From Tuwongella immobilis (GTDB lineage: Bacteria > Planctomycetota > Planctomycetia > Gemmatales > Gemmataceae): a stretch of DNA of 64,000 bases. Positions 1-64,000 of the stretch are shown piece after piece (the first letter of the stretch is position 1; each line of letters starts with the position of its first letter). The DNA lies in contig NZ_LR593887.1 of the NCBI RefSeq assembly GCF_901538355.1, positions 5,804,920 to 5,868,919 on the forward strand, written 5' to 3'. Under the pieces are notes generated by a model, which searched no databases, was not told the DNA's origin, and saw only the letters and a list, made by a program, of their open reading frames with translations. Position numbers and translations under genes: made by a program.

Positions 1-113
1 ACATTAGCGGCGAGTTCCTCATCATGAACGTGCTGTTCCTGGTGGCCTACTTGCTGCCCTGGGCAATCCTGTCGTATTACCTGATGCGGTCCCGTGAGAT
101 TGCCACCTGGTGA
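1..113 (+). CDS. C-terminal end of a membrane protein (partial)
   Basis: The frame beginning at base 3 is open from the window edge to TGA at 111-113. It encodes about 36 residues dominated by one hydrophobic helix (MNVLFLVAYLLPWAILSYY), followed by a short basic tail (MRSREIATW). It looks like the last membrane span of an integral membrane protein. It ends 58 bp before the next gene on the same strand, so the two may be co-transcribed. The family cannot be determined from so little sequence; a transporter permease is only a guess. Confidence 0.6.
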   Translation, partial: ISGEFLIMNVLFLVAYLLPWAILSYYLMRSREIATW

Positions 114-171
114 GAACCGATCCCGCGCGGTGTTCGCATCGCGCGGCTGTTTCGGGTGAGGAGTTTCGATC

Positions 172-2184
172 ATGAGCGCAACCTACGAACGCCGCTCCGC
201 CCAGCGCAAGCTCGCGTACTTTGGCATCATCCTGGTACTGCTGACGCTGACGATTCTGTGGCGCGGAATCATTAGTCTGCCGAATCTGTTTGCCGAGAAG
301 ACCATTCTCGCCCAAGCCGAACGCTTGGAAATGCGCGAGATTGACCAAGGCGAAACCGAACTCAGCGGCTCCGCCATCCGCCTGCTGCTGACCGGCTCGC
401 GCGGCTTGGCCGTCTGCTCGCTCTGGGTCGCCGCCCAGGAAAAGCAAAAACGCCACGAATGGAACGAACTGGAACTGCTGGTGAAATCGATCACCAAGCT
501 GCAACCCCACTTCGTCACCCCGTGGTTGTTCCAATCTTGGAATATTTCGTATAACGTGTCGGTCGAATCCGATCGACTCAACGACATGTATTTCTACATT
601 GGTCGCGGCATCGAACTGCTCGCCGAGGGCGAACGGGTCAACCGCAACAACCCCGACTTGCGATACTGGGTCGCCTTCACCTACCAGAACAAGTTCGGCG
701 TCTCCGACAAAGTGGACACACTGCGCTGCCTGTATCAGCTCAGTTGCATTCCGCCGGATGAACGCGATCCCAAGAAACTGGTCGATGAAAAGGGCGAAAT
801 CAACCTGCGTGCCTTCGAGCAATTCTGCCAGAAGAATCCGCAGTTGGTCCGCCGACTCCGCGAAAGCAAAGTCGCTTGCCTGACCCCGGAAGAAGTCATC
901 GAGTTCCTGCGGGACAACCGCAAGGTGCCGTCGCGGTATCAAGATGCGACCACGCTGGCCAAGACTGGGGATCAATTCCCGGTGCTGCCGCCCGCGTTCG
1001 TGCCCGGTGGCGAAGACGAACAGAAGCCCAACGAGCCGATCTCCGATTCCGGTAGCGATGCGTTCTTGGCCGCTCGGGCATGGTATCGCTACTCGCTGTT
1101 GCCGCTGCCCGACCCCGATCCGGAACCCTCGGCCACCCCGGAACGCGCCCCACCCGGCAAGCGCATTCCCCGCAAGCCGATGCTGATTCTGTTCCGTCAA
1201 GGGGCCGCTCGGACACAATCGTATTATGCCGAACGTCTGCAAGCGGAAGGCTGGTTCGACGAAACTGGTTGGATCGTCGATGATCGCATCATTGGCCGAA
1301 ATCGCTGGTTCCCCGATTCCACCGTCATTCTGGGCAGCGGAACCAAGTGGTCGAAGGTCGCCTGGGAACGGGCCCACGAAATGTGGTATCAGCACGGTCG
1401 CTCCAACGGTCTGCTGCTCACCCCGGAACAGGTCGAAAACTATCGCAATGATGCCCGCCTGCTTCTGGACATGGGGCTGGTGAAATCGATGGAAGAGAAC
1501 ACCCCGACGCTGACGGCCGATCAGTTGGCCGACCCGGCACTGGCTCGCGCGGCCGACAGCCACCGCAAGCTCATGTACCTGCGTCAGAATTTGGGTGTCA
1601 CCAACTTCACCTACTTCCTGTACAACGCCGAAGCGGAGAAGGACGACATCACCATTCGCGGTCGCAAATTGTTCTTCGATGCCGATCGACTCGCCAGTCG
1701 CTACGCGGACGAAGCCAAGGCGATTGCCTCGTACCGCGAAGCATTCGATCTGTGGAAACGGGTGTTCGTTACCTATCCGCAGTATCACCGCGATGAGCGT
1801 TCGGACCAATCGCAAGATTGGGTGTATGAACGTCAGTTGAAGTACGAAAAGCTGCTGAAATCGGAATACGGTAGCACCGCTCGCAACGCGGTAGCCTATG
1901 CCCGAAATCTGCTGCAACAAGCGACAGCAACGGTACTTCCGCTCAATGGGTTGACCTCGCCGTACCTGTTGGAAGCCCGCGATGCTCGCCTGCAAGAGCG
2001 TCAGAGCCTTCCGCTCACCGGACCGCTGGAAGGCTTGGCTCCGGATGGTCAGCCGTGGGTGAAAGACGGGGTCAAGGAAACGGTCAAACTGCGGTTCAAC
2101 TCGTCGCAACCGCGACCTGCCGTACCGGGCGACGCCTTGTCGCCGGTGCAAGATCCGCAAAATCCCAATCCGCCACCGAAGTAA
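172..2184 (+). CDS. Membrane-anchored conserved hypothetical protein (670 aa)
   Basis: The protein has one N-terminal membrane segment (about residues 14-34, LAYFGIILVLLTLTILW) and a long hydrophilic, helix-rich, probably extracytoplasmic remainder. A weak TPR-like feel comes from repeated helical stretches rich in W, Y and A (for example near residues 95-190), but I do not recognise a named domain. The C-terminus is proline-rich. The start is supported by GAGGAG about 9 bp upstream of ATG. It follows another membrane protein gene by 58 bp and is followed by a strong hairpin at 2208-2239. Large proteins of this kind are common lineage-specific planctomycete proteins. Function unknown. Confidence 0.8.
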   Translation: MSATYERRSAQRKLAYFGIILVLLTLTILWRGIISLPNLFAEKTILAQAERLEMREIDQGETELSGSAIRLLLTGSRGLAVCSLWVAAQEKQKRHEWNELELLVKSITKLQPHFVTPWLFQSWNISYNVSVESDRLNDMYFYIGRGIELLAEGERVNRNNPDLRYWVAFTYQNKFGVSDKVDTLRCLYQLSCIPPDERDPKKLVDEKGEINLRAFEQFCQKNPQLVRRLRESKVACLTPEEVIEFLRDNRKVPSRYQDATTLAKTGDQFPVLPPAFVPGGEDEQKPNEPISDSGSDAFLAARAWYRYSLLPLPDPDPEPSATPERAPPGKRIPRKPMLILFRQGAARTQSYYAERLQAEGWFDETGWIVDDRIIGRNRWFPDSTVILGSGTKWSKVAWERAHEMWYQHGRSNGLLLTPEQVENYRNDARLLLDMGLVKSMEENTPTLTADQLADPALARAADSHRKLMYLRQNLGVTNFTYFLYNAEAEKDDITIRGRKLFFDADRLASRYADEAKAIASYREAFDLWKRVFVTYPQYHRDERSDQSQDWVYERQLKYEKLLKSEYGSTARNAVAYARNLLQQATATVLPLNGLTSPYLLEARDARLQERQSLPLTGPLEGLAPDGQPWVKDGVKETVKLRFNSSQPRPAVPGDALSPVQDPQNPNPPPK

Positions 2185-2207
2185 TTCGCTATACTGTCCT
2201 CGACACA

Positions 2208-2239
2208 CTCACCGGAAGCTCGCTTGGGCTTCCGGTGAG
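2208..2239 (+). terminator. Perfect 12-bp hairpin downstream of the 670-aa gene
   Basis: CTCACCGGAAGC (2208-2219) pairs perfectly with GCTTCCGGTGAG (2228-2239) across an 8-nt loop. It begins 24 bp after the stop codon and lies 44 bp before the next start. There is no T-run after it, so it could be a Rho-independent-like terminator, an mRNA stabiliser or an attenuator. Confidence 0.55.
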
Positions 2240-2283
2240 CCATTCCAGACAACCCCATTTGAGCTTCGGAAACGGGACATCTC

Positions 2284-3048
2284 ATGCCCACCCATAGCAT
2301 TTTGGCCGTTCTTGCTCACCCGGATGACGCCGAGTTTCTCTGCGCTGGGGTGCTGGCTCGGCTGCAGCGCGAGCATGGTTGGAATGTGCATATTGCCACC
2401 ATGACGCCCGGCGATTGTGGTTCGACCGAGTATCCGCCGGTCGAAATTGCCTGGCTGCGCCGCAAAGAAGGGGCCGCCGCCGCCGCGCTCATCCACGGCC
2501 ACTACCACTGCCTGGAAGAACGCGATTTGCGCGTCGTTTACACCGAACCCGCCCTGGAAAAAGTCGTCGAATTGCTCTGCCAAGTGCGTCCGTCTGTGGT
2601 CATCACGCATTCGCCCGATGATTATCACATGGACCACGAAATGACCCATAAGTTGGTGCGGGCCGCCACCTTCGCCGCTCCCATTCCGAACTTCCTGTTC
2701 GGTCGCCACTCGCGGCCACCCTTGGAACATATTCCGCATCTTTACTATTGCGATCCACTTGGTGGTGAAGACATTCTTGGTCGCCCGATTCAGCCCGGCT
2801 TCGGGGTCGATATTTCGTCGGTCATTGATGTCAAAGGCGACATGCTCGCCGCCCACACCAGCCAACGCGACTGGCTGCTGCGGCATCACGGCGTTGACGA
2901 TTATGTTGACAAAATGAAGGAATGGTCCGCCAAGACCGGCAAGACGTTCGGCGTCGGCTTCGCAGAAGGCTTCCGCCAACATTTGGGCCACAGCTACCCG
3001 CACAACAACCTGCTGGGCGAACTGCTGGGCGAACTCAAAGTCGGCTGA
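2284..3048 (+). CDS. LmbE/PIG-L family N-deacetylase (BshB1-like)
   Basis: This 254-residue protein belongs to the LmbE/PIG-L Zn-dependent deacetylase family, which removes acetyl groups from N-acetylglucosaminyl substrates such as the bacillithiol precursor GlcNAc-malate. The N-terminal metal/catalytic motif AHPDD is at residues 11-15. PDDYHMDH (111-118) supplies the third metal ligand and flanking residues, and GD plus R-x-K-E follow in the expected order. Length fits the family (about 230-260 aa). The C-terminal GVGFAEGFR region resembles BshB1 and Rossmann-like relatives. No other bacillithiol genes are visible nearby, so the exact substrate is inferred. A strong bidirectional hairpin follows. 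Confidence 0.88.
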   Translation: MPTHSILAVLAHPDDAEFLCAGVLARLQREHGWNVHIATMTPGDCGSTEYPPVEIAWLRRKEGAAAAALIHGHYHCLEERDLRVVYTEPALEKVVELLCQVRPSVVITHSPDDYHMDHEMTHKLVRAATFAAPIPNFLFGRHSRPPLEHIPHLYYCDPLGGEDILGRPIQPGFGVDISSVIDVKGDMLAAHTSQRDWLLRHHGVDDYVDKMKEWSAKTGKTFGVGFAEGFRQHLGHSYPHNNLLGELLGELKVG

Positions 3049-3070
3049 TTGTCTCACAATCGGAAATCAC

Positions 3071-3118
3071 GACACTCCCGACGCGGCCCATCCTGGCCAA
3101 ATCGGGAGTGTCTGTTTT
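3071..3118. terminator. Bidirectional terminator between convergent genes
   Basis: GACACTCCCGA (3071-3081) and TCGGGAGTGTC (3102-3112) form a perfect 11-bp stem around a 20-nt loop that can itself pair (GGCC...GGCC). A short T-rich stretch (TGTTTT) follows on the + strand. It lies between the convergent deacetylase (+) and helicase (-) genes, as expected of a shared terminator. Confidence 0.75.
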
Positions 3119-3143
3119 CCGCAACATCCTGTCAATTCAGCGG

Positions 3144-5288
3144 TTATGCCATTTCTTCCCAGATACTTCCATAGGCACCGATTGATTCAAGATACTCAAC
3201 CATTCGTTGATAGAACGGATGCTGGGCCAATGTCGCCGAATCGCCGATGAGGAAGAGCCGCCGTCGCGCGCGGGTCATTGCCACGTTCGTCCGACGAATA
3301 TCGCCCAAAAAGCCAATCTCGCCCTCGGAATTCGACCGCACCAGCGTCACCAACACGGCCTCCTTCTCCCGCCCCTGAAAGCCGTCCACGCTATCGACTT
3401 CCAGCCCGTCGATGTCGCGGAGTTGTTCGCGGAGCAATCGCACTTGCGCGTTGTAGGGTGCGATCACGGCAATTTCGCCTGCCGGAACGCCATGGTCGAT
3501 CAACGCCCGTACCTGCGCCACAATCTGACGAGCTTCTTGCGGATTGCGGCGACTCGGCCCATCCGGTTCCGGCTCCTCCTCGAAGCTCGCCCCCGCCGTA
3601 TCCAGAAACCGCACCGGCATTTCCGTCATCGCATCGGCCGCGACCGCTGGCAAATCGACCAGCCGATGCTCCGCCACACTCGCATCCGCGTGCAAATCAC
3701 CGTCGTAGAATTCCTGGGCACTGAATTGCATAATCGCCTGATTCATGCGATATTGAATGTTCAATCGCCGAGTAATCAGCGGCCCAAAGCGATCGACCAA
3801 TCGCTCCATCATGCTGACGATCAACCCCGCTTTTGAGGCGGCATCGGAGAGCACCGTCGGCGGCAACTGGCAATGATCGCCCCCGAGTACGACCTTTTTC
3901 GCCCGCAGAATCGGAATCCAGCAGGCCGGCTCGGTCGCCTGGCATGCCTCGTCGAGAATCACCCAATCAAACACGCGTTGGCCCATCGTGTCGGCATCCA
4001 CCCCGGTCAGCGTCGCGCCGATGAGTTTGGCCCCGTCCAGAATGCGCTCGATCGCTCGCCGTTCCAGCGCCCGCGCGTCGCCCAGCAATTGCCGGGCCTC
4101 CTGCCGCATCGCCGCCCGCTCACCGGGTTGCGGCTTCGCCCGCGTCCACTTCCCGGCCTGTTTGAGCAGGGCGAACGCCTGCCGCACCAACTTCCGCGCC
4201 TGCACCCGATCCGGATGATGTTGGGCCAATTCATCCAATGTCGAATCATGCAATTCTGGACTGACCCGCGCAGGGTGCCCGAGTCGTACCGCCGCAATCC
4301 CCTTGCGAATCACACTTTCCAACAAATGATCGACCGCCAGATTGCTCGGCGCACATGCCAGCACCGATTCCCCCCGCGCCACCGCCTGCCGAATGATCTC
4401 GACCAGCACCGTCGTCTTGCCCGTTCCCGGCGGTCCATGCACAATCGCAACATCTTTTGCCGCAAGGGCTTGCTTCACCGCTGCCTGTTGCGAAGGATTC
4501 AGCCCGGTGTTGAAGAACACGACTTCCGGCTCGGGGCCAACCACCGGCTCGCGCTCGCCCAGCAGCACCTCCCGCAACTCCGCCAGCCGCTCCGCCCGCG
4601 CCAGTCGAGCGCGATCCAATGCCGCCAATTGCCGCTGCCGTGCAACTTCGTCATACGCCAAATCGAGCCGCCAGCGATCGCCATCCGGCAAGCCATCTTC
4701 CGGGACATCGACGGCGACGGTCAGCGCGGCCGGGGTCCGCTGGGCGATGATCCCGCGAATTCCCGGCGGGGCATCGGCCGAATCGACCCGCAACAGCACG
4801 GGGGAGCCTGGCTGGAACGCGTGTGGTGGCAACGGTTTATGCGGATCGGGCTTGCCCAGCGACAACAACAATCGCCCGCCCAAGCCAACGTCATCACTTC
4901 GAATGGCGAGGTTTCGCAACGATGTGCCTTCGCGTGCCGACGATTGCGATTCGATCTGTTCGCGTTCGGCCTCGGCTTCCCATTCTAACCACTGTCGCAG
5001 CTGTGCGAACCAGTCTTCGCCGCCTCGGGCATGCGAATTCCGCAGTTCGGAACCACCGGCGTCGAGTCGCACCCGCACCCGCCGCGTCTGGAACATCGCG
5101 CCATCGAGTTTGCTGAGCAATCGACCGACTTCGTGTTCGGGGAGTTCAACGGTCGCCGCATTGCCCGAGCGTTCGATGCGCCCGACCCGACTGCCGGACA
5201 CCTGCGCGGTCTCCGCCAACCAGCGCACCAACTCGCCCTTGCTGGCCTGATGGGGCAGTCCTTCGATGCGTACTCGCGTCATGGCCAT
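3144..5288 (-). CDS. Superfamily 1 helicase of the UPF1/IGHMBP2 type
   Basis: This 714-residue protein begins with a DbpA-like RNA-binding module (about residues 1-80). A UPF1-like SF1B helicase core follows: Walker A GPPGTGKTT (285-293), Walker B DEACQATEP, motif III GGDHCQLPPTV, motif IV region YRMNQAIMQF, motif V SVDGFQGREKEAV and motif VI NVAMTRARR. It should unwind nucleic acid 5' to 3' with ATP, in the cytoplasm. The order AAA_11 then AAA_12 is typical of bacterial IGHMBP2 homologues. The two closely spaced starts (residues M1 and M3) cannot be separated. It is convergent with the deacetylase gene and shares its terminator. Confidence 0.9.
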   Translation of the reverse strand: MAMTRVRIEGLPHQASKGELVRWLAETAQVSGSRVGRIERSGNAATVELPEHEVGRLLSKLDGAMFQTRRVRVRLDAGGSELRNSHARGGEDWFAQLRQWLEWEAEAEREQIESQSSAREGTSLRNLAIRSDDVGLGGRLLLSLGKPDPHKPLPPHAFQPGSPVLLRVDSADAPPGIRGIIAQRTPAALTVAVDVPEDGLPDGDRWRLDLAYDEVARQRQLAALDRARLARAERLAELREVLLGEREPVVGPEPEVVFFNTGLNPSQQAAVKQALAAKDVAIVHGPPGTGKTTVLVEIIRQAVARGESVLACAPSNLAVDHLLESVIRKGIAAVRLGHPARVSPELHDSTLDELAQHHPDRVQARKLVRQAFALLKQAGKWTRAKPQPGERAAMRQEARQLLGDARALERRAIERILDGAKLIGATLTGVDADTMGQRVFDWVILDEACQATEPACWIPILRAKKVVLGGDHCQLPPTVLSDAASKAGLIVSMMERLVDRFGPLITRRLNIQYRMNQAIMQFSAQEFYDGDLHADASVAEHRLVDLPAVAADAMTEMPVRFLDTAGASFEEEPEPDGPSRRNPQEARQIVAQVRALIDHGVPAGEIAVIAPYNAQVRLLREQLRDIDGLEVDSVDGFQGREKEAVLVTLVRSNSEGEIGFLGDIRRTNVAMTRARRRLFLIGDSATLAQHPFYQRMVEYLESIGAYGSIWEEMA

Positions 5289-5393
5289 GCGTCGTCCTCC
5301 CGCGTGCGGTCACCCGAGATTATCCTATCGCACCTCACGGGAAATGCGAATCGGCCCCATGACCATCCGTTTGCGGGCGATCATCGGGCCAAT

Positions 5394-5481
5394 TGGAGTG
5401 TTGCGACTTTTCGTAATTCGATCATCACCGAATTACGATTTTTCGTATTTCGACTGCCACCGAATTACGATTTTTCGTAAC
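5394..5481. repeat. 32-bp-period tandem hairpin repeat
   Basis: About 2.7 copies of a 32-bp unit: a diverged copy at 5394-5425, then 5426-5457 and 5458-5479. The identical core is CACCGAATTACG followed by ATTTTTCGTA. Each unit contains TTACG...CGTAA, able to form a small hairpin with a T-rich loop. It sits between the 5' end of the helicase gene and the 3' end of the glycosyltransferase gene, both on the minus strand. It could act as a terminator for the latter or a binding-site array for the former. Confidence 0.6.
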
Positions 5482-5516
5482 CAAACTCATTCGCAATCAT
5501 GATTGCATCATGCGAA

Positions 5517-6992
5517 TCATGGCTTCGCATCGGTCGCAGGTGGCGTCGCGGGTTTGGTCGCACCGGGGAGGCGATCGTAGCGAATCAGCCACATCCAATG
5601 CAGGGTCACGCCACGGACATCGACCGTGTACAGCCCCAACACCTGCGGCGGGCCGAAACCGACCACATAATCCTCATGCAATGGCCGTTCGCAGAAGATC
5701 AAAAACTGATCGTAATCTTGGATATTCGCGGGAATCTGGGTGAAGTGACTCGCCCGAGTCATCCCCGGAATCTGCTCCGCCTTCAAACCCTGGAATCGCA
5801 GTTGGGCCGTCCATTGATACGACGACGTGAACACTGGCCATCCGGGATATTCGCGGTTGACACGCTCGGCAACGGATTGGACCGTGTCATAGATCGAACC
5901 AATTCGCACGATGCGATCCGACTTCGGCGGCACCACGGTAAAATGAACTTGCGAATGCACCGCTCCCAACAGCGTGCAGCCGACCGGCAGCGCGAAGCAG
6001 GCAAACGCCAACCGCCAGCGTTGTGCGGAATCGAGCAGCCAAACCGCAACCAACGGCCATAACGCGAGATAGCTAATCAACGGCCAGTTGGCTTCGAGCC
6101 GCCCTCGCAGCGCCTTCAGAATGAAAAAGCTGAATGGCAGCACGAACAGACACCAGCAGACTCGCAGACGCGGATCGGCCCAGAGGCGGCGACGATTGCG
6201 AATCGCCCACGGCAGCAGCACAAACGGCAGCAACCCCACCAGCACCAGTTGACCGACGAAAAATTCCGGGAAGGAGAGCAGCGAGTTGGAATGCGATTGC
6301 ATCGCGTGGCCGGCTTGGTACAGCAGCGGGGCAAAATCTCGCTGATAGTTGTAAATCAGAATCGGCGTCGTAACCACAAACCCCACCAGGAGATGCAGCA
6401 CAAAGCCACCCACCCAGCGCCGCAGCGGAGCCGCCAGCCAGAGACTCACCGCCGCCGACGGAATCAGCAGCGCCATGGTGTATTTGGAGAGGATTCCCAG
6501 CCCTAACAGCACCCCGCCGCCCAGCCACCACCCCACGCCGATCGGCAGCAGTTCGGCTCCCGGAATCGGCCCGATGGGTGTCGGCGGCGTCATGGTCTGA
6601 TGCAGTCGCACCAGCCAAAGCATGTACGCGGTCCAGAATAAAAACAGCGGCGCATCCGGGGTGATCAGAATCGAGCCAAGCACCAGCACCGGCGTGAGCA
6701 ATAGCAGCAACAACACCCGCGACGGCCGAGTGAGCGTGCCGAGCATCAGCAGCACCAGATACGCCCCCACACATGCCGGGAAGCGAATCGCAAAGACTGT
6801 ATTGCCAAAGAGTTCCGTCGATCCGCGAATCATCAGGGCAGTCATCAGCGGATGATCGTAATAGCTGAACTGAAGTTCCTGCGACCAGGCCCAATAATAG
6901 AGTTCATCGTCCACCGGCGGAATCACGGCCGCCAGCAGCAGATGCACCCCAAAAATCGCCGTCGCCAACGCCACAAACCAGCGCATCGCCAT
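5517..6992 (-). CDS. GT39/ArnT-like glycosyltransferase, integral membrane
   Basis: This 491-residue multi-spanning membrane protein resembles the PMT/ArnT family, which transfers sugars from polyprenyl-phosphate donors on the outer face of the inner membrane. After the first helix it carries the catalytic-loop signature PPVDDELYYW (about residues 25-34) and, nearby, YYDHPLMTALMIRGS. About ten hydrophobic segments follow, then a soluble C-terminal domain. Acceptor and donor sugars cannot be read from the sequence. Its first 29 codons and upstream region are part of a 187-bp direct repeat whose second copy lies 3,063 bp away, at the edge of the accessory island. Confidence 0.85.
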   Translation of the reverse strand: MAMRWFVALATAIFGVHLLLAAVIPPVDDELYYWAWSQELQFSYYDHPLMTALMIRGSTELFGNTVFAIRFPACVGAYLVLLMLGTLTRPSRVLLLLLLTPVLVLGSILITPDAPLFLFWTAYMLWLVRLHQTMTPPTPIGPIPGAELLPIGVGWWLGGGVLLGLGILSKYTMALLIPSAAVSLWLAAPLRRWVGGFVLHLLVGFVVTTPILIYNYQRDFAPLLYQAGHAMQSHSNSLLSFPEFFVGQLVLVGLLPFVLLPWAIRNRRRLWADPRLRVCWCLFVLPFSFFILKALRGRLEANWPLISYLALWPLVAVWLLDSAQRWRLAFACFALPVGCTLLGAVHSQVHFTVVPPKSDRIVRIGSIYDTVQSVAERVNREYPGWPVFTSSYQWTAQLRFQGLKAEQIPGMTRASHFTQIPANIQDYDQFLIFCERPLHEDYVVGFGPPQVLGLYTVDVRGVTLHWMWLIRYDRLPGATKPATPPATDAKP

Positions 6993-7093
6993 CGCCCGCC
7001 CTCCCTGCGTTGCCGACGATGTACCCGACCCCCGAAAAAAAGTCTGCGCCGACTTCCCCCCTCACCCGGGATTCATCCAATTGACCCAATTCC
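6907..7093. repeat. 187-bp direct repeat, copy A (5' end of the GT39 gene)
   Basis: This segment recurs at 9970-10156 with a constant offset of 3,063 bp, no indels and only a few substitutions. Copy A contains the first codons of the GT39 gene, its upstream region (with a GA7-type run) and the last codons of the minus-strand gene at 7062. The two copies bracket the left part of the accessory island. Confidence 0.9.
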
Positions 7094-7544
7094 GAAACTG
7101 TTGCACCATCGCATTCCAATCGGGCGATCGCATAGCGATCCATGATTGAATCGTGTCGCCAAGTGCTGGAGGCACAGGCCATCGGAGAGCATCCCAGGTG
7201 GCAGTCATGGCAGCCAAACAGACAACCATGGCGGTTGTATCCACGACCATTCCGCGAAGGTGAGTGACCATCACATGGCCAGTTTGCCCAGCGATCTCCA
7301 AGGCGAGACGAATCCCCACCTCCGCCGCACCTCCCCATTCCCGATCGATCGCCAGAACGTCTTCGGGAATATCGATTTCCGTCTGCACATTCGGTAACCA
7401 TGTCAATTCGATCCAAGCGTACCGCCCGAGTCCTCCACGTTGCCAAAGAATGCGTCCAATTCCGTTCTGCGACATTTCGCGCTCCATGATGGTCGTTTGC
7501 AGTGCCCCTCTCCCAATGCCGTTGATCCGTTTCGAAATGCTCAT
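7062..7544 (-). CDS. Hypothetical protein (160 aa) at the left edge of the island
   Basis: The reading frame has protein-like composition: a basic N-terminus, a segment reading GGLGRYAWIELTWLP, then IDREWGGAAEVGIRLALEIAG and a hydrophobic stretch VVDTTAMVVCLAAMTATWDAL. I recognise no family. Its last codons (VNWMNPG) fall in the 187-bp direct repeat. The start may be further in (the M in IMEREMSQN), since the first residues are unremarkable. It is on the opposite strand to the cassette genes and lies just upstream of the glycosyltransferase gene. Confidence 0.5.
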   Translation of the reverse strand: MSISKRINGIGRGALQTTIMEREMSQNGIGRILWQRGGLGRYAWIELTWLPNVQTEIDIPEDVLAIDREWGGAAEVGIRLALEIAGQTGHVMVTHLRGMVVDTTAMVVCLAAMTATWDALRWPVPPALGDTIQSWIAMRSPDWNAMVQQFRNWVNWMNPG

Positions 7545-7577
7545 GGATCATCATTCGTCGATCATCGACCAAGCAAT

Positions 7578-7853
7578 TTACTGGAGCCTGAGCAATCGAC
7601 AACGGCGCTGGGGGTGCATCCCATGGAGGCACGACTTCACCGTATCGCCTCGCTCGGGGAGTGCGACCCGGGCATCGACCATGGCCGCTTCAAAAACGCG
7701 AGTCGTCTGCTCGGGAACCTGCAACATGCCCCCGCTCGATGCCAGTAATCTGCGAAAGCCGCGACTGCCGGTTGCAAGGGGTGGCCGGTCATCCGGTCCA
7801 AGAATTGCCGACCCATGGGTGGCGGGCCGCGATTCGATGATATACAATTTCAC
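7578..7853 (-). CDS. Possible small ORF (91 aa), uncertain
   Basis: The 363 bases between the 160-aa gene and the acetyltransferase gene contain no certain gene. The best candidate is a minus-strand frame starting at GTG 7853, with GGAG about 9 bp upstream, reading VKLYIIESRPATHGSAILGP and ending 33 bp before the 160-aa gene on the same strand. Composition is plausible in the first two thirds and less so near the end (HPQRRCRLLRLQ). It could be a decayed gene. No family recognised. Confidence 0.3.
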   Translation of the reverse strand: MKLYIIESRPATHGSAILGPDDRPPLATGSRGFRRLLASSGGMLQVPEQTTRVFEAAMVDARVALPERGDTVKSCLHGMHPQRRCRLLRLQ

Positions 7854-7910
7854 ATCATACTCCGTTACGGCGATGCCTTCGCGATTGTTCTTCACTCGAC
7901 GTAAACGTTG

Positions 7911-8594
7911 ATGACAACCTCGGACGTGACCGACTACTGCTTTGTCGTGGAAGTAGCGACTGACGACCAGGAATGGCAGTCGGTCGAACTCGACATCCAC
8001 GAACACGACGAGGCGGCCAAGGGTCAGTATTTGGGCGTCTGGCAGAAGCTGTGTCAAGCATTGCAGAAACACCACGAACTTGGTAAGAGGCCGCCTGCCC
8101 CAGAATGGGCGGCTTGGAAACCGGGCGAGTGGTGCGACCAGAAGCACGGATACGAGTCCCGGTTAAAGTTCGTGGCGACCTGCGGGGCAAACCTGGTCGG
8201 ATTCCTGAACTGCTGGCCGAACGTCCCATCAGTCTACGACTCGACGAAGCATGTGCTTTATGTGGAACACCTGGCGGCAGCACCGGGCAACATCGACTGC
8301 GAACTCTGGCGGAAGCGGTTTCGGTTCGTGGGACAAGCGCTGCTCGCGGTTGCCGTGCTGCTGAGCAAGCAGTACGGGCACGAGGGGCGATTGGGACTGC
8401 ATGTGGCGGACGATCGGGCGTTCGGGTTTTACCGCCACATCAGTGAGCGGCACTGCGGTGGGAATCTCTTCCACCCGGAGCAGACGGGCATTCCGGGACC
8501 GACTCCACGAAGAGAACACGAACGCTCGAAGAGGTATCTCGAAACAGTCGAGAATGCAGCGAGCGAATGGTTGGAAGGGTATCGACGTGACTGA
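7911..8594 (+). CDS. GNAT-like acetyltransferase
   Basis: This protein of about 227 residues has the layout of a GNAT acyl-CoA N-acetyltransferase. A central beta hairpin (FVATCGANLVGFLNCWPNVP) is followed by a strand with VLYVEHLAAAPGN. A helix in the acetyl-CoA-binding position follows (VGQALLAVAVLLSKQYG), then a final LGLHVADDRAFGFYRHI block typical of GNAT motifs A and B. ATG 7911 is chosen over the adjacent TTG 7908. The next ORF starts at GTG 8587 and overlaps this stop by 8 bp, indicating translational coupling of a two-gene unit. Substrate unknown. An acetyltransferase paired with an uncharacterised partner could be a toxin or resistance unit, but nothing here proves it. Confidence 0.75.
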   Translation: MTTSDVTDYCFVVEVATDDQEWQSVELDIHEHDEAAKGQYLGVWQKLCQALQKHHELGKRPPAPEWAAWKPGEWCDQKHGYESRLKFVATCGANLVGFLNCWPNVPSVYDSTKHVLYVEHLAAAPGNIDCELWRKRFRFVGQALLAVAVLLSKQYGHEGRLGLHVADDRAFGFYRHISERHCGGNLFHPEQTGIPGPTPRREHERSKRYLETVENAASEWLEGYRRD

Positions 8595-9748
8595 AATGAA
8601 GTTTACCCCGTTCAAACCCCGCTGGATGCGTGACCTCAGTGCCGAGGATCAACGCATTTTCGGGGAGACTCCATCCATCGGGTCACTCGTCGAAATCTCA
8701 CCACGAATCAATGCCCGCCTCCTGCCGTTCGGGGGATCGCACAAACTCTCCGCGAAGACGCTCAGTGACACCCTCGAACACATGCAGCAGGTCGTCCAGT
8801 ACGCCGGATACGACGTGTACCACGGCGTAAACCCTGATTTCGCCGACCTCCGCTCGCTGAGTTCCGAGGTTGTAAACCTCACGAAACTGACGATTGAACC
8901 GTAGTGCCGAGGATCAACGCATTTTCGGGGAGACTCCATCCATCGGGTCACTCGTCGAAATCTCACCACGAATCAATGCCCGCCTCCTGCCGTTCGGGGG
9001 ATCGCACAAACTCTCCGCGAAGACGCTCAGTGACACCCTCGAACGCATGCAGCAGGTCGTCCAGTATGCCGGGTACGATGTCTATCACGGCGTAAACCCT
9101 GATTTCGCCGACCTCCGCTCGCTGAGTTCCGAGGTTGTAAACCTCACGAAACTGACGATTGAACCGTTCGATGAAGGTAGCTTCGTCATTCCAGCCCGTC
9201 TCGAAACGAGGCCGCTCCAGCGAGAGGCCGGAGACGAGCAACCCGCACACGAAGTCGGGGCCGAGGACGTCGTCCGCCGGTTCGATGAAATCTTTGCGTT
9301 GGTTGGTCAACAATCGACCGCCACGCAGGTGTCGATCGGAGCAATCCAGACCGTCGAATCACTTGGCCGGTTGCTGCGCCGCGAGGTCGAGGCAATTGAG
9401 TTCACCACCTTCGATTCGCTCGGCATTCGGCGGAAACCGAATCCGATCCGGATCGACGAGGCGTTCCTCGGGCGTGTGTCCAAGGTCAAGGCGTCTCGCC
9501 AACCGACTCGGGCCAAGTTGGACACGCTCGAAGGGCGAGTCACGGCACTCGATATCAGCGAAGGGAAGCTGCAACTCACAGTCGATGGTCAATCACGGCG
9601 AGTCAAAGGGACATTTGCCATGCTCGTCCTGCAACCATTGCTGGAATCTCTCGGCCGACGAGTCAAACTTGAAGGCCACGTCGAGCGAAGCGGGCGAACG
9701 ATCCAATCGATTCAGATCTTGTCGGCAGAAGTTGTTTCGGAAGATTGA
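8587..9748 (+). pseudogene. Partner gene of the acetyltransferase, broken by a 265-bp tandem duplication
   Basis: The ORF from GTG 8587 (or ATG 8596) begins MKFTPFKPRWMRDLSAEDQR and stops at 8902-8904. The same block of about 88 residues (SAEDQRIFGETPSIG... to KLTIEP) is encoded again from 8906, in a frame shifted by one, and continues in a 280-residue frame to 9748. A single copy would give one continuous protein of about 380 residues. The duplication period (265) is not a multiple of three, so it truncates the first product and leaves the second without a natural start. The intact protein has no domain I recognise. It starts inside the stop region of the GNAT gene, so the pair was probably one operon. 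Confidence 0.75.
8639..9167 (+). repeat. 265-bp tandem duplication
   Basis: Bases 8639-8902 recur at 8904-9167. Most of the unit is identical, but a cluster of synonymous third-position differences occurs around 8780-8830 versus 9045-9095 (for example TACGTGTACCACGG versus TGTCTATCACGG). The clustered silent differences suggest recombination between two diverged alleles rather than a fresh slippage duplication. Confidence 0.9.
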
Positions 9749-9905
9749 GCCGAATCATTGGTGACCAATCCAAAAAGCACCCGCAGGAAGTGGAAGAACT
9801 CGTCAGCGGCGGTGCAGAGTTCGGCCTCGGGGAACGGGTCGCTGTCGGCGTCGGGGGCCGGGTGGGCCGCGGCGTCGAGGCGGCAACGATCCGGCGGCAG
9901 CGATC

Positions 9906-9972
9906 CGACAGGGCATGATTCGTTTCAGGGGGTCACCGCGCACTAGGCCGCCGCCGATGCTGAGATGGGTCG
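9906..9972 (+). repeat. Right half of an attC-like site (remnant)
   Basis: CGACAGGGCATGATTCG, then CCGCCGCCGATGCTGAGATGGGTCG, match the centre and right arm of the intact sites at 15591-15684 and 18237-18331. The homology stops immediately after the G where integron crossover would occur (TCG/TT); the chromosomal direct repeat (TCCACCGG) follows. Nothing resembling the left arm is present, so this is a half-site. The 157 bases before it (9749-9905) hold no recognisable gene. Confidence 0.7.
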
Positions 9973-10156
9973 TCCACCGGCGGAATCACGGCCGCCAGCA
10001 GCAGATGCACCCCAAAAATCGCCGTCGCCAACGCCACAAACCAGCGCATCGCCATCGCCCGCCCTCCCTGCGTTGCCGACGATGTACCCGACCCCCGAAA
10101 AAAAGTCTGCGCCGACTTCCCCCCTCACTCGAGATTCATCCAATTGACCCGATTCC
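9970..10156. repeat. 187-bp direct repeat, copy B
   Basis: Second copy of 6907-7093. Read on the minus strand it encodes the first 29 residues of the GT39 protein (MAMRWFVALATAIFGVHLLL...) and then runs into the attC half-site, so the gene fragment is fused to integron sequence. To the right, homology ends at about 10156. Bases 10157-10309 contain no recognisable gene. Confidence 0.9.
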
Positions 10157-10309
10157 CTTGAGGGGGGGAGATATGGGAGAATCACGAGACATTCTGGCCT
10201 TCTCAACCTCGTTTGCAATCTGTAATATGCTCTGCATCACCATATCGGCCTTCTTGGGATGATATGCAAGTCTATATAACCACTTGTTTCGATACCGGAG
10301 GGGTGCCGG

Positions 10310-10837
10310 ATGGCGTGTCTTGGTTCCCACTTCGCAATCACCGCCGAGATGGCGGAGCAGTTGACCCGCGATTGGCCGAGCGACTACACCAACGCATGTG
10401 CCAGGCTGGAAGATATGCAATCGCAATTCTACTCCCTGCACGCCGAGGAGTGGGTGGAGAGGACGGGTAAGGCGTGGGACGGCATCCACCGCAGCCTGAC
10501 CGACGGCAAGCTGGAACTGGGCAGATCCCCGCGGCACCTGTGCATCCTCGGGGCGACCGAGCGGTACTTCATCCGGCGCGACGGCGGGCAGTTGGAGTAC
10601 ATCGTCAATATCCTCGACCCTGCCAGTGTTCGACGAGTGGCCGATGCCATTCGGAGTATTGACCGGGCCGGACTGCTGCAGGGATACGAGGGGATCGACC
10701 CCGACTCCTTCTACGCCCGCTATGCCATGTCCGAGCAGGACTTCGAGTACACGTGGGAGCACTTCCAATCCCTGCAAGCGTTTTTCGAGCGGGCAGCCAT
10801 CGCGGGGCGGTGGGTCGTGTTCCGGGTCGATCAGTAA
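10310..10837 (+). CDS. DUF1877 (YfbM-like) family protein
   Basis: This 175-residue protein matches the DUF1877/YfbM family from memory. It has the start MACLGSHFAIT, a central KAWDGIHRSLTDG block, the LGATERYF...GGQLEYI strand region, a helix VRRVADAIRSID and the C-terminal helix FQSLQAFFERAAIAGRWVVF. YfbM-type proteins are small, soluble and of unknown biochemical role; some lie beside polymorphic toxins and have been suggested to act as immunity proteins. A degenerate attC left arm follows the stop within a few bases, so this gene looks like a former integron cassette. The usual GGCGGAGG leader is replaced by ACCGGAGGGG. Confidence 0.8.
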   Translation: MACLGSHFAITAEMAEQLTRDWPSDYTNACARLEDMQSQFYSLHAEEWVERTGKAWDGIHRSLTDGKLELGRSPRHLCILGATERYFIRRDGGQLEYIVNILDPASVRRVADAIRSIDRAGLLQGYEGIDPDSFYARYAMSEQDFEYTWEHFQSLQAFFERAAIAGRWVVFRVDQ

Positions 10838-10880
10838 GCCCCCCGAAACAACCGCTGCAGCAAACGGCAGGGACGTGTCA
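10838..10880 (+). repeat. Left half of an attC-like site (remnant)
   Basis: Directly after the DUF1877 stop, CCGAAACAACCGCTGCAGCA and then AACGGCAGGGACGTG align with the left arm GCCGAACCAGGCGCTGCAGC of the intact sites. No right arm or GTTCGGC follows before the truncated integrase gene. Bases 10881-11015 otherwise show nothing recognisable. Confidence 0.6.
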
Positions 10881-11015
10881 GCTTTCATTCGACAGAATGG
10901 GAAGAATTTTTAGCAAAGTAGGCCGAATTATTCGCGGATCAGCTGGAATCGCCGTCCGATTAGACGGAATGCAATACCATCGAATCACAAATTCAACGGC
11001 AGGAAGGGGTTGACG

Positions 11016-11687
11016 GTGGATGAGCATGGCTGGCTGACCTCGGACGACCCAGCGGCGATGCTGCGTTCGCTCAACGCTTGGCTGCGGTCCGCCCAGCGGC
11101 GTGGCGAGTCGCCCGACTTGGAATGCCTCCGCCGATTCGCCTGCGCGTGCTGCCGCCGGCTGTGGCCGCTGCTCGACAACGACCACCGCACGGTGTTGCC
11201 CCAATCGTTGGTTCCGGCCCTGCGTTCGCAGCTCGAACGGGTACAAAATCTTCACCGCAGCGACTTGACGGCAGGGCGTGGTGAGGTGATGATGCCGGAG
11301 GCGTTGGGGCGAAAATATCCGCAGGCCAGCAAAGAATGGGGCTTGCAGTGGGTATTCCCATCCGCAAAGTTATCCGCCGATCCGCGTTCGGACCTGGTCT
11401 TGCGTCATCACGTGCACGAAGGAGCGATTTCGCGTTCGATCACCGAAGGTGCAAAGAAAGCAACGATCGTGAAGCAGGCGACAGCCCACACGCTGCGCCA
11501 TTCATTCGCCACGCACCTGTTGGAAGCCGGAACCGATCTGCGAACGATTCAGGAATTACTCGGTCACGAGAGCGTCGAAACTACAATGATCTACACGCAT
11601 GTGCTGAATCGTGGTCGCCTCGGTGTGATCAGCCCCCTCGACACGAACCCGCTTGACCTCGGGGAAACGCTCGGGGCGCAAGAGTGA
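11016..11687 (+). CDS. Chimeric, N-terminally truncated integron integrase (IntI-like tyrosine recombinase)
   Basis: Residues about 57-211 of this 223-aa product align from memory with the C-terminal part of integron integrases. It has the IntI-specific patch [10 protein letters not shown]...[15 protein letters not shown]...RHHVHE (about 94-134), [12 protein letters not shown] (H158, R161), [10 protein letters not shown] (H184) and the nucleophile in MIYTHV (Y193). SPLD follows, as in IntI1. The core-binding domain and the box I arginine are missing. Residues 1-56 ([20 protein letters not shown]...[13 protein letters not shown]) instead resemble the start of a different, common planctomycete hypothetical family. 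The protein is therefore a fusion and very likely inactive alone. GTG 11016 is chosen because AGGAAGGGG lies 6 bp upstream. It is on the same strand as the cassettes, with its 3' end facing them. Confidence 0.88.
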
Positions 11688-11696
11688 TTTACCCTG

Positions 11697-11868
11697 TTCG
11701 ATTGCGCCGGGCGCAAACTTTCGCTGGCGACAAATTCGAAAAAAAATGACCGGAACCAACGATTGGGATTAAAGTTACGCAGGAAGCAAACGTGACAACA
11801 AGACCGTGATCGATTGCGCGGCGCGCAAGGAGCGTTTCCTTGCGGCGCAATCGAATCAAGAGTTCGGC
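11697..11868 (+). other. Candidate attI region: palindrome-rich element ending at GTTCGGC (copy 1)
   Basis: It begins 10 bp after the integrase stop. TTCGATTGCGCCG (11697-11709) and its perfect complement CGGCGCAATCGAA (11843-11855) bound the element. Three perfect palindromes lie inside: TTGCGCCGGGCGCAA, TTGCGCGGCGCGCAA and TTGCGGCGCAA. It ends TCAAGAGTTCGGC at 11862-11868, after which cassette-type leader sequence (CGCGGAGG) begins. The position between intI and the first cassette, and the GTT core, fit an attI site. A second copy lies at 16536-16706. Confidence 0.65.
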
Positions 11869-11883
11869 CGCGGAGGGTCTCAG

Positions 11884-12015
11884 GTGTTCGGGCTTCTTGC
11901 GTACCTGAAGGCAAAGCGCGAGCGGCGGGCGATCAACTCGTCATCGTTCGCGTCCGACCCGGCGATGCTCCGTCTCTCGGATACCCGCCTCCGCAGGTTG
12001 TGCCCCAGCCTGTAA
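11884..12015 (+). CDS. Small ORF (43 aa) in the first cassette, possibly decayed
   Basis: GTG 11884 lies 9 bp after the conserved cassette leader CGCGGAGG and opens a short frame, MFGLLAYLKAKRERRAINSS, ending at 12015. The basic amphipathic N-terminus is protein-like, but the product is much shorter than the other cassette proteins and no family is recognised. It may be the surviving start of a gene whose remainder was lost, because the next frame (12092-12526) appears to lack its own N-terminus. Confidence 0.4.
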   Translation: MFGLLAYLKAKRERRAINSSSFASDPAMLRLSDTRLRRLCPSL

Positions 12016-12091
12016 CCTGACTGGTGGCGTCGGTGGGTTCCTCCGCTGCTTCTTCGGGGACGGCTTAGGGCAGCGGGAGTTCATCCGCGAC

Positions 12092-12526
12092 ATGTTGGCT
12101 CACGGCGACAGCCGGGCGGCGGTGGTGTTGCAGTCGCACCCATTGCTCGTCGCCAGCTACTGCGACGACTCCGACGCGGTCTGCGTGCTGGCGTTCGAGC
12201 AGGACGAGATCGGCGGGGCTGAACTTCGGGCCGGGGATCGCCTGCTGACCGTCCTCAACTCCGTTGTCCTCGACCGCCCCGCCTACGCTGGGGAGGTCGC
12301 GGCGGATTTGGTTCAGGGCGAGGCTGCCAATCCGCGGTACATCAACTTTTGGCCGCTGATCGCAGAGTTCGTCTCGGACAACATCGCGGAGATCGAGCGG
12401 CGGAAGGCGGCCATCCCCGACAGCGAGTACGCCCGCTGCCGGTCGCTCGGCGAGGAGCACAGGCGGCGGTTCACCGGCCGCGTGCGTGACGGGCGGCCGG
12501 ATCGGAGCTTGCACCCGGCCGGCTGA
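12092..12526 (+). CDS. Hypothetical cassette protein (144 aa), N-terminus uncertain
   Basis: The frame reads LAHGDSRAAVVLQSHPLLVA, then CDDSDAVCVLAFEQ, GDRLLTVLNSVV, NPRYINFWPLIAEFVSDNIAEIERRK and a basic tail. The reading frame stays open and protein-like upstream of ATG 12092 (GFLRCFFGDGLGQREFIRDM) without a start codon, so the true N-terminus was probably in that segment and has been lost, or a non-standard start is used. No domain is recognised. It ends 7 bp before an attC site, as expected for a cassette gene. Confidence 0.6.
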   Translation: MLAHGDSRAAVVLQSHPLLVASYCDDSDAVCVLAFEQDEIGGAELRAGDRLLTVLNSVVLDRPAYAGEVAADLVQGEAANPRYINFWPLIAEFVSDNIAEIERRKAAIPDSEYARCRSLGEEHRRRFTGRVRDGRPDRSLHPAG

Positions 12527-12533
12527 GCAAGAG

Positions 12534-12624
12534 GCCGAACCAGGCGCTGCAGCAGACCCCGCCTCATAGGTTGTTTGTAGGGTTCAGCCCCCTGGGGCGG
12601 GGCTGCTGAGCTTTGTCGTTCGGC
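12534..12624 (+). repeat. attC-like site 1 (91 bp)
   Basis: Starts GCCGAAC and ends GTTCGGC, which are exact complements. Inner boxes are GCTGCAGCAG on the left and CTGCTGAGC on the right, which pair with one extra G on the left arm. The inner stem continues CCCCGCC/GGCGGGG. The central loop is variable. Confidence 0.85.
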
Positions 12625-12640
12625 GAGCGGAGGCGCACCG

Positions 12641-13219
12641 ATGGCGGACGCGGTTCGGCTGATCCACAAGGCCATCGACCGCTCCGACGACGGCGACTAC
12701 GCGGGGGCGGTCAAGCTGCTGACGCGGGCTGCCGAGGCTGACCCGGCGAACCCGCAGGCGTACTACGAGCGGGCGATGGCGCTCGCCAACCTCGACCGCG
12801 ACCGCGAGGCCGTCGCGGACTTCGAGCGGGCACTGGCGCTTGACCCGGTGTTCCCCGGTGCCCGCGAGTGGCTGGCCCGCACCCTCCGCGGGCTGGGCGA
12901 GCACCGGCGGGCGGCCGAGGAGTGGCTGCGGCACCTGCGGGCCGAGCCGGACGGCCCGCAGGGCATGGGCGTCTGCCCGCAGACGTGGGCCGACTGCGCT
13001 GCGGACTTCGCTGAGGCCGGCGACCCGGCGCGGGCCGTCGGGCTGCTGGAGGAGTACCTGGCCCGGCACGCCTCCCGCGTGACCGCGTATGCGTGCTACG
13101 AGACGGCCCCGCTGCGGCTGCTCGCGCGGCTGCTGGAGCAGGCCGGCGATGCGGCGCGGGCGTCCGAGCTGCGAGAGCGGGCGCGTGCCAGCCCGCACCG
13201 GGTGCCGGCCAACGGGTAG
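12641..13219 (+). CDS. TPR-repeat cassette protein
   Basis: This 192-residue protein is built of helix-turn-helix tetratricopeptide repeats. IHKAIDRSDDGDYAGAVKLLTRAAEADPANPQAYYERAMALANLDRDREAVADFERALALDP is a clear pair, with the canonical A8, G/A, Y/A and P32 positions. A third repeat covers PGAREWLARTLRGLGEHRRAAEEW, and a looser helical C-terminus ends in RASELRERARASPHRVPANG. TPR domains mediate protein-protein contact; no enzymatic domain is attached. ATG 12641 lies 8 bp after a GGAGG supplied by the cassette leader. It is flanked by attC sites 1 and 2. The DNA is strongly GC-rich compared with the flanking chromosome. Confidence 0.85.
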   Translation: MADAVRLIHKAIDRSDDGDYAGAVKLLTRAAEADPANPQAYYERAMALANLDRDREAVADFERALALDPVFPGAREWLARTLRGLGEHRRAAEEWLRHLRAEPDGPQGMGVCPQTWADCAADFAEAGDPARAVGLLEEYLARHASRVTAYACYETAPLRLLARLLEQAGDAARASELRERARASPHRVPANG

Positions 13220-13229
13220 TGCCCCAGAC

Positions 13230-13324
13230 GCCGAACCAGGCGCTGCAGCAGACGGCGGGGCACGACGGCGTTCCGTGACGTGCAGGCTCGGTGGCCCCGC
13301 CGCTGCTGAGCTTGGTCGTTCGGC
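13230..13324 (+). repeat. attC-like site 2 (95 bp)
   Basis: GCCGAAC...GTTCGGC ends are perfectly complementary. The left box GCTGCAGCAG pairs with CTGCTGAGC, with an extra-helical G. The inner stem here is CGGCGGGG on the left and CCCCGCCG on the right, the strand-swapped form of that in site 1. Confidence 0.85.
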
Positions 13325-13340
13325 GAGGGAGGGCTTCAGG

Positions 13341-13904
13341 GTGGCGAAGGCCAAGATCCCGGCACGCAAGCGCCTCCCGTGGACCTACTTCGAGGCGCTC
13401 GGGTGGGGCGGCAAGCGCGTCGACGAGGAGCGGGCGCGGGGCATCGTCCGGCGGGTGGGTTTGGACGCCACCAATGACGGCGATACGCCGCTGACGGTCG
13501 CCGCCCTGCTGGGCCGGGCGGGCATGGTGCAGTGGCTCATCGACCAAGGCGCGGATGTCGAGGATGTCGCCCCGCACCCGTACTTCAAGCCGGCCCTGTG
13601 TGCAGCTGCCTACGGCAAGAGTCCGGAGGCGGCCGCGGTGCTGATCGCGGCCGGGGCCAACCTGGAGGCGCAGGATCGGTTCGGCCTCACGCCGCTGGCT
13701 AACGCGTTCATCAACTGTTTCACCGACCCGAGCCGTCTGGCGGCCCTGCTGCTGGGGCATGGTGCGGTGGTCACGGATCGAGTGCGGCGGTTGGGCGAGG
13801 AGTGGGATGCGGCGGGTTTCCGGGCGTTGCTCGCCGGGGCCGCAAGGCACGCCGAACCAGGCGCTGCAGCAGACCCCGCCTCACAGGTTGTTTCCAGACC
13901 ATAG
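13341..13904 (+). CDS. Ankyrin-repeat cassette protein
   Basis: GTG 13341 follows the cassette leader GAGGGAGGG and gives a 187-residue protein starting VAKAKIPARKRLPWTYFEAL. Ankyrin repeats are visible as TNDGDTPLTVAALLGRAGMV...LIDQGADVE, then KPALCAAAYGKSPEAAAVLIAAGANLE and DRFGLTPLANAFINCFTDPSRLAALLLGHGA. Such stand-alone ankyrin proteins bind other proteins, and related ones act as immunity proteins in polymorphic toxin loci, but no partner is visible here. The stop lies inside attC site 3, so the last residues (HAEPGAAADPASQVV) are encoded by the recombination site. Confidence 0.85.
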   Translation: MAKAKIPARKRLPWTYFEALGWGGKRVDEERARGIVRRVGLDATNDGDTPLTVAALLGRAGMVQWLIDQGADVEDVAPHPYFKPALCAAAYGKSPEAAAVLIAAGANLEAQDRFGLTPLANAFINCFTDPSRLAALLLGHGAVVTDRVRRLGEEWDAAGFRALLAGAARHAEPGAAADPASQVVSRP

Positions 13905-13942
13905 CTCAGTGGTGGCGGGGCTGCTGAGCTGGGTCGTTCGGC
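13851..13942 (+). repeat. attC-like site 3 (92 bp)
   Basis: GCCGAAC...GTTCGGC ends. GCTGCAGCAG pairs with CTGCTGAGC, with one extra-helical G. The inner stem is CCCCGCC/GGCGGGG. It overlaps the 3' end of the ankyrin gene by 54 bp. Confidence 0.85.
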
Positions 13943-13958
13943 GGCGGAGGTTTTTGGG

Positions 13959-14594
13959 ATGCGTCAGCCGACGACCGAGGACTGGGCGCGGTCGCACGAC
14001 ATCTCGACAGCCCCGACACCGCCCGCCGTCGAGGGCTATAACGAGCCGTGTGCGTTCACGGCGCGGCAGATCGCCACCCGGGCCGTCATCCTTCAGGGCA
14101 TCGTCGCGGTAGCATCCGACATCGATCCCGAGCCGGTCGCGGAATGGTTTCAGGACCAGGGGGTGTGGGAGTCCGTCAGCCCGAACGAGCGGGCGCTACT
14201 CGCCGACCCGTCGGCGGTGGGCTGGGACGCGACCCACGGGTTCCGGTGGCGTCAGGAGGCGGAGTGGACGCTGCTGTGGACGGTCGGCAAGGTCGAGGCG
14301 CTCGGGCTGCCCGTCCGGCGGTGCGACACCCGCCGGCTGGTGGATGAGATCATCCCTCCGCTTGGGGCGGACATCGAGCCGTTCCTGGCGTCGGCCGAGT
14401 TGCGGCCGCCGGGGGTACTGCTGGCCGAGGACGACCGGCACTACGACCTCTGGTGCCGGTACTTCCAGACCCGGCGGGAGGGCGATCACCGGTTGCCGAG
14501 CGACCTGGAAGTGAGCGTCCTGTACCAGCGGCAGTATGCGTTCGAGTGGCTACATGGCATCGAAGCATGGGACGACGTACAGTGCGACGCCTGA
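13959..14594 (+). CDS. DUF4272 family cassette protein
   Basis: This 211-residue protein fits DUF4272 as I know the family. The N-terminal half has TARQIATRAVILQGIVAVAS, then WFQDQGVWESVSPNERALL and RQEAEWTLLWTVGKVEALGLP. The C-terminal half has YDLWCRYFQTRRE...DLEVSVLYQRQYAFEWL, followed by the hallmark WDDV near the end. Function of the family is unknown. ATG 13959 is 8-9 bp after the leader GGCGGAGG. attC sites 3 and 4 flank it closely (stop to site 4 only 2 bp). Confidence 0.85.
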   Translation: MRQPTTEDWARSHDISTAPTPPAVEGYNEPCAFTARQIATRAVILQGIVAVASDIDPEPVAEWFQDQGVWESVSPNERALLADPSAVGWDATHGFRWRQEAEWTLLWTVGKVEALGLPVRRCDTRRLVDEIIPPLGADIEPFLASAELRPPGVLLAEDDRHYDLWCRYFQTRREGDHRLPSDLEVSVLYQRQYAFEWLHGIEAWDDVQCDA

Positions 14595-14595
14595 C

Positions 14596-14690
14596 GCCGA
14601 ACCAGGCCCTGCAGCAGACGGCGGGGCATGAGGCGGTTCCCAGGGTTCAAGCTCCTGCAGCCCCACCGCTGCTGAGCTGGGTCGTTCGGC
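14596..14690 (+). repeat. attC-like site 4 (95 bp)
   Basis: GCCGAAC...GTTCGGC ends. CTGCAGCAG pairs with CTGCTGAG with an extra-helical G. The inner stem is CGGCGGGG on the left and CCCCACCG on the right. It starts 2 bp after the DUF4272 stop. Confidence 0.85.
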
Positions 14691-14706
14691 AGCGGAGGGC
14701 GCTCGG

Positions 14707-15096
14707 ATGGCGGATGACGACATGCCGATGGTGGACCGCATCCGGGCGAACGCCGAGTTGGTCGTATCCGTCGCCGCCCGGCAACTCGGGGAGGCGGTCG
14801 GGTACGACGAGGCCGGCGTCCGCTGGCTGGACGGGTACATCCAGCGGCAGCACGAGCAGGGTGACCCGGCCAACCGGGACGGGCTGGTCAGCACGCTCGG
14901 GTCGTTCCTGGGCGAGTGCATCGTCCGCAGCTTCGGCGGGGCGTGGGCGGAAGTGGACGGGTCGTGGTGCGTGCGGTTCGACGACCGCAACGCGGCCTAC
15001 CCGTTCGCCAAGGTCGGCAAGCACCTGGAGCACGGGGCCGAGGACTCGGTGCTGAGCTTCTTCACTGTCATCCCGGTGGTGTTCCGGCGGGTGTAG
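14707..15096 (+). CDS. Uncharacterised cassette protein (129 aa)
   Basis: This acidic soluble protein reads DRIRANAELVVSVAARQLGE...GVRWLDGYIQRQ, then LVSTLGSFLGECIVRSFGGAW, DGSWCVRFDDRNAAYPFAKVGKHLEHG and EDSVLSFFTVIPVV. The layout of an N-terminal helical half, a FLGECI helix, then a W-rich strand and FAKV..LE.G.EDSV motif recurs in stand-alone bacterial proteins I have seen annotated only as hypothetical. I do not know a name for it. The leader AGCGGAGGG lies 8 bp before ATG. Flanked by attC sites 4 and 5. Confidence 0.75.
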   Translation: MADDDMPMVDRIRANAELVVSVAARQLGEAVGYDEAGVRWLDGYIQRQHEQGDPANRDGLVSTLGSFLGECIVRSFGGAWAEVDGSWCVRFDDRNAAYPFAKVGKHLEHGAEDSVLSFFTVIPVVFRRV

Positions 15097-15103
15097 CACA
15101 GAC

Positions 15104-15169
15104 GCCGCCTCAGCCGCGGCACCTGACAGCCGACTCGTAGCTGCCCCGCAGTGAGAATCATCGTTCAGC
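15104..15169 (+). repeat. attC-like site 5 (66 bp, short variant)
   Basis: Left arm GCCGCCTCAGCCGCGGCACC differs from the canonical GCCGAACCAGGCGCTGCAGC mainly in the outer box. The right end is GTTCAGC followed by the leader GGAGG. The outer boxes no longer pair well, so this site may be impaired. The same left arm recurs at 23129. Confidence 0.65.
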
Positions 15170-15181
15170 GGAGGAGTCGCG

Positions 15182-15583
15182 ATGACATCGGAAGCGTTGT
15201 TTGACAAGCTAGCTGCCCTCGCCGACCGGGTCGTTGCCGACAAGCGGTGGCAGGAGCAAAGTGACGATCTCGGCGTCTCCGTCTTCGGGATGTTGCTGTA
15301 TGGATACGGTCTCGGCGTTGGCCGCCTCATGATGCTGCTCGATGTCGAGGACATTAACGCCGCCGTCACCCGCTGCCTCGTCGAGCGGGTTGGGGTGGCG
15401 GCGAAGTGGGGCGGCGGCTTGGTCGAGGATGCGGCTCGCTCCGCCTTCGATGAGGCGTATCACCCCGGCCAGCACGAGTTGATTGGCGTCGGGCATCAAT
15501 ACATGGGTGAGGGGAAGGTTGGCAAACTGGTCGGTAACGTGTTCGCCAACATCGAGAGCATGCGACGTCGGACCGAGGGATAA
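15182..15583 (+). CDS. Uncharacterised cassette protein (133 aa)
   Basis: This helix-rich soluble protein reads MTSEALFDKLAALADRVVAD, then a hydrophobic centre VFGMLLYGYGLGVGRLMMLLDVEDINAAV. A C-terminal part follows with ARSAFDEAYHPGQHELIGVG and VGNVFANIESM. The central stretch could be a buried helix or a membrane-associated segment. No family is recognised. ATG 15182 follows the leader GGAGGAGT by 6-7 bp. It lies between the short attC site 5 and the degenerate site 6. Confidence 0.7.
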   Translation: MTSEALFDKLAALADRVVADKRWQEQSDDLGVSVFGMLLYGYGLGVGRLMMLLDVEDINAAVTRCLVERVGVAAKWGGGLVEDAARSAFDEAYHPGQHELIGVGHQYMGEGKVGKLVGNVFANIESMRRRTEG

Positions 15584-15590
15584 GCCCCCC

Positions 15591-15684
15591 CGCCCCAGAC
15601 ACTGCACCTGACGACAGGGCATGATTCGTTTCAGGGATTCACCGCTCACTCGGCCGCCGCCGCTGCTGAGTGGAGTCATTCAGC
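15591..15684 (+). repeat. attC-like site 6 (degenerate outer boxes)
   Basis: The left end CGCCCCAGACACTGCACCTG lacks the GCCGAAC box. The centre (GACAGGGCATGATTCGTTTC) and right arm GCCGCCGCTGCTGAG match other sites. The right box is ATTCAGC rather than GTTCGGC, so the crossover GTT is lost and the site is probably dead. Confidence 0.65.
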
Positions 15685-15699
15685 GGCGGAGGGCTTTTT

Positions 15700-16239
15700 G
15701 TGACGAAGGGCTTGGAAGCACTCAAGGTCAAGGCGTTCACACGAGACCGCGTACCCAACGACCACCCTGGCGGCGATCTCCCGTGGCAGACCTACCACAC
15801 GGTTCGCAACGCCCTGGTCAAGACCTGCCGCCGGTACGGGCCGACCGGGCCGATGGGTGTCATCAAGATCGTGGAGGGTGTCGAGAACCCGCTGATGATG
15901 CTGGCCAAGGACCAAGACTTCTGGGAGTCGGGCGATCCCGACCCGGCGTACTTCATCCTCGACGGCCAGCCCAACCACGAGCGATACTGTTACGCCGAGT
16001 TGTACGGCGACGACCCGTTCAACGCCGGCTGGCTGATGTCGATCACAGAGACGCTCCGGGAGTTCGACGGCTGGGGGCTGTGCGTGAGCAACATCCCCGA
16101 CAGCTACCTCCTGATCTTCGGCAAGCGGCTGATGGTCAAAGGACGGCTGGCCAAGTGTCAGTCCGCGGCGGAGGTTGTCGCCGAAGCCCGGCGGTTGCTC
16201 AAGCGGGGCAACAAGAAGTGGTGGCAATTCTGGCGGTGA
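15700..16239 (+). CDS. Uncharacterised cassette protein (179 aa)
   Basis: GTG 15700 follows the leader GGCGGAGGGC by about 6 bp and is preferred over an upstream GTG at 15670 that lies inside the attC arm. The product reads LEALKVKAFTRDRVPNDHPG, WQTYHTVRNALVKTCRRYGP, GVIKIVEGVENPLMMLAK, AYFILDGQPNHERYCYAELY and DGWGLCVSNIPDSYLLIFGKRLMV, ending in a lysine/tryptophan-rich tail (NKKWWQFWR). It is an alpha/beta soluble protein with no domain I can name. The aromatic basic tail might contact the membrane or another protein. Confidence 0.7.
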   Translation: MTKGLEALKVKAFTRDRVPNDHPGGDLPWQTYHTVRNALVKTCRRYGPTGPMGVIKIVEGVENPLMMLAKDQDFWESGDPDPAYFILDGQPNHERYCYAELYGDDPFNAGWLMSITETLREFDGWGLCVSNIPDSYLLIFGKRLMVKGRLAKCQSAAEVVAEARRLLKRGNKKWWQFWR

Positions 16240-16535
16240 GTCAGACACCCCGCCCCAGCAACTTCATCCTCGACTAACGACGCCCCGTTCTGACTCTCCT
16301 GGCTGCTAACCGCCCCTGGCACGACCGCCCCCGCCGCTGCCTCGCCCAATCTGGATTGCGGGGCAGCAGCGTTTCCCAAACGCGGTTGAAAGGTTCGCAC
16401 GCACCCGATCCGACGATTTCGGAGGAATAAGTTCGCCTGAGAATGCGGTTGGAAAACTGGCGAATTTTCGATTGCACATCGGTACCGGGATTGAGTAATC
16501 TCGAATAATCGGAAAAGCGAACTCCGATTCGGTAT
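16240..16535. other. Gene-free stretch with site remnants
   Basis: No coding frame is convincing in these 296 bases. The first part (GACACCCCGCCCCAGCAAC) resembles the degenerate left end of attC site 6. Further on, GCCCCCGCCGCTGCCTCGCC may be the relic of a right arm. The rest, ending in an AT-richer stretch with repeated CGATT elements, has no counterpart in the window. It may be an ORF-less or decayed cassette. Confidence 0.4.
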
Positions 16536-16706
16536 TTCGATTGCGTCGAACGCAAACTTTCGCTGGCGACACCTTTGGAAAAACCGACCGGAACCAACGA
16601 TTGGGATTGAAGTGACGCAGAAAGCAAACGGGACAACAAGACCGTGATCGATCGCGCGGCGCGCAATGAGCGTTTCCTTGCGGCGCAATCGAATCAAGAG
16701 TTCGGC
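16536..16706 (+). other. Second copy of the candidate attI element
   Basis: It aligns with 11697-11868 over its whole length (171 versus 172 bp). The boundary palindrome changes from TTGCGCCGGGCGCAA to TTGCGTCGAACGCAA, including one compensatory C-G to T-A change, and TTGCGGCGCAA is kept. It ends AATCAAGAGTTCGGC at 16706, followed by the cassette leader GGCGGAGG. Here it lies inside the array rather than next to an integrase gene. Confidence 0.7.
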
Positions 16707-16722
16707 GGCGGAGGGCTGCGGG

Positions 16723-17094
16723 GTGGCGTTGCTGTTCTTGGGTACGAGCCGGTGTTCGATCTGCCGCGAGGTGCTGCACCCCGGCCAGGCGATCGTGGCC
16801 ACCACGCATTTCATCGCGGACGAAGCCGACCCGCTCTCCCGGTTCTCGGACACCGGCATGCACCATGAATGCTTCGCCGGGTGGGAGCACCGGGACGAGT
16901 TCGCCGCCCGCTACCACGCGGCCCTCGGCGTGAGGCTGACCGGGTGGGTGCCGGTGGTCCCCGCCAACCCCGGTGGCCCGCCTCTGCCGCGGTGCCAGCT
17001 AGGGGTGCTGGGCACGCCGGAAGCGCGGGCCGGGTACTTCGAGGCGTTGCGGGCGCGGGTCGCCCTCCGCCGCCGAACCAGGCGCTGCACCTGA
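16723..17094 (+). CDS. Small zinc-ribbon-like cassette protein
   Basis: GTG 16723 lies 8 bp after the leader GGCGGAGGG, and the product is about 123 residues. The N-terminal part reads LLFLGTSRCSICREVLHPGQ and later DTGMHHECFAGW, giving a CxxC...HxxC arrangement typical of a small zinc-binding treble-clef or ribbon. The remainder (HRDEFAARYHAALGVRLTGW...) is helical, then proline-rich. Proteins of this layout are known to me only as hypothetical. The last residues (RTRRCT) are encoded within attC site 7. Confidence 0.7.
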   Translation: MALLFLGTSRCSICREVLHPGQAIVATTHFIADEADPLSRFSDTGMHHECFAGWEHRDEFAARYHAALGVRLTGWVPVVPANPGGPPLPRCQLGVLGTPEARAGYFEALRARVALRRRTRRCT

Positions 17095-17168
17095 CCCGGC
17101 GGGCATGTAGGCTTTCCCAGTGTTCAAGCTCCCTGGTGCCGCCGGTCAGGTGAGCTGAGTCGTTCGGC
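17072..17168 (+). repeat. attC-like site 7 (97 bp) with co-varied inner boxes
   Basis: GCCGAAC...GTTCGGC ends. The inner boxes are GCTGCACCTGAC on the left and GTCAGGTGAGC on the right. These pair with one extra-helical G, although the sequence differs from the GCTGCAGCAG/CTGCTGAGC of sites 1-4. The stem extends through CCGGCGG/CCGCCGG. This is direct evidence for a conserved structure rather than a merely duplicated sequence. Confidence 0.85.
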
Positions 17169-17184
17169 GGCGGAGGGCGCACGG

Positions 17185-17610
17185 ATGGCGATCCGAACCG
17201 CGGGTGGCTTCGAGTATCGCGGAAGCGGGTATCTGTTCGAGTCGGCGACGATGCGGCTCGCGGCCGACGGCACCTGGAGCGCCGAGGCGGACGGGGAGGA
17301 GGGCGGGCTCCTGCTGTCGGACCTGCCCTGCCGGGGTGCGACATCCGCCGCAGAGCTGGTCGGGATGACCTGGGAGTTGCACGACGCCGAGGGGGCGTTC
17401 TGCGCGTCTGCGTTCGTCGGCCCGGCGGCCCTCCCGGACGGGCAACTGAACATGGCGGGCGAGTTGGACGTGACCGGCGGTCGTGTCCTGTGCAAGCGGT
17501 ACGACGCGGAGCTCGGCGTACTGTATGTGGCGTTCCAGTTGGCGATCGGACCGGTGGAGGGGGACGTGGCGGACGGGTTGGCGCACTGCCAGGTGCAGTC
17601 GCCGGTGTAG
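17185..17610 (+). CDS. Uncharacterised beta-rich cassette protein (141 aa)
   Basis: This acidic protein has alternating strands: IRTAGGFEYRGSGYLFESAT, then MRLAADGTWSAEADGEEG, LVGMTWELHDAEGAFCASAF and LNMAGELDVTGGRVLCKRYD, ending LYVAFQLAIGPVEGDVADGL. It suggests a small beta-sandwich or barrel. No signal peptide and no known domain. ATG 17185 follows the leader GGCGGAGGGC by about 7 bp. attC sites 7 and 8 flank it, the latter starting 10 bp after the stop. Confidence 0.7.
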   Translation: MAIRTAGGFEYRGSGYLFESATMRLAADGTWSAEADGEEGGLLLSDLPCRGATSAAELVGMTWELHDAEGAFCASAFVGPAALPDGQLNMAGELDVTGGRVLCKRYDAELGVLYVAFQLAIGPVEGDVADGLAHCQVQSPV

Positions 17611-17619
17611 CAAAGGCAC

Positions 17620-17711
17620 GCCGAACCAGCCGCTGCGGCAGACCCCGCCGCTTAGGTTGTTTGTGTCGCTCAGGCTCCCTGGGGCGGGGCTGCTGAGCTT
17701 GGTCGTTCGGC
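17620..17711 (+). repeat. attC-like site 8 (92 bp)
   Basis: GCCGAAC...GTTCGGC ends. The left box CCGCTGCGGCAG pairs with CTGCTGAGC with one mismatch and an extra G. The inner stem is CCCCGCC/GGCGGGG as in sites 1 and 3. The leader GGCGGAGG follows. Confidence 0.85.
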
Positions 17712-17726
17712 GGCGGAGGCGCACCA

Positions 17727-18272
17727 ATGGCGGAAGCCCCCGACGTGTCCGGGTTGTCGCAGCGGGCGCGGCTGGCGATAGCCCTGCACCTGTTCCACGG
17801 GTATTGCGACGGCCGCGGGCTGCACCACCCGGAGATCGACCGCTACCTCGCCCACCTGTGGGAGTTCGTCGGCCTCTACGGCGACCCCGGTGCGTTCAGC
17901 GAGTGGGTCGGCCGCGAGCCGGACCTGACTCACGTCGGGCTGGGCGACCCGTACCCGCCGCCGTTCGCGGCGGCGCTGGCGGCGGCCGGGGTGGCGGAGG
18001 CGGAGTTCCGGCGGGCGCTAGAGTTCTGCACCGAGGTGCTGTACATCAGCATGTACGGGGCGTGCAACGAGCCGCGGACCCGCGAGTTCCTGGCCGGGCT
18101 GGCTGGCGTCGCCGTGCCGCTCGGGGCGCGGTGGCCGGACCTCGCGGTGTTCGCCGGGTCGCGGTGGGCGGACGCGGGCGGGTGGGGCCGACGCCCGTCC
18201 GCTGAGGAGCTGGCTCGCTGGCGACCGGCAAGGCACGCTGAACCAGGCGCTGCACCTGACGACAGGGCATGA
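17727..18272 (+). CDS. Uncharacterised helical cassette protein (181 aa)
   Basis: An alanine-rich all-helical soluble protein: LSQRARLAIALHLFHGYCDG, EIDRYLAHLWEFVGLYGDP, FAAALAAAGVAEAEFRRALE, CTEVLYISMYGACNEPRTRE and FLAGLAGVAVPLGARWPDLA. No catalytic motif or named family is recognised. The translation runs into attC site 9, so the last dozen residues (HAEPGAAPDDRA) are site-encoded. The leader GGCGGAGG lies 7-8 bp upstream of ATG 17727. Confidence 0.7.
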   Translation: MAEAPDVSGLSQRARLAIALHLFHGYCDGRGLHHPEIDRYLAHLWEFVGLYGDPGAFSEWVGREPDLTHVGLGDPYPPPFAAALAAAGVAEAEFRRALEFCTEVLYISMYGACNEPRTREFLAGLAGVAVPLGARWPDLAVFAGSRWADAGGWGRRPSAEELARWRPARHAEPGAAPDDRA

Positions 18273-18331
18273 TTCGTTTCAGGGATTCACCGCTCAGCGT
18301 TCGCCGCCAATGCTGAGATGGGTCGTTCGGC
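18237..18331 (+). repeat. attC-like site 9 (95 bp, hybrid)
   Basis: GCTGAAC...GTTCGGC ends. The left box is GCTGCACCTGAC (as in site 7), but the right box is ATGCTGAGATG (close to sites 1-4), so the inner arms no longer match well. This looks like a hybrid produced by recombination between two site types. Its centre matches site 6. Confidence 0.75.
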
Positions 18332-18487
18332 GGCGGAAGTTCGCTCGCATTTTTGCTTGCACCATTTGACAGACACTCAACGGGCGGTTAACCTCGCCAG
18401 TCAAGCTGGCGCGGCGAAATCGGCTCATCTCGGGCGAGAGAGATTGCGCCAGAGATTGCGACGGCGCAATCGAATCACAAGTTCGGC
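18332..18487 (+). repeat. ORF-less promoter cassette, copy A
   Basis: Bases from GGCGGAAGTTCGCTCGC to the GTTCGGC at 18481-18487 recur, shortened, at 19451-19576. The element carries a near-consensus promoter (18366-18394). It ends in GATTGCGCC...GGCGCAATC, then GAATCACAAGTTCGGC, which resembles the right end of the candidate attI elements. No ORF is inside. The next gene starts 7 bp beyond it. Confidence 0.75.
18366..18394 (+). promoter_or_regulatory. Sigma70-like promoter inside the array, copy A
   Basis: TTGACA (18366-18371), a 17-bp spacer and TAACCT (18389-18394). The -35 is consensus, the -10 keeps T1, A2 and T6, and the spacer is optimal. It points at the gene beginning at 18494. The same promoter occurs at 19485-19513. 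Confidence 0.55.
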
Positions 18488-18493
18488 CGCATC

Positions 18494-18898
18494 ATGCGAT
18501 TGGAGGCGTCAGTGCTTGACACCGCAACGATGGAGACGTGCCGACGGTTGGTCGGACTCTACAGGGGCGTGACCATCGAGCGGTTCCGGGCACACCCCAA
18601 CGGGTCAGCCCACATCGTTATGCGGATCACCGAGCCAGCCACAGTCGCGCGCCTTGCCCATTGCGCGATCCATGCCAATGTTGGTATGTTGGTCTGGGCA
18701 GACTCGCGTGGCTCGACAGAGGAGGAGTGGGCGTTTCCCGACCGCGTCCGGTACGAGTTGCGGGCCGCGCCGGGGTCGGGAGACGAGCCGCAACTGGCCG
18801 TCGTGCTGTTGTGCGTCGGTATGGCTGAGGAACTGGCCGACTTGGGTGTGGTAGACCGCGAGGAGGTCAAATCCCTACGAGCTGGGTGGGGGTTCTGA
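18494..18898 (+). CDS. Uncharacterised cassette protein (134 aa)
   Basis: The product reads MRLEASVLDTATMETCRRLV, then LYRGVTIERFRAHPNGSAHI, VMRITEPATVARLAHCAIHA, NVGMLVWADSRGSTEEEW and DEPQLAVVLLCVGMAEELAD. It is a compact alpha/beta protein with no motif I can assign. Unlike its neighbours it lacks the GGCGGAGG leader, because the preceding site is of the attI-like type (GTTCGGCCGCATC). ATG may instead be 18530 (MET in TATMETC). The tandem promoter upstream could drive it. Confidence 0.65.
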   Translation: MRLEASVLDTATMETCRRLVGLYRGVTIERFRAHPNGSAHIVMRITEPATVARLAHCAIHANVGMLVWADSRGSTEEEWAFPDRVRYELRAAPGSGDEPQLAVVLLCVGMAEELADLGVVDREEVKSLRAGWGF

Positions 18899-18904
18899 GC
18901 AGAC

Positions 18905-19001
18905 ACCGAACCAGCCGCTGCGGCAGACGGCGGCAGCACGTAGGCTTTCAGAGAATCCCAGCTCAATCGGCCGCCGCCGCTGCTGAGCTTGGTCGCTCGG
19001 C
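18905..19001 (+). repeat. attC-like site 10 (97 bp)
   Basis: Left end ACCGAAC; right end GCTCGGC, in which the crossover GTT has become GCT. The inner boxes GCTGCGGCAGACGGCGGC and GCCGCCGCTGCTGAGC pair with one mismatch and an extra G. It is probably a good structure with a damaged crossover base. Confidence 0.8.
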
Positions 19002-19022
19002 GGCGAAGGACGAAGAAGGCCG

Positions 19023-19394
19023 ATGGTCCACTGGCACTATATTGGCTTCATCGACCCACGGCGGCCGATCGACCTCTCGCAGCGGCCAAGCCCCCCACTC
19101 CCGGTTCGCCCCATGCCGCCGGATCTGGTGGCCCGGCTGGCTGAGCAACACGGGGTGGTGCGGAGTGAGGAAGTCGTGGACCGAGGCGGCTACTTTCTCA
19201 GCCACCTTGGCAGCTTTGGGAAGTTGCACCCGTTCGAAGCCGCGTTAGTCGCCGAGGGGTGCATCGTTCTGTCCGAAATGGGCATGGTCGTACAGCCGCC
19301 CGAGGCGGTCGCAGCGTATAACGAGTTCGTCGCCGAGTGGGCGGTGTCACACGCTGAACCAGGCACTGCGGCAGACGGCAGGAACATTAGCTGA
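19023..19394 (+). CDS. Uncharacterised cassette protein (123 aa)
   Basis: The product begins MVHWHYIGFIDPRRPIDLSQ, followed by RPMPPDLVARLAEQHGVVRS, GGYFLSHLGSFGKLHPFEAA and LVAEGCIVLSEMGMVVQPPE. It is a small alpha/beta protein of unknown family. The C-terminus (HAEPGTAADGRNIS) is encoded by attC site 11 and has the same HAEPGxAAD signature as the ankyrin and helical cassette proteins, since all read the same frame of the site. A GGACGAAGAAGG stretch precedes ATG. Confidence 0.65.
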   Translation: MVHWHYIGFIDPRRPIDLSQRPSPPLPVRPMPPDLVARLAEQHGVVRSEEVVDRGGYFLSHLGSFGKLHPFEAALVAEGCIVLSEMGMVVQPPEAVAAYNEFVAEWAVSHAEPGTAADGRNIS

Positions 19395-19450
19395 TTTCAG
19401 GGATTCACCGCTCACTCGGCCACCGCCGTGGCTGTTCTGGGGCGTTCGGT
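19353..19450 (+). repeat. attC-like site 11 (98 bp)
   Basis: GCTGAAC...GTTCGGT ends. The left arm ACTGCGGCAGACGGC and right arm GCCACCGCCGTGGCTGTTCTG pair only partly. The centre again matches sites 6 and 9. The overlap with the upstream gene's 3' end is 42 bp. Confidence 0.7.
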
Positions 19451-19576
19451 GGCGGAAGTTCGCTCGCATTTTTGCTTGCACCATTTGACAGACACCCAAC
19501 GGGCGGTTAACCTACGGCGAATCGGCTCATCTCGGGCGAGAGAGATTGCGACACGCAATCGAATCACAAGATCGGC
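19451..19576 (+). repeat. ORF-less promoter cassette, copy B
   Basis: Shortened repeat of 18332-18487. It keeps GGCGGAAGTTCGCTCGCATT, the promoter, GGCTCATCTCGGGCGAGAGA and the terminal hairpin GATTGCG-ACA-CGCAATC. The final core is degenerate (AAGATCGGC instead of AAGTTCGGC). It precedes the DinB gene. Confidence 0.75.
19485..19513 (+). promoter_or_regulatory. Sigma70-like promoter inside the array, copy B
   Basis: TTGACA (19485-19490), 17-bp spacer, TAACCT (19508-19513). It differs from copy A only by one base in the spacer. It points at the DinB-family gene at 19594. Confidence 0.55.
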
Positions 19577-19593
19577 GACGGAGGGTGTCACGG

Positions 19594-20082
19594 ATGGAGC
19601 AACTTGCGGCGGCACTCCGGCAGCGGGTCGCTGCCACCCTACCCCTTCTGCGGGCAATGCCAGAGGCGGAAGTCGCCCACAAGCCGGCCCACGACCGCTG
19701 GTCCAAGAAGGAGATCGTCGGCCATCTGATTGACTCGGCGTGCAACAACCACCAGCGATTCGTTCGGGCGCAACTGGAGGGCGGGCTGACTTTCCCCGGG
19801 TACGAGCAAGAAGGGTGGGCGCGGTGTCAGGGGTACGCAGCCGCTGACTGGGAACTTCTGGTCGAGTTGTGGGCGGCGTACAACCGTCACCTGGCCGAGG
19901 TCATCGGCCGGCTACCGGACTCCGCCCCATCCATCGAATGCCGGATCGGGGAGAGCGGTCCAGTGTCGCTGGCGTGGTTGGCCGAGGACTATGTGCGGCA
20001 TCTGGACCACCACCTGACGCAGCTCGCCCGCTCGGTGCCACAAGACACTGCCCCAGGCGATGCACCTGCCCCGGCCATGTAG
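19594..20082 (+). CDS. DinB-family (DinB_2/YfiT-like) cassette protein
   Basis: ATG 19594 is chosen because GGAGGG lies about 10 bp upstream; an earlier in-frame ATG at 19546 falls within the repeat element. The protein of about 162 residues has the DinB four-helix layout. It has WSKKEIVGHLIDSACNNHQRFVR, with the first metal-ligand His in HL, then GWARCQGYAAADWELLVELW, AAYNRHLAEVIGRLP, and SLAWLAEDYVRHLDHHLTQL with the paired HxxxH. DinB/YfiT proteins are metal-dependent enzymes, including thiol-S-transferases, or of unknown activity. It is one of the few recognisable cassette genes and has its own promoter candidate. Confidence 0.85.
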   Translation: MEQLAAALRQRVAATLPLLRAMPEAEVAHKPAHDRWSKKEIVGHLIDSACNNHQRFVRAQLEGGLTFPGYEQEGWARCQGYAAADWELLVELWAAYNRHLAEVIGRLPDSAPSIECRIGESGPVSLAWLAEDYVRHLDHHLTQLARSVPQDTAPGDAPAPAM

Positions 20083-20130
20083 GTTGTTCCCGACGCTCAG
20101 GTTCCCCGTAGCCGGGCAGCTGAGCGGTGT
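20046..20130 (+). repeat. attC-like site 12, split
   Basis: Left arm ACTGCCCCAGGCGATGCACC and right arm CCGGGCAGCTGAGCGGTGTCG can pair (CACCTGCCCCGG with CCGGGCAGCTG). The homology stops right after TCG, the crossover position, where AAGATGAAG replaces TTCGGC. A cassette-type leader (GGGCGGCGGAGG) reappears only at about 20370, so about 235 bp of unrelated DNA interrupts the right box. Confidence 0.6.
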
Positions 20131-20369
20131 CGAAGATGAAGCCGTCGGTTGGTCCAATCCAATCGCGTTGACTTTCCGTGCGAATCGTCCCAGGAATGGT
20201 CCCCACTCAATGGCCGGTGGTGGATTCTCGAGTCAGCGGGTTGTCCATCCAGGCGAACCGCTTGGAACGGTCGTCGTCGATGGCGACAATCCAATCGGTA
20301 CGCATCGCAAGCCTTGTGGAAAGCGGTAAATTTCTCGGTCGATGCACCGACGACTTGCATGGATTCTTT
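20131..20369. other. Gene-free insert inside the split attC site
   Basis: About 239 bases with no attC features and no plus-strand gene. On the minus strand there are short protein-like frames (KESMQVVGASTEKFTAFHKA, and DWIVAIDDDRSKRFAWMDNP in another frame). This suggests a decayed fragment of an unknown gene inserted backwards. I cannot assign it. Confidence 0.4.
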
Positions 20370-20392
20370 GGGCGGCGGAGGGGGCGCGGCGG

Positions 20393-20656
20393 ATGGCGTG
20401 GAGCGGGAACTACGAGGCACTGCGGCAGTATCTCCGCGACTTCACCAACATCGGCGGCGACCCGGCCTATGACACCCACGGCATCCTGATGCTGTTGCTC
20501 GCCCTTGCCGACAACCTGCGTGCGTCGCCTGCGGCGGTTGCCGACCTGCCGGAGCTGGCCGAGACGATCACGCCTGAGCATGCGGCATTCCTGGAGAAGT
20601 TGTCGCGCTGGGCCGCCGAGGCAAGGCACACCGAACCAGGCGATGCAGCAGTCTGA
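20393..20656 (+). CDS. Uncharacterised small cassette protein (87 aa)
   Basis: ATG 20393 follows the leader GGCGGAGGGGGC by about 11 bp. The product reads MAWSGNYEALRQYLRDFTNI, GGDPAYDTHGILMLLLALAD and NLRASPAAVADLPELAETIT, ending in a site-encoded tail HTEPGDAAV. It is an all-helical small soluble protein. No family is recognised. attC site 13 overlaps its last 27 bases. Confidence 0.65.
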   Translation: MAWSGNYEALRQYLRDFTNIGGDPAYDTHGILMLLLALADNLRASPAAVADLPELAETITPEHAAFLEKLSRWAAEARHTEPGDAAV

Positions 20657-20702
20657 CCCATTGCTTCGCGTTCGCCGCCGATGCTGAGATGGGTCGTTCG
20701 GC
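20630..20702 (+). repeat. attC-like site 13 (73 bp)
   Basis: ACCGAAC...GTTCGGC ends pair over six of seven positions. The left box GATGCAGCAG and the right box CTGAGATGG are only partly matched. It is shorter than the other sites because the central loop is reduced. The tRNA-like element begins 21 bp downstream. Confidence 0.75.
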
Positions 20703-20723
20703 GGTGGAGAGGCCCACGGATCG

Positions 20724-20835
20724 GCGGCGGTAGCCTAGCGGAGACGGCACCTGTCCGGCCGCGGCGACGTGGCCGGACGGGGTGGGGTTCACCTCCGGGT
20801 GACGACCCTCGCGGGTTCGACTCCCGCCCGCCGCA
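20724..20835 (+). tRNA. tRNA-like element with no usable anticodon, in an ORF-less cassette
   Basis: Acceptor strands GCGGCGG (20724-20730) and CCGCCGC (20828-20834) pair perfectly. T8 and A9 follow, then a D arm GCC...GGC with loop TAGCGGAGAC containing the G18G19 equivalent. The T arm is canonical: GCGGG-TTCGACT-CCCGC (20811-20827). The anticodon arm is aberrant: an 11-bp stem (CCTGTCCGGCC/GGCCGGACGGG) closes a 10-nt loop without T33. A type II variable arm follows with hairpin TCACC-TCCG-GGTGA. No CCA is encoded. It is not an ordinary decoding tRNA; it could be a tRNA mimic, an inserted or extended tRNA, or a pseudogene. Confidence 0.6.
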
Positions 20836-20867
20836 GTCGGCCGATGGTCGGCCGGGCAGTCGCAGAC

Positions 20868-20957
20868 ACCGCCCCAGGCGCTGCAGCAGATGGCGGGGGC
20901 GTGTCGGATTGCTGGGATTCATCGCTCAGCGTTCGCCGCCGCTGCTGAGCGGCGAAT
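20868..20957 (+). repeat. attC-like site 14 (truncated right end)
   Basis: Left arm ACCGCCCCAGGCGCTGCAGC and right arm GCCGCCGCTGCTGAGC are clear, with the extra-helical G. After CTGAGC the sequence becomes GGCGAATGAG and the GTTCGGC box is missing. This is the last intact-looking site of the array. The following 145 bases (20958-21102) hold no recognisable gene. Confidence 0.75.
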
Positions 20958-21102
20958 GAGTCGATACGTCTCCACACACTCCAAGACGTGGTGTCCACCT
21001 GCCGAACATCTGGGGTTAAGATTCGATGCGATCTTCCCGCGCCAGGGTTTGCGGTCGATGAAACCAACAAAATTTGGTGGATAGTCGCCCCTGCCCTGTC
21101 GG

Positions 21103-21840
21103 ATGGAAACAGATATGAACGGTAACTCCTCCAAAAAGCCGATCCTGCGGCTGTGGCGTATCGCTTTCAGCGTGCTGATTGTGGGAGCACTGTGTTCGAT
21201 CGTTGCTTGGGTTGTCACGAACAGGATTCGCAGTAATCAAGCGGCTCATGCGCTCAAGTGTCACGGAAACTTTTGCTGCCTTGAAGTTGCAATGCGGAAT
21301 TACCATCAGCAACACGGACACTTTCCCCCGGCTTATCTGGCTGACAAAGACGGTAAGCCCGCTCACAGTTGGCGGGTGTTGCTTCTGGAAATACTCGAAC
21401 CCCAAGTGTTCGATGCCTACCGCTTTGATGAACCCTGGGATGGCCCGAACAATCGCCTACTCGCTAACCGAATGCCAACATGCTATGCGTGTTCTGAGGA
21501 TGATCGCAAACAGTTCCTCACGAACTACTTTGTGGTCATGGGGCCGGACACGGTCTTTCCGTATGCCAAGACGACCTCGCGTGATGATATCAAGCGACCT
21601 CGTGAGGATACAATTCTGCTGGTCGAGGTGGCAGGGCAAGGCATCCATTGGATGCAGCCAAGCGACCTGGATGTCAACACGATGAGCTTTGAACTCAACG
21701 ATCCGCAACGGCCCCGTATCTCTTCGACGCACGATGCTGGGCCGGGCGTGTATACGGTGGATGGAATGATGCTGCGGCTGACAAACGAAACGCCGGATCA
21801 GCTGCGGGAGATGCTTCGCATCACGCCTGAAGTCAAATAA
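21103..21840 (+). CDS. DUF1559-related membrane-anchored protein
   Basis: This 245-residue protein has one N-terminal transmembrane helix (about residues 17-40, IAFSVLIVGALCSIVAWVV). A pseudopilin-like ectodomain follows with KCHGNFCCLEVAMRNYHQQHGHFPPAYLADKDG, then SWRVLLLEILEPQ and the C-terminal STHDAGPGVYTVDGMMLRL, a relative of the DUF1559 H-X9-DG motif. It lacks the prepilin GFTLIELL cleavage site, so it is a membrane-anchored variant. Start ATG 21103 or 21115. Its final residues (TPEVK) belong to a 176-bp direct repeat that also ends the small membrane protein at 22646. Confidence 0.75.
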   Translation: METDMNGNSSKKPILRLWRIAFSVLIVGALCSIVAWVVTNRIRSNQAAHALKCHGNFCCLEVAMRNYHQQHGHFPPAYLADKDGKPAHSWRVLLLEILEPQVFDAYRFDEPWDGPNNRLLANRMPTCYACSEDDRKQFLTNYFVVMGPDTVFPYAKTTSRDDIKRPREDTILLVEVAGQGIHWMQPSDLDVNTMSFELNDPQRPRISSTHDAGPGVYTVDGMMLRLTNETPDQLREMLRITPEVK

Positions 21841-21996
21841 GCCTGCGGAACATCCTCCGCGATTCAGCATTGGGATACGAACGCATGGGGTAAGTGGTGA
21901 CTTGGCGAATTCGGTCGGCCAACACATCGTAAGCAAATCAGGCCGACATTCTCGCCGACACGGGGCCGCTGGACGCCGAACGCCCCCATCAAGTTC
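21821..21996 (+). repeat. 176-bp direct repeat, copy A (Rhs-linked)
   Basis: Recurs at 22941-23116 (offset 1,120 bp, no obvious indel, few substitutions). It contains the 3' codons TPEVK-stop of the upstream gene, a small hairpin GCGGA...TCCGC and the start of an Rhs-type sequence (SPTRGRWTPNAPI). Confidence 0.9.
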
Positions 21997-22146
21997 GAGG
22001 CAGGCGACCCGAACTTGTACCGCTTTGTGGGCAACCATCCCGCGAATGCGACTGACCCTTTGGGACTTCAGGAGCAGAAAAACGGAGACGATCTATTCCG
22101 TGCAGCAGGCAGCGAAACAGCGTTCCGAACGATATCATCGAGTTGA
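21901..22146 (+). pseudogene. Orphan tip of an Rhs/YD-repeat core
   Basis: One frame reads FSPTRGRWTPNAPIKFEAGD, then PNLYRFVGNHPANATDPLGL, then QEQKNGDDLFRAAGSETAF, stopping at 22144-22146. RGRW...PI.FEAGDPNLYRFVGNHPANATDPLG is the conserved end of the Rhs-associated core, which immediately precedes the variable C-terminal toxin in Rhs proteins. There is no upstream YD-repeat body and no start codon. A frame change near 22120 separates it from the following ORF (VPNDIIELILAVAKETK). It is a displaced Rhs tip, either a remnant or a silent module. Confidence 0.8.
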
Positions 22147-22622
22147 TCCTCGCTGTTGCCAAGGAGACCAAGTGCAAGCGACCCGGCTGGGCCGAGACTC
22201 ACAACTACTGCGAACGGTGGGCCGACACCTTCTCCAGAAACCTGTCCAAGTCCCTCAATGAGAAGGGGCTCAAGAATGGTTTGAAGGACGCAAGCGGTGG
22301 CGGAATCACTGGTCCGCTGGACAAGACCGTGTTCTTCGTGCCTGGTAGCTTCCCGATCTTCGACCCAGACCAAGACCACACGGCCATGAAGATCACGTTC
22401 AAGGACGGGACGATCTTCTACATCGACTGTAGCACAATCTCGGCGATGAACATCAACAATTTGACGAACGGGCCAAGTCATATCGGTTTGCCGGGACAGA
22501 TCCCGCCCTCTTGGGAGAAATACCCAAGGGAACCAAAGCCTGAGAAGCCCATCGATCTCAAGAAGTTGGGGCCTGATGGGATGAGCATGGACGGTAGCAT
22601 ACTCTGGGGTCCCCGCCCCTGA
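22143..22622 (+). CDS. Rhs C-terminal (toxin-like) domain, unknown activity
   Basis: The frame continues directly from the Rhs core tip after a one-base shift (NDIIELILAVAKETKCKRPG). It encodes WAETHNYCERWADTFSRNLS, then SLNEKGLKNGLKDASGG, FFVPGSFPIFDPDQDHTAMK, ITFKDGTIFYIDCSTISAMN and a proline-rich end. CERWAD and DHTAMKITFKDG...YIDCST suggest a cysteine/histidine-containing fold, similar to some papain-like or permuted toxin domains, but I cannot assign a family. Its position after DPLGL makes a polymorphic-toxin C-terminus the best reading. The start given is only the first internal ATG-equivalent. Confidence 0.6.
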   Translation: MILAVAKETKCKRPGWAETHNYCERWADTFSRNLSKSLNEKGLKNGLKDASGGGITGPLDKTVFFVPGSFPIFDPDQDHTAMKITFKDGTIFYIDCSTISAMNINNLTNGPSHIGLPGQIPPSWEKYPREPKPEKPIDLKKLGPDGMSMDGSILWGPRP

Positions 22623-22645
22623 TCTTCTGCTCGAAGGGCAAAGTT

Positions 22646-22960
22646 ATGGCACGCTTTCGCAGGATATTCACCTTCTGGTTCGCTCTTGTATTCGTGTCGT
22701 TTGCATTGGCAAACCTTACCGGCGTGATTCGCCCGAGGGGTCTGTTGCCGTTTCGCTTTACTGGGTTTCCATTCACCTTCATGACATGGGGACTCGGTAT
22801 TGAGGAATACTTCGATTGGCAGTTACTGCTCCTGAATTGTTTGATCGGCTGTGTGGGAGCAGTCTTCATCGCAGGAGTTTTAGCCTGGATTCGGTGCAAG
22901 TCGGTCAATGATAGAAAAGCAGCACAAGCCGGATCGAACATCACACCTGAAGTCAAATAA
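22646..22960 (+). CDS. Small membrane protein, possible immunity protein
   Basis: This 104-residue protein has two hydrophobic segments: IFTFWFALVFVSFALANLTG (about residues 6-25) and LLLNCLIGCVGAVFIAGVLA (about 60-80). A short positive C-terminal tail ends in TPEVK, which is encoded by the 176-bp repeat. It lies 23 bp after the putative Rhs C-terminal domain, the usual place for a cognate immunity gene. That role is inferred only from position. It may equally be an unrelated membrane protein carried with the module. Confidence 0.6.
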   Translation: MARFRRIFTFWFALVFVSFALANLTGVIRPRGLLPFRFTGFPFTFMTWGLGIEEYFDWQLLLLNCLIGCVGAVFIAGVLAWIRCKSVNDRKAAQAGSNITPEVK

Positions 22961-23116
22961 GCGTGCGGAACATCCTCCGCGATTCAGCAATGGGATACGA
23001 ACGCATGGGGTAAGTGGTGACTTGGCGAATTCGGTCGGCCAACTCACCGGAAGCAAATCAGGCCGAGATTCTCGCCAACACGGGGCCGCTGGACGCCGAA
23101 CGCCCCCATCGAGTTC
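22941..23116 (+). repeat. 176-bp direct repeat, copy B
   Basis: Second copy of 21821-21996. Here the Rhs frame stops immediately after PIEF (TGA 23117-23119), so no toxin domain follows. The module between the copies could be lost or gained by homologous recombination. Confidence 0.9.
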
Positions 23117-23128
23117 TGATGCCCAGAC

Positions 23129-23200
23129 ACCGCCTCAGCCGCGGCACCCTGACGGCGGGGCAGCGGTGGTTTCTGAACCATCGCTCAGCGTTTGCCACGA
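23129..23200 (+). repeat. Degenerate attC-like remnant at the right edge of the island
   Basis: CAGACACCGCCTCAGCCGCG then GCACCCTGACGGCGGGG matches the left arm of attC site 5 (CAGACGCCGCCTCAGCCGCG). No proper right arm follows; TCGCTCAGCGTTTGCC resembles the centre of other sites. It shows the array once extended past the Rhs module. Confidence 0.6.
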
Positions 23201-23557
23201 GAGTGGGCTGGGGCGTTCTTCGAGCGTGATGAGCGTCCCTTCCGTCAGCACTTTGGCGGCTAATTCCAAACAGCGAAAGGCCGCGAAGGCATCCTGGCAT
23301 CGGTTCCCGTTGCGAGGATTGATGCCACCAATGTTGCGTTGGGAATCCGTCACCGTGGATTGCCTCGGATCGTCTCAACGCGAACCATGATCCCAACGAA
23401 TTCCGATCATGCCCTTCCCGAGCGATCATTTCCACAAAAATCCCCCCAAGCGCCCCGGCCATCCCTTAGTGGGACAAGCGGAGCGGGTTGGGGGGTGTTG
23501 GTGTCAGTCGGTGTCAGTCAGTTAGCGGTGGCGCGCTTGGGGCGGCGCGTTGGGCGG
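23201..23557. other. Gene-poor junction with a minus-strand gene fragment
   Basis: No intact gene. On the minus strand (about 23395-23210) a frame reads TDSQRNIGGINPRNGNRCQD, AFAAFRCLELAAKVLTEGTL and ITLEERPSPLS, which looks like the decayed remnant of a real protein whose family I cannot name. The last 100 bases contain GGTGTTGGTGTCAGTCGGTG-type repeats before the phosphoesterase gene's stop. Confidence 0.45.
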
Positions 23558-26221
23558 TCAATCGTCGTCGTCGTCGTCGGCATCAGCGTTAGCGGCGATT
23601 TTACCACGGAAGAAGGCCGCGCGGACGGGGGCGGGCATCGGCGAATTTGCGCCTTTGACCGATCGCCAAATGATCTCGTTGAAGATCAAATCATCCACCG
23701 CGTCTTCCTTCAGCGTCAGATCCGGCGTTTCGGACCACTTCGCACCAAATGCGCCCGGCTGATTCTTCGCATTCAGGTCGGTTTTCGGCACCCGGTGCGT
23801 GTATCCGGTCAGGTCCGGCTTGTCGGTGAAGCAGCCGTACATGGGTCGGGCGGCGGCGTCGAATTGGCTCATCGGTTGCAGGCCGAGAATCAGCTCCATC
23901 GTTCGCAGCATGCTCGACGTGGAATACATCGTGGAATCGACCGTCTTGCGGGCGGTGTATGGCGAGATCACCAGCGCGGGCGAACGGTGTGCATCGACGT
24001 GATCAGGCCCGTTCTGGGCATCGTCTTCCAGCACGAAAATCGCGGTTGTCGGCCAGAATTTCGACTGACTCATTCCTTCCACCAGCAGCCCCAACGCCAA
24101 ATCGTTCTCGGCGACCATGGCGGTCGGCGTCGGCTTGCCGATGCGGGTGCCATAGGTATGGTCGTTCGGCAACCGCACAATTTGCAGCGCGGGCATCTCG
24201 CCCAGTTGCTCGAATCGCTTCACTTCGCTGAGGAATCGCTTGGCACGATCGACATCGAGATAATCCAGGTCATACCCGCGGAATCCCGGATCGATATGCC
24301 CCACGAGCGCAGGCACGGAGGCCACTCCGGGATCATTCGCGGTCTTGCCGTTGGACACCCATTCGCCGTAGCTGCGGTAGCTCACGCCGGCTTCCTTGGC
24401 ACGATCCCACAGGTAACCCCCTGCCGGGCGGGCCGCCTGATCGTGCGAGCCTTCGCTGGGGTAGCCGATCTTGTTCTTGGACGGTGCCCCACGATACGAC
24501 AACGGCCAATGCTTCTCGACAAAGTCGGTCGCGTATGCGCCCATGCTCCATTCATGGCCATCCGCCGAGACTTCGCCATCGACATAGAAATTGTCGAGCA
24601 ACACGAATTCACGAGCCAGCGCGTGATGATTCGGCGTGATCGGCTCCGGGAACAGGCAAATCGACGGATCGCCGTTGCCTTCCTTCATATCGCCAAAGAC
24701 CTGATCGTAGGTGCGATTCTCTTTGATCACATAAATGACATGCTTGATGGGCGAGGCTTGCCCGACGATGCGCGGGATCGGCGAATTCGCCGGGACATTT
24801 TCGGATCGCGGCGCGGCATCGGCCCGCAGCGGCGAACAGGCAAACGCCGTCTTGCTATACGCCGCCAATTGCTCCGGCGTCGGCATCGGAATCGTCGAAA
24901 CCGTCCCACGGAACAGCGAGCCAATGTAATCCACCAGGCTGCGTTCAAACGGATTGTACGGATTCGGCCCGTTGCGATTCGGCTTGGAAATCATCCCCTT
25001 GCCGTTGGCCACATACAGCTTCCGATCGGCGGGATTGTATCGCACCGAGGTCGGATACCACCCGGTGGGAATGAAGCCCAGCGACTGCACTTTCTTGGGG
25101 TTTTCGACGTTCAGCACGGTCAAATTGTTGGCCGCCGCGTTCGCCACAAATAGCAATTTCCCATCCGGGGTCATGCTGAGGCTATTGGGCGTATTTCCAG
25201 ACGGGGCCGTGGGATAGAGCGCACAATTCACCGTCTGCACCGCCGCGCCAGTGGCGAGATCCAACACGCTCACGCGGGTCGAATTCGAGCAGGCCACAAA
25301 CAGATAATTTCCATCCGCCGATTGCACCATTTCGGTGGGATGCGATGCAGTTTCCCAAGTGGTTTGCAGCGTATTCGTCGCCAGGTCGATGACGGCAACC
25401 CGCCCCTGACTCCACAGCGAAACAAATAACCGCTTGCCATTGCGTTCCGGCAGCACGGTATACGGGAACGATTCCACGCCCTTTTTCGGCTTATAGACAT
25501 CGCGGCCATCGTCTGGGCTGGGCGGTTCCCCCTTCAATTCCGGCTTGGCAGCGGGCTTTGGCTCGTCTTTGCCGGTGTCGTTCGGCTTCGCTCCCGCCGT
25601 CGGATTCGGAATCGCAATCGTGACGGTTTCACTCGGTTTTTCGAGCGGAATCCGAAACACGACATCGCCCCAAGTGCCCGCCGCGAACAATTCCTTGCCG
25701 CTGGGCGCGATTGCAATTCCACCGATAATCAGCGATGGAACGGCCGCTTTCAGCGCAATCGTCTTGGGTTGCGACAGCACCCCGTTCTCGAATTGGAACT
25801 GGTGGATGCGTTCAAATTCCGCACCCGAGACAAACAGTTGCTTGCCGTCCGGCGAGAAGGTCATGCCGTAAAAGGTCTGATCCAGCACAAATCGGCTGAT
25901 GATTTTGGTCCGCGGTTTGAGTCCGAGAATGATCACTTCATGATCGCGCATGCCGGAATGCAGCACGGCGGCGAAGTCGCCCGTGGGATGCAGTGCGATA
26001 TTCACCGGCAGATCGCCCACTTCCTGGGCGGTTCCGGCAGGCCGCAATTTCCACTGATTGGGCAATTGAATGAAGCCATCGGTGGTCATGCCCGGCAGAT
26101 CGCGGGTCGGCTTCAACGGAGCTGCTTCCGCTACCAGTTGGGGACGCTCACTGAGTCCCAGCAACAATACCAGGGTGCCGCCGATCAGCACCAATCCCGC
26201 CAGAATCGATCGACTTCGCAT
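23558..26221 (-). CDS. Secreted beta-propeller phosphoesterase
   Basis: About 887 residues with a signal peptide (RSRSILAGLVLIGGTLVLLLGL). A YVTN-type seven-bladed propeller follows (LFVSGAEFERIHQF, YLFVACSNSTRVSVLDLATG, LLFVANAAANNLTVLNVENP). The C-terminal half is a phosphoesterase of the phospholipase C/acid phosphatase superfamily, with HVIYVIKENRTYDQVFGDM (active-site region), NHHALAREFVLLDNFYVDGE, FVLEDDAQNGPDHVDAHRSP and SMLRTMELILGL. It should act outside the cytoplasm on phosphate esters; the substrate is unknown. ATG 26221 is chosen (AGGA 7-10 bp upstream) over two earlier ATGs that would precede the signal peptide. The C-terminus is poly-aspartate. Confidence 0.88.
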   Translation of the reverse strand: MRSRSILAGLVLIGGTLVLLLGLSERPQLVAEAAPLKPTRDLPGMTTDGFIQLPNQWKLRPAGTAQEVGDLPVNIALHPTGDFAAVLHSGMRDHEVIILGLKPRTKIISRFVLDQTFYGMTFSPDGKQLFVSGAEFERIHQFQFENGVLSQPKTIALKAAVPSLIIGGIAIAPSGKELFAAGTWGDVVFRIPLEKPSETVTIAIPNPTAGAKPNDTGKDEPKPAAKPELKGEPPSPDDGRDVYKPKKGVESFPYTVLPERNGKRLFVSLWSQGRVAVIDLATNTLQTTWETASHPTEMVQSADGNYLFVACSNSTRVSVLDLATGAAVQTVNCALYPTAPSGNTPNSLSMTPDGKLLFVANAAANNLTVLNVENPKKVQSLGFIPTGWYPTSVRYNPADRKLYVANGKGMISKPNRNGPNPYNPFERSLVDYIGSLFRGTVSTIPMPTPEQLAAYSKTAFACSPLRADAAPRSENVPANSPIPRIVGQASPIKHVIYVIKENRTYDQVFGDMKEGNGDPSICLFPEPITPNHHALAREFVLLDNFYVDGEVSADGHEWSMGAYATDFVEKHWPLSYRGAPSKNKIGYPSEGSHDQAARPAGGYLWDRAKEAGVSYRSYGEWVSNGKTANDPGVASVPALVGHIDPGFRGYDLDYLDVDRAKRFLSEVKRFEQLGEMPALQIVRLPNDHTYGTRIGKPTPTAMVAENDLALGLLVEGMSQSKFWPTTAIFVLEDDAQNGPDHVDAHRSPALVISPYTARKTVDSTMYSTSSMLRTMELILGLQPMSQFDAAARPMYGCFTDKPDLTGYTHRVPKTDLNAKNQPGAFGAKWSETPDLTLKEDAVDDLIFNEIIWRSVKGANSPMPAPVRAAFFRGKIAANADADDDDDD

Positions 26222-26455
26222 CCGTAATTCCTGACTTCCGATGGCCATTCGTTCCCGCCGATTTCCGGTCAATCGACGCTCGGTTCCGCTCGATTATCCG
26301 ACATTTCGAGTGCAGACAACAATGAAGAAGCGGTGAATCTTCCGCAACTTTTTCCAAACGACGCGGGAATAAATTCGCGGAGTTGGGATCACTAAGGTGT
26401 CACATTCACGCCAACGCTGTTGGCACCAATTGCACCAAAACCGTAGGGGTTTTCC

Positions 26456-28066
26456 ATGCTCACATTGCGCCTCATGGCGTGGTTTTGTGCCATGCCCGCG
26501 ACGATGCTGGTCGCCGCCATTGGCTGCGATGGTCCCCGTTCTCCGATGGGGATGCCACCCCAAGATTATCGCGTCGAAACGTCTCAAATCGCCGGCGGTC
26601 CCCCCGAATCGCCGCAGAACGAACGCTACGAATCGTTCCGAGAGAATCGATTCGAACTCGTTGCCCAGCAACCGCTTGCGACATTCTCGGCCGATGTCAA
26701 CACGGCATCGTATTCCAACATCCGCAATCTGTTGCAGAACGGCCAGCGTCCGCCGGTGGATGCCATTCGCACCGCCGAACTCATCAACTATTTCGATTAC
26801 GATTATCCTCGCCCGAAAGGGGACGATCCGGTCGCATTCCAACTGGAAATGGGCCCCTGTGCCTGGAAGCCACTGCACCGCGTGCTGAAAATCAGCCTAG
26901 CCGCCAAGCGATTTTCTGCGGAACAACTCCCACCTCGCAACCTCGTTTTTCTGGTGGATACGTCTGGATCGATGAACGCCGACAACAAAATTGGCCTGGT
27001 GAAACGCTCGCTGAAATTGCTCAGCGAATCACTGCGCGAGCAAGATTGGGTCTCGATCGTGACGTATGCGGGTTCGTCGGAATTGCTGCTGCCCACGACT
27101 TCGGGTGCCGATCGGGATTCGATTTCGCGGGCCATCGATTCGTTGTCCTGCAACGGAAGCACGAACGGAGCGGGTGGCATCGTCGCGGCATATGCGCAAG
27201 CAACCAAGCATCCGATCGCTGGAGGCATCAATCGTGTGATCCTCATGACCGATGGCGACTTTAATGTCGGAATTAACAACCCAACGGAACTGCAATCCTT
27301 GATTGAAGGCAAACGCAAAACGGGTGTCTACCTGACGGCCATCGGCTTTGGTCGCGGGAATCTGCGCGATGACATCATGGAGACGCTCGCCCGCCATGGA
27401 AATGGCCATTACGGCTACGTGGATAGCATCGATGAGGCCCGCAAACTCTTTGCCGATCAGGGTGGCGCACTCGTGACCGTAGCCAAAGATGTGAAATTGC
27501 AGGTGGAATTCAATCCGCTGCGGGTCGCGGCATATCGGCTGATTGGCTACGAAAATCGCGTCATGAAGGCCGAGGATTTCAAAAACGATGCCAAAGATGC
27601 GGGCGATCTCGGCAGTGGGCACACCGTCACCGCGCTCTTTGAAATCATCCCCACCGGCGTGAAATTGGAAGGCAGCGGAATCGATCCGTTGAAGTATCAA
27701 GCGACGGCAAAGAAGGCCAACGATGCGGCCCTGACCGGCGAATGGTGTACGGTGCGGATGCGTTACAAACAGCCCGACGCCGAGACCAGCGCGGAGTTGA
27801 CCGCGAAATTGGGAGCCGCCGCCGATCAAGCTAAACCGAGTGCAGATCTGCGGTTCGCGTCGGCAGTGTCGATGTTCGCTATGCTGCTGCGGGATTCGGA
27901 ATTCAAGGGCGAATCCAACTGGGACCGCGTGCGAACAGAAGCCGCCGCCGGGCAAATCGCGGATCGCACAGGCCGACGGGCCGAATTCCTTCGCCTCGTC
28001 GACCTGGCCAGCACACTCCCGCCGCCAAGCAGCGTTCCCCTGCCGAAAAACGCCCGCCCCGAGTGA
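26456..28066 (+). CDS. vWA-domain lipoprotein (YfbK-like)
   Basis: This 536-residue protein has a lipoprotein signal peptide ending VAAIGC. It carries an N-terminal YfbK-type segment (PLATFSADVNTASYSNIRNL...VDAIRTAELINYFDYDYP), a von Willebrand factor A domain with MIDAS DTSGSM (about residues 164-169) and later DGDFNVG, and a C-terminal DUF3520-like region (VEFNPLRVAAYRLIGYENR...DLRFASAVSMFAMLLRDS). It is predicted to be anchored to a membrane facing the periplasm and to bind a metal-dependent ligand. It is convergent with the next gene, with only 10 bp between stops. The 234 bp upstream (26222-26455) hold divergent promoters; none is clearly resolvable. Confidence 0.88.
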   Translation: MLTLRLMAWFCAMPATMLVAAIGCDGPRSPMGMPPQDYRVETSQIAGGPPESPQNERYESFRENRFELVAQQPLATFSADVNTASYSNIRNLLQNGQRPPVDAIRTAELINYFDYDYPRPKGDDPVAFQLEMGPCAWKPLHRVLKISLAAKRFSAEQLPPRNLVFLVDTSGSMNADNKIGLVKRSLKLLSESLREQDWVSIVTYAGSSELLLPTTSGADRDSISRAIDSLSCNGSTNGAGGIVAAYAQATKHPIAGGINRVILMTDGDFNVGINNPTELQSLIEGKRKTGVYLTAIGFGRGNLRDDIMETLARHGNGHYGYVDSIDEARKLFADQGGALVTVAKDVKLQVEFNPLRVAAYRLIGYENRVMKAEDFKNDAKDAGDLGSGHTVTALFEIIPTGVKLEGSGIDPLKYQATAKKANDAALTGEWCTVRMRYKQPDAETSAELTAKLGAAADQAKPSADLRFASAVSMFAMLLRDSEFKGESNWDRVRTEAAAGQIADRTGRRAEFLRLVDLASTLPPPSSVPLPKNARPE

Positions 28067-28076
28067 TCGTGGCCGA

Positions 28077-28844
28077 TTACTTACTCGGCGGAAAATTCGG
28101 CGTCTTCGTCAAATCATCAGCCTGGATCGTCGGCAGAACTTTTGGAGCGTCAATCATCGGATCTGCTGACTGAATGATCGGCAGAAGTTTCGGAGCAACA
28201 ATCGTCTGATCTGCCGATTCGATCATCGGCGGTTCAGGCGATTGACCGCTATGGGCTTCGACAATCGGCTTCATCACCGGCACGGTGAAGCTGGCCTGAG
28301 CGATCGGCCCGGCATGCGGCGGTTCCGGAGATTCTCCGCTAATTGCTTCCACCAGCACCAGTTTCGAGGGCCGCGTCAGGCTCGTCAGCGAGACGACACC
28401 GCCACTCATTGGTGAACGAACTTCGCGGGGAGCCACGGTCAACACTTCGACATCCGCCGGGCCATCCTCCGGCAAATACGGCATCGCCATGGGCAACGGC
28501 ATCGCCTGCGAACCGGCAATGTCGCGGGCCGACTCAAACGCCGCCACCGATGCCGATTCCGACTCCGCGGATCGCGTGGCGGGCGATTCCATCACCCGAG
28601 ACAGATCGATGACTTCGACGAATTCCGGCTGAAGATCGAGCTTTTTCGGTGCGGGACTGGCGGTGGTTTCGGGAGGGACCAGTTCAATGGTCGTCGATTT
28701 CATATTCCACGCAACGGAGAGCGATGCAGGCTCCGCGGAACCAACCAGATGCGGGGTCGCCGTCGGTTCACCGGGCCAATTCAGCCACGCCACCAATGCC
28801 GCACCACCGGCCAACGCCGCTCCCCGCCAGAAGTGTTTGTGCAT
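28077..28844 (-). CDS. Single-span secreted or anchored hypothetical protein
   Basis: Starting at the ATG giving MHKHFWRGAALAGGAALVAW (28844), the protein has an N-terminal hydrophobic signal/anchor. A long low-complexity ectodomain rich in P, E, S and A follows. Two related C-terminal stretches are visible (VEAISGESPEPPHAGPIAQA and VEAHSGQSPEPPMIESADQT), then three short repeats around APKLLPIIQSADPMIDAPKV. No enzyme motif is seen. It is probably a planctomycete-specific envelope protein. An upstream in-frame ATG at 28880 is less likely, because it would put 12 charged residues before the signal. Confidence 0.65.
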   Translation of the reverse strand: MHKHFWRGAALAGGAALVAWLNWPGEPTATPHLVGSAEPASLSVAWNMKSTTIELVPPETTASPAPKKLDLQPEFVEVIDLSRVMESPATRSAESESASVAAFESARDIAGSQAMPLPMAMPYLPEDGPADVEVLTVAPREVRSPMSGGVVSLTSLTRPSKLVLVEAISGESPEPPHAGPIAQASFTVPVMKPIVEAHSGQSPEPPMIESADQTIVAPKLLPIIQSADPMIDAPKVLPTIQADDLTKTPNFPPSK

Positions 28845-28913
28845 ATGACGTTCCTTGTCTTGTGTCGGCCACCGGGCCATGGTTTGCGATTGCGTCCCTG
28901 CAATCCGCGCGGG

Positions 28914-29627
28914 TTATACCCCGCCCCCCGCATCGCCGGAAGGCCAATTTTCCGCCGCCAGTGGCAGCAAATCGGCGAACCAAAATCCGTCCCGCTCCAC
29001 GATTTCGCCGGGCTGCACTCGAATGGGGTGTGCGAACATCGGCCCGGTATGACAAAACGTGTGAAACTCCCCATTTTCGCCACAGCGATCAACCGACGGC
29101 GGGAGCGCGGCCAGCAAGTCCGCATTCCATTCTCGCCCAACGAAACTCGGCGATAACTGCTTGGGATCGACACAGGTTAGCGTTGCCCGAAATCCTGCCG
29201 CCAGCATTGTTTCCGCCAATTGCGGCATCTGTTCCCGAGTGCCCCAGATGGGGAACCACGGCTCGATCCCCGTCCCGGCAAGTTGCCGTTCTCGGTAGGC
29301 GCGAATGTCTTCCAAAAAGAGATCACCGAAGGCAAATCGCGTGACCGATTCGGCGACGGCCCGCTCGATCACGCCGCCCATGATTGCTTCGTACTCGGCG
29401 TTGCTGCACGGCCACGGCAGCGGAATCGGCCACCACGGAATCCCCGCCGCATCCGCTTGCGCCTGCACCAATTCGTTGCGGACACCATGCATCGCCACCC
29501 GGCCAAAGGTTGCGTTGACGGTCGTCACCAGCCCGACAATGTCAACATCGTCCCGCTGGCGCAGCGTGTGCAACATCCAGGCGGAATCCTTCCCCGAACT
29601 CCAAGACACCAGCACGCGATGCCGCAT
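28914..29627 (-). CDS. Dph6/DUF71-type ATP-pyrophosphatase
   Basis: This protein of about 237 residues belongs to the diphthine-ammonia ligase (DUF71) branch of the N-type ATP-PPases. It has the PP-loop SWSSGKDSAW (about residues 7-16) and later HGVRNELVQAQADAAGIPWW. RFAFGDLFLEDIRAYRERQL matches the family's FGDL..ED.R..RE motif, and GENGEFHTFCHTGPMF matches the GE.GEfHT...GP motif. In eukaryotes this enzyme completes diphthamide. Bacteria lack diphthamide, so the amidated substrate here is unknown. Start ATG 29627 or the adjacent 29630. Confidence 0.85.
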   Translation of the reverse strand: MRHRVLVSWSSGKDSAWMLHTLRQRDDVDIVGLVTTVNATFGRVAMHGVRNELVQAQADAAGIPWWPIPLPWPCSNAEYEAIMGGVIERAVAESVTRFAFGDLFLEDIRAYRERQLAGTGIEPWFPIWGTREQMPQLAETMLAAGFRATLTCVDPKQLSPSFVGREWNADLLAALPPSVDRCGENGEFHTFCHTGPMFAHPIRVQPGEIVERDGFWFADLLPLAAENWPSGDAGGGV

Positions 29628-29869
29628 CATCCGCCCCCGAGTAGGCCACACGTCCCGCCGGAAATGGCTGCCCGTCGCCGAATCGATTCCGCGCGTTGGA
29701 ATGCGTCAATCGTTGAATGTGGACCGAAACCGAATCGACGCGAAGCGGAGAATCCCCGCAGGCGGTTCCCGTAGGAATTCACCCGAGAATGCGTCACTGG
29801 GCCGGGGCATGGGACGATGTCCCACGCCGCTGCCGATTCTCTTCGCGGATCGCACGAGTTGGGTTGACG

Positions 29870-30847
29870 TTATTGCTGTTGTTGGGATTGCTGTTGGCGG
29901 AACATTTGCCGTTTGCGTTGTTGGTTGGAAGCGGTGGCTCGTCCGAGACGATCGGGGACACCGGGGCCGGAGCTGGTCCAACCGGGGCCTTGAGCGTGAT
30001 CGGACAGATCGCTGGGGACACGATCGACGATTTGCACGTTGACCGTGACGTTGATGGTTTCCTGAGCGTTACCTTTCCAGACGCCGCGATTGGGGGGCAC
30101 ATCGCTGAAATCGCGGCCGACCGCCGTGACGATATGATCCTGCTCCACCCATTTGCCCTGGGTGGGGTCGATATCGACCCAGCCGACGGAATTTCCGGCC
30201 CACACTTGCGTCCAGGCGTGGGTTGCGAGTTCGCCGGGCTGGTGGACATATCCGCTGACGTAGCGAGCGGGCAGTCCGGCGAGTCGAGCGGTGGCCAAAA
30301 ACAGGTGCGCGAAATCTTGGCAGACGCCGCAGCCGAGTTTGAGCGCTTCGCTGACCGGCGTGTGGGCTTCGGTGACTTTCTTTTCGTATTTCAACGCGGC
30401 ACGGCATGCGTGCATCAGCGATTCAACCACTTGCAGGAAGCTGCCTTCCGGCTTGGGGAGCGAATCGCTGAATGCCTGAATTTCCGAAGTGAAATCGACC
30501 AGCGGACTGGCCCGCAGATATTCCATGGCGTCGATCGAAGCGGTCGGTTCCGCCGGCCAAGCGACACCCGCAAGGCGTTCGGTGGCACTTCGGCGATGGA
30601 CACGCACGCAGCTGGCGGCCCGGATGGCCAATTCGGCATGGGCAGCCATGAGCGTGACGAGTTCGACGCGGTTGCCGAAGCCGTCGCGGTAGGTGGTCGG
30701 GTTGATGGTGGGCGAGGTGCGCAGCTTGTAGCCCAGAACGGTTTGGTCTTCCGTTGAGAGCGGGGCCATGCGGACTTCCACCACCGATTCGATGATCGGC
30801 TGGGTGTAAAGCAACTTGGTTTCGTGATCGATCCGCAACATCCGCAT
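29870..30847 (-). CDS. Transglutaminase-like cysteine protease-fold protein
   Basis: This protein of about 325 residues has a bacterial transglutaminase N-terminal region (residues 1-100, beginning MRMLRIDHETKLLYTQPIIE). The catalytic core follows: LKLGCGVCQDFAHLFLATARLAGLPARYVSGY holds the Cys, THAWTQVW the His and WVDIDPTQG the Asp. The C-terminus is Q-rich. Such proteins hydrolyse or crosslink isopeptides. They are usually encoded beside an alpha-E protein and a circularly permuted ATP-grasp enzyme, as part of a peptide-synthesis system. Here the alpha-E gene is 8 bp upstream, so the two are one operon. Confidence 0.88.
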   Translation of the reverse strand: MRMLRIDHETKLLYTQPIIESVVEVRMAPLSTEDQTVLGYKLRTSPTINPTTYRDGFGNRVELVTLMAAHAELAIRAASCVRVHRRSATERLAGVAWPAEPTASIDAMEYLRASPLVDFTSEIQAFSDSLPKPEGSFLQVVESLMHACRAALKYEKKVTEAHTPVSEALKLGCGVCQDFAHLFLATARLAGLPARYVSGYVHQPGELATHAWTQVWAGNSVGWVDIDPTQGKWVEQDHIVTAVGRDFSDVPPNRGVWKGNAQETINVTVNVQIVDRVPSDLSDHAQGPGWTSSGPGVPDRLGRATASNQQRKRQMFRQQQSQQQQ

Positions 30848-30855
30848 GGAAAACC

Positions 30856-31884
30856 TCAGGTCCGGAAGTACGCCAAATGGATATCCCGTCCGACGAGCCC
30901 GCAACATTCTTGCACGCTGGCCAGAAAGGTGCCGATGCCCCGTTGCAGGATTTCGTCGATGTCCATGTACCGCAATTCGCTGTCGAGTCGTCCCAGGTGG
31001 CGTTCCGCGCCGGTTCCGTAGATGGAATTGCCGTTGCCGGCAATCGCCCGAAGCGACTCCAGGCAGCGCATCACGCCGAATCGCATCGACCGGGGGAAAT
31101 CGCTTTCCAGTAACAAGAAGCGAATCACCTTGGCGGGTGCAACTTGGACGTGTGCTTCCCGCAGATACGATTCATAGGCGGAGCAGGATCGCAATAGCGC
31201 GGTCCAGTGCATGAGCGTGGGCCCCATATCCGCCGGTGGTGCCGATCCGCCCAGACTGGCCCCTTCGATATGCGAGGATGCCCCGACCGCGGCCACCGTG
31301 GGCGAAAGTGCGAGTGCGGAGCAATGCACATTCAGAATGCGGCTGAGCATATCGACACGTTCCAGATAGCGGCCCACTTGCAGGAAGTGGTACGCCTCGG
31401 AGCGCGACAGGGTGCTATCGATGATGGCGCTGAACATCATGCACTCGCGGCGGATGTGCGTGAAGAAGCGGGCCGCGCTGGCCTCGAATCGCTCGTTGGC
31501 CTTGCTGCTGGACAGATACAAAAACAACTTGTTGAGTTGGGCCCAGGATTCGGCGGTGAGGGTTTCTTGGGTACCGCGAGCGTTCTCTCGCCCTCGTCCG
31601 ACCATCGCACGAATCGAATAGAAGCTATTGCGATCGAACGTGAGGAACCGCAAAATGGCATCGCGCAGTTCGACCGGATCGCTGGGCGGAACCGGATGCC
31701 GCTTCTGAAATGCCGCTTGGCAATCGAGAATGGTCATCACATTATCGAGTGGACGGGGTGAACTCGTGTTGGTCGAGGCTTCGAGTTCAAGCTGGTATGC
31801 ATCGTCCAGGAGACGGGCCAGATATTCGGCACGCTCGACGTAACGACTGATCCAGTAAAGATTCTCGGCAACACGACTGAGCAT
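30856..31884 (-). CDS. Alpha-E domain protein
   Basis: This 342-residue all-helical protein matches the alpha-E family: it starts MLSRVAENLYWISRYVERAE, then YLARLLDDAYQLELEA, FYSIRAMVGRGRENARGTQE and SEAYHFLQVGRYLERVDMLS. Near the end it has FPRSMRFGVMRCLESLRAIA. Alpha-E proteins accompany transglutaminases and ATP-grasp ligases in predicted peptide-modification loci; their exact role is unknown. ATG 31884 matches the conserved family start; the earlier in-frame ATG adds 16 atypical residues. No permuted ATP-grasp gene is in this window next to it. It is followed after 8 bp by the transglutaminase. Confidence 0.88.
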   Translation of the reverse strand: MLSRVAENLYWISRYVERAEYLARLLDDAYQLELEASTNTSSPRPLDNVMTILDCQAAFQKRHPVPPSDPVELRDAILRFLTFDRNSFYSIRAMVGRGRENARGTQETLTAESWAQLNKLFLYLSSSKANERFEASAARFFTHIRRECMMFSAIIDSTLSRSEAYHFLQVGRYLERVDMLSRILNVHCSALALSPTVAAVGASSHIEGASLGGSAPPADMGPTLMHWTALLRSCSAYESYLREAHVQVAPAKVIRFLLLESDFPRSMRFGVMRCLESLRAIAGNGNSIYGTGAERHLGRLDSELRYMDIDEILQRGIGTFLASVQECCGLVGRDIHLAYFRT

Positions 31885-32050
31885 GACGGGCTGACTCCGA
31901 GTCCAAGAATGGACGCATTTTAGGAAATCCACGCGCAGCGAGCAACAGAGGTCCGCAAAACTCGGACCACCGGCAGCCTGGGGAGAGTCAAGCCGTACCG
32001 GATAGACGATTCAAGCCAGGGCCACCAACGCAATCCATCGACCAAGACCG

Positions 32051-32917
32051 TTACCGAGTTGGGGCGATCGGCAAGGCCAAGAAAAAATCGACGATGGCTG
32101 CCGATGCATCGATTCGCGCATGGAATCGACCGCCGTATTTCTCCGAGAGTCGGCCCAATCCGCCGGGCCAATGATGACCCAACTCGCCAATGATCCACGC
32201 TTCGAGGCTTGCGCCGGGGGCATCGCCGTGATACATCCGCCGTTCCAAGCCTTCGCGTTCCTCCGATTCCGGCACGGGGTCGCATCCCAACGCAGCGGCC
32301 CAGCGCTGGAGCGTCCATTCGATCGGCGGACGATTGGTGACCGTTCGCCAGGGTGTTTGCACGGTTCCCCCGGCCAACGGAATCATCGGATCGTCCCGAC
32401 CAATTTGATAGAAAGTCGGCACCGGTTTGGCGAGTCGAGGTGGATCAATCCAGCAATGACCGGCCACGGGAGCCACCCCCGCAAAGCGTTCGGGCATGGC
32501 GGCAGCGAGGCGAAACGACATGGCCGCGCCATTGGAAAAGCCCGTCAGAAAAATCCGGGACGAGTCCACGGGGAGTTCCGACTGCAATTGATCCAACACC
32601 AATCGGAGAAAGCCCACGTCATCGCGTTGGATTCCATCGGGCGGAGCGTAGGGAGCGCCATCGTCCCAGACCACCGGATTGGTGAGAAATTTGGGCATCT
32701 TGTCCGGTCGCGGGGGCAAGCCTTCCGGGAAGACCACCGCAAAGCCTGCTGCGTGAGCGACTTGCGCGATGCGGGTTTCCTCGGCCATCCACTCGGCAGT
32801 TGCCCCGGCTCCGTGCAGCACCATCAGCAACGGGCGGGGAATCGGGCCGTTTGTCGGCAAACTGACGACATAACTGCGTGGGAATCCACGATATTCGAAA
32901 GTCCGACGCATTCCCAA
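32051..32917 (-). CDS. PHB-depolymerase/LpqC-like esterase
   Basis: This 288-residue alpha/beta hydrolase shows the oxyanion region LLMVLHGAGATAEWMAE. The nucleophile elbow is GFSNGAAMSFRLAAAMPERF (Ser in GFSNG), followed by PTFYQIGRDDPMIPLAGG with the acid and ELGHHWPGG with the catalytic His. This layout fits the polyhydroxybutyrate depolymerase/feruloyl esterase-like (LpqC) family, which hydrolyses esters. No signal peptide is evident, so it is probably cytoplasmic or exported by an unknown route. It lies between the alpha-E gene and the sialate esterase gene, all minus strand but separated by over 20 bp. Confidence 0.85.
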   Translation of the reverse strand: MGMRRTFEYRGFPRSYVVSLPTNGPIPRPLLMVLHGAGATAEWMAEETRIAQVAHAAGFAVVFPEGLPPRPDKMPKFLTNPVVWDDGAPYAPPDGIQRDDVGFLRLVLDQLQSELPVDSSRIFLTGFSNGAAMSFRLAAAMPERFAGVAPVAGHCWIDPPRLAKPVPTFYQIGRDDPMIPLAGGTVQTPWRTVTNRPPIEWTLQRWAAALGCDPVPESEEREGLERRMYHGDAPGASLEAWIIGELGHHWPGGLGRLSEKYGGRFHARIDASAAIVDFFLALPIAPTR

Positions 32918-32941
32918 TCATCCGCCCATCGCAAAGACAGC

Positions 32942-34519
32942 TTATTTTTTCGGCTCAGCGGGTTGGGTCACGCCGCGGAAATCATCCGTGCGGAACGGCG
33001 AAGCGGGAAGATCCGCTTGGTTCCACAGATTGACCACCGGAAAATTGGCCCAGCCGAATCGCACCGCAACCGGCTTGGACACTTGCGGAGCCGAGACCAC
33101 CACCGTGTCGCCTTCCACCACTGCGGTAGCGTTATAGAACTTCTTGTCCGCACCGGCGACGGTGAAGCCCGTGAGCTTCTCGCCCTTCACCACCAGTTTG
33201 CCTTCGGTATTGCCGAAGTGGACAATCGCCTTGCCGTCTCGAACTTCCAACTTTTCGAACGTCGGTCCTTGATACGGAATCTTCTCGCCATACGCCAACG
33301 CCCGGGCCGCAAGCGCCAGCCGTGCCCCAACCGGTCCCTTCTTGCGGGGGTGAATATCCGCCACATCGCCGACATCGGTAATCACCGCAATGCCAACATG
33401 CTTCAGCTTCTTGGTGGCCAGCAATTGGGCTTCTCGCAGTTCGGCCCAATCGCTTTCCATCGGCTCGGCATTGATCGCCCGCCACGGAGCCAATTGCACC
33501 AGCATGAACGCCAACGATTCATCGCGGAAGGCTTTGCGCCAATCTTCGATCATCGTCGGGAACAACGTGCGATATTCGTACGCGCGGCCGGCATTCGATT
33601 CACCCTGATACCAAATCGCACCCTTGATATTGAACTTGGTCAGCGGGGCAATCATCGCATTGTACAGCACCGTTGGCTGATTCGGATTCCCGAGATTCAC
33701 CGGCGCAGGCGGCACCGGCACCGGCGGCAACGGCTTGCCCGCCTTCAGTCCGGCTTTCCCTTCCGCCAGGTATTTTTCCAGCTTTTCCAGATAGGCTTCG
33801 GCATTCTGTTGATACGCCGCACGATTCGGAATCCGCTCCAGGAAATACTTCAGCGAAGGCACCGCACCCAGCGATTCTTTGCTCGTCCAGGCTTCGCAAA
33901 TCGTCCCGCCCCACGAGCTGTGAATCAGCCCCACGGGCACCTTGCGAGCGGCGTTCAAATCTTTGCCGAAATAATAGCCCACCGCGCTGAAATACTCGAC
34001 CGTCTTGGCATCGCACGGCACCCACTTCAGCGGAACATCCGTCAGCGGTACATCGGAAACCGCCTTGGGTACGGTGAACAGGCGGATCATCGGATTTTTG
34101 GCGGCTTCAATCACCGGCTTGGGATTATCCGTCGCCGCCAACGGCCATTCCATATTGGATTGACCGGAGCAGACCCAGACTTCGCCAACGAGCACATCGG
34201 AAACGGTGAGCGTGTTTTCGCCCTTGACGGTGAGTTTGCCGCCCGTTGTGGTGACCGGCCGGGCGGGCAGTTCGAGCAGCCAATTGCCCTTGTCATCGGC
34301 CGCAACGGCTTCCGCCTTGGTGGTGGCATCGCCGAAGGTGAGTTCCGCAGAGACTTTCTCACCGGGATTGGCCGTCCCGAAGACGCGAATCGGCTTTTCC
34401 GCTTGGAAGACAACGCCATTCGAAATCAAATTGTGCAGCTTGACCGCCGCCGACGCCGGCAGCGCAAACGACACGCCAGCAGCCAACGCCAACAGCGTGG
34501 CCTTCATTCGGGTGTGCAT
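32942..34519 (-). CDS. Sialate O-acetylesterase-like secreted esterase
   Basis: About 525 residues from the ATG giving MHTRMKATLLALAAGVSFAL, a signal peptide ending ASA. The mature protein begins VKLHNLISNGVVFQAEKPIR. It carries the SGNH-type nucleophile motif VWVCSGQSNMEWPLA (Ser in GQSNM), then SSWGGTICEAW, GAIWYQGESNA and late MVQLAPWRAI plus VGIAVITDVGDVADIHP with the His. It fits the SASA family of carbohydrate esterases that remove O-acetyl groups from sugars outside the cell. AGGA lies about 12 bp upstream of the chosen start; a second ATG 12 bp in is also possible. Confidence 0.9.
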   Translation of the reverse strand: MHTRMKATLLALAAGVSFALPASAAVKLHNLISNGVVFQAEKPIRVFGTANPGEKVSAELTFGDATTKAEAVAADDKGNWLLELPARPVTTTGGKLTVKGENTLTVSDVLVGEVWVCSGQSNMEWPLAATDNPKPVIEAAKNPMIRLFTVPKAVSDVPLTDVPLKWVPCDAKTVEYFSAVGYYFGKDLNAARKVPVGLIHSSWGGTICEAWTSKESLGAVPSLKYFLERIPNRAAYQQNAEAYLEKLEKYLAEGKAGLKAGKPLPPVPVPPAPVNLGNPNQPTVLYNAMIAPLTKFNIKGAIWYQGESNAGRAYEYRTLFPTMIEDWRKAFRDESLAFMLVQLAPWRAINAEPMESDWAELREAQLLATKKLKHVGIAVITDVGDVADIHPRKKGPVGARLALAARALAYGEKIPYQGPTFEKLEVRDGKAIVHFGNTEGKLVVKGEKLTGFTVAGADKKFYNATAVVEGDTVVVSAPQVSKPVAVRFGWANFPVVNLWNQADLPASPFRTDDFRGVTQPAEPKK

Positions 34520-34645
34520 GGAGAGAATCCTACGCAGGTGTGCAAAAAGCAGATCCTCCCCCACCCTACCGCACCCCACCCGCCACCGCAAGAATCTCTT
34601 TCGGAGAATGAAGCAATCCGGAGGGCCAAGCATTTGTTTCCGACA

Positions 34646-35554
34646 TTACTCGAACTGCACCGCTTCACCGCCAGCACGCGTTCCCGCGAATCGCACCATT
34701 CGATCCGCTTGATACGTCAAGTATCGAACCGAACCATCACAGAATAGGAAATTCGCCCCGCCGGGATGAAGACTCCATGTATGGAATCGATCACACGGAT
34801 TATCCAGTCGCCCCGGACCAAACACGCGTCCCAACCCATCGCACGGCTCGTTGGGATGGTCGGCCTCAATCCCGAATGTGATCGCATTGTTGGGTCCACT
34901 CGCCCCAAATGCATCTCCCATATAGGATGGGTACCACCATCCCGCAACCAGAGATGCTGGCGGCGGCCGTTCGACGACCAACAGCGTCTGGGCTAATCCG
35001 TCGGTGATGGATGCAAAGGTGACTCCGGACTCAAACCCAAGCACCCCTGGAAGTCCCGTGTGCTTTCCCTCCAAAACGACACCATCCACGCCCACATAGG
35101 AAACGAAAGTCGCTGTGTGATTCCAAGCATCGGTATAAGGCCGAAGCAATCGGGCATCCGAAGGACAAACGTACGACTTCACCACATGATGCATGACCGT
35201 ATGGGGTGGTGACACCAACGGATCCTTGGTGATCCGACAAGCCGCTTCGGCGGTACTCCAAGCCGCCCCTTCGTCCATATCCGGGAGAATGAGGGCCATC
35301 CAACCCAGCACTCGATTCGGATCATTTTCCAGTGTTTTCGAGTGAATCCGCGGCGGTAGCACGGCATAGCGACTATGATAATGATGGAGTGCCAAACCGA
35401 TTTGTTTCAGATGATTTTGACAGCTTAATCGATCGGCGCTTGCCCGCACCTTCTGGATCGCGGGCAGAGCCAACCCAACGAGAAGCCCGATGAGGCCCAA
35501 GACAACCAATAATTCAATTAGCGTAAATCCGAGACGTTGAGAGGGTCGCATCAC
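34646..35554 (-). CDS. DUF1559 prepilin-like protein
   Basis: This 302-residue protein has the prepilin peptidase site and hydrophobic helix [20 protein letters not shown] near the N-terminus. The DUF1559 body follows: AIQKVRASADRLSCQNHLKQIGLALHHYHSRY...LPP. The C-terminal H-X9-DG-like motif is HPGGANFLFCDGSVRYLTYQ. Planctomycetes encode many such pseudopilin-like surface proteins of unknown role. The two adjacent ATGs at the start cannot be separated. A 128-bp spacer separates it from the next minus-strand gene. Confidence 0.9.
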   Translation of the reverse strand: MMRPSQRLGFTLIELLVVLGLIGLLVGLALPAIQKVRASADRLSCQNHLKQIGLALHHYHSRYAVLPPRIHSKTLENDPNRVLGWMALILPDMDEGAAWSTAEAACRITKDPLVSPPHTVMHHVVKSYVCPSDARLLRPYTDAWNHTATFVSYVGVDGVVLEGKHTGLPGVLGFESGVTFASITDGLAQTLLVVERPPPASLVAGWWYPSYMGDAFGASGPNNAITFGIEADHPNEPCDGLGRVFGPGRLDNPCDRFHTWSLHPGGANFLFCDGSVRYLTYQADRMVRFAGTRAGGEAVQFE

Positions 35555-35683
35555 GACGATTCTCGTTTAGAAATAATGACCGGAACAGTTAAGTCACTCA
35601 CCGGATGTTGCAGAAAGTAAAAATTAGTTTTGGACGGTGCCGAATCACACCAGGAACGATCTCCATTAAACCGTTATCATGGA

Positions 35684-36766
35684 TTAACGATTCCGAATTC
35701 TTAGGATAATTCCAACCAGGATTACCCCAATGGAAATCAGGATCACGATGAAGGAGATTGAGGATGATTCACCCTCTTGCGATACCATCAAGACATCGCG
35801 TCGGGTTGATTCAGCGGAAGGGGGCGGAGGCACTTCTCCAAGCGTCACAGGTTTGGAGATTGGTTTCCCGGTCTCGTCGATTTTGTAACTTGTTCCCTGG
35901 AGTGAATCCGTCATGAGAATTCCAGCCGGATATCTCATGACGAAATCTTGTTTGGAGAATCGGCGATCCAGTTTAATATCCGAGATGGTCGTTTTTTTGG
36001 GATTATATCCTATCTGTTCTCCACCACCGGAAGAGCCGGAAATTTCCGTTGGAAACAGCACTCCTTTTTTCAGTTCTACAGTTTTTTCAACCGTTTCATC
36101 CCGTCGAAACATACTTTTTTCAGGTGAGGAACCACCATAATAATAACTGACGTGGCGAATCAACTGGTTGATTTGAGAATCAAGCGTCACATCCACACGC
36201 CACTGTTCGCTTTCCCCATTTCCTTGTTTCATTTTCAGCCGAATCGTCGTCTGCTTGGTGCCGTTTTGCTCGGTTGACCATCTCTTCTCCACTCGCTCTG
36301 CTTCCGTTACCAAATCTTCCAATGGAAGAAAGGTCGAGGTTCCCGGCACATTCACCACTAACAAAGCACGCCCAAACACATCTAGGCGATCGTGATAACG
36401 TCTTGAAGATCCCGAAATTGTTGCCGCGTACTGATTTTTCCCATCGATTTGCCGGGAACGCAACGTCCGCTCCAAACCGTTTTCCCAGATGAGATCCAAT
36501 TTTTCACCATCAAGTAGGGTCTTTAACCTCAGGGCATCTCGGGAATGCCAATACTCCCCGGTAGACTGAATGACTCTTGGAGTTGAAGGATCGGCTTGAG
36601 TCACCGAGATGCGCAATGCGATTTTACACGAACAAAATTGCAAGAGGTCGCGCGATTGTCGATGTTCTGCCAGGATTTCGTTCCATTCCGCGTCTTGAAC
36701 CTCCCCGGCCTCTACATTTTGAATCATCACAAGAATCGTGCAAACAATCGCAAAGGCTCGCATCAT
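35684..36766 (-). CDS. Secreted, C-terminally membrane-anchored hypothetical protein
   Basis: About 360 residues from ATG 36766, with a signal peptide (MRAFAIVCTILVMIQNVEAG) and a C-terminal transmembrane helix (SISFIVILISIGVILVGIIL) followed by RIRNR. The ectodomain is mostly beta: SRDLLQFCSCKIALRISVTQ, GKNQYAATISGSSRRYHDRL, TIRLKMKQGNGESEQWRVDV and KGVLFPTEISGSSGGGEQIG. Its layout recalls outer-membrane lipoprotein-sorting-like (LolA-type) planctomycete proteins, but I cannot assign it. The DNA is visibly more AT-rich than its neighbours. The next 520 bases (36767-37289) hold no recognisable gene. Confidence 0.7.
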   Translation of the reverse strand: MMRAFAIVCTILVMIQNVEAGEVQDAEWNEILAEHRQSRDLLQFCSCKIALRISVTQADPSTPRVIQSTGEYWHSRDALRLKTLLDGEKLDLIWENGLERTLRSRQIDGKNQYAATISGSSRRYHDRLDVFGRALLVVNVPGTSTFLPLEDLVTEAERVEKRWSTEQNGTKQTTIRLKMKQGNGESEQWRVDVTLDSQINQLIRHVSYYYGGSSPEKSMFRRDETVEKTVELKKGVLFPTEISGSSGGGEQIGYNPKKTTISDIKLDRRFSKQDFVMRYPAGILMTDSLQGTSYKIDETGKPISKPVTLGEVPPPPSAESTRRDVLMVSQEGESSSISFIVILISIGVILVGIILRIRNR

Positions 36767-37289
36767 CTTGCTTTCCTCAACGAAACCAGTGGCACAGAAA
36801 ATCCATCTCATCTGGCCAATTCACTCCGTGTATCGCCATTGAGCTGGCTCACGAATCAACAACGCCGAACGTCACAGAATGATTACGCGCCAAGGATTTG
36901 CAACTTGGATACTGGACACGATTCGCTTCGACTGAAGAATCGCGTGTTCTTCCATAAGTGACACCGATTGTGCGGAACACGGCTTCACGAACGCGCATGT
37001 TTGAGGCATTCTGGTCCCGATTTCCCGTCGGACAATTCAAAATCCAGATTCCACAACTCCCTTTTAACCATTCCGACTCACGATTGTCAATTCAATTCCG
37101 GCTGGTGCCTGGGACGCCTTGGTGCATCCATTTTCAGTAACTGACCATATCCCATCAATCTCGGCAGCGGGGATTTGCCGCGGTGCCTACAATCGGGGGG
37201 TGGGTTGCGGGTGGGTTGCGGATGGGTTGCGGTTGGCGGTTCGGGGTTGGGTGCGTATTCTAATCCCTCAATCAGGGAGGGGCTGGCGT

Positions 37290-38222
37290 ATGAAGATCAT
37301 TCTGGCGAATCCACGGGGCTTTTGTGCGGGCGTGAATATGGCGATTGCCAGCTTGGAGACGGCACTCCAGCAGTTTGGCACGCCACTTTATGTCTATCAT
37401 GAGATTGTCCACAATCGCCCGGTCGTGGAGCGATTCCGCAATCAAGGCGTGGTTTTTGTGGAATCGATTGACGAGATTCCCGTTGGCGCAACGGTGCTTT
37501 ACAGTGCGCATGGCGTCTCGCCGGTGATTCGCACCTTGTCCAGCGAACGGCAGCTTCGGGCCATTGACGCCACCTGCCCGCTGGTGACCAAAGTCCACAA
37601 AGAAGCCGTTCGTTATGCCAAGGAAGGATACACGATTATCCTGGTGGGGCACGAAGGGCATGATGAAGTGATTGGCACCATGGGGGAAGCTCCTGAGCAT
37701 ATGATTCTGGTGCAGGATATTCACGATGTGGCGAAACTCACACTCCCGGCCGATTCCAAGCTGGCGTATCTCACGCAAACGACGCTCAGCGTGGACGAAA
37801 CCGAGGGGATTATCGACGCCCTGAAGCAGAAATATCCGCAAATCGTGGGGCCGGCGAAGGCGGATATTTGCTACGCGACCCAGAATCGGCAGGAAGCGGT
37901 CAAGGAATTGGCGGGCATCTGCGATGTGGTGCTGGTACTGGGGAGTCAGAACAGTTCCAATAGCAATCGGCTGGCGGAAATTGCCAAAGTGATGGGCAAA
38001 CCGGCGTATTTGATCGACCGCGTTCAGGAATTATCCTTGGATTGGTTCCAGCCCAATGATACGGTGCTGATCACCGCCGGGGCGAGCGCTCCGGAAGAGA
38101 ATGTGCAAGCCTGTGTCGAGTTTTTGCGCGATCGATTCCAAGCGGATGTGGAGCAACGCACCATTCGGGAAGAGCATGTGAGCTTCCCGTTGCCGGTGGA
38201 ACTTCGCGTGCTGATTCGATAA
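37290..38222 (+). CDS. ispH: 4-hydroxy-3-methylbut-2-enyl diphosphate reductase
   Basis: This 310-residue protein is IspH (LytB), the last enzyme of the MEP pathway; it reduces HMBPP to IPP and DMAPP with a [4Fe-4S] cluster. The three cluster cysteines are at C12 (RGFCAG), C96 (DATCPLV) and C194 (DICYATQ), matching the E. coli positions closely. H41, H74 and H124 plus the catalytic E126 (HEGHDEV) are present. ATG 37290 follows the ribosome-binding site GGGAGGGG and starts with the conserved MKIILANPRGFCAGV; earlier in-frame codons are not part of the family. Confidence 0.96.
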   Translation: MKIILANPRGFCAGVNMAIASLETALQQFGTPLYVYHEIVHNRPVVERFRNQGVVFVESIDEIPVGATVLYSAHGVSPVIRTLSSERQLRAIDATCPLVTKVHKEAVRYAKEGYTIILVGHEGHDEVIGTMGEAPEHMILVQDIHDVAKLTLPADSKLAYLTQTTLSVDETEGIIDALKQKYPQIVGPAKADICYATQNRQEAVKELAGICDVVLVLGSQNSSNSNRLAEIAKVMGKPAYLIDRVQELSLDWFQPNDTVLITAGASAPEENVQACVEFLRDRFQADVEQRTIREEHVSFPLPVELRVLIR

Positions 38223-38264
38223 GGCGAACCACTCGGCCGACTCTCCATAGGCCGGAACCGCCGG

Positions 38265-39365
38265 ATGAGCCAACCATTTTTGCCGAATCATCTCCCGCGC
38301 CTGCCGCAGCGACGCGATTTCCGCATCGGCTGCATTGGCGCGGGATTCATCATGCGCGACTGCCATTTGGTGGCCTATCGCCAGGCGGGATTCCACCCGT
38401 TGGCCATCACCTCTCGCAATCCCGACCGTGCCCGCGAGGTGGCGACCCACCATCAGATTCCCCGCGTCTATGCGACGGTGGATGACCTGCTGGCCGACCG
38501 CGATTTGGAAGTGATCGACATTGCCGTGCCGCCGGACCGCTCGCTGGAGATGATCCTGCGCACCTGCGAGCATGCCGACCATGTTCGCGGAATTCTCGCC
38601 CAAAAGCCACTCGCGCTGAACGTCCGCGATGCCAAACGGGCCGTTGCCGCTTGCCGAGATGCCGGGATTGTGCTGGCCGTCAATCAAAACATGCGATTCG
38701 ATCAATCGATTCGAGCGATGGCGCATCTGCTTCAAGAGCGACTCTTGGGCGAGCCAGTCCTGGCGACGATCGAGATGCGCGCCATCCCGCATTGGATGCC
38801 GTGGAGCGAGCAGCTTCCCAGCTTGGCCACGTTCGTGATGAGCATTCATCATCTGGATACCTTCCGGTATTGGTTTGGCAATCCCGATCGCATTTTGGCC
38901 AGCACGCGGCCCGATCCTCGCACTCGATTTCCGCATGTCGATGGACTGAATTTGGTCATTTTGGAATATGATTCCGGACTCCGTGCCAGCAGTTGGGATG
39001 ATGTCTGGGCGGGGCCAGCGCGGGAGGGGGCGGCAGCGGATCTGGCCATTCGCTGGCGTGTGGAAGGGACGCGCGGCATGGCACAAGGCACCATCGGCTG
39101 GCCGAGTTATCCCCAGCGGCAGCCCAGCACATTGGCCTACACGACCTGCGATTCGCCGACTTGGATTCAGCCGCAATGGTCCGAAGTCTGGTTCCCCGAT
39201 GCCTTTGTGGGGACGATGGCCCAATTGCTGGTGGCGCTGGAAACCGGCCAGCCGCCGGAAATCTCCGGCGAAGACAATCTCGGCACCATCGCCTTGTGCG
39301 AAGCCGTCTTCGCTGCCGCGACTCAACACCGCATCACCACGCTAAGCGAATTCGGAATCGGTTGA
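38265..39365 (+). CDS. Gfo/Idh/MocA family oxidoreductase
   Basis: This 366-residue protein has an N-terminal Rossmann dinucleotide motif (FRIGCIGAGFIMRDCHLVAY). It continues with AITSRNPDRAREVATHHQIP, the EVIDIAVPP motif and the catalytic-region EKP analogue AQKPLALNVRDAKR. AVNQNMRFDQSIRAMAHLLQ follows, as expected for the C-terminal alpha/beta domain. Such enzymes use NAD(P) to oxidise or reduce sugars, inositols or related compounds in the cytoplasm; the substrate is unknown. It begins 42 bp after ispH on the same strand. Confidence 0.88.
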   Translation: MSQPFLPNHLPRLPQRRDFRIGCIGAGFIMRDCHLVAYRQAGFHPLAITSRNPDRAREVATHHQIPRVYATVDDLLADRDLEVIDIAVPPDRSLEMILRTCEHADHVRGILAQKPLALNVRDAKRAVAACRDAGIVLAVNQNMRFDQSIRAMAHLLQERLLGEPVLATIEMRAIPHWMPWSEQLPSLATFVMSIHHLDTFRYWFGNPDRILASTRPDPRTRFPHVDGLNLVILEYDSGLRASSWDDVWAGPAREGAAADLAIRWRVEGTRGMAQGTIGWPSYPQRQPSTLAYTTCDSPTWIQPQWSEVWFPDAFVGTMAQLLVALETGQPPEISGEDNLGTIALCEAVFAAATQHRITTLSEFGIG

Positions 39366-39469
39366 TTTTCGCGCTGCGGAAACTACGAATGGATGTGATT
39401 TTCGCAATCATTCGGAGCCACCAACGGATTGATCTCCGTTGAATCCGAAGCGTCCCACGAGAATCCACC

Positions 39470-40786
39470 ATGCGTTTCCGTACTCTGCGGCCAACCTCTC
39501 GAATTGGCCTGTTGTTGATCGTTTGCATGCTGGCCGCCCTGCCAGACGACCGCGGCCAGGCACAAACTCCCCCCACCGTGCCGCGAAGTCAGCCGATCAC
39601 TGGCGGCGGGTCAACCGGCACCAACGAGCGGCCCGCCGACGAAACCGAAGATTCCAAGCGTGCTACGCATATCACCGTTGGCCGCGCGCTGATGCAGGAA
39701 CAACCGGCGTTCATCGGCCCGGCGGTCTTCAATTTGGCACAGAAGAAATTCCAAAGTTGGAATCTGGATCCAGAAACCGAGTTGAAATATCTCGCCAAGA
39801 GTGGCAACAAACGGCCCACGGCCAATGGCTTTGTCGATGATAACTTCGTGCGCATCGAATGGTTTCAAGTCGAGGTGGTTTCCGGAAAGTATTCCGGCCA
39901 AACGGGTTGGGTGCAAGCCGGCGATGTGAAGCCGTATGATCCGCCGAAGAAGAAAAAACAGTGGCGATATGAGGTCAAATTGCGGATGTTCATCCCCAGT
40001 CCGCTGGTCGGGCTTGGTCCCGAACAATCACTCACCCGGCCGCCACTGGATCGGGATCGCATCGATGTCAGCAAGCCCGACGATTTTCTGTTCACCCCAA
40101 TGAAATTATTCGGCGGCGACAATCGCGGATTCCAATACGAAGGCGGCTCCTCCCGCGGCGAGGCGACACTCATCATCGGATTGTGTGAGCCAAAACATAC
40201 TGAAGGCCAACCGCCGCAGCTCCATTGGGAGGAAACCACCGCATACCACCCCTGGCAAGGCGTGCGACTGCCCGGCAAGCCGCAGTGGTGGTTCGAGAAA
40301 ATTCCCGGCGCTACCCCGATTGACCGAGCCCGATTGCGGGTTTCGCCCAGCAATCTCAATGCGGGCGGGAAGTCTGCCATGGATGCGGCGTCGGCAGTCG
40401 TGATCGTCAAGGGCGCCAATCCGCTCGAGCCGATGGCACCGCCCATCGACGCGATCCTCGGCGTCGCCCTGCGGCGGAATGCAGACAATCCCGACCAGGT
40501 CGAATTGCAAGTCAGCGGCAAGCACGATCGATTCCCGGCGTATGAACTGTACGTCAACCGCACGTTGGTCTACTCGCATATGCCCGGCCACGATGCCTCG
40601 CCGTTGGACTTATACGGGGTTGGTCGCAGTACCATCATTTTGGATACCGGCGATGGCATTCCCGCCATGGAAATGTTCCGTCAAAACGGGCACACGGTCA
40701 TTCGCAGCCCCTGGAAACCCGCGCCGCCGGGCGTGCCGGTGGCCACCGGACCAATGGGGGGCCGCGTGAAACTTCCCGGCGAGTGA
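39470..40786 (+). CDS. Secreted hypothetical protein with an SH3-like segment
   Basis: This 438-residue protein has a signal peptide (RIGLLLIVCMLAALPDDRGQA) and then a low-complexity linker. A segment FVDDNFVRIEWFQVEVVSGKYSGQTGWVQAGDV resembles a bacterial SH3-type fold. A long beta-rich region follows (WRYEVKLRMFIPSPLVGLGP, AYHPWQGVRLPGKPQWWFEK), then DRFPAYELYVNRTLVYSHMP. No catalytic motif is seen. It is probably a periplasmic or surface protein of planctomycetes. Confidence 0.75.
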   Translation: MRFRTLRPTSRIGLLLIVCMLAALPDDRGQAQTPPTVPRSQPITGGGSTGTNERPADETEDSKRATHITVGRALMQEQPAFIGPAVFNLAQKKFQSWNLDPETELKYLAKSGNKRPTANGFVDDNFVRIEWFQVEVVSGKYSGQTGWVQAGDVKPYDPPKKKKQWRYEVKLRMFIPSPLVGLGPEQSLTRPPLDRDRIDVSKPDDFLFTPMKLFGGDNRGFQYEGGSSRGEATLIIGLCEPKHTEGQPPQLHWEETTAYHPWQGVRLPGKPQWWFEKIPGATPIDRARLRVSPSNLNAGGKSAMDAASAVVIVKGANPLEPMAPPIDAILGVALRRNADNPDQVELQVSGKHDRFPAYELYVNRTLVYSHMPGHDASPLDLYGVGRSTIILDTGDGIPAMEMFRQNGHTVIRSPWKPAPPGVPVATGPMGGRVKLPGE

Positions 40787-40909
40787 CTCCCCTCCGCAGT
40801 CTTCCCGCGACTTCCGACCGAGACATCCATCGGCCGGGAGTCGGATGCTTCAGCGACCAAGAAACTTGCGACAATCCGTTCAAAAATCCGTCTACCGATC
40901 GGATCATGC

Positions 40910-40938
40910 TTGACAGCGGCAACAATCTACGGTAGACC
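40910..40938 (+). promoter_or_regulatory. Possible promoter for the DUF1559 gene
   Basis: TTGACA (40910-40915), 17-bp spacer, TAGACC (40933-40938), about 49 bp before ATG 40987. The -35 is consensus; the -10 is weak. Confidence 0.35.
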
Positions 40939-40986
40939 GGTAAATGGTTCCATTTCTCTCTTTCTCTCCATTCTCAGAGAAGAACC

Positions 40987-41955
40987 ATGACCGCGAAGCA
41001 TTTTTCTCCGATTCGTCGCCGGGCGTTCACGCTCATTGAGCTCCTCGTCGTGATCGCAATTATCGCCATTTTGATTGGTTTGCTGCTGCCAGCCGTGCAA
41101 AAAGTCCGCGAAGCAGCCGCCCGCATGCAATGCAGCAACAATTTCAAGCAGATGGGACTCGCGTGTCACAATTATCACGACGCCATGGGCAAATTCCCGC
41201 CCGGCGGCGTGACCGAAGGCAATTGCTGTGGCACGCAATCCCGCACAAATTGGGCCATTGAGATTCTTCCATTCTTGGAACAACAGCAACTGCACCGGTT
41301 GTACGACAACACGCAATTTAACGAAAGCACGGTGAACGCGACCGTTCGCACCACACGCGTGAAAACCTACGAATGCCCCTCGGATGCCAGCATCGGCGGC
41401 ATGGGACGGACGTTGGCCCCCGCTTCCGGCCCCGGATCGGGATTGCAATACATGGTCGGCTCGTATCGCGCCGTCTCGGGCCGGGCCAATGTGACCGCGC
41501 CGCTGGGCTGGATGGACAATTCCGAGGCCGCCGCCCTCCCCTCATCCTTTCGCGGCGTGCTGCACACGGTTTGGTCCGGAATCGGCCTCAATCAAGAGAC
41601 ATTTGCCACCGTCACCGATGGCACGAGCAACACCCTCATGCTCGGCGAATGGCAGACGCGCACATCCGATCGCCGACGCACCTTCTGGGCCTACACCTAT
41701 ACCTCGTACAACCAATCGTCGGTCCACCCGGCCAGCCACACCTACATCAACGACTTTACACGATGCGAACAAATCTCGGCGTCGCTGGGCTTGGATAATC
41801 GCCCCTGTCGCCGCGCATTTGGCAGCTTCCACACCGGCGGCAGCAACTGGGCCATGGCCGATGGATCGGTGCGATTCATTCCGCAATCGGTGGATATGAA
41901 TCTGCTGGCGAATATGGCGACCATCGCTGGCGGTGAGGTGGCAACGGTCCCGTAA
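40987..41955 (+). CDS. DUF1559 prepilin-like protein
   Basis: This 322-residue protein starts with [20 protein letters not shown], the prepilin cleavage site and helix. [40 protein letters not shown] follows, then typical DUF1559 strands ([38 protein letters not shown]). The C-terminal motif is [20 protein letters not shown]. Role unknown; probably assembled on the cell surface by type II secretion or pilus machinery. The downstream lipoprotein gene is its common partner. Confidence 0.93.
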
Positions 41956-42119
41956 GCCATCCGCGCCGCAACACGAACGGCGATTGCGCCCCACGCCGTT
42001 CCTTCTCGGAATGCTCCATTCTGGCGCCCGGAATCGTCCGTTTTCAAGAATGGGCGATTCTGGGCGAAGCCGTTCGCTCGCACCGCTCGATTCACGCTCA
42101 CATTCGGGAGAGATTTCCG

Positions 42120-42581
42120 ATGATTCGCATTGGCATAGTGGCCCTGCTGGGAATCACAATGGTTGGCTGTGGCAACTCCGCGTATGTGCCAGTTTCCGGG
42201 ACGATCACCTACAATGGCACGCCATTGGCAAAGGCACAGGTGATCTTCCAACCGACAGCCGCCTCCGGAACGGATACCGGCGGGGTCGGCTCCTTCGCCA
42301 TGACCAACGATGCGGGCCAATTTACCCTGGAAGCATCCACCATTACCCCCACGCCTGGTGCATGGGTCGGCAATCACACCGTCCGCATCGCCTTGCCGCC
42401 CGATGGTGCCAGTTCCGGGGAAGAATCCGATGCCGCCGCTCCGGGCAAAGGCAAAAAAGCATTCAAGCAGCCAATCCCCGAGAAATACAACACGCAATCG
42501 ACGCTGACCTTCAGTGTCCCCGCAGGCGGCACAACCACCGCCGACTTCAAACTGGAAGGCCCCCCCTTGCCCAAGCGATAA
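42120..42581 (+). CDS. Lipoprotein with transthyretin-like fold
   Basis: This 153-residue protein has a short lipobox signal (IRIGIVALLGITMVGCGNSA, cleavage before Cys). YVPVSGTITYNGTPLAKAQVIFQPTA follows, the beginning of a carboxypeptidase-regulatory/transthyretin-like beta-sandwich often found after DUF1559 genes in planctomycetes. It continues with TNDAGQFTLEASTITPTPGA and NHTVRIALPP, and ends with FSVPAGGTTTADFKLEGPPL. Probably anchored to a membrane in the periplasm. The gap to the DUF1559 gene is 164 bp, so co-transcription is plausible but not certain. Confidence 0.8.
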   Translation: MIRIGIVALLGITMVGCGNSAYVPVSGTITYNGTPLAKAQVIFQPTAASGTDTGGVGSFAMTNDAGQFTLEASTITPTPGAWVGNHTVRIALPPDGASSGEESDAAAPGKGKKAFKQPIPEKYNTQSTLTFSVPAGGTTTADFKLEGPPLPKR

Positions 42582-42744
42582 GCCCACCGCCAGATTCTGC
42601 GATGGGGCAAAATCTTCCGCTTGGTGGCGTGGGTCAATTGACGGAGATCGCAAATTCGTTTATGATTGCTTGAATATCGATCTCCTGACAAGGTCACCGA
42701 TGTGGGATTGAATCGATTCGGCAACCGAACACGAAGGGCGTGCC

Positions 42745-43581
42745 ATGGCTCTCGAATGGGTCCTCAATCTGTCGTGTCTTCCGAAGGAATCACTGGGCGA
42801 CGGCGACTCCACGACTGGCACCGATGTATTGCTCGAATGCTTGAAAGCTGGGAATCGAGCGACTGCGATTGCGAATATGGCCCGTCAGCGTGGCGACTCG
42901 CCCGAGGGCAAAGCGATTGTCCTTCGACTCGCTCGAGCGAACGGCGAGTTCGAAGATCGGAAAGTCACCTACGAGGAACTGGTCACCGAGGCGAAGAAAC
43001 TCAACCCCTACGCCTCCGAATGCGAGGGATGCCCCGCCAATGTCCGGGGCACCCCATTTGGTTGCACCGGGGTCGTCAACTACCCCATTCCGGCGGCCGT
43101 CGAACAGTGGCTGGCCGAGCTGTTGCAACCCAGTTCGCGCGTGGGTGGCAAGCTGTTCCTGGCCGCCATTCGCGATTTCAAATACACCGGCGAGCCAATC
43201 CTGGGCTATCGCACCGGCGGATTGCTGGAGCTGCCACAAGCCATCAAAAAGAAGCTGAAAGCCGGGTTGTTCTCCTCGGAATCGGTCACCACCGACCAGT
43301 TATTCCAAGCGATTTTCTGCATGCGAGATCCGCTCGATCCGGGGCATTGTCTCGGCATCCTACTTTGGCTGGGCAGTTTGCGGCTGGATGATGTCTCGAT
43401 CGAATCGCCCGATCAGGTGAAGTCCCTGCTGCAACTCAAAACTCCCGCCGATCGCGCCCAACGAACCGCCTTGGTGACCCATGGCGACCACACCGTTGCC
43501 GGAGTCGCCGCATTCGATGCACTCCTCCACGGGCTGTACCACGCCTGGGTGTTGGACGTCACCTTGTGGGTATCCGCATAA
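42745..43581 (+). CDS. Uncharacterised protein (278 aa) with a cysteine cluster
   Basis: A soluble protein: MALEWVLNLSCLPKESLGDG, then TDVLLECLKAGNRATAIANM and VTYEELVTEAKKLNP. A cysteine-rich block YASECEGCPANVRGTPFGCT (about residues 89-108) could bind zinc. LAAIRDFKYTGEPILGYRTG and DQLFQAIFCMRDPLDPGHCL follow. No domain is recognised. It opens a run of plus-strand genes of mostly unknown or immunity-like families that ends at about 49.0 kb. Confidence 0.7.
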   Translation: MALEWVLNLSCLPKESLGDGDSTTGTDVLLECLKAGNRATAIANMARQRGDSPEGKAIVLRLARANGEFEDRKVTYEELVTEAKKLNPYASECEGCPANVRGTPFGCTGVVNYPIPAAVEQWLAELLQPSSRVGGKLFLAAIRDFKYTGEPILGYRTGGLLELPQAIKKKLKAGLFSSESVTTDQLFQAIFCMRDPLDPGHCLGILLWLGSLRLDDVSIESPDQVKSLLQLKTPADRAQRTALVTHGDHTVAGVAAFDALLHGLYHAWVLDVTLWVSA

Positions 43582-43655
43582 TCCCCGCCGGAGCCACGAA
43601 TCGGCCACTTGTTCGGCCCAACCGATTTCACCACCGTGAGCAAAAATCGGGCGAA

Positions 43656-44288
43656 ATGACAGCCGAAACAGCGTCATTACCGATTTTTCGCCATCGTCCA
43701 GTCGAACGACCGGAATACCGAGGGCATGTGGTGGATACCGAGCGATCAGCAACCGAGCGGTTCGTCGAATTGGCCCGACAATATCGAGATTGGGTCTTGT
43801 TTGGTACCGATTGCGGCCCCGAAGCGGCCCGTCAAGCACTCACGCTGGTGAGTCAGTTGTACGTTGCCGCTCTCAACCTTTCGCAACTCCGGTTGGAAGA
43901 TTCACCCGAATCGCAACCGCCCCCGCTCCCAAACTGGCAAACGATCTACCCGAAGATGATTGCGAGACTGCCGTTCAAAGTCTACGGCGATGTCTTTAAC
44001 CCGCTTCCGGTACCTGCCGAACCATCCATCGAAGCCGACTTGGCTGACGATCTGGCCGATATTTTTGCGGACGTGGTCGGTGGACTCCAATGGTTTGAAG
44101 CCGGACACATCAGCGAGGCCCTTTGGGAATGGACGCACCAATTCGTCTACCACTGGGGCGATCATGCCACCGCCGCCATTCGAGCGCTCCACGCTTGGTT
44201 GGCCGAAAAACATCCCCACATGCTGTCCCAACCCATTTCACCCGGATCGTCTTCCCCGGACACAGCCGAAGAAACGCCTGATCCATAA
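43656..44288 (+). CDS. DUF5063 family protein
   Basis: ATG 43656 gives a 210-residue protein with the DUF5063 layout: RFVELARQYRDWVLFGTDCG, LTLVSQLYVAALNLSQLRLE, NPLPVPAEPSIEADLADDLA and a closing ALWEWTHQFVYHWGDHATAAIRALHAWL. The family is soluble, helical and of unknown function. In-frame upstream ATG 43566 overlaps the previous gene's 3' end and is rejected. The C-terminus is proline/serine-rich and probably disordered. Confidence 0.8.
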   Translation: MTAETASLPIFRHRPVERPEYRGHVVDTERSATERFVELARQYRDWVLFGTDCGPEAARQALTLVSQLYVAALNLSQLRLEDSPESQPPPLPNWQTIYPKMIARLPFKVYGDVFNPLPVPAEPSIEADLADDLADIFADVVGGLQWFEAGHISEALWEWTHQFVYHWGDHATAAIRALHAWLAEKHPHMLSQPISPGSSSPDTAEETPDP

Positions 44289-44393
44289 CCATTCCCAGAC
44301 GACGCATCCGGTGCAATGTTTCTAGGATGGAACTGCCATCGACCACCCGTTGAGATCGAGACCCCGTTCATTTCGTTTCATTGGAAGTTCATC

Positions 44394-45422
44394 ATGCCCT
44401 TGCACGAATTCGCCACGTATGACAACATCGAGCGATCCTTCTTGTCTCGCATCAGTGAGACGCTATCGGAACAACCGATCTTTGATGAATACGCAGACTG
44501 GCTTTCCAAGGTCGATCCGGTGGCGGCCACGTTTGTCCGAGCGTATTCAGAACATGCATTCTCTGGTTCACCTAAGCCCGGGCCAATGACACACCGCAAC
44601 CCGTCTTGGCACCGCATACTTGGTTATTGTCTCGGCTACGACGATCGTGCGTGGCATGAGACGATTCGTGAAATTCCTGTTTCCACACGTTCGATCATCG
44701 ACCGATGGGTTCGCCCAATCGTCACCATCACGGCTCAGGAATGTTCGCTCGCGAGTCTCCCACTCGGAGAAAGCCGGTTTCTTGGTGCTCCAGACCTGCC
44801 TGCGGGATTTTCATGGCCTGTGTGTGCTCATGGACCCCTGATTTTTCAGGCTCAAATCAACCTGAGCGACCTTCGCCATTCGGTGGCCACTCATCGATTC
44901 GGGTTGCCGAGCGACGGATGGCTTGTGCTTTTCGCTTTCGACGATGAGATCACGGGATACCAACCCGGAGTTGTGTCTCGGGGGGCGGATCGTGTCTACA
45001 AAGAAGTCCCCGATTTGACGCTTCTGACCTACATTCCTGCTTCCGCCGAACTCGTGCGATTCGCGCTCCCTACCGGAATGCGGCCTTGGAACCACGCAGA
45101 CTTCGCGTGTTCACTGACATTCGGTGAATCTCTTGATATTCCATGGGGCTACGATACCGACGATCCACGACTCCACGACGAGGGAGTGTCCGAGTGGATG
45201 GCCTCCATGCGAGGGGGGTGGGGGTGCAAGCTCATGGGCTATCCGTGGCATGGTCGCACCGAAAATACCAGCCCCGGACCGGATTGGCGGAACCTCATCA
45301 CACTCGGGAGTATCCAAGAAACCGGATGGAGTTGGTGTGATGGACAGCACTTGGATGTGTATGTCCACGAGGACGGTCTTCGGAACCGTTCCTTTCACCC
45401 GTTCTACGGCTACGCAGCCTGA
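44394..45422 (+). CDS. DUF1963 (YwqG-like) family protein
   Basis: About 342 residues. The first 100 form a helical, possibly TIGR02996-like planctomycete segment (LSEQPIFDEYADWLSKVDPV). The rest matches DUF1963: SLASLPLGESRFLGAPDLPA, GFSWPVCAHGPLIFQAQINL, GWLVLFAFDDEITGY and CKLMGYPWHGRTENTSPGPD, then ITLGSIQETGWSWCDGQHLD with the final Y/F-rich strand. DUF1963 proteins are often neighbours of polymorphic toxins and have been proposed as immunity proteins; function unproven. ATG 44394 is preferred to 44316, which would add 26 atypical residues. Confidence 0.85.
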   Translation: MPLHEFATYDNIERSFLSRISETLSEQPIFDEYADWLSKVDPVAATFVRAYSEHAFSGSPKPGPMTHRNPSWHRILGYCLGYDDRAWHETIREIPVSTRSIIDRWVRPIVTITAQECSLASLPLGESRFLGAPDLPAGFSWPVCAHGPLIFQAQINLSDLRHSVATHRFGLPSDGWLVLFAFDDEITGYQPGVVSRGADRVYKEVPDLTLLTYIPASAELVRFALPTGMRPWNHADFACSLTFGESLDIPWGYDTDDPRLHDEGVSEWMASMRGGWGCKLMGYPWHGRTENTSPGPDWRNLITLGSIQETGWSWCDGQHLDVYVHEDGLRNRSFHPFYGYAA

Positions 45423-45633
45423 CATCCGATTTTCCGAGATTCCAAAGGATTGCTCGCGACAGTTGCAGCCAAAAACCATCATCGTCGCGGGCAATCCCAT
45501 CGCCCCATCAAATCGCGGCCTTCATCGCCACCTACGCAGCTACACCAGAAGGCAGGAATCGCGTATGCTCAGCTAACTCCCCCCACACATGGGAGAGGAG
45601 ATCGGTCATTCATCTCCAAACGCAGAGATACCA

Positions 45634-46164
45634 ATGAGCGGAATCCAGTATGTGAAGGGCGATGCCACTTGTCCCCAAGGAACAGACGTAAGGATCATTT
45701 GTCACATCTGCAACGACATCGGCTCATGGGGTAAGGGTTTCGTACTCGCGATTTCCAAACGGTGGAAATCCCCGGAAGCCGAATTTCGCAACTGGCACGC
45801 ATCCGGTCTGGACGGTGGATTCGCTCTTGGGGCGGTACAGTTCGTCCCAGTCGAGCCGTCAATCTGGATTGCAAACCTGGTGGGCCAACACGGGATCAAG
45901 CGAAACCGCTCCGGCCCCCCGATCCGGTACGAAGCAGTCGCAGCAGGATTAGCTCAAATTGCGGTCAAAGCATCTGAACTGGGGGCATCGGTCCACATGC
46001 CTCGAATCGGATGTGGGCTGGCGGGCGGAGATTGGTCTCAGATTGAACCACTCATTCAGCAACATCTCATTGCCGCTGGCGTGCCAGTCAGCGTCTACGA
46101 CTTTGATGAATCCCAGGCTCCCCCACAAGATGCAAGCGTTGGATGGATCCCAGGCGGAAATTAA
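45634..46164 (+). CDS. Macro-domain protein
   Basis: About 176 residues. It starts MSGIQYVKGDATCPQGTDVR, in which GDAT is the macro-domain nucleotide loop. It continues IICHICNDIGSWGKGFVLAI (N-D-x-G-x-W-G-K-G-F, the phosphate loop), FALGAVQFVPVEPSIWIANL and VHMPRIGCGLAGGDWSQIEP. It should bind ADP-ribose and may hydrolyse ADP-ribose adducts or O-acetyl-ADP-ribose in the cytoplasm. Macro-domain proteins of this subclass (ADP-ribose phosphatase/DarG-like) sometimes act as antitoxins, but no DarT is visible next to it. ATG 45634 is chosen over 45589. Confidence 0.9.
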   Translation: MSGIQYVKGDATCPQGTDVRIICHICNDIGSWGKGFVLAISKRWKSPEAEFRNWHASGLDGGFALGAVQFVPVEPSIWIANLVGQHGIKRNRSGPPIRYEAVAAGLAQIAVKASELGASVHMPRIGCGLAGGDWSQIEPLIQQHLIAAGVPVSVYDFDESQAPPQDASVGWIPGGN

Positions 46165-46389
46165 GCTCCTGGAGTGGCGCAGGACGAGTACGCCCGCCTT
46201 TTGAGCGGCATCGCACCGAATCCTGCGATCCATCCCGTTATTCCATCACGGAACGATTTCCGAGCAATATCGGACGATCGGCGGCGAATCACATGCACGC
46301 GGTGTCGTGTGTCGGCTACATTGGCGCTGGCACGGATTGGAGTCGGATGAATTCGCACCGAGCCAGTTGGAACGCAAGGAACATCGATC

Positions 46390-47274
46390 ATGCTGGGTCG
46401 CTTTCTGTTGGTGGCGGTGGTTGCAGGGTGGTTCCTGGTGCCGCCGGTAATGTCTGCGGATGCGATGTTCGACTCGAACGGCGTGAAAATTCACTATCTC
46501 ACAGCGGGGCAGGGCGAACCAATCGTTCTCCTCCACGGCTGGATGAGCGATTCCAGCATGTGGGGTTCGCTGGATACCAACCCGATGGCGAAAGAATTCC
46601 AATTGATCGCCATGGATTTTCGCGGGCATGGCAAAAGCGATAAGCCACACCAACCGGAACAATACGGGCCTGATATGGCCGAGGATGTCGTGCGGTTGCT
46701 CGACTACCTGAAGCTGCCGAAGGCTCACTTGGTTGGCTACTCGATGGGGGCAATTGTCGCGGGGAAGGTGGCGGGCACTCACCCCGACCGCGTCATCAGC
46801 ATTGTCTACGGCGGACAAGCTCCGATTCTCACGGGAGCTGCCAAGAGAGATGCCCGCGAAATTGATGTGTTTGCCAAGGCGGTCGAAGCGGGCAACGGAC
46901 TGGGCCCCTATCTCGAGGACGTGTGGCCTGCCAACAAGCCGAAAATCACCCCGAAACAAGCCGATGCCTTGGCCAAATTGCTGTATCGTGGGAAAGATGT
47001 CGTCGCATTCGCCGCCGCCGGTCGTGGTATCAAACATCTGGATGTCACCCCAGACCAGTTGAAGCGGTGCAAGGTTCCGACGTTGTTGATCCATGGCTCC
47101 CAAGAAGCCGAATCGACCCAAAAACGGGTTGCTGCCATTCTGAAATTCCTGGATCGTGGCGAACTCCATGTCATCGATGGAACCGACCACGTCACTACCC
47201 TCGCCGCCCCAGAATTTGGCAAAACCATCGATCGGTTTCTGCGAGCGAACCAGCAGAAACCAGCCGACCGCTGA
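46390..47274 (+). CDS. Secreted alpha/beta hydrolase
   Basis: This 294-residue protein has a signal peptide (GRFLLVAVVAGWFLVPPVMS) and then an alpha/beta hydrolase fold. It has VKIHYLTAGQGEPIVLLHGW with the HGW oxyanion loop, and LIAMDFRGHGKSDKPHQP. LVGYSMGAIVAGKVAGTHPD carries the nucleophile Ser in GYSMG. PTLLIHGSQEAESTQKRV supplies the acid region, and DGTDHVTTLAAPEFGKTIDR has the catalytic His. Substrate unknown. The 225 bp upstream (46165-46389) show no gene. Confidence 0.88.
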   Translation: MLGRFLLVAVVAGWFLVPPVMSADAMFDSNGVKIHYLTAGQGEPIVLLHGWMSDSSMWGSLDTNPMAKEFQLIAMDFRGHGKSDKPHQPEQYGPDMAEDVVRLLDYLKLPKAHLVGYSMGAIVAGKVAGTHPDRVISIVYGGQAPILTGAAKRDAREIDVFAKAVEAGNGLGPYLEDVWPANKPKITPKQADALAKLLYRGKDVVAFAAAGRGIKHLDVTPDQLKRCKVPTLLIHGSQEAESTQKRVAAILKFLDRGELHVIDGTDHVTTLAAPEFGKTIDRFLRANQQKPADR

Positions 47275-47330
47275 ACCTCCGCCGATCTCCGATTGTCATC
47301 TGACTTGGCGATGAAGCGATTGCCCCATCG

Positions 47331-47362
47331 CGAAACCGATGCAATCGGTCGATCATTGGAGG
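47331..47362 (+). repeat. 32-bp leader repeat with palindrome, copy 1
   Basis: CGAAACCGATGCAATCGGTC then GATCATTGGAGG. The same 32 bases occur at 48505-48536. The repeat contains the perfect palindrome ACCGAT-GCA-ATCGGT and ends in the Shine-Dalgarno GGAGG, 8 bp before ATG 47371. Confidence 0.85.
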
Positions 47363-47370
47363 ACACAGGG

Positions 47371-47973
47371 ATGGCTGTGGATGTTTCCGGCTATGCAGAG
47401 GTATATTCAGACAGACAATGGAGATTTTTCGGGCAGCTCATCCCGCCCCCCGAACGGGAATATGACCCGGACCAGCCGGAAATGATGCCAGAAAAATTGT
47501 TTCACTCCACCTTGAAACGGGTTGCCGCCGTCCTGATTAAAGCCGGCAATCCGTCTCCATCGAGTGAACCGTCTTCACCAGCGGTTCCACGTCGCGGCCT
47601 CCCTCCAGATCTGTCTCCCGAATTGTCAAGTTGGCTGCGACCACTCGAGGGCGAGCTGGGGTTCGAAACGAACTGGTTCACTGCAAGCGAGGTATCCGCC
47701 TTCGGGTGGGGCACGGGCATCGTTCGTCGGCGAGCGTTTGTTCGACCGGAAGCGGCCCCGTTGTTCGCCGACTGCCCAATCGGATTCCCATTTGCGAAAT
47801 GGCCAGCTGGCATCCCAATCAGCTACGCCGATTGGAGCAAAGATTGGGTGGAGGTCGAATGGCTGGAAACCGAATCCGAGGACGTTGCCAGATTGCTCCA
47901 TCCGTTGCTTCCCAACCTGACCTCAATTGCCGAACCCGATCATGTGCGATTCATCGTCACAGCATCGTGGTAA
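47371..47973 (+). CDS. Uncharacterised protein (200 aa), leader-repeat associated
   Basis: ATG 47371 is chosen because it follows the repeat's GGAGG by 8 bp. The product reads VDVSGYAEVYSDRQWRFFGQ, SPELSSWLRPLEGELGFETN, VRPEAAPLFADCPIGFPFAK and DWVEVEWLETESEDVARLLH, ending EPDHVRFIVTASW. It is an alpha/beta protein with no recognised domain. The final DHVRFIV strand and the overall length resemble small toxin-immunity proteins, but that is only an impression. Confidence 0.65.
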   Translation: MAVDVSGYAEVYSDRQWRFFGQLIPPPEREYDPDQPEMMPEKLFHSTLKRVAAVLIKAGNPSPSSEPSSPAVPRRGLPPDLSPELSSWLRPLEGELGFETNWFTASEVSAFGWGTGIVRRRAFVRPEAAPLFADCPIGFPFAKWPAGIPISYADWSKDWVEVEWLETESEDVARLLHPLLPNLTSIAEPDHVRFIVTASW

Positions 47974-48091
47974 TGCGAAGGCAAATCGAGGATTCACGCC
48001 CCAGCCCTTCCACGATTGGAAGGTGCCATCCATGCAGATTGGCGAATCGCCGGGCATGTTTGGCCGACGCGAGACAAGCTGGAGAAATCCG

Positions 48092-48418
48092 ATGAACCGA
48101 TGGATTGAGTACGCTCCCGTGGATGGATGGGCCTTGTTTGAGCGCAGTGCTCCGCTGATCGATGCGTTGTGGAATCGGCTACCCGAAGACGATTGGCACT
48201 ACATGAACTTCGTTGTTGGAAGTTCCCTCTGGGAATCGCGGCGCGATGCCAGCATGGTGAGTGTCCACATCAACGGCGAACAAATCGTCCACTTGGCCAC
48301 GCAAGATGGCGACGCCGGAGCGGTCATCGAACCACTCGCGTCGGAGTTCGGTTTGGTCCCAATCGCATCGTGGGAAACTGAGTCCAACGACGCGTCAAAC
48401 CAAGCAAAACAAGAATAA
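48092..48418 (+). CDS. Uncharacterised small protein (108 aa)
   Basis: ATG 48092 has GGAG 8 bp upstream and follows the previous gene by 118 bp. The product reads MNRWIEYAPVDGWALFERSA, then PLIDALWNRLPEDDWHYMNF, VVGSSLWESRRDASMVSVHI and NGEQIVHLATQDGDAGAVIE. It is compact alpha/beta, and no family is recognised. The preceding in-frame ATGs (47927 onward) are in the 3' part of the upstream gene and are rejected. Confidence 0.65.
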   Translation: MNRWIEYAPVDGWALFERSAPLIDALWNRLPEDDWHYMNFVVGSSLWESRRDASMVSVHINGEQIVHLATQDGDAGAVIEPLASEFGLVPIASWETESNDASNQAKQE

Positions 48419-48504
48419 TTCCACGATTTCAACGCTTTCCGTCAAGGGAACCACATCACTCGGTGGCAATCGTCGGAAACGCCGGAAGATCGGATCCATC
48501 ACGG

Positions 48505-48536
48505 CGAAACCGATGCAATCGGTCGATCATTGGAGG
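48505..48536 (+). repeat. 32-bp leader repeat with palindrome, copy 2
   Basis: Exact copy of 47331-47362, again ending in GGAGG, here 10 bp before ATG 48546. Palindrome ACCGAT-GCA-ATCGGT. Confidence 0.85.
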
Positions 48537-48545
48537 TGTTTGGCG

Positions 48546-49040
48546 ATGCCTTGGCAGGTGGTTGAGCGAAAGATTGGTCGGGCGGGCGGTGAGAAACAGC
48601 GGGCAGCCCGGCAGCGGGAATGGGATCGTCGATTCGGGGCGGATAATTGGGCGATCGGCTATTGCATCGAAGGCGAGTTTGTCCTGCAAGAGGCGGCCCT
48701 GGAATCGGTCTACTACCGCAGTTATGAGTTGCATTTCCACCATCACCCCGACGATCTCCACGAACTGATTGCACTGGCGAAACGGCTGCGAAACCCACAC
48801 GCGGAAGCAACCACCAGTGTCGATCTCCAGGTGCCCGCCATTTTGCGTTATCTGCGTGAGCATGGCCTGGAGTTGCGAGGCACGGAACTCGTCGATATTG
48901 GGACGTGGGAAGGCCAGCGCTCCCACCCGATTAGCGTTCGACTCAGCCCCCTGCAAATCGCGTGTGTGCTGGACCCCAAGCAGACGCTGGAACAATGGTG
49001 GCAATCCAAAAAATGCCTCGCAGTATGGTCCGACGACTGA
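48546..49040 (+). CDS. Uncharacterised protein (164 aa), leader-repeat associated
   Basis: ATG 48546 lies just after the 32-bp leader repeat. The product has a basic N-terminus (VVERKIGRAGGEKQRAARQR), then EWDRRFGADNWAIGYCIEGE, FVLQEAALESVYYRSYELHF and LQVPAILRYLREHGLELRGT, ending LVDIGTWEGQRSHPISVRLS plus LAVWSDD. No family is recognised. It shares the leader but not the protein sequence of the gene at 47371. Confidence 0.65.
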   Translation: MPWQVVERKIGRAGGEKQRAARQREWDRRFGADNWAIGYCIEGEFVLQEAALESVYYRSYELHFHHHPDDLHELIALAKRLRNPHAEATTSVDLQVPAILRYLREHGLELRGTELVDIGTWEGQRSHPISVRLSPLQIACVLDPKQTLEQWWQSKKCLAVWSDD

Positions 49041-49220
49041 ACAGCCACACCGCCGGGTGACATCCACCAATCGCACCCGCAACCACACGGACCGGCAATT
49101 TCGGAACTGGTTCCCCTTCGGCATGGAAACCGGTCGATGCGAATGGTTTTGCATTCGACAAGATTGATGCGTACAGTGAGGAGGATTGATTGCCTGATTG
49201 ACACGTTTCTGGAACGGGGA

Positions 49221-50786
49221 ATGATCATGTTGCGGTGGATCAGCTTACCGGTACTCGCCGTGATGGGGGTGGTCTTCGCGGCACCGAATGCATTGGCATG
49301 GAAGCCCAAGACGCACGTCTATCTGGCGGAAGAGGCCATGAAAGACGCGCTCGATGATGGTCGGATCACCTTGTACGCGGTGGACCCGGCCACGAATCGC
49401 CTCAAACGCGGTGCCAACGGGAATTTAGTTCCCATCGGCAACTATCGGGTCGATCCGCGGATTCTGGAAGCACTGGCGAAGTATCCGGATCAATTTCGTG
49501 CGGGCGTGCTTGGGCCGGATGCGTTTCCGGATATTCTGACCGGCCAGCAAATCATTCACCCAGCCGGCCAGATCACACGGGGCGAAACGGGTGTCGATTT
49601 GAACAAGAACGGTCCGGGGCCGGATGCGTGGCTTCGCCATCTCTGGGCGGTGGCGTACACCGAACGCGGCCAAGATTCCACGCCTGCGACACGGGCGTTC
49701 GTCAGCGGGTTTCTCGCGCACGCGGCGGGTGACATGTTTGGGCACACCTGCGTCAATTATTATACGGGCGATGCGTTTCATTTTCAGCCACGACCGGAAA
49801 ACGCAGCGCGGCACATCATCATTGAAGGATATTTCGATAAACGCGTTCCGGCACCCACCTACAAAACCAGTATTGGCGATGGCGTGGATGGGTTCATCTA
49901 TCGGCAAATGATTTTGGGGCGACCCAATACCCGAGTCGAGGCTCTGCTCCGTGGCGAGAATGTCTCCCGCACCTTGGCCGCTCGCTTTTCCAACCTGCGA
50001 AACCGCCTCCAGGACGATGTCGAACGTGGTCGCTTTTTCAACCCGGTCACCCAGTACAAGAAGTCATGGATCAAAGACATTGATCGCGGACTGGAGAAAC
50101 TGCCCGGATTCAGCCACGAATTGGCACTCGCTCTGATGTTCAACCCAACTGGCAAGGCCGACACCGCCAAAGCGAAAAAAATTGTCGAAAGCTACCAGCA
50201 GACGCTGATGTCGATGGCCGGACTCCCCGACGCGACCGGCCCCACGCTCGCCTTCTTCAAGGCAGCCGTGAAGGCACTCGGACTCGAAGCCTTGGAAACC
50301 TTCATCAAGCAGATCGAAAAAGAGGCGCTCGATTATCTCGTCAAATCGGCAACGGGGCTAACCGTCAGCGAATTCGAAAAACTCCTGCTGGCAGAATCCA
50401 CGGATTTCGATCGATGGATGGATCAACCCCCACTGCCGAATGGAACCCGGACCACACGCAGCGAATTTGAAGCGAACGAATTGAAACTCATGGCTCCAGG
50501 CGGCTGGATCGATTATCGGCACGTGCCACCAGCCTATAACACGGTTCTGATGATCAAACTCAGCTTCTTGGGCCGAGACGAACTCAATCGGCTGATGGCC
50601 GACTTGGGTGCGCCCGCATCTGCCAGACTAACAGAAGAGAACGTCATGCTCGGTTTTTTGGAAACGCTCGACGGCAGCAACCAATGGTGGATCAACGACA
50701 AGAAAATGGCGATTGCACGACATCCGGCCGGATTCGCACGAGTGTTCCTGAAGCAAAACGGTGACCGTCGCCCAGTCGGCCCGTGA
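49221..50786 (+). CDS. Zinc-dependent phospholipase C-family secreted protein
   Basis: About 521 residues from ATG 49221, with a signal peptide (LRWISLPVLAVMGVVFAAPN, cut after ALA). The mature protein begins WKPKTHVYLAEEAMKDALDD, matching the N-terminal Trp/His of Zn-dependent PLC-like domains. Further ligands are in GVLGPDAFPDILTG, AWLRHLWAVAYTERG and especially FLAHAAGDMFGHTCVNYYTG. A helical C-terminal extension follows. It should be an extracytoplasmic metal-dependent hydrolase; phospholipid cleavage is inferred from the family. The tight GGGGA before ATG supports the start. Confidence 0.85.
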   Translation: MIMLRWISLPVLAVMGVVFAAPNALAWKPKTHVYLAEEAMKDALDDGRITLYAVDPATNRLKRGANGNLVPIGNYRVDPRILEALAKYPDQFRAGVLGPDAFPDILTGQQIIHPAGQITRGETGVDLNKNGPGPDAWLRHLWAVAYTERGQDSTPATRAFVSGFLAHAAGDMFGHTCVNYYTGDAFHFQPRPENAARHIIIEGYFDKRVPAPTYKTSIGDGVDGFIYRQMILGRPNTRVEALLRGENVSRTLAARFSNLRNRLQDDVERGRFFNPVTQYKKSWIKDIDRGLEKLPGFSHELALALMFNPTGKADTAKAKKIVESYQQTLMSMAGLPDATGPTLAFFKAAVKALGLEALETFIKQIEKEALDYLVKSATGLTVSEFEKLLLAESTDFDRWMDQPPLPNGTRTTRSEFEANELKLMAPGGWIDYRHVPPAYNTVLMIKLSFLGRDELNRLMADLGAPASARLTEENVMLGFLETLDGSNQWWINDKKMAIARHPAGFARVFLKQNGDRRPVGP

Positions 50787-50985
50787 GGCAAGTTCCCGAA
50801 ATCCGGTCCATCACCCGATCGCGGAATCACCGACACTCCGACCGCAACACGGCTCGCAACATGCAAGGCGGGTGGCGCCCCCACTCGCCCCCTGCCCCGC
50901 GAACCCGCCCCCATCTGCAGACGGGATTCACTACCATTTAGCGACAGGGCGGCGCATCACGATGGCGAGGCCGATTGGTTCCCAT

Positions 50986-51402
50986 TCATGGCGAACGATC
51001 CGCTGGGATCACCGGGACTGGATAGTGATCGCCATCGAGGACGATCTTCGTCACGCGTCCTTCGGAATCGTAGGTAAACCGAAGTTTTTGGCCGACGATC
51101 GACCGCTTTGCGGCGTGATAAAGCTGCTGGGGGAAAAAGATCAGTTCACCAAACCCGAAGGTTGAGACACTTCCCATCACGAAATAAATCGACTCATGCG
51201 GTCGTGCAATCTTCCGATGGGTCGTAAACTCGTCGCTGATCTTGCCATCGGTCTCCTCAATGGAGACTGGCGAGCCGAATTTCTGATGGACTTGGTCACG
51301 ATTGGCGAGTTGGTTCAACTGATACCCAGCGGAGACGACCAACGCCGAACACCCAAGCGGGACGACAGCAACAACGGCCATCAGAATGGACGACGGACGC
51401 AT
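50986..51402 (-). CDS. Small lipoprotein, uncharacterised
   Basis: From ATG 51402 the product is about 138 residues with a lipobox (SILMAVVAVVPLGCSALVVS). A BamE/SmpA-like segment may follow: QLANRDQVHQKFGSPVSIEE is reminiscent of the 'G(M/S)...V...LG.P' element in that fold. It continues SIYFVMGSVSTFGFGELIFF and LRFTYDSEGRVTKIVLDGDH. It is probably membrane-anchored in the periplasm. It is divergent from the metallophosphoesterase gene. The 199 bp between 50786 and 50986 hold no gene. Confidence 0.65.
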   Translation of the reverse strand: MRPSSILMAVVAVVPLGCSALVVSAGYQLNQLANRDQVHQKFGSPVSIEETDGKISDEFTTHRKIARPHESIYFVMGSVSTFGFGELIFFPQQLYHAAKRSIVGQKLRFTYDSEGRVTKIVLDGDHYPVPVIPADRSP

Positions 51403-51618
51403 CTCAGTTCTCCCCATGGAAATTGGAATGCCCGCCATAACTCACGTGCTATCACAAGTCAATCGCAAAATACATCGACGAACATTGGCAGACTCCCCGT
51501 CGTGGGCCGTTGCGAGACTCCGATTGATTCTCCGTCACGCGATCGGCAAAATGTTGGTCGCTCAATCGGCGGGAACGGATTCTGCCAGGTGACGGATGCG
51601 ATGCGGAAGGATGGGCTT

Positions 51619-52494
51619 ATGGATGTTGTTCCTGTGAATGTGCAGCCGACCCGGCGGAAATTCCTGCGTCGCATGCTTTGCGGCGGTGCGGCACTCGCTG
51701 GCCTGACGGGGTTGGGAGTCGGGTACGGATTCTGGGAAGCCTCGCAGATTCGCATCCGCCGCCAAATCATCGCCTTACCGCGACTGCCCCAGGCGTTTGT
51801 CGGCAAGACGATTGCCGTCATGGGCGACTTTCACCATGGCCCGTTCGTCAGCATTGCCTTCATCCGCGAAGCCGTGGCGATCGCACAACAGTTGAACGCG
51901 GATGCATATGCACTGGTCGGCGACTTTGCCCACAAAGGCACGGACGCCGCCGAGCAATTGCCGCCCTGTTTGGAAGCGCTGTCGGCACTCCGTGCCCCGC
52001 TGGGCGTGTTCGCCGTTCCGGGCAATCACGATCTGCACGAAAACGGGCGGCTCTACCGTGAAATCATCGGTGCAACCACCATCACGGATCTCACCAACCG
52101 CTCGATTCGCCTGTCGATCGGATCGGATTCGCTGTGCGTGGCCGGCGTGGATGATCTCTGGTGGGGGAAGCCCGACCTGCATGCGGCCCTGCACAATGTC
52201 CCCGAGGAAATGGCGGTGATTCTTCTGGCACACAACCCGGATTTCGCGGAAGTCCGCCCCGATTCGCGGGTTGGCCTGATGCTCAGCGGCCACACGCACG
52301 GCGGTCAGGCCTATGTCCCAGGATTGGGGTCGGCGTGGCTCCCATCAAAATTCGGCGACAAATACCGCAGCGGCCTGGTCGACGGCCCTCAGTCGCAAGT
52401 GTTCGTCACCCGCGGCCTGGGCGAAGCCGGAGTCCCCATCCGATTCAACTGCCCACCCGAGATCAACCTTCTGACACTCACCCAACCGAGCTAA
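51619..52494 (+). CDS. Tat-exported metallophosphoesterase
   Basis: About 291 residues with a twin-arginine signal (RRKFLRRMLCGGAALAGLTG). The calcineurin-like phosphoesterase motifs follow in order: GDFHHGP (D-x-H), VGDFAHKG (GD), VPGNHDLHENG (GNHD), LLAHNPDF (H) and SGHTHGGQAYVPG (GHTH). Relatives such as YaeI/YkuE are membrane-proximal phosphodiesterases that can act on phospholipids or UDP-sugars. The substrate here is unknown. ATG 51619 is favoured by GGAAGGATGGG upstream; an ATG at 51601 is the alternative. Confidence 0.92.
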   Translation: MDVVPVNVQPTRRKFLRRMLCGGAALAGLTGLGVGYGFWEASQIRIRRQIIALPRLPQAFVGKTIAVMGDFHHGPFVSIAFIREAVAIAQQLNADAYALVGDFAHKGTDAAEQLPPCLEALSALRAPLGVFAVPGNHDLHENGRLYREIIGATTITDLTNRSIRLSIGSDSLCVAGVDDLWWGKPDLHAALHNVPEEMAVILLAHNPDFAEVRPDSRVGLMLSGHTHGGQAYVPGLGSAWLPSKFGDKYRSGLVDGPQSQVFVTRGLGEAGVPIRFNCPPEINLLTLTQPS

Positions 52495-52579
52495 CCACAC
52501 CACCGTTACGACGATTTGCACCAATGATTGTTGCCGATCGCACTCAATTCATTCTGCGGCAGCGATGGAGACACTGGCG

Positions 52580-52861
52580 ATGATTCACGAATGTGACCGT
52601 CAACGGTTTGAGCAAGCGCTTGAGTCTGCGAATCCGGCTGTGGCACTGGATGAACTGGCGACGGCACTTCAGACAGCGGGGATGGGGCAGCTCGCCATGT
52701 ACCGCCTCTTTGCGCATTTCCAACAACAAATTCCCGCCGATGACCCACGATATGATGCCATCTTGGATCAGATGGACCTAATCTGGGGCGGGGGTTGGGC
52801 CAAGGGCCGAGCTCGTTTCGAGACGGAGCTGACCTCCGCTGATCTGGCCGAGGAGATGTGA
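52580..52861 (+). CDS. Uncharacterised small protein (93 aa)
   Basis: ATG 52580 has GGAG 8 bp upstream; 52565 is an alternative. The product is a short helical protein (IHECDRQRFEQALESANPAV, ALDELATALQTAGMGQLAMY, RLFAHFQQQIPADDPRYDAI) ending with a WGGGWAKGRARFETELTSAD segment. No family is recognised. It sits 85 bp after the phosphoesterase gene and 210 bp before the giant surface protein. Confidence 0.65.
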   Translation: MIHECDRQRFEQALESANPAVALDELATALQTAGMGQLAMYRLFAHFQQQIPADDPRYDAILDQMDLIWGGGWAKGRARFETELTSADLAEEM

Positions 52862-53071
52862 GTTTGCCGATTTTGCGGGCAATTCAATCTCAGAAAAAAA
52901 ATTCATGCCCGACCACTATCCGAATTCGATATATAGATACGGCTTTCCGTCGGTTCGACCGGCATGCGCATCGCCCATCGTGTGCTGATTGTTCCCGTAG
53001 TATCAATTGTTGCGGACGGGTCAGGAAACGGATTCATCCTCACCATGCTGCAATACTTTCGAGGTGCGTCG

Positions 53072-56000
53072 ATGCCCCTTCCGTCATGGCTCCGCCGTCT
53101 TTGGACCCGTTCCGTCAGCGAACCGCAGCAGTCGCCAAGCCCGCTTCGTCCTGGACTGGATGTCCTCGAAGATCGGGTCACCCCCGCCTACAACCTTATC
53201 CTTGGATCCGGCTCCGGCTCCACCAACGTGACAACCACCGTGTCGGCTGGTGTCACCACCTTCGAGGCCACCGGGCCCGGGGCCCAGCTCGGCCTGTTCG
53301 TCGTGTTCAACGCGCTGCAGACTGGGGATGTGATCATTACCACCGGCACCGGCGGCAGCGAGGCTGGCAACATTACCAGCAACATCCTTGGTGCCGAGAT
53401 GAACGCGACGCCCGCGTCCGGAAGCACGATCAGCTTTCGCAGCGGTTCCGGTCCCAACCTGGTCGGCAACATCGAATTGCCGCAGCTCACGTTCAGCGGC
53501 GGCGCGGTCAACCTCGACGTCCAGGCCGCCGGCAACGTGCGGTTCGTCGGCTCGTTCAATAGTTCGACCACTCCGCTGGCCACGGTCACCCTGTCGTCCA
53601 CCAACGGCTCGATCTCAACCGACTCCGGCGCGACCGTGTTCGGTACCCCCCTGGCTGCGACTGCAAAAAGCGGCATCAACATCACCACACAGGTGTCCTC
53701 TCTGGAGGCGAAGTCGGCCACGGGTGGGATCACGATCCAGAATACGGGCAATCTGACGGTGGGCGGTGTTTCGGCATCGCTCTCAGGTGTGGACATCACC
53801 ACTTCGGGCACGGTCGACATTCAGGCAAACGGAACGATCACGGTTTCAACTGCCGGCGAAGATATCACGACCGCCAGCGGCGATATTGTGCTCACAGCCG
53901 ACGATCTAACGATCAACCAAGCGATTAACGCGGGCACTGGCAAGGTCTCGCTTCGGCCATTCTCGGCGGGCCGCCAGATTGACCTGGGCAGCAACGCCGC
54001 TGGAAACCTCGGGATCACTCAAGCGGAACTCACGCTGATCACCGCCGGTGCTGTCGCCATCGGCCGCAACGACATCGCCACCGGGACGGTGGTGGTGAGC
54101 AAGGCATTCGGTGTCACCGGAACGACAAGCCTGAGTGTGACGACGGCCCGGGATATCGACATTATCGGAAGCGGTCCACTCACCAGTGTGGATGGCGATC
54201 TGAGTCTTTCCGCGAATCAGCAAGCGACGCCGACTTCTGGAAACTTCATCGGGATTGATGTGTTTTCCGCTTCTGTGACCGCCACCGGCACCGGGAATGT
54301 GTTGTTGCAAGGCAGAGGCGGGGACACGGACTTCGCCAATTTTGGGGTCCGAATCGTCCGTGATGTTTCCGGTGCCAGCACGACAATCATCGGAACCGGG
54401 GGTAACTCCACCGGAGTTGCCAACTATGGGATCGATCATCAAAACGGTGGAACCATCACCTCGACCGGCGGCGATGTGACGCTGATCGGCACCGGCGGCG
54501 GAACCGGGGCAAGCAGTTCGCAAAACTACGGAATCCGGCTTGGGTTCGGTGCCATCATTACCGCGGGCGGAACCGGCACCGTCAACGCCACGTTCCGGGG
54601 GGGGAATTCGGGCAGCAACGCTAGCCAGAATATCGGTCTGTACATGCTGGATAGTGGCACCGGAGCGCTGATCACCTCTGGCGGTGGCGCAATCAACATC
54701 ACTGCCACCGGTTCCAGCACGAGTTCGGCAATTCAACTGACCAATAACGCCGCCATTCGTTCCGGGAACAATGCCCCAATTACCATCACGGCAGATAGCA
54801 TCTCGTTGAACGATGCTTCCCAGATCGACTCTGGCACCGGTACGACGATCATCCGCCCCAACAGCACCGGCACGCGCATCGACCTCGGGGGTAGCGGCAC
54901 GCTGAACGGCAGTCCGCTCACATTGGGCCTGACCGATGCCGAACTCGACCGCTTCACGGCGGGCACGCTCATCATCGGCCGCAACGACATCGCCACCGGG
55001 GGCATTCAGGTGTCGGCCGCCGTCAGCCCAGCGAACGTCACGACGCTGAGTCTGATTACACCCGCCGAAATTTCGGGGGCCGGCTCGATCGCGGTCAGCA
55101 AATTGGCCATGCGCGCTGTCACCGGCATTGCCCTCACCGGTGCGAATGCGGTAAGCACTCTCGCTCTCCAGAATAAGACATCAGGCACAGTGGCATTCCA
55201 TTCGACAACCAATCTGCTGGTCAGCAGTGTCGATGGACTCACCGGAGCGAACAACAAAGCGGATCTGACAATCAGCACCTCGGCTGGAAGCGATCTCACG
55301 ATCGAGGCTGGGATCAGTGGTGTGGCCTCGTCTCAAGGGAAACTGACTCTCGATGCGGGTCAGGATCTGCTTCTCGGAACAGACTCCAACTTCGGGGACG
55401 TGACCAGCACCGTGCTGACGCTGAAGGCAGGCCGGGATATCGTCGTGTCTAACCAGACCTACGCACAGGGCGGGACCGGCGTGACTGCCACTGCCGGGCG
55501 GAACATCACCATCCAAGGCGACTCGCTGATCAACTCCACCGGCGGAAGCGCTCCGGTGTCGCTCACCACCGGCGCGAGTGGGATCCTGACGCTCAACAAC
55601 TCCATCGCCGACCGTGGGTCGGCGACCAGCGTCGGCGGGCTGCTGACCGTCACCGCTGATGACATCGTGCTGACGGGTGGCGCGCTGAGTTCGTCCGGGA
55701 CGGTGATCATCCGCCCGGTGTCCGCCGGCCGCCAAATCGACCTTGGCACCAACACCACCGGCCAACTTGGCATCACCCAGGCCGAACTGGACCGGATCTC
55801 CGCCAGTTCGATCATCCTCGGCCGCAACGACATTGCGACCGGAGAGGTAATGGTGTCGAAGGTAGTCGGACTGACCGGAACCACGAGTCTGACGGTGATT
55901 ACGGCTCGAAATATCCGGACCAGTAACGCGACTTCGCTCACCACCGTGAATGGCAATCTCAATCTTTCCGCCAACCAGCAAACGACCGCAACCCCGGGTG

Positions 56001-59000
56001 ACTTCACCGGGATTGACGTTTTCAATTCGACAATTGGTGCCACCGGCACCGGACAGGTGACGATTGCCGGGCGAAGTGGCAACGCCTCCACGCTTCAAAT
56101 GGGGATCACCGTTCGCGCCGGCGCAATCATCACTGGCGGCACAACTGGCACCCTCACCGTATCCGGCATCAGCAACGGGTCCAACCTCAATAACTACGGT
56201 CTATTCCTCCTCAATGTCGGCTCATCAATTACCTCAAAGGGCGCATCGGTTTCGGTCACCGGACAAGGCGGATCTGGTAGCGGAGATAACAACTCAGGCA
56301 TCGCCGTCCAAACCGGAGCACAGATTACTGCGGGCGGAATGGGAACGGTATTCGTTCAAGGCACGGGTGGAACGGGTACCAACAGCACCGACGGCATCCT
56401 ATTGCTCGAATCGAATACCAAAATTACTTCCAACGGTGGCAATGTCACCGTCATCGGCATCGGCGGAGGTTCCAGCACTGGAATTGGCAACGTCGGGATT
56501 CGCATCAACCAAGCCCAAATTTCGGCAGGCGGAACTGGTACCCTCACCGTTCAAGGCACCGCGGGCAATTCCACCGGAGAATCTAATTTCGGTATCAATC
56601 TCTTAGGGACTGGGGGGGCGATTTCCTCGGCTGGAACGGTTTCGGTTACCGGAACGGGTCGGAGTCACCCGAGCAGCTTTGGTATTTCGATCCGCAGTAA
56701 TGCAATCATCTCCAGCAGCAGCAACGCGAATTTGTCGATCACCACCGACAGCCTGGGCATCGATGCCACCGGGCAGATCCAAACGGGTACTGGGACATTG
56801 ACCATCCGCCCCCGAACGGCTGGCACCAACATCAACTTGGGTGGGGCCGATGTGCTGTCTGGATCGCCGCTCACGCTTGGATTAACCCTCGCAGAACTTT
56901 CACGAATCACCGCAGCCACGCTCCAAATCGGCGATGCAACCACCGGCAGCATCACCGTCAGCCAAGCGGTTAACCCGGCGAACATCACATCGCAGGTGCG
57001 AGTGGGTGAAGTGGGTGGCGGCAACGTCAACCTGAACGCGAATCTCTCCACCTCGAACAACGCTGCTCTCACCATTGTCCCGAACGTGGTCGTAGGCGGC
57101 ACTCCGACCATCCTTACCGATGCCGGCGCAATCACTTTCAGCGGCACCGTCAACGGTGATGGCTCGGCGGGCCGGTCGCTCACCACCACCACGACTGGCG
57201 CCACGACGTTCACGGGAGCCGTTGGTGCAACCAATCCGCTGGCGGCATTAACCATCACCACCAACACCCTGACCACCTCGGCAATTGCTACCACGACCGG
57301 ACTGACCGTCACCCAAAGCGGGGCGGGAACCATCGGCGGCGCGATTACCAATACGGGCGGATTGGTCAAAGGCGGCACAGGTACACTCACCCTCGCGGCG
57401 GCCAATTCGTATTCCGGGAACACCCAGATCAACGCCGGTACGCTTCGCGCTGGGGCGGCAAATGTCTTCTCGGCGAACTCGGCAGTCAGTCTGGCAGATG
57501 CAGCCGGGGCCACACTCGACCTCAACGGCCTCAATCAATCGATTGGCTCGCTCGCCGGTGGTGGAATCACGGGCGGCAATGTTACGCTGGGTGCAGCGAC
57601 GCTCACGGTTGGTGGAAATTCCGCCTCCACCAGCTATGCTGGCATCATTTCCGGTAGCGGCTCGCTGGTCAAACAAGGCACTGGAACGCTCACCCTCACC
57701 GGAACCAACACCTTCACCGGAACCACAACGATCGATGCCGGACGATTGAATGTGGACGGTTCCATCGCAGGGAATCTGTCCGTCGGCGGCTCCGGCACAC
57801 TCGGCGGAAACGGCACCATCGGCGGAAATGTCTCCGGCTCCGGTACCGTCGCACCCGGCGCAAGTCCCGGTAAACTGACCATTAACGGCGATTTCACCCC
57901 TTCCGGAATCGTCGAATTTGAAGTCAATCCACCCGCCGCCACCGCCGGCACCGACTACGACCAAATCGAAGTGGAAGGCGCCGTCGATCTCAGCGCTGCC
58001 ACCTTCTCATTCGTCGGAACGGCCCAGCCGCCTACGGTCGCTGCCAATCAGGTCGTCACCCTCATTCGCAATCTCGGCGGCGAGCCTATCACCGAAAGTC
58101 CCGCTTTCGCGCAAGGCTCAATCGTCACCATCAACGGAACAACCTACCGATTGTTCTACCAATTTGATGGCAACGACGATCTCATCCTTCGTCAAGATAC
58201 CGCACCAACCACGGTCTATGTCTCCGCGACATTCACCCAAGCCGTTGGCAGCGCGATCACCGATGCCGACTTTGGCACCGCTCGCGATCAAGCCGCCGTT
58301 GCGGGGGTTACCGCATTCACCACCATCGCCGCCGCTCTCGCTGCGATTGCCGATGGCGGGACCATCATCGTCAACGAGGGAAACTACAGCGAAGCCGTCA
58401 ATCTGACCGCGACTCGCGTTCCGCTATTCCGAATCACCGGCGCAGATGCCGCTCAATCTGTCACCCTGGGCAGCCTCGCCACCGCAACCGGAGTCACCGT
58501 CCAAATCGACGGTACTTCCGTCCTCTCGATCAACGGCGACAACTCCAGCACACTGATTGCCGGCGTCATTTCCGGTAGCGGCTCGCTGGTCAAGCAAGGC
58601 ACCGGAACGCTCACCCTCACCGGAACCAACACGTTCACCGGCACCACAACGATCGACGCGGGACGATTGAATGTGGACGGTTCCATCGCGGGGAATCTGT
58701 CCGTCGGCGGCTCCGGCACACTCGGCGGCAACGGCACCATCGGCGGAAATGTCTCTGGCTCCGGTACCGTCGCGCCCGGCGCAAGTCCCGGTAAATTGAC
58801 CATTAACGGCGATTTCACCCCTTCCGGAATCGTCGAATTTGAAGTCAATCCACCCGCCACAACCGCCGGCACCGACTACGACCAAATCGAAGTGGAAGGC
58901 GCCGTCGATCTCAGCGCTGCCACCTTCTCATTCGTCGGAACGGCCCAGCCGCCTACGGTCGCTGCCAATCAGGTCGTCACCCTCATTCGCAATCTCGGCG

Positions 59001-61897
59001 GCGAGCCTATCACCGAAAGTCCCGCTTTCGCGCAAGGCTCAATCGTCACCATCAACGGAACAACCTACCGATTGTTCTACCAATTTGATGGCAACGACGA
59101 TCTCATCCTTCGTCAAGATACCGCACCAACCACGGTCTATGTCTCCGCGACATTCACCCAAGCCGTTGGCAGCGCGATCACCGATGCCGACTTTGGCACC
59201 GCTCGCGATCAAGCCGCCGTTGCGGGGGTTACCGCATTCACCACCATCGCCGCCGCTCTCGCTGCGATTGCCGATGGCGGGACCATCATCGTCAACGAGG
59301 GAAACTACAGCGAAGCCGTCAATCTGACCGCGACTCGCGTTCCGCTATTCCGAATCACCGGCGCAGATGCCGCTCAATCTGTCACCCTGGGCAGCCTCGC
59401 CACCGCAACCGGAGTCACCGTCCAAATCGACGGTACTTCCGTCCTCTCGATCAACGGCGACAACTCCAGCACGCAGATTGCCGGCGTCATTTCCGGCAGC
59501 GGCTCGCTGGTCAAGCAAGGTACTGGAACGCTCACCCTCACCGGAACCAACACCTTCACCGGCACCACCACGATCAACGCGGGAACGCTGCTGGTGAATG
59601 GCGTTCATTCGGGGACTGGCGCGGTGACGGTGAACGCGACGGGCACGCTGGGCGGCACCGGCAGCATCGCTGGTGAGGTGACGGTGAACAGCGGCGGGCA
59701 GATCACCGGGGGCATGCTTGGCGAAGTCGGCACCCTCACTGTCGGCGGGCTGCTGTTCAATGGTGGCACCTTCGCTGCCGATTTCGGGATGGATTCCTCG
59801 GACACAATCGCCACGGCGGGGACGGTGAATCTGGCCTCGCCGGGACAAGCGGTGTTCGTGAAGAATTCGCAGAAAGGAACGGCCACTCCCGGCATTGTGT
59901 TTACGCTGATTGATTTGACCGGCAGCGGAACCATCAGCAATCCGCCGCTCGCAAATGCGATTGCGGGCAGCTCCGACACCATCAACGGCCAATCCGGTGT
60001 CTTCGGCTACAACGGCGGCGCGGGCGAGAATGACTTCGTCTTCGCCACCAGCGGCACGCAAGGCGTGGTCATCACTCCCACCGGGGGAGATACCGTCGTC
60101 ATCGAAAACGGCGCCACAGACACCGTCCAGGTGCGTTTGACTTCGCGCCCCGTGACCGATGTGACCATCACCTTGACGCCGACGAGCGTGAACGCCGATC
60201 CGGTGGTGCTGGTGTTCACTTCCGCGAATTGGAATGTGCCGCAGACCGTGACGATCTCGGTGCCAGACAACACCATCGTCGATGGCACCCGACAGGGCAG
60301 CGTGTCGTTTGCAGTCACCAGTTCTGATGCCAACTATAACGGCCTGACCATCTCGCCATTGGCAGTCACGATCCTGGATAACGATGCCGCCGCATCAGTC
60401 GAGGTGGTCGGCGGCAGTGGACAATCGGCGATGTTGGGCAGCGGATTCGCTTCGCCCTTGAGCGTGGTGGTCCGCAACGCCGATGGACAGGCCGTTTCGG
60501 GTGCGACGGTCACGTTCGTGGTGCCAACCTCGGGTGCGACGGCGGTTCTCTCGACGATGTCGGTCATCACTGGGCGAGACGGGATTGCCACGGTGACGGC
60601 GACGGCGGGCCTGGTGGCCGGCACGTACCTCGTGACCGCCTCATCGGGCGAGGCCACGCCTGCGGAATTGTCGCTGACCAATGCGGTGCTGTCGCAGTCG
60701 ATCGACTTCCCGGTGCCGGCTCCGGTGCCGTTCGCGGCGGGTCGCACGGTGGCGCTGACCGCGACGGCGTCGAGCGGTCTGCCGGTGGTGTACACGGTGG
60801 TATCGGGTCCAGGCGTCCTGAATGGCTCCACCCTCACCGCGACCCGCCCGGGGACGGTGATTGTCCAAGCCTCGCAGCCAGGCAATGCAGAATTTGGTGC
60901 CGCCGAGTCGATCACCATCGAGGTGGTGTTCCGTCCGGTGGGACAAGATCAATTCACGGAATTCTTGGTGAGTACCGCAACTGGCGTCAGCACAGTCGCC
61001 GAGCCGGGGCAAACGCCGGTGCCCGTGGCGGGACCGGGACCGGGCTCCCGTGGCGTCGTCGCGGATATGACCGGCGACGGAATCGCGGATTCGATCATCG
61101 CATCGGGGCCTGGGGCACGTGTCACGATCACCGTCTACGATGGTGCAACGGGGCAAGTGGTCCGCACCCTGTCGGCATTCGAGGATTCGTTCTTCGATAG
61201 TGCCACGCTCGCAGCAGCGGATGTCAACGGCGACGGGATCGCGGATTTGGCCGTTGGCGCGGATGCGTTCGGCGGGCCTCGCGTGACCATCTTCGATGGC
61301 GCGACCGGGACCGTTTTGGCCGACTTCTTCGCCATTGATGATGTCAATTTCCGAGGCGGTGTCCGCGTTGCATTGGGCGATGTGGACGGCGACGGCTTCG
61401 CCGATCTGATGGTGGCTGCTGGCGTGGGGGGTGGTCCACGCGTCGCTCTGTGGGACGGCGCCAGCCTGCGACCGGGCGAATCGCCGCGTCGCCTGGTGAG
61501 CGATTTCTTCGCCTTCGAGCCGACGTTGCGAGATGGGGCCAATGTCTCCTTGGGCGATCTGAACGGCGACGGCCAATTGGATCTGATTCTGTCCGGTGGC
61601 CCCGGCGGTGGTCCGCGGGTGTTGGTGCTGGATGCCGCCGAATTCCTCGCCTCGGGTGGGGAATCGCGGGTTGTGCTGGCCAACTTCTTCGCGGCGGAAC
61701 CAACCCTCACCGGCGGAGCGGTGGTCACCGCCAAAGATTTGGACGGCGACGAATTCGCCGACCTGGTCGTTGGCATCCCCACCGGCCCGTCCACCGCGCT
61801 GGTGCGGATGTTCCTGGGTAACACGATCACATCGTCGGATACCCCGCCGGTGTTTGAGGAACTCACCCTGGATGTGAGTGCCATTTACGTCGGCTAA
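53072..61897 (+). CDS. Giant secreted beta-strand/FG-GAP surface protein (about 2,940 aa)
   Basis: It starts MPLPSWLRRLWTRSVSEPQQ (ATG 53072, GAGGTG upstream) and carries LEDRVTPA at residues 32-39, a motif recurring at the start of giant planctomycete surface proteins. A filamentous beta-helix of hundreds of G/T/S-rich strands follows. It includes autotransporter-associated repeats (SGSGSLVKQGTGTLTLTGTN, VNGDGSAGRSLTTTTTGATT) and a tandem 307-residue duplication. A Calx-beta-like domain comes next (VIENGATDTVQVRLTSRPVT), then a bacterial Ig-like region. Five C-terminal FG-GAP/EF-like motifs follow (DMTGDGIAD, DVNGDGIAD, DVDGDGFAD, DLNGDGQLD, DLDGDEFAD). Probably an adhesin or structural surface protein. 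In-frame ATGs at 52964 and 53045 are alternatives. Confidence 0.9.
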   Translation: MPLPSWLRRLWTRSVSEPQQSPSPLRPGLDVLEDRVTPAYNLILGSGSGSTNVTTTVSAGVTTFEATGPGAQLGLFVVFNALQTGDVIITTGTGGSEAGNITSNILGAEMNATPASGSTISFRSGSGPNLVGNIELPQLTFSGGAVNLDVQAAGNVRFVGSFNSSTTPLATVTLSSTNGSISTDSGATVFGTPLAATAKSGINITTQVSSLEAKSATGGITIQNTGNLTVGGVSASLSGVDITTSGTVDIQANGTITVSTAGEDITTASGDIVLTADDLTINQAINAGTGKVSLRPFSAGRQIDLGSNAAGNLGITQAELTLITAGAVAIGRNDIATGTVVVSKAFGVTGTTSLSVTTARDIDIIGSGPLTSVDGDLSLSANQQATPTSGNFIGIDVFSASVTATGTGNVLLQGRGGDTDFANFGVRIVRDVSGASTTIIGTGGNSTGVANYGIDHQNGGTITSTGGDVTLIGTGGGTGASSSQNYGIRLGFGAIITAGGTGTVNATFRGGNSGSNASQNIGLYMLDSGTGALITSGGGAINITATGSSTSSAIQLTNNAAIRSGNNAPITITADSISLNDASQIDSGTGTTIIRPNSTGTRIDLGGSGTLNGSPLTLGLTDAELDRFTAGTLIIGRNDIATGGIQVSAAVSPANVTTLSLITPAEISGAGSIAVSKLAMRAVTGIALTGANAVSTLALQNKTSGTVAFHSTTNLLVSSVDGLTGANNKADLTISTSAGSDLTIEAGISGVASSQGKLTLDAGQDLLLGTDSNFGDVTSTVLTLKAGRDIVVSNQTYAQGGTGVTATAGRNITIQGDSLINSTGGSAPVSLTTGASGILTLNNSIADRGSATSVGGLLTVTADDIVLTGGALSSSGTVIIRPVSAGRQIDLGTNTTGQLGITQAELDRISASSIILGRNDIATGEVMVSKVVGLTGTTSLTVITARNIRTSNATSLTTVNGNLNLSANQQTTATPGDFTGIDVFNSTIGATGTGQVTIAGRSGNASTLQMGITVRAGAIITGGTTGTLTVSGISNGSNLNNYGLFLLNVGSSITSKGASVSVTGQGGSGSGDNNSGIAVQTGAQITAGGMGTVFVQGTGGTGTNSTDGILLLESNTKITSNGGNVTVIGIGGGSSTGIGNVGIRINQAQISAGGTGTLTVQGTAGNSTGESNFGINLLGTGGAISSAGTVSVTGTGRSHPSSFGISIRSNAIISSSSNANLSITTDSLGIDATGQIQTGTGTLTIRPRTAGTNINLGGADVLSGSPLTLGLTLAELSRITAATLQIGDATTGSITVSQAVNPANITSQVRVGEVGGGNVNLNANLSTSNNAALTIVPNVVVGGTPTILTDAGAITFSGTVNGDGSAGRSLTTTTTGATTFTGAVGATNPLAALTITTNTLTTSAIATTTGLTVTQSGAGTIGGAITNTGGLVKGGTGTLTLAAANSYSGNTQINAGTLRAGAANVFSANSAVSLADAAGATLDLNGLNQSIGSLAGGGITGGNVTLGAATLTVGGNSASTSYAGIISGSGSLVKQGTGTLTLTGTNTFTGTTTIDAGRLNVDGSIAGNLSVGGSGTLGGNGTIGGNVSGSGTVAPGASPGKLTINGDFTPSGIVEFEVNPPAATAGTDYDQIEVEGAVDLSAATFSFVGTAQPPTVAANQVVTLIRNLGGEPITESPAFAQGSIVTINGTTYRLFYQFDGNDDLILRQDTAPTTVYVSATFTQAVGSAITDADFGTARDQAAVAGVTAFTTIAAALAAIADGGTIIVNEGNYSEAVNLTATRVPLFRITGADAAQSVTLGSLATATGVTVQIDGTSVLSINGDNSSTLIAGVISGSGSLVKQGTGTLTLTGTNTFTGTTTIDAGRLNVDGSIAGNLSVGGSGTLGGNGTIGGNVSGSGTVAPGASPGKLTINGDFTPSGIVEFEVNPPATTAGTDYDQIEVEGAVDLSAATFSFVGTAQPPTVAANQVVTLIRNLGGEPITESPAFAQGSIVTINGTTYRLFYQFDGNDDLILRQDTAPTTVYVSATFTQAVGSAITDADFGTARDQAAVAGVTAFTTIAAALAAIADGGTIIVNEGNYSEAVNLTATRVPLFRITGADAAQSVTLGSLATATGVTVQIDGTSVLSINGDNSSTQIAGVISGSGSLVKQGTGTLTLTGTNTFTGTTTINAGTLLVNGVHSGTGAVTVNATGTLGGTGSIAGEVTVNSGGQITGGMLGEVGTLTVGGLLFNGGTFAADFGMDSSDTIATAGTVNLASPGQAVFVKNSQKGTATPGIVFTLIDLTGSGTISNPPLANAIAGSSDTINGQSGVFGYNGGAGENDFVFATSGTQGVVITPTGGDTVVIENGATDTVQVRLTSRPVTDVTITLTPTSVNADPVVLVFTSANWNVPQTVTISVPDNTIVDGTRQGSVSFAVTSSDANYNGLTISPLAVTILDNDAAASVEVVGGSGQSAMLGSGFASPLSVVVRNADGQAVSGATVTFVVPTSGATAVLSTMSVITGRDGIATVTATAGLVAGTYLVTASSGEATPAELSLTNAVLSQSIDFPVPAPVPFAAGRTVALTATASSGLPVVYTVVSGPGVLNGSTLTATRPGTVIVQASQPGNAEFGAAESITIEVVFRPVGQDQFTEFLVSTATGVSTVAEPGQTPVPVAGPGPGSRGVVADMTGDGIADSIIASGPGARVTITVYDGATGQVVRTLSAFEDSFFDSATLAAADVNGDGIADLAVGADAFGGPRVTIFDGATGTVLADFFAIDDVNFRGGVRVALGDVDGDGFADLMVAAGVGGGPRVALWDGASLRPGESPRRLVSDFFAFEPTLRDGANVSLGDLNGDGQLDLILSGGPGGGPRVLVLDAAEFLASGGESRVVLANFFAAEPTLTGGAVVTAKDLDGDEFADLVVGIPTGPSTALVRMFLGNTITSSDTPPVFEELTLDVSAIYVG
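57641..59575 (+). repeat. 921-bp tandem repeat within the giant surface-protein gene
   Basis: Unit 1 (57641-58561) and unit 2 (58562-59482) are almost identical at the nucleotide level; a third, partial unit runs to about 59575. The period is exactly 307 codons. Each unit encodes SGSGSLVKQGTGTLTLTGTN, a linker (GNLSVGGSGTLGGNGTIGGN), a strand-rich block and FTTIAAALAAIADGGTIIVN. Confidence 0.95.
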
Positions 61898-61918
61898 TCG
61901 CTTGACCGATGAACTAGG

Positions 61919-61959
61919 TGCGGGTCGGGTGGAATCTTCTCATTCCGCCTGGCCCCGCC
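61919..61959 (+). terminator. Hairpin after the giant surface-protein gene
   Basis: GGTGGAAT and ATTCCGCC pair around CTTCTC (one G-U), and GCGGG...CCCGC can extend the stem. It lies 22 bp past the stop. There is no T-run. Confidence 0.45.
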
Positions 61960-62086
61960 TGAGATGCTTGCCCCATCGCCCGCCATTCCAAAATCCGGAA
62001 TCCATTCCACGACTGATCCGGCTTGCCGCGATTCGGTCAACCGTGCTACACTGCGGTCTGCCGATTGGCAGGAGGGGGCCGCAGGC

Positions 62087-63991
62087 ATGGATGACTGCGT
62101 GATTCGCGGATTTCGCCACCGCCCATGGTGGCTGTTGGCTGTTGTCGCGCTGGTGCTCGCCCAGGCTTGGCTCACGCTGCGCCTCTTCGGGGCGGATCAC
62201 GAATGGGCTCGGCTCACGGATGCCCGTCCGATTCTCACCGGTCAGCATCCCCTGCACCTATACCATGGCTATCTCGGAGCCGAATCGTGGCTCCATCATG
62301 GCACCAGTTGTTGCTATGATCCCGCCTTTCAAGCGGGGTATCCCAAAACACCGATTTTCGATGCCGGTTCTCGTCCTGCGGAATGCTTCATGCTGCTGGG
62401 TGGGGCCAAATTCCGTCCCGGTGCGTACAAAGTTGGCCTCGCCACCGGATTGATTCTGGTGCCTGTCGCGTTCATCGTCATGGCGCGTGGTTACGGATTG
62501 GCCCCACCAATCGCCACACTCGCCGGACTACTCGGCATGTTGCTCGGCTGGGCGGCACCGGCACGCGGGCTAATCATTCGCGGCGACGTCGATTTGCTCC
62601 TGGGCGGCATCTGCATGCTCACCCATCTCGCCTGGCTGATTCGCTTCGACCGACTCCCCGGTATCGATAGTTGGATCATGATTACCGTACTGGGCACCCT
62701 CGGCTGGTTTACCCAACCGTTGTTGTGGCTGGCGTATCTCTTCTTTGCCTCGCTGTACTATTTGTGGGTCGCCGGGAGACAGCCACTGCCGTGGCACTTG
62801 GCCATTTGGGGGGCCGCGATTTTGGGCCTCTGCGCCAATGCCTTTTGGCTGTGGGATTGGCTCCGCTATTGGTGGATTCGCATGCCCAGCGGCAGCGCCA
62901 TGATGGCATTCCCGGAGTGGTCTGCCCTTCTGCCCGATCGCGCGATGCTCACCCAGCTTTGGCACGCCCAGCCGATCGCGCTGACCATCACCGCCATCGG
63001 CATTTTCGGCATGAAATTGATGTTTTGGCGGAAAAACTACGCTTCCGCAGCCCTGCTGGCCGTGCTGATGTTCCATCTGCTGGTGATGATTCGCCTGGCG
63101 ATGGTCTGGCCGGTGGCCGGTGAAATCGGCGTCGAAGCGTTGCTCGCCATCATCGCGTGGGCCTGCGTCTGCCCGGCGTCGCTGCTGATTTGTCGCATGT
63201 TGCGACGGGTCATGGGCACCGGGCAACGGCCACTCGTCGTCGGTGCAGTCGGATTGGTCGGCCTGGCGCTCTCGCTGAGCTGGTTTGGCCCGATCGAAGA
63301 TCGCCTGGACCGCTCCCGACTCGGGCCGCCGCGATTGGAAATCGGCTTCGATCCCGATCGACTCCAACTCATTCAACAGTTGCAGGCACTGACCAACACC
63401 GACGCCCGGATTTTGTGGGAAGACCGCCCGTTGCTCAATCGCCAAAGCGGTTGGACAGCCTTGCTGCCGCAGTTGACACAACGCGCCTTTTTAGGTGGGT
63501 TGGATTCCGAAGGTCAAGTGGAGCATATGTTTGCGCGGATGAATCAGGATCGGCTCGGCGACCGCGACTTATCCGAATGGACCAATCAGGAATTGATGCA
63601 ATTCTGCGATCGCTACAATGTCGGCTGGGTGATCTGCTGGACGCCCCGGACATTGGCCCGCTGGCGCGAATTCCCTCATGCCCGCGAAGTGGCCACGCTC
63701 CGCGATCGCGGCACCGGCGTGATGTTCGCCATTCAACGGCAGCCCAGTTTCATTCTGCGAGGCAAGGCGAAATGGGCACAAGCCGATTGGCGACGAATTG
63801 CCCTGACCGATGTGGAACCCGACGAGAATGGCGAAATTGTGCTCAGTCTGCACGATCAAACCGGCTGGCGCGTCGCCCCATCCTATGTGCGATTGGACCG
63901 CGAACTCGATCCGTATGACCCGATTCCACTCGTTCGGCTGAAGATCCCCGGCCCGATCGCCGTGCTGACGCTGACTTGGGACAATCCATAG
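62087..63991 (+). CDS. Large polytopic membrane protein
   Basis: About 634 residues from ATG 62087 (GGAGGGGG about 10 bp upstream). It has about eleven hydrophobic segments, starting WWLLAVVALVLAQAWLTLRL. A luminal loop between the first and second segments reads TGQHPLHLYHGYLGAESWLH and HGTSCCYDPAFQAGYPKTPI. A soluble C-terminal domain follows from about residue 415 (LTNTDARILWEDRPLLNRQS). The YDPAFQAGYPKTP...F loop and the C-terminal RILWEDR strand recall oligosaccharyltransferase/YfhO-like or GT39-type membrane proteins. I cannot assign an activity. An earlier ATG at 61964 is rejected. Confidence 0.75.
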   Translation: MDDCVIRGFRHRPWWLLAVVALVLAQAWLTLRLFGADHEWARLTDARPILTGQHPLHLYHGYLGAESWLHHGTSCCYDPAFQAGYPKTPIFDAGSRPAECFMLLGGAKFRPGAYKVGLATGLILVPVAFIVMARGYGLAPPIATLAGLLGMLLGWAAPARGLIIRGDVDLLLGGICMLTHLAWLIRFDRLPGIDSWIMITVLGTLGWFTQPLLWLAYLFFASLYYLWVAGRQPLPWHLAIWGAAILGLCANAFWLWDWLRYWWIRMPSGSAMMAFPEWSALLPDRAMLTQLWHAQPIALTITAIGIFGMKLMFWRKNYASAALLAVLMFHLLVMIRLAMVWPVAGEIGVEALLAIIAWACVCPASLLICRMLRRVMGTGQRPLVVGAVGLVGLALSLSWFGPIEDRLDRSRLGPPRLEIGFDPDRLQLIQQLQALTNTDARILWEDRPLLNRQSGWTALLPQLTQRAFLGGLDSEGQVEHMFARMNQDRLGDRDLSEWTNQELMQFCDRYNVGWVICWTPRTLARWREFPHAREVATLRDRGTGVMFAIQRQPSFILRGKAKWAQADWRRIALTDVEPDENGEIVLSLHDQTGWRVAPSYVRLDRELDPYDPIPLVRLKIPGPIAVLTLTWDNP

Positions 63992-64000
63992 CCGATCTTG

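Follow-up and report, generated by a model that had tools for sequence, protein, structure and literature searches.

The window (the whole stretch of DNA analysed, 64,000 nucleotides of the Tuwongella immobilis chromosome) contains a cassette array preceded by the remains of an integron integrase gene. The ORF concerned (11010..11687, + strand, 225 aa, with the intI-derived part at about 11181-11645) opens with an unrelated N-terminus of some 55 aa and continues as the C-terminal half of an integron integrase; the N-terminal domain and the box carrying the first catalytic Arg are missing. It aligns to positions 160-314 of 315 of TIGR02249 at about 218-219 bits, below the cut-off of 265, and its alignment to the full IntI of a relative starts at that protein's residue 175. 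An intact integrase is ruled out for the assembled genome, a single contig of 6.69 Mb in which the TIGR02249 search found no full-length IntI and its best match was partial. Since the integrase is absent, activity in today's genome cannot be inferred, and membership is claimed for the attI site described here and not for a working integron.

The element of interest, 172 bp long, begins 9 bp past the stop codon of this ORF (copy w1, 11697..11868, + strand) and recurs in the middle of the array (copy w2, 16536..16706, + strand), the two being 91% identical. The original prediction gave these coordinates and the common GTTCGGC end correctly (11862-11868 in w1). Both copies also show, as it described, an outer inverted repeat (22 nt, with 82% complementarity) and three TTGCG/CGCAA motifs. 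It was also right to place w1 between an integrase stop and the first cassette, though it missed that the integrase is a remnant. Of the compensatory change proposed for the left palindrome, one base pair is indeed compensated (C-G to T-A) but another is broken (C-G to C-A). The left palindrome as a conserved unit was ruled out by eye, as it is not kept among the nine full-length copies.

Covariance model R1 places a series of attC sites on the + strand. The attC of the first cassette behind w1 (12534..12624) scores 92.9 bits, those at 13230..13324, 13851..13942 and 14596..14690 score 93.7, 91.6 and 91.8 bits, and that of the first cassette behind w2 (17072..17168) scores 93.6 bits; all of these, like the attC at 18237..18331 (69.5 bits), belong to the training set of R1. 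Two further sites come from outside the training set, one in the part of the array before w2 (15592..15684, 48.9 bits) and one at 19353..19450 (43.3 bits). A weak attC is also seen upstream of the intI remnant, at 9885-9974. The first cassette behind w2 recurs behind the attI at genome position 6166105 (87% over 517 bp, attC included), so that one cassette is present behind two attI copies, joined at the identical point in both.

Beyond w2 the array contains two units without an ORF, w3 (18332..18487, + strand) and w4 (19451..19576, + strand), which begin at the R boxes of the attC sites at 18237..18331 and 19353..19450, respectively. Both lie mid-array and have the same layout: the end of an attC, a promoter-like TTGACA-N17-TAACCT pair (TTGACA 18366-18371 and TAACCT 18389-18394 in w3, TTGACA 19485-19490 and TAACCT 19508-19513 in w4, both + strand), and a short-form attI (18448-18487 in w3; 19538-19576 in w4, with the R box GATCGGC). 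The window thus holds four attI sites, starting at 11697, 16536, 18448 and 19538.

Copies in the genome and in related planctomycetes

What had been taken for a feature of two copies is in fact present 14 times in the genome, in nine full-length and five short-form copies, at least six of which lie mid-array. Every full-length copy has a same-strand attC 177-1,542 bp downstream, and there are none elsewhere in the genome. Toward the cassettes, homology between copies always ends just past the R box, at about +168 to +190 of 172. Most copies end in GTTCGGC, with the cassettes beginning directly after it; diverged copies have CTTCGGC, ATTCAGC, GATCGGC, ATTCGGC, GTTCGAC or GTTCGGT. A candidate L box can be read by eye in ATCGAAT-CAAGA-GTTCGGC, as an inverted match of purines and pyrimidines only.

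Unlike this uniform end on the cassette side, the upstream sides differ by class. Copies 11697 and 5361440 follow an intI 3' end, 5360469 and 1511314 follow an intI promoter with the first 21 codons, and 4838778, 1522398 and 1526639 follow a hybrid of half an attC and an intI tail; intI is thus present beside some copies as a 5' stub or a tail. The last class, 16536 (w2) and 3742970, has a common block upstream (16389..16535 in the window, + strand, homology from -146 to 0, 88.7%), in which a promoter-like pair was picked out by eye (TTGCAC 16472-16477, N18, TAATCT 16496-16501, + strand). The copies share no insertion frame, and their left boundary varies with the upstream class.

The original prediction called for a search beside intact intI genes in related genomes, and there the element was found: Gemmatales-type planctomycete relatives carry a homologous site about 140-190 bp behind an intact, co-oriented intI. 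Among 45 sites of this family, 11 are preceded on the same strand by intI sequence, nearly full length in eight and fragmentary in three; 28 have a same-strand attC downstream, while only two have an attC on the upstream side. No attC was seen downstream of the other 17, several of which are at contig ends and six of which (L192, L197, L199, L200, L208 and L213) lie inside ORFs and are probably chance matches; these six were kept in the attC counts and in the swap test given below, and dropped from the looser promoter scan. The relatives also have several attI-headed arrays with no adjacent intI, which in two of their genomes exist alongside an apparently intact intI elsewhere.

The conserved core

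The part of the element that is conserved is the middle motif paired with the right motif. Together they form an inverted repeat of 9 bp, GATAGATTGCG/CGCAATCTAAT, which shows covariation between genera and is followed by the R box GTTCGGC; with the R box it occupies 11806-11868 in w1 and 16644-16706 in w2. In 20 sequences picked for an equal spacing of 40 nt (15 of the 45 family sites, three from this genome and the two older loci L026 and L110), 92.8% of 180 cells are paired and 13 cells are changed on both sides; none of 500 shuffles reached as high a pairing, and slid versions gave at most 40%. Swapping of the right arms over all 45 family sites, the six probable chance matches included, gave a result exceeding all 2000 shuffles. 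Model R2 finds 12 copies in this genome at E <= 3.3e-9, nine of them outside its building set, and misses the two most diverged (1522398 and 1526639). Applied to 294 genomes of the phylum with strict filters, it gave weak single matches in seven other genomes, the best at 6.4e-6; matches outside the family being so few and weak, this form of the dyad seems to be limited to the family.

Promoter-like sequences

A strict sigma-70 scan upstream of attI sites gave few promoters. A looser -10 scan found promoter-like pairs at four of the 14 copies of this genome, a figure that is partly circular, as the scan was shaped on w3 and w4. Among 39 sites of the relatives it found four (L182, L183, L209 and L211), none of which had been used to shape it; the mean for shuffled sequence was 0.09 and the maximum 3. 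For the intI-stub and shared-block classes, the promoter-like pairs were identified by eye alone. Several copies thus have a promoter-like sequence of their own directly upstream, so that each probably starts transcription anew for the cassettes that follow.

Identity of the element

We consider it very probable that the element is the attI of a chromosomal integron of Gemmataceae type, whose platform has been multiplied and whose intI has been lost or reduced. The attI identity itself is well supported, by the place of all nine full-length copies directly before same-strand attC arrays and by the homologous site behind intact intI in relatives. In an integron of this type intI would read toward the array, and the 3' end of the element would be the simple site of the integrase, made up of the putative L box ATCGAAT, a spacer and the R box G^TTCGGC, with the cassette joining after the G. 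The inverted repeat in front of it probably holds further integrase-binding arms. The original suggestion that the palindromes bind a regulator or an integrase would agree with this covarying dyad, though the left palindrome itself is not conserved. Multiplication of the platform would have led to the 14 copies that now head or interrupt cassette arrays, with intI lost or cut to the pieces that remain beside some of them; strand exchange at the site is presumed, as is filling of the arrays by an integrase encoded elsewhere. The original suggestion that a second attI marks where two arrays were fused is plausible, yet it covers too little, given four attI in the window and 14 in the genome.

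Tandem integrons and segmental duplication alone may account for the copies, with whole platforms (upstream DNA, promoter, intI and attI) copied by ordinary recombination and then decayed, so that the extra attI would be passive debris and promoter-attI units would never have moved as cassettes; we give this close to an even chance. It fits the shared upstream block before 1511314 and 5360469, which reaches into non-integron DNA (511 bp, with the 3' part of a gene), the host gene end shared before 6166105 and 6168186, and the intI remnants persisting beside several copies. It fits poorly with w3 and w4, which run exactly from an attC R box to an attI R box and are flanked by different cassettes, with the three different ORFs found upstream of the hybrid block, and with promoter-attI modules of the w3/w4 layout in genus g33 (L182 and L183). 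We also put forward, tentatively, a split platform in this planctomycete family: one intI, often elsewhere, may serve in trans many promoter-attI modules scattered over the chromosome, and the modules may enter arrays as attI-ended cassettes, so that an array would have more than one first position and a promoter at each. In w3, w4 and the three hybrid copies an attI stands in place of an attC at a cassette's 3' end, as in delta-attI-type cassettes.

It is improbable that the element is instead an oversized or atypical attC, serving the preceding cassette as its 3' recombination site. The three hybrid copies do have a left attC half (R''-L'') in front, whose R'' could pair with the terminal R box, and cassettes of class 1 and 2 integrons that end in a partial attI are described as recombining (PMC12901181); the element itself, however, has no R''-L'' half, 11 of the 14 copies have none directly in front, R1 does not report it, and in relatives the core follows an intact intI. 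Still less probable is a regulatory element of cassette arrays (an operator or leader hairpin) that is not a recombination site: the promoter-like pairs upstream of several copies and the core's strong hairpin (z -4.3 and -5.2) would suit it, yet the conserved part ends at the R box, the cassette junction, as in attC, and the promoters show no overlapping conserved operator. A dispersed palindromic element (MITE or REP) sitting in integrons by chance, as the outer inverted repeat, copy number and palindromic make-up might suggest and as copies lying mainly away from integrons would have indicated, is ruled out for practical purposes by a genome-wide check that found no integron-independent copy and all nine full-length copies in one orientation directly before attC arrays, by two copies in which the left arm of the repeat is not preserved, by the lack of any match in 72,556 plasmid records and by the core behind intact intI in relatives.

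Comparison with known integrons

The attI reading brings the element close to attI1 of class 1 integrons, a double-stranded primary site beside intI with a GTTRRRY R box, crossover after the G, an inverted L box and additional upstream repeats, DR1 and DR2, that bind the integrase (PMC12901181). It differs from attI1 in that intI reads toward the array, in that its accessory repeat, which has a short (40-nt) and a long (63-nt) form, is an inverted dyad with covariation, and in being present 14 times. From the reverse-oriented chromosomal integrons of Treponema it is set apart by an attI that is multiplied and often without intI. The delta-attI-type cassettes of class 1 and 2 mobile integrons, which are recombined by IntI1, likewise have an attI or part of one in place of an attC within the array, including the arrangement attC-ORF-deltaattI (PMC12901181), but those described are antibiotic-resistance cassettes in mobile integrons, whereas here promoter-attI units and half-attC/intI-tail/attI hybrids lie in a chromosome. 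The gene-less promoter cassettes of Vibrionaceae (PMC11014356) are also ORF-less and can restart transcription within an array, as is predicted here, though they are apparently attC-ended and the present unit ends in attI. Like CALINs (clusters of attC sites lacking an integrase), the arrays of T. immobilis have no intact intI nearby; unlike them, they retain attI, in many cases more than one, and some have a promoter.

According to one account, little is known of attI sites beyond class 1 integrons (PMC9024848), and another describes a single attI per integron (PMC3607928). Our literature search, which covered few subscription journals, found no report of several attI per integron, of orphan attI or of planctomycete attI. 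The multi-attI layout found here, and similarly in relatives, departs from the textbook picture of one attI per integron. With a family-wide model that includes covariation, attI becomes searchable in a phylum where previously it was not; apparent CALINs become attI-headed arrays, and the idea of a single integrase serving many attI sites becomes open to direct test. If promoter-attI units do move as cassettes, array expression could be restarted anywhere, which would alter the view that distance from a single promoter sets the expression of a cassette.

The element and its place in integron arrays

Both copies reported in the original prediction, at window positions 11697 and 16536, are real and are 91% identical to each other, but the Tuwongella immobilis genome (one contig, 6,690,754 bases) holds nine near-full-length copies, 78-100% identical, and 14 in total. 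Five copies of a short form (window 18448-18487 and 19538-19576; genome 6166085, 6168167 and, on the minus strand, 3743415) were found through a right-end pattern and the sequence around its matches. The short form was also modelled by covariance: with a training set that included only three of them, the model finds 12 own-genome copies at E <= 3.3e-9, followed by a gap and then antisense or noise matches; the diverged copies at genome 1522398 and 1526639 bring the total to 14.

An attC model built on 19 sites of this genome recognises 51 attC sites genome-wide. A same-strand attC lies 177-1,542 bp beyond the GTTCGGC end (the R box) in all nine near-full-length elements, none of the nine lies outside attC arrays, and no match to the element was found among 72,556 plasmid records; the element therefore has its place in integron arrays, and not mainly away from them. 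The cassette side is unlike in every copy, with pairwise homology ending just past the R box. Judged from sequence, the element is an attI site.

At least six copies (16536, 18448, 19538, 5361440, 1522398 and 6168167) are mid-array, with same-strand attC upstream. The mid-array second attI had been read as the mark of a fusion of two arrays or of a secondary integration hot spot; the window array does look like a composite, but one with four starts, more than two. Before the intI remnant, some 1.7 kb ahead of copy 11697, window 9885-9974 gives a weak attC match (E 0.007, 22.4 bits). This suggests an older array on that side, in which case the first start, too, may lie within an array. Nearby, the overlapping ORFs 8401-8904 and 8894-9748 have about 90 residues in common, nearly letter for letter, apparently a recent internal tandem duplication. 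A decayed-looking attC at 15099-15175, a member of repeat family D4, lies between two recognised attC sites and goes unreported by the attC model. The cassettes at window 12625, 13325, 13943, 16707, 17169 and others have in common a GGCGGAGGG-like leader directly past the R box, which may be a ribosome-binding site.

Upstream sequences and promoter-attI units

The copies fall into classes by what precedes them. Copies 11697 and 5361440 follow an intI 3' end, while 5360469 and 1511314 share 511 bp whose last part is promoter-like sequence plus the opening 21 codons of an intI, fused directly to the element; the 5' stub before 1511314, aligned to the IntI starts of relatives, is MPNVPAKPTMLLDAVREKYRL. 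Ahead of 4838778, 1522398 and 1526639 is a common 90-bp block of attC R'' plus left half, then the last ~50 bp of intI, preceded by ORFs that differ among the three. Before 16536 and 3742970 lies a 146-bp stretch common to both, and in it a promoter-like pair that reads TTGCAC-N18-TAATCT in the former and ends in TAGTCT in the latter.

Two ORF-less units, window 18332-18487 and 19451-19576, each lie directly behind an attC R box and consist of TTGACA-N17-TAACCT followed by a short attI; the cassettes past them differ. For 6166085 and 6168167, TTGACA-N17-TAGCCT stands about as far from the attI, and what precedes it there is a duplicated host gene's 3' end. At genome 6165786-6168230 the host-gene 3' end, promoter and attI occur twice, 84% identical over 377 bp, with cassettes between. 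In a relative of genus g33 (G032), two intI-less attI loci (L182 and L183) have TTGACA-N17-TTAGCCT ahead of them, 88-90 bp before the pattern site. The motif pair, which was shaped on own-genome copies, scores at 4 of 14 own sites (shuffled mean 0.05) and at 4 of 39 family sites (shuffled mean 0.09).

Paired evolution of the dyad

In a set of 20 short sites selected to have the same spacing, 92.8% of the cells of a 9-bp inverted repeat are paired and 13 are changed on both sides, by AT/CG, TA/CG, CG/AT and GC/AT exchanges; none of 500 shuffles reaches 92.8%, and slid versions pair at 40% or less. Across 45 family sites, the complement of each site's own right arm (7-mers, within 60 bp upstream) matches better than swapped arms (mean 5.98 vs 5.31; shuffle maximum 5.64), with 15 perfect matches vs a shuffle maximum of 11. 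In the long form found in the own genome, these arms fold together into a single extended hairpin, with z-scores of -4.3 and -5.2. Such paired evolution would suit a hairpin as well as a pair of arms for integrase binding, and the G-T pairs present do not favour one over the other.

The integrase

Of the integrase predicted ahead of copy 11697, the 3' end is there, but only as a remnant: ORF 11010-11687, the genome's top-scoring match to integron integrases, covers positions 160-314 of 315, is under the cut-off, and carries about 55 residues of other origin ahead of the integrase part. It is without the box GxRLLECLRLRVKD, where the first catalytic arginine sits in the IntI of relatives. Smaller C-terminal intI pieces lie at genome 5361230 and 4842103, and no full-length integron integrase was found in the single-contig assembly; the own-genome integrase is, to all appearances, dead, although a plasmid outside that assembly could still carry an intI. 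An intI close to the query occurs at two loci (L017 and L071) in metagenome bins titled Bordetella parapertussis, titles that are maybe wrong labels.

attI sites in relatives

With at most one mismatch, the right-end pattern gives 58 sites in 95 family genomes, 13 of which lie in the own genome; a reversed control gives 3. The proposed search beside intI in related genomes located a same-strand intI or fragment upstream in 11 of the 45 relatives' sites: nearly full length in 8, with 139-193 bp between its stop and the pattern site, and fragments in 3. In 23 of the 45, more than 1 kb is visible upstream and has no same-strand intI match; 5 are too near a contig end, and 6 are chance-like matches inside ORFs. 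Same-strand attC follows 28 of the 45, including 17 of the 23 without intI. By these counts intI is co-oriented with the array in this family, as in the Treponema integrons described in PMC3607928, and it is common for an array to be headed by attI with no intI beside it. A distant planctomycete (L042) has, 3' of intI (ORF 4419-5603), a pair of GTTCGGC junctions about 190 bp apart whose left parts resemble CAAxCTAAT/CAAxCCAAT; they are possibly tandem attI sites.

Several attI sites per genome and their multiplication

At E <= 1e-4 the short-form model matches in 37 of 95 family genomes, with at least two matches in 21; in one of the counted genomes (G022) a single place is matched on both strands. 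G032 has nine attI sites: a full intI precedes one and a split intI another, and seven stand without intI, five of these seven with same-strand attC downstream. G031 has three intI loci, and two intI-less attI sites there head attC arrays; in G009 four do so. Since these intI-less arrays occur in genomes with intI elsewhere, it is likely that an integrase serves distant attI sites in trans. G009 lends this weaker support because its otherwise full-length IntI has YGTGMQMLECLRL, with Gln where nearly all others checked have Arg (GMRL/GLRL), and may therefore be inactive.

Class 1 and 2 integrons provide the nearest described case: their delta-attI-type cassettes, built as attC-ORF-deltaattI, have been shown to recombine (PMC12901181). 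In the Tuwongella lineage, attI has multiplied, in part through duplication that took upstream DNA along and perhaps in part as units with a recombination site at either end.

Follow-up and report, generated by a model that had tools for sequence, protein, structure and literature searches.

A predicted tRNA mimic without an anticodon loop in an integron gene cassette of Tuwongella immobilis

Integron cassettes are usually viewed as carriers of single protein genes, and the locus described here raises the question of what a cassette carries when no protein gene is recognised in it. A sequence-only reading of the window (the whole stretch of 64,000 nucleotides that was analysed) had pointed to an ORF-less cassette between two attC sites with a tRNA-like gene as its cargo, possibly a tRNA mimic, a decoy, a primer or a decayed suppressor tRNA.

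The cassette and its RNA

The start of the array region is marked by an integron integrase ORF, and repeat families and a consensus scan give about 13-14 attC repeats downstream of it (R'' GCCGAAC, R' GTTCGGC). Between two of these sites, in the sense direction of the array, sits the tRNA-like RNA. The features are:

11010..11687, plus strand: ORF of the integron integrase, matching the C-terminal half of IntI (TIGR02249, 218 bits, positions 160-314; PF00589, Phage_integrase, 75 bits)
20627..20704, plus strand: attC upstream of the cassette, clear (R'' ACCGAAC at about 20627, R' GTTCGGC at about 20693)
20724..20835, plus strand: tRNA-like RNA of 112 nt, inside the interval 20703-20867 noted before (Rfam tRNA, MFE z, two homologues)
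20724..20730, plus strand: 5' strand of the acceptor stem, GCGGCGG (from sequence; invariant across the three homologues)
20733..20748, plus strand: D arm, GCC-TAGCGGAGAC-GGC, carrying A14, G15, G18 and G19
20750..20781, plus strand: predicted 14-bp hairpin that replaces the anticodon arm, with its GCGA tetraloop at 20764-20767 (MFE, three compensatory pairs)
20784..20809, plus strand: predicted variable arm, with a proximal GGG/CCC stem and a UCCG-capped distal stem (MFE, homologues)
20811..20827, plus strand: T arm, GCGGG-TTCGACT-CCCGC (sequence and Rfam alignment)
20828..20835, plus strand: 3' strand of the acceptor stem, CCGCCGC, and discriminator A; CCA not encoded
20836..20857, plus strand: strong GC hairpin directly 3' of the RNA, -13.2 kcal/mol, T tract absent
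20865..20945, plus strand: attC of the tRNA-like cassette; R''/L'' and L' can be recognised, R' is degenerate

The overlapping ORFs match no Pfam family and the homologues described below vary in length by 7 nt, so the conserved unit is non-coding and an artefact of coding sequence could be rejected. The observation of a tRNA-like gene as cassette cargo was borne out: with attC sites on either side and an integron integrase in the array, its position is that of a gene cassette, the R' half of the downstream site being degenerate. Nor is the RNA an attC site mistaken for a tRNA, as the attC sites are distinct repeats that flank it on either side. The TIGR02249 match comprises the C-terminal half only, in an ORF of 225 aa, and IntI may be truncated or frameshifted. 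Directly after the cassette lies a DUF1559 (PF07596) protein (21103-21840), and two ORFs ahead of it a DinB_2 protein (19546-20082). Elsewhere in the window there are a 265-nt tandem duplication with 97% identity (8633-9162) and a 2977-aa ORF, a length that is extreme among bacteria (52964-61897).

Positions 20724-20835 read, on the plus strand, GCGGCGG TA GCC-TAGCGGAGAC-GGC A [CCTGTCCGGCCGCG GCGA CGTGGCCGGACGGG] GT [GGGGTTCACCTCCGGGTGACGACCC] TC GCGGG-TTCGACT-CCCGC CCGCCGC A. The core contacts T8, A9, G15-C48 and discriminator A73 are present, the D arm has a 3-bp stem and an AGCGG loop, and the 7-bp acceptor and 5-bp T stem give a 7/5 composition. Sequence, Rfam alignment and fold agree with the earlier description of the acceptor GCGGCGG/CCGCCGC, T8/A9, the D arm, the TTCGACT T arm and the long variable arm. 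The anticodon arm had been drawn as an 11-bp stem with a 10-nt loop, and here the description held in that there is no normal anticodon, but not in its geometry: in the MFE fold three further pairs (C-G, G-U, G-C) make a 14-bp stem. This is closed by the GCGA tetraloop, so the element has no anticodon loop at all. A decoding tRNA would have a 5-bp stem and a 7-nt loop with T33 here; both are absent, and the element belongs with tRNA folds that are unable to decode, a loose class of pseudo-tRNAs.

ARAGORN and Infernal with tRNA models had been named beforehand as checks. ARAGORN calls no tRNA anywhere in the window. Rfam tRNA (RF00005) aligns with the element end to end (1-71 of 71) at 27.7 bits (E 6e-4 in 301 bases), which falls just short of the curated cut-off of 29 bits, and at the gathering threshold there is no match; genome-wide the element is the top match below the cut-off (E 0.003). 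The element folds with a minimum free energy of -74.6 kcal/mol, whereas shuffles give -57.6 +/- 3.5 (z -4.85); together with the homologues this rules out a chance fold. For tmRNA neither ARAGORN nor Rfam at the gathering threshold gave a match to the element, and the tRNA-like module of YrlA / Y-RNA (RF02553) and mascRNA (RF01684) were sub-threshold at 15.6 and 13.6 bits.

As to origin, the element has T8 A9 as class I tRNAs do, whereas the host's own class II tRNAs read T8 G9. Among the host tRNAs the core comes closest to a CAT tRNA and a Lys tRNA, a weak resemblance that suggests a class I tRNA which gained two arms. Ordinary genes for Ser, Leu, Tyr and Sec tRNAs are present in the host, along with many other isoacceptors, so there is no obvious need for the element in decoding. 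CCA is encoded in none of the host tRNA genes read with flanks, and its absence here is therefore no objection. Two further tRNA loci were noticed: a CAT-anticodon gene with an insertion of about 66 nt in the variable region, scored by Rfam at 46.9 bits and missed by ARAGORN (G000:C1:4333939-4334077, L092), and a compact cluster of eight ARAGORN tRNA genes, several of them Rfam-low, which resembles phage- or plasmid-type arrays (G000:C1:6682899-6683765, L094).

Homologues and distribution

A DNA search over the window's own genome and 197 related ones, 198 in all, gave two full-length matches besides the window, in G042 (86% identity) and G073 (80%), which are other genomes of the host's family, Gemmataceae. 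Both alignments begin exactly at G1. The homologues score 37.9 and 38.9 bits with Rfam tRNA, over the 29-bit cut-off, and ARAGORN misses them too. T8, A14, G15, G18, G19, C48, T54, T55, C56, A58 and A73 are invariant in all three copies. Both homologues keep the acceptor, D and T arms, the opposite of the loss of arms that the sequence-only reading had named as evidence against itself, and they also retain the two tetraloop-capped arms, with a long hairpin of 13-14 bp across the copies.

The tetraloops of the long arm are GCGA, UAAC and GUGA, that is two GNRA loops and one UMAC, a loop that folds like GNRA; those of the variable arm are UCCG, UUCG and UUCG, every one of them UNCG. Three pairs of the long arm are altered on both strands, against none in every slid control. 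Of 500 shuffles, 31 reach the observed count of changed pairs and 22 that of paired cells, and there are three copies only, so that the covariation is suggestive but thin. There are mismatches in the long arms of G042 and G073, and pair 31-39 is mismatched in two of the three copies. When folded without constraint, the G042 copy is partly rearranged, with the full cloverleaf about 2 kcal/mol above the minimum, and the G073 copy keeps the acceptor and T arm while its D and variable arms are rearranged.

Beyond the ends of the mature RNA the three copies cease to resemble each other, their upstream and downstream flanks aligning no better than shuffled sequence, from which it follows that the conserved unit is the mature RNA itself. 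Each copy is then followed by a strong hairpin, at the same place but a different one per copy, and no consensus promoter or terminator was found at the window or G073 copy. The copy in G042 likewise lies between attC sites, far from the integrase of that genome, and we infer from it that the element may be mobile as a cassette. The G073 copy is free-standing, without an attC match in its 3-kb locus, between two reading frames that by eye are ABC-transporter-like and phosphoglycerate-dehydrogenase-like. When 11 kb of the window array were compared with G042 and G073, attC-type matches of about 110 nt and the tRNA-like RNA were all that appeared, and no other common cargo was recognised at the sensitivity of that comparison.

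A covariance model built from the three copies (R1) scores them at 127, 125 and 100 bits, and the next matches in 95 family genomes reach at most 48 bits; those of them that were checked are ordinary Ser and Leu tRNAs. The element is thus found in three of the 95. In 397 genomes of the class and 392 of the phylum, sets that overlap each other and the family set, R1 added no copy: the extra matches, one of them in G703 at 51 bits, lie at 47-51 bits, in the range of ordinary tRNAs, and those typed among the others are Ser, Cys and Arg tRNAs. No further copy turned up in plasmid or phage collections at the sensitivities used. Three patterns run on viral contigs gave a sole match, which failed the model, and among species-representative contigs that of G073 was the only real match. 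About 244 kb around the G042 and G073 cassette arrays held no other tRNA or tRNA-like RNA (Rfam over 138 kb thereof).

What the RNA may do

We put the probability that the element, with its predicted fold, is a non-decoding tRNA mimic carried as cassette cargo and acting outside translation at roughly 0.6. Of the roles considered from the sequence alone, that of a mimic stood, as the core is kept in two homologues, one of them in a cassette, while the decayed suppressor is disfavoured. The RNA would be transcribed within the array transcript or from a promoter of its own, trimmed by RNase P and 3' processing, provided with CCA by the CCA-adding enzyme like the host tRNAs, and folded into an L shape. 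Its partner would probably be a protein reading the elbow and the acceptor end of tRNAs. Most likely this would be a synthetase indifferent to the anticodon, so that the RNA would serve as an aminoacyl donor or titrate synthetase or EF-Tu, and the rigid arm would keep the mimic off the ribosome. Among charging identities, the 3:70 pair is G:C and the main alanine determinant is thus absent; A73 stands against G73 in the host serine tRNAs, and G15-C48 against A15-U48 in the host leucine tRNAs. A bolder hypothesis, which we offer tentatively and at well below even odds, is that mobile tRNA mimics without an anticodon make up a new family: they would be charged by a synthetase independent of the anticodon, dedicated as non-ribosomal amino-acid donors or regulators and spread as integron cassettes.

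The rival that survives best, although we consider it rather unlikely, is a decaying or pseudogenised tRNA, an ex-suppressor or an ordinary one whose anticodon and variable regions took up insertions, which hitch-hikes in the cassette without function. Decay would fit the rarity of the element (3/95 family genomes), the score of the window copy under the Rfam cut-off, the long-arm mismatches in G042 and G073 and the degenerate R' half in the window. It does not fit core tertiary nucleotides that are invariant although the flanks are unrelated, nor copies in two cassettes and at one free-standing locus, and both expanded arms are conserved and capped by stable tetraloops, with compensatory changes, which speaks against the decayed suppressor in particular.

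Another rival, and an unlikely one, is that the tRNA fold is a processing or regulatory device, an RNase P signal that cuts array transcripts and leaves the RNA as a by-product (compare mascRNA and MALAT1). RNase P could plausibly act on an acceptor with a T arm, the orientation in the array is sense, and a strong hairpin follows each copy. The G073 copy is however free-standing, outside any array, and a cleavage signal needs no conserved long arms on the anticodon side and in the variable region. We rate this explanation below decay.

Less probable again is a defence cassette whose RNA would draw off tRNA-directed toxins or tRNA-cleaving enzymes as a decoy or sink. Defence and toxin-antitoxin genes are frequent among integron cassettes, and enzymes that bind tRNAs can be competed for by a tRNA mimic. 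The decoy for anticodon nucleases that had been suggested earlier lacks the very loop to be cut and so would be no substrate, and an unsystematic look noticed no toxin beside the window copy.

Very improbable is a tRNA gene with an intron or editing, which would decode once the long arm had been partly removed. The four to five proximal pairs of that arm (CCTG/CGGG) might represent an ordinary anticodon stem that received an insertion of about 15 nt, but the insertion is itself paired and tetraloop-capped, with compensatory changes, pair 31-39 is mismatched in two of the three copies, no Rfam intron family is matched, and no tRNA splicing endonuclease is known from bacteria. A primer role has no supporting evidence, and no reverse transcriptase was noticed beside any copy in an unsystematic look.

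If the non-decoding mimic is what the cassette carries, as sole cargo in two arrays and once more as a gene standing alone, an anticodon-less structured RNA can be cassette cargo. Should it also be charged, this would be a naturally occurring tRNA reserved for a task away from the ribosome and made unable to decode.

Comparison with known systems

In Bacillus cereus the pseudo-tRNA tRNA-Other is a small tRNA-like RNA outside translation, present in some strains only, tied to mobile DNA and poorly charged (PMC3399842). The link of a tRNA-like RNA to mobile DNA is common to both, the role outside translation being predicted for our element, but tRNA-Other has a Trp anticodon (PMC3399842), whereas the element has no anticodon loop, two tetraloop-capped arms and an integron cassette. 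The tRNA-like domain of tmRNA (ssrA) is an acceptor/T half without anticodon; RNase P processes it, and its charging involves no reading of an anticodon (PMC3985003). The element shares such a half and the lack of an anticodon, its own processing and charging being only predicted, but it is without the alanine G3:U70 and retains a standard D arm in about 112 nt; no tag reading frame was noticed in passing.

Allo-tRNAs and selC-type tRNA-Cys have a long variable arm and a lengthened anticodon stem as well, but they keep the anticodon and have a longer acceptor, 8/4 or 9/3 (PMC7609411), and with its 7/5 composition and no anticodon the element falls outside the allo-tRNA and tRNA-Sec-like group. 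The YrlA / Y-RNA module and mascRNA are likewise tRNA mimicry in non-coding RNA, and the element differs from them by its full cloverleaf core. In the literature searched we found no tRNA-like integron cassette. The sRNA-Xcc1 of Xanthomonas is a non-coding RNA carried as cassette cargo and spread between arrays, but it is not described as tRNA-like and its cassette also contains symE (PMC12444791). A tRNA core, the lack of an anticodon and carriage by an integron are thus brought together in the element, and in none of tRNA-Other, the allo-tRNAs and sRNA-Xcc1.
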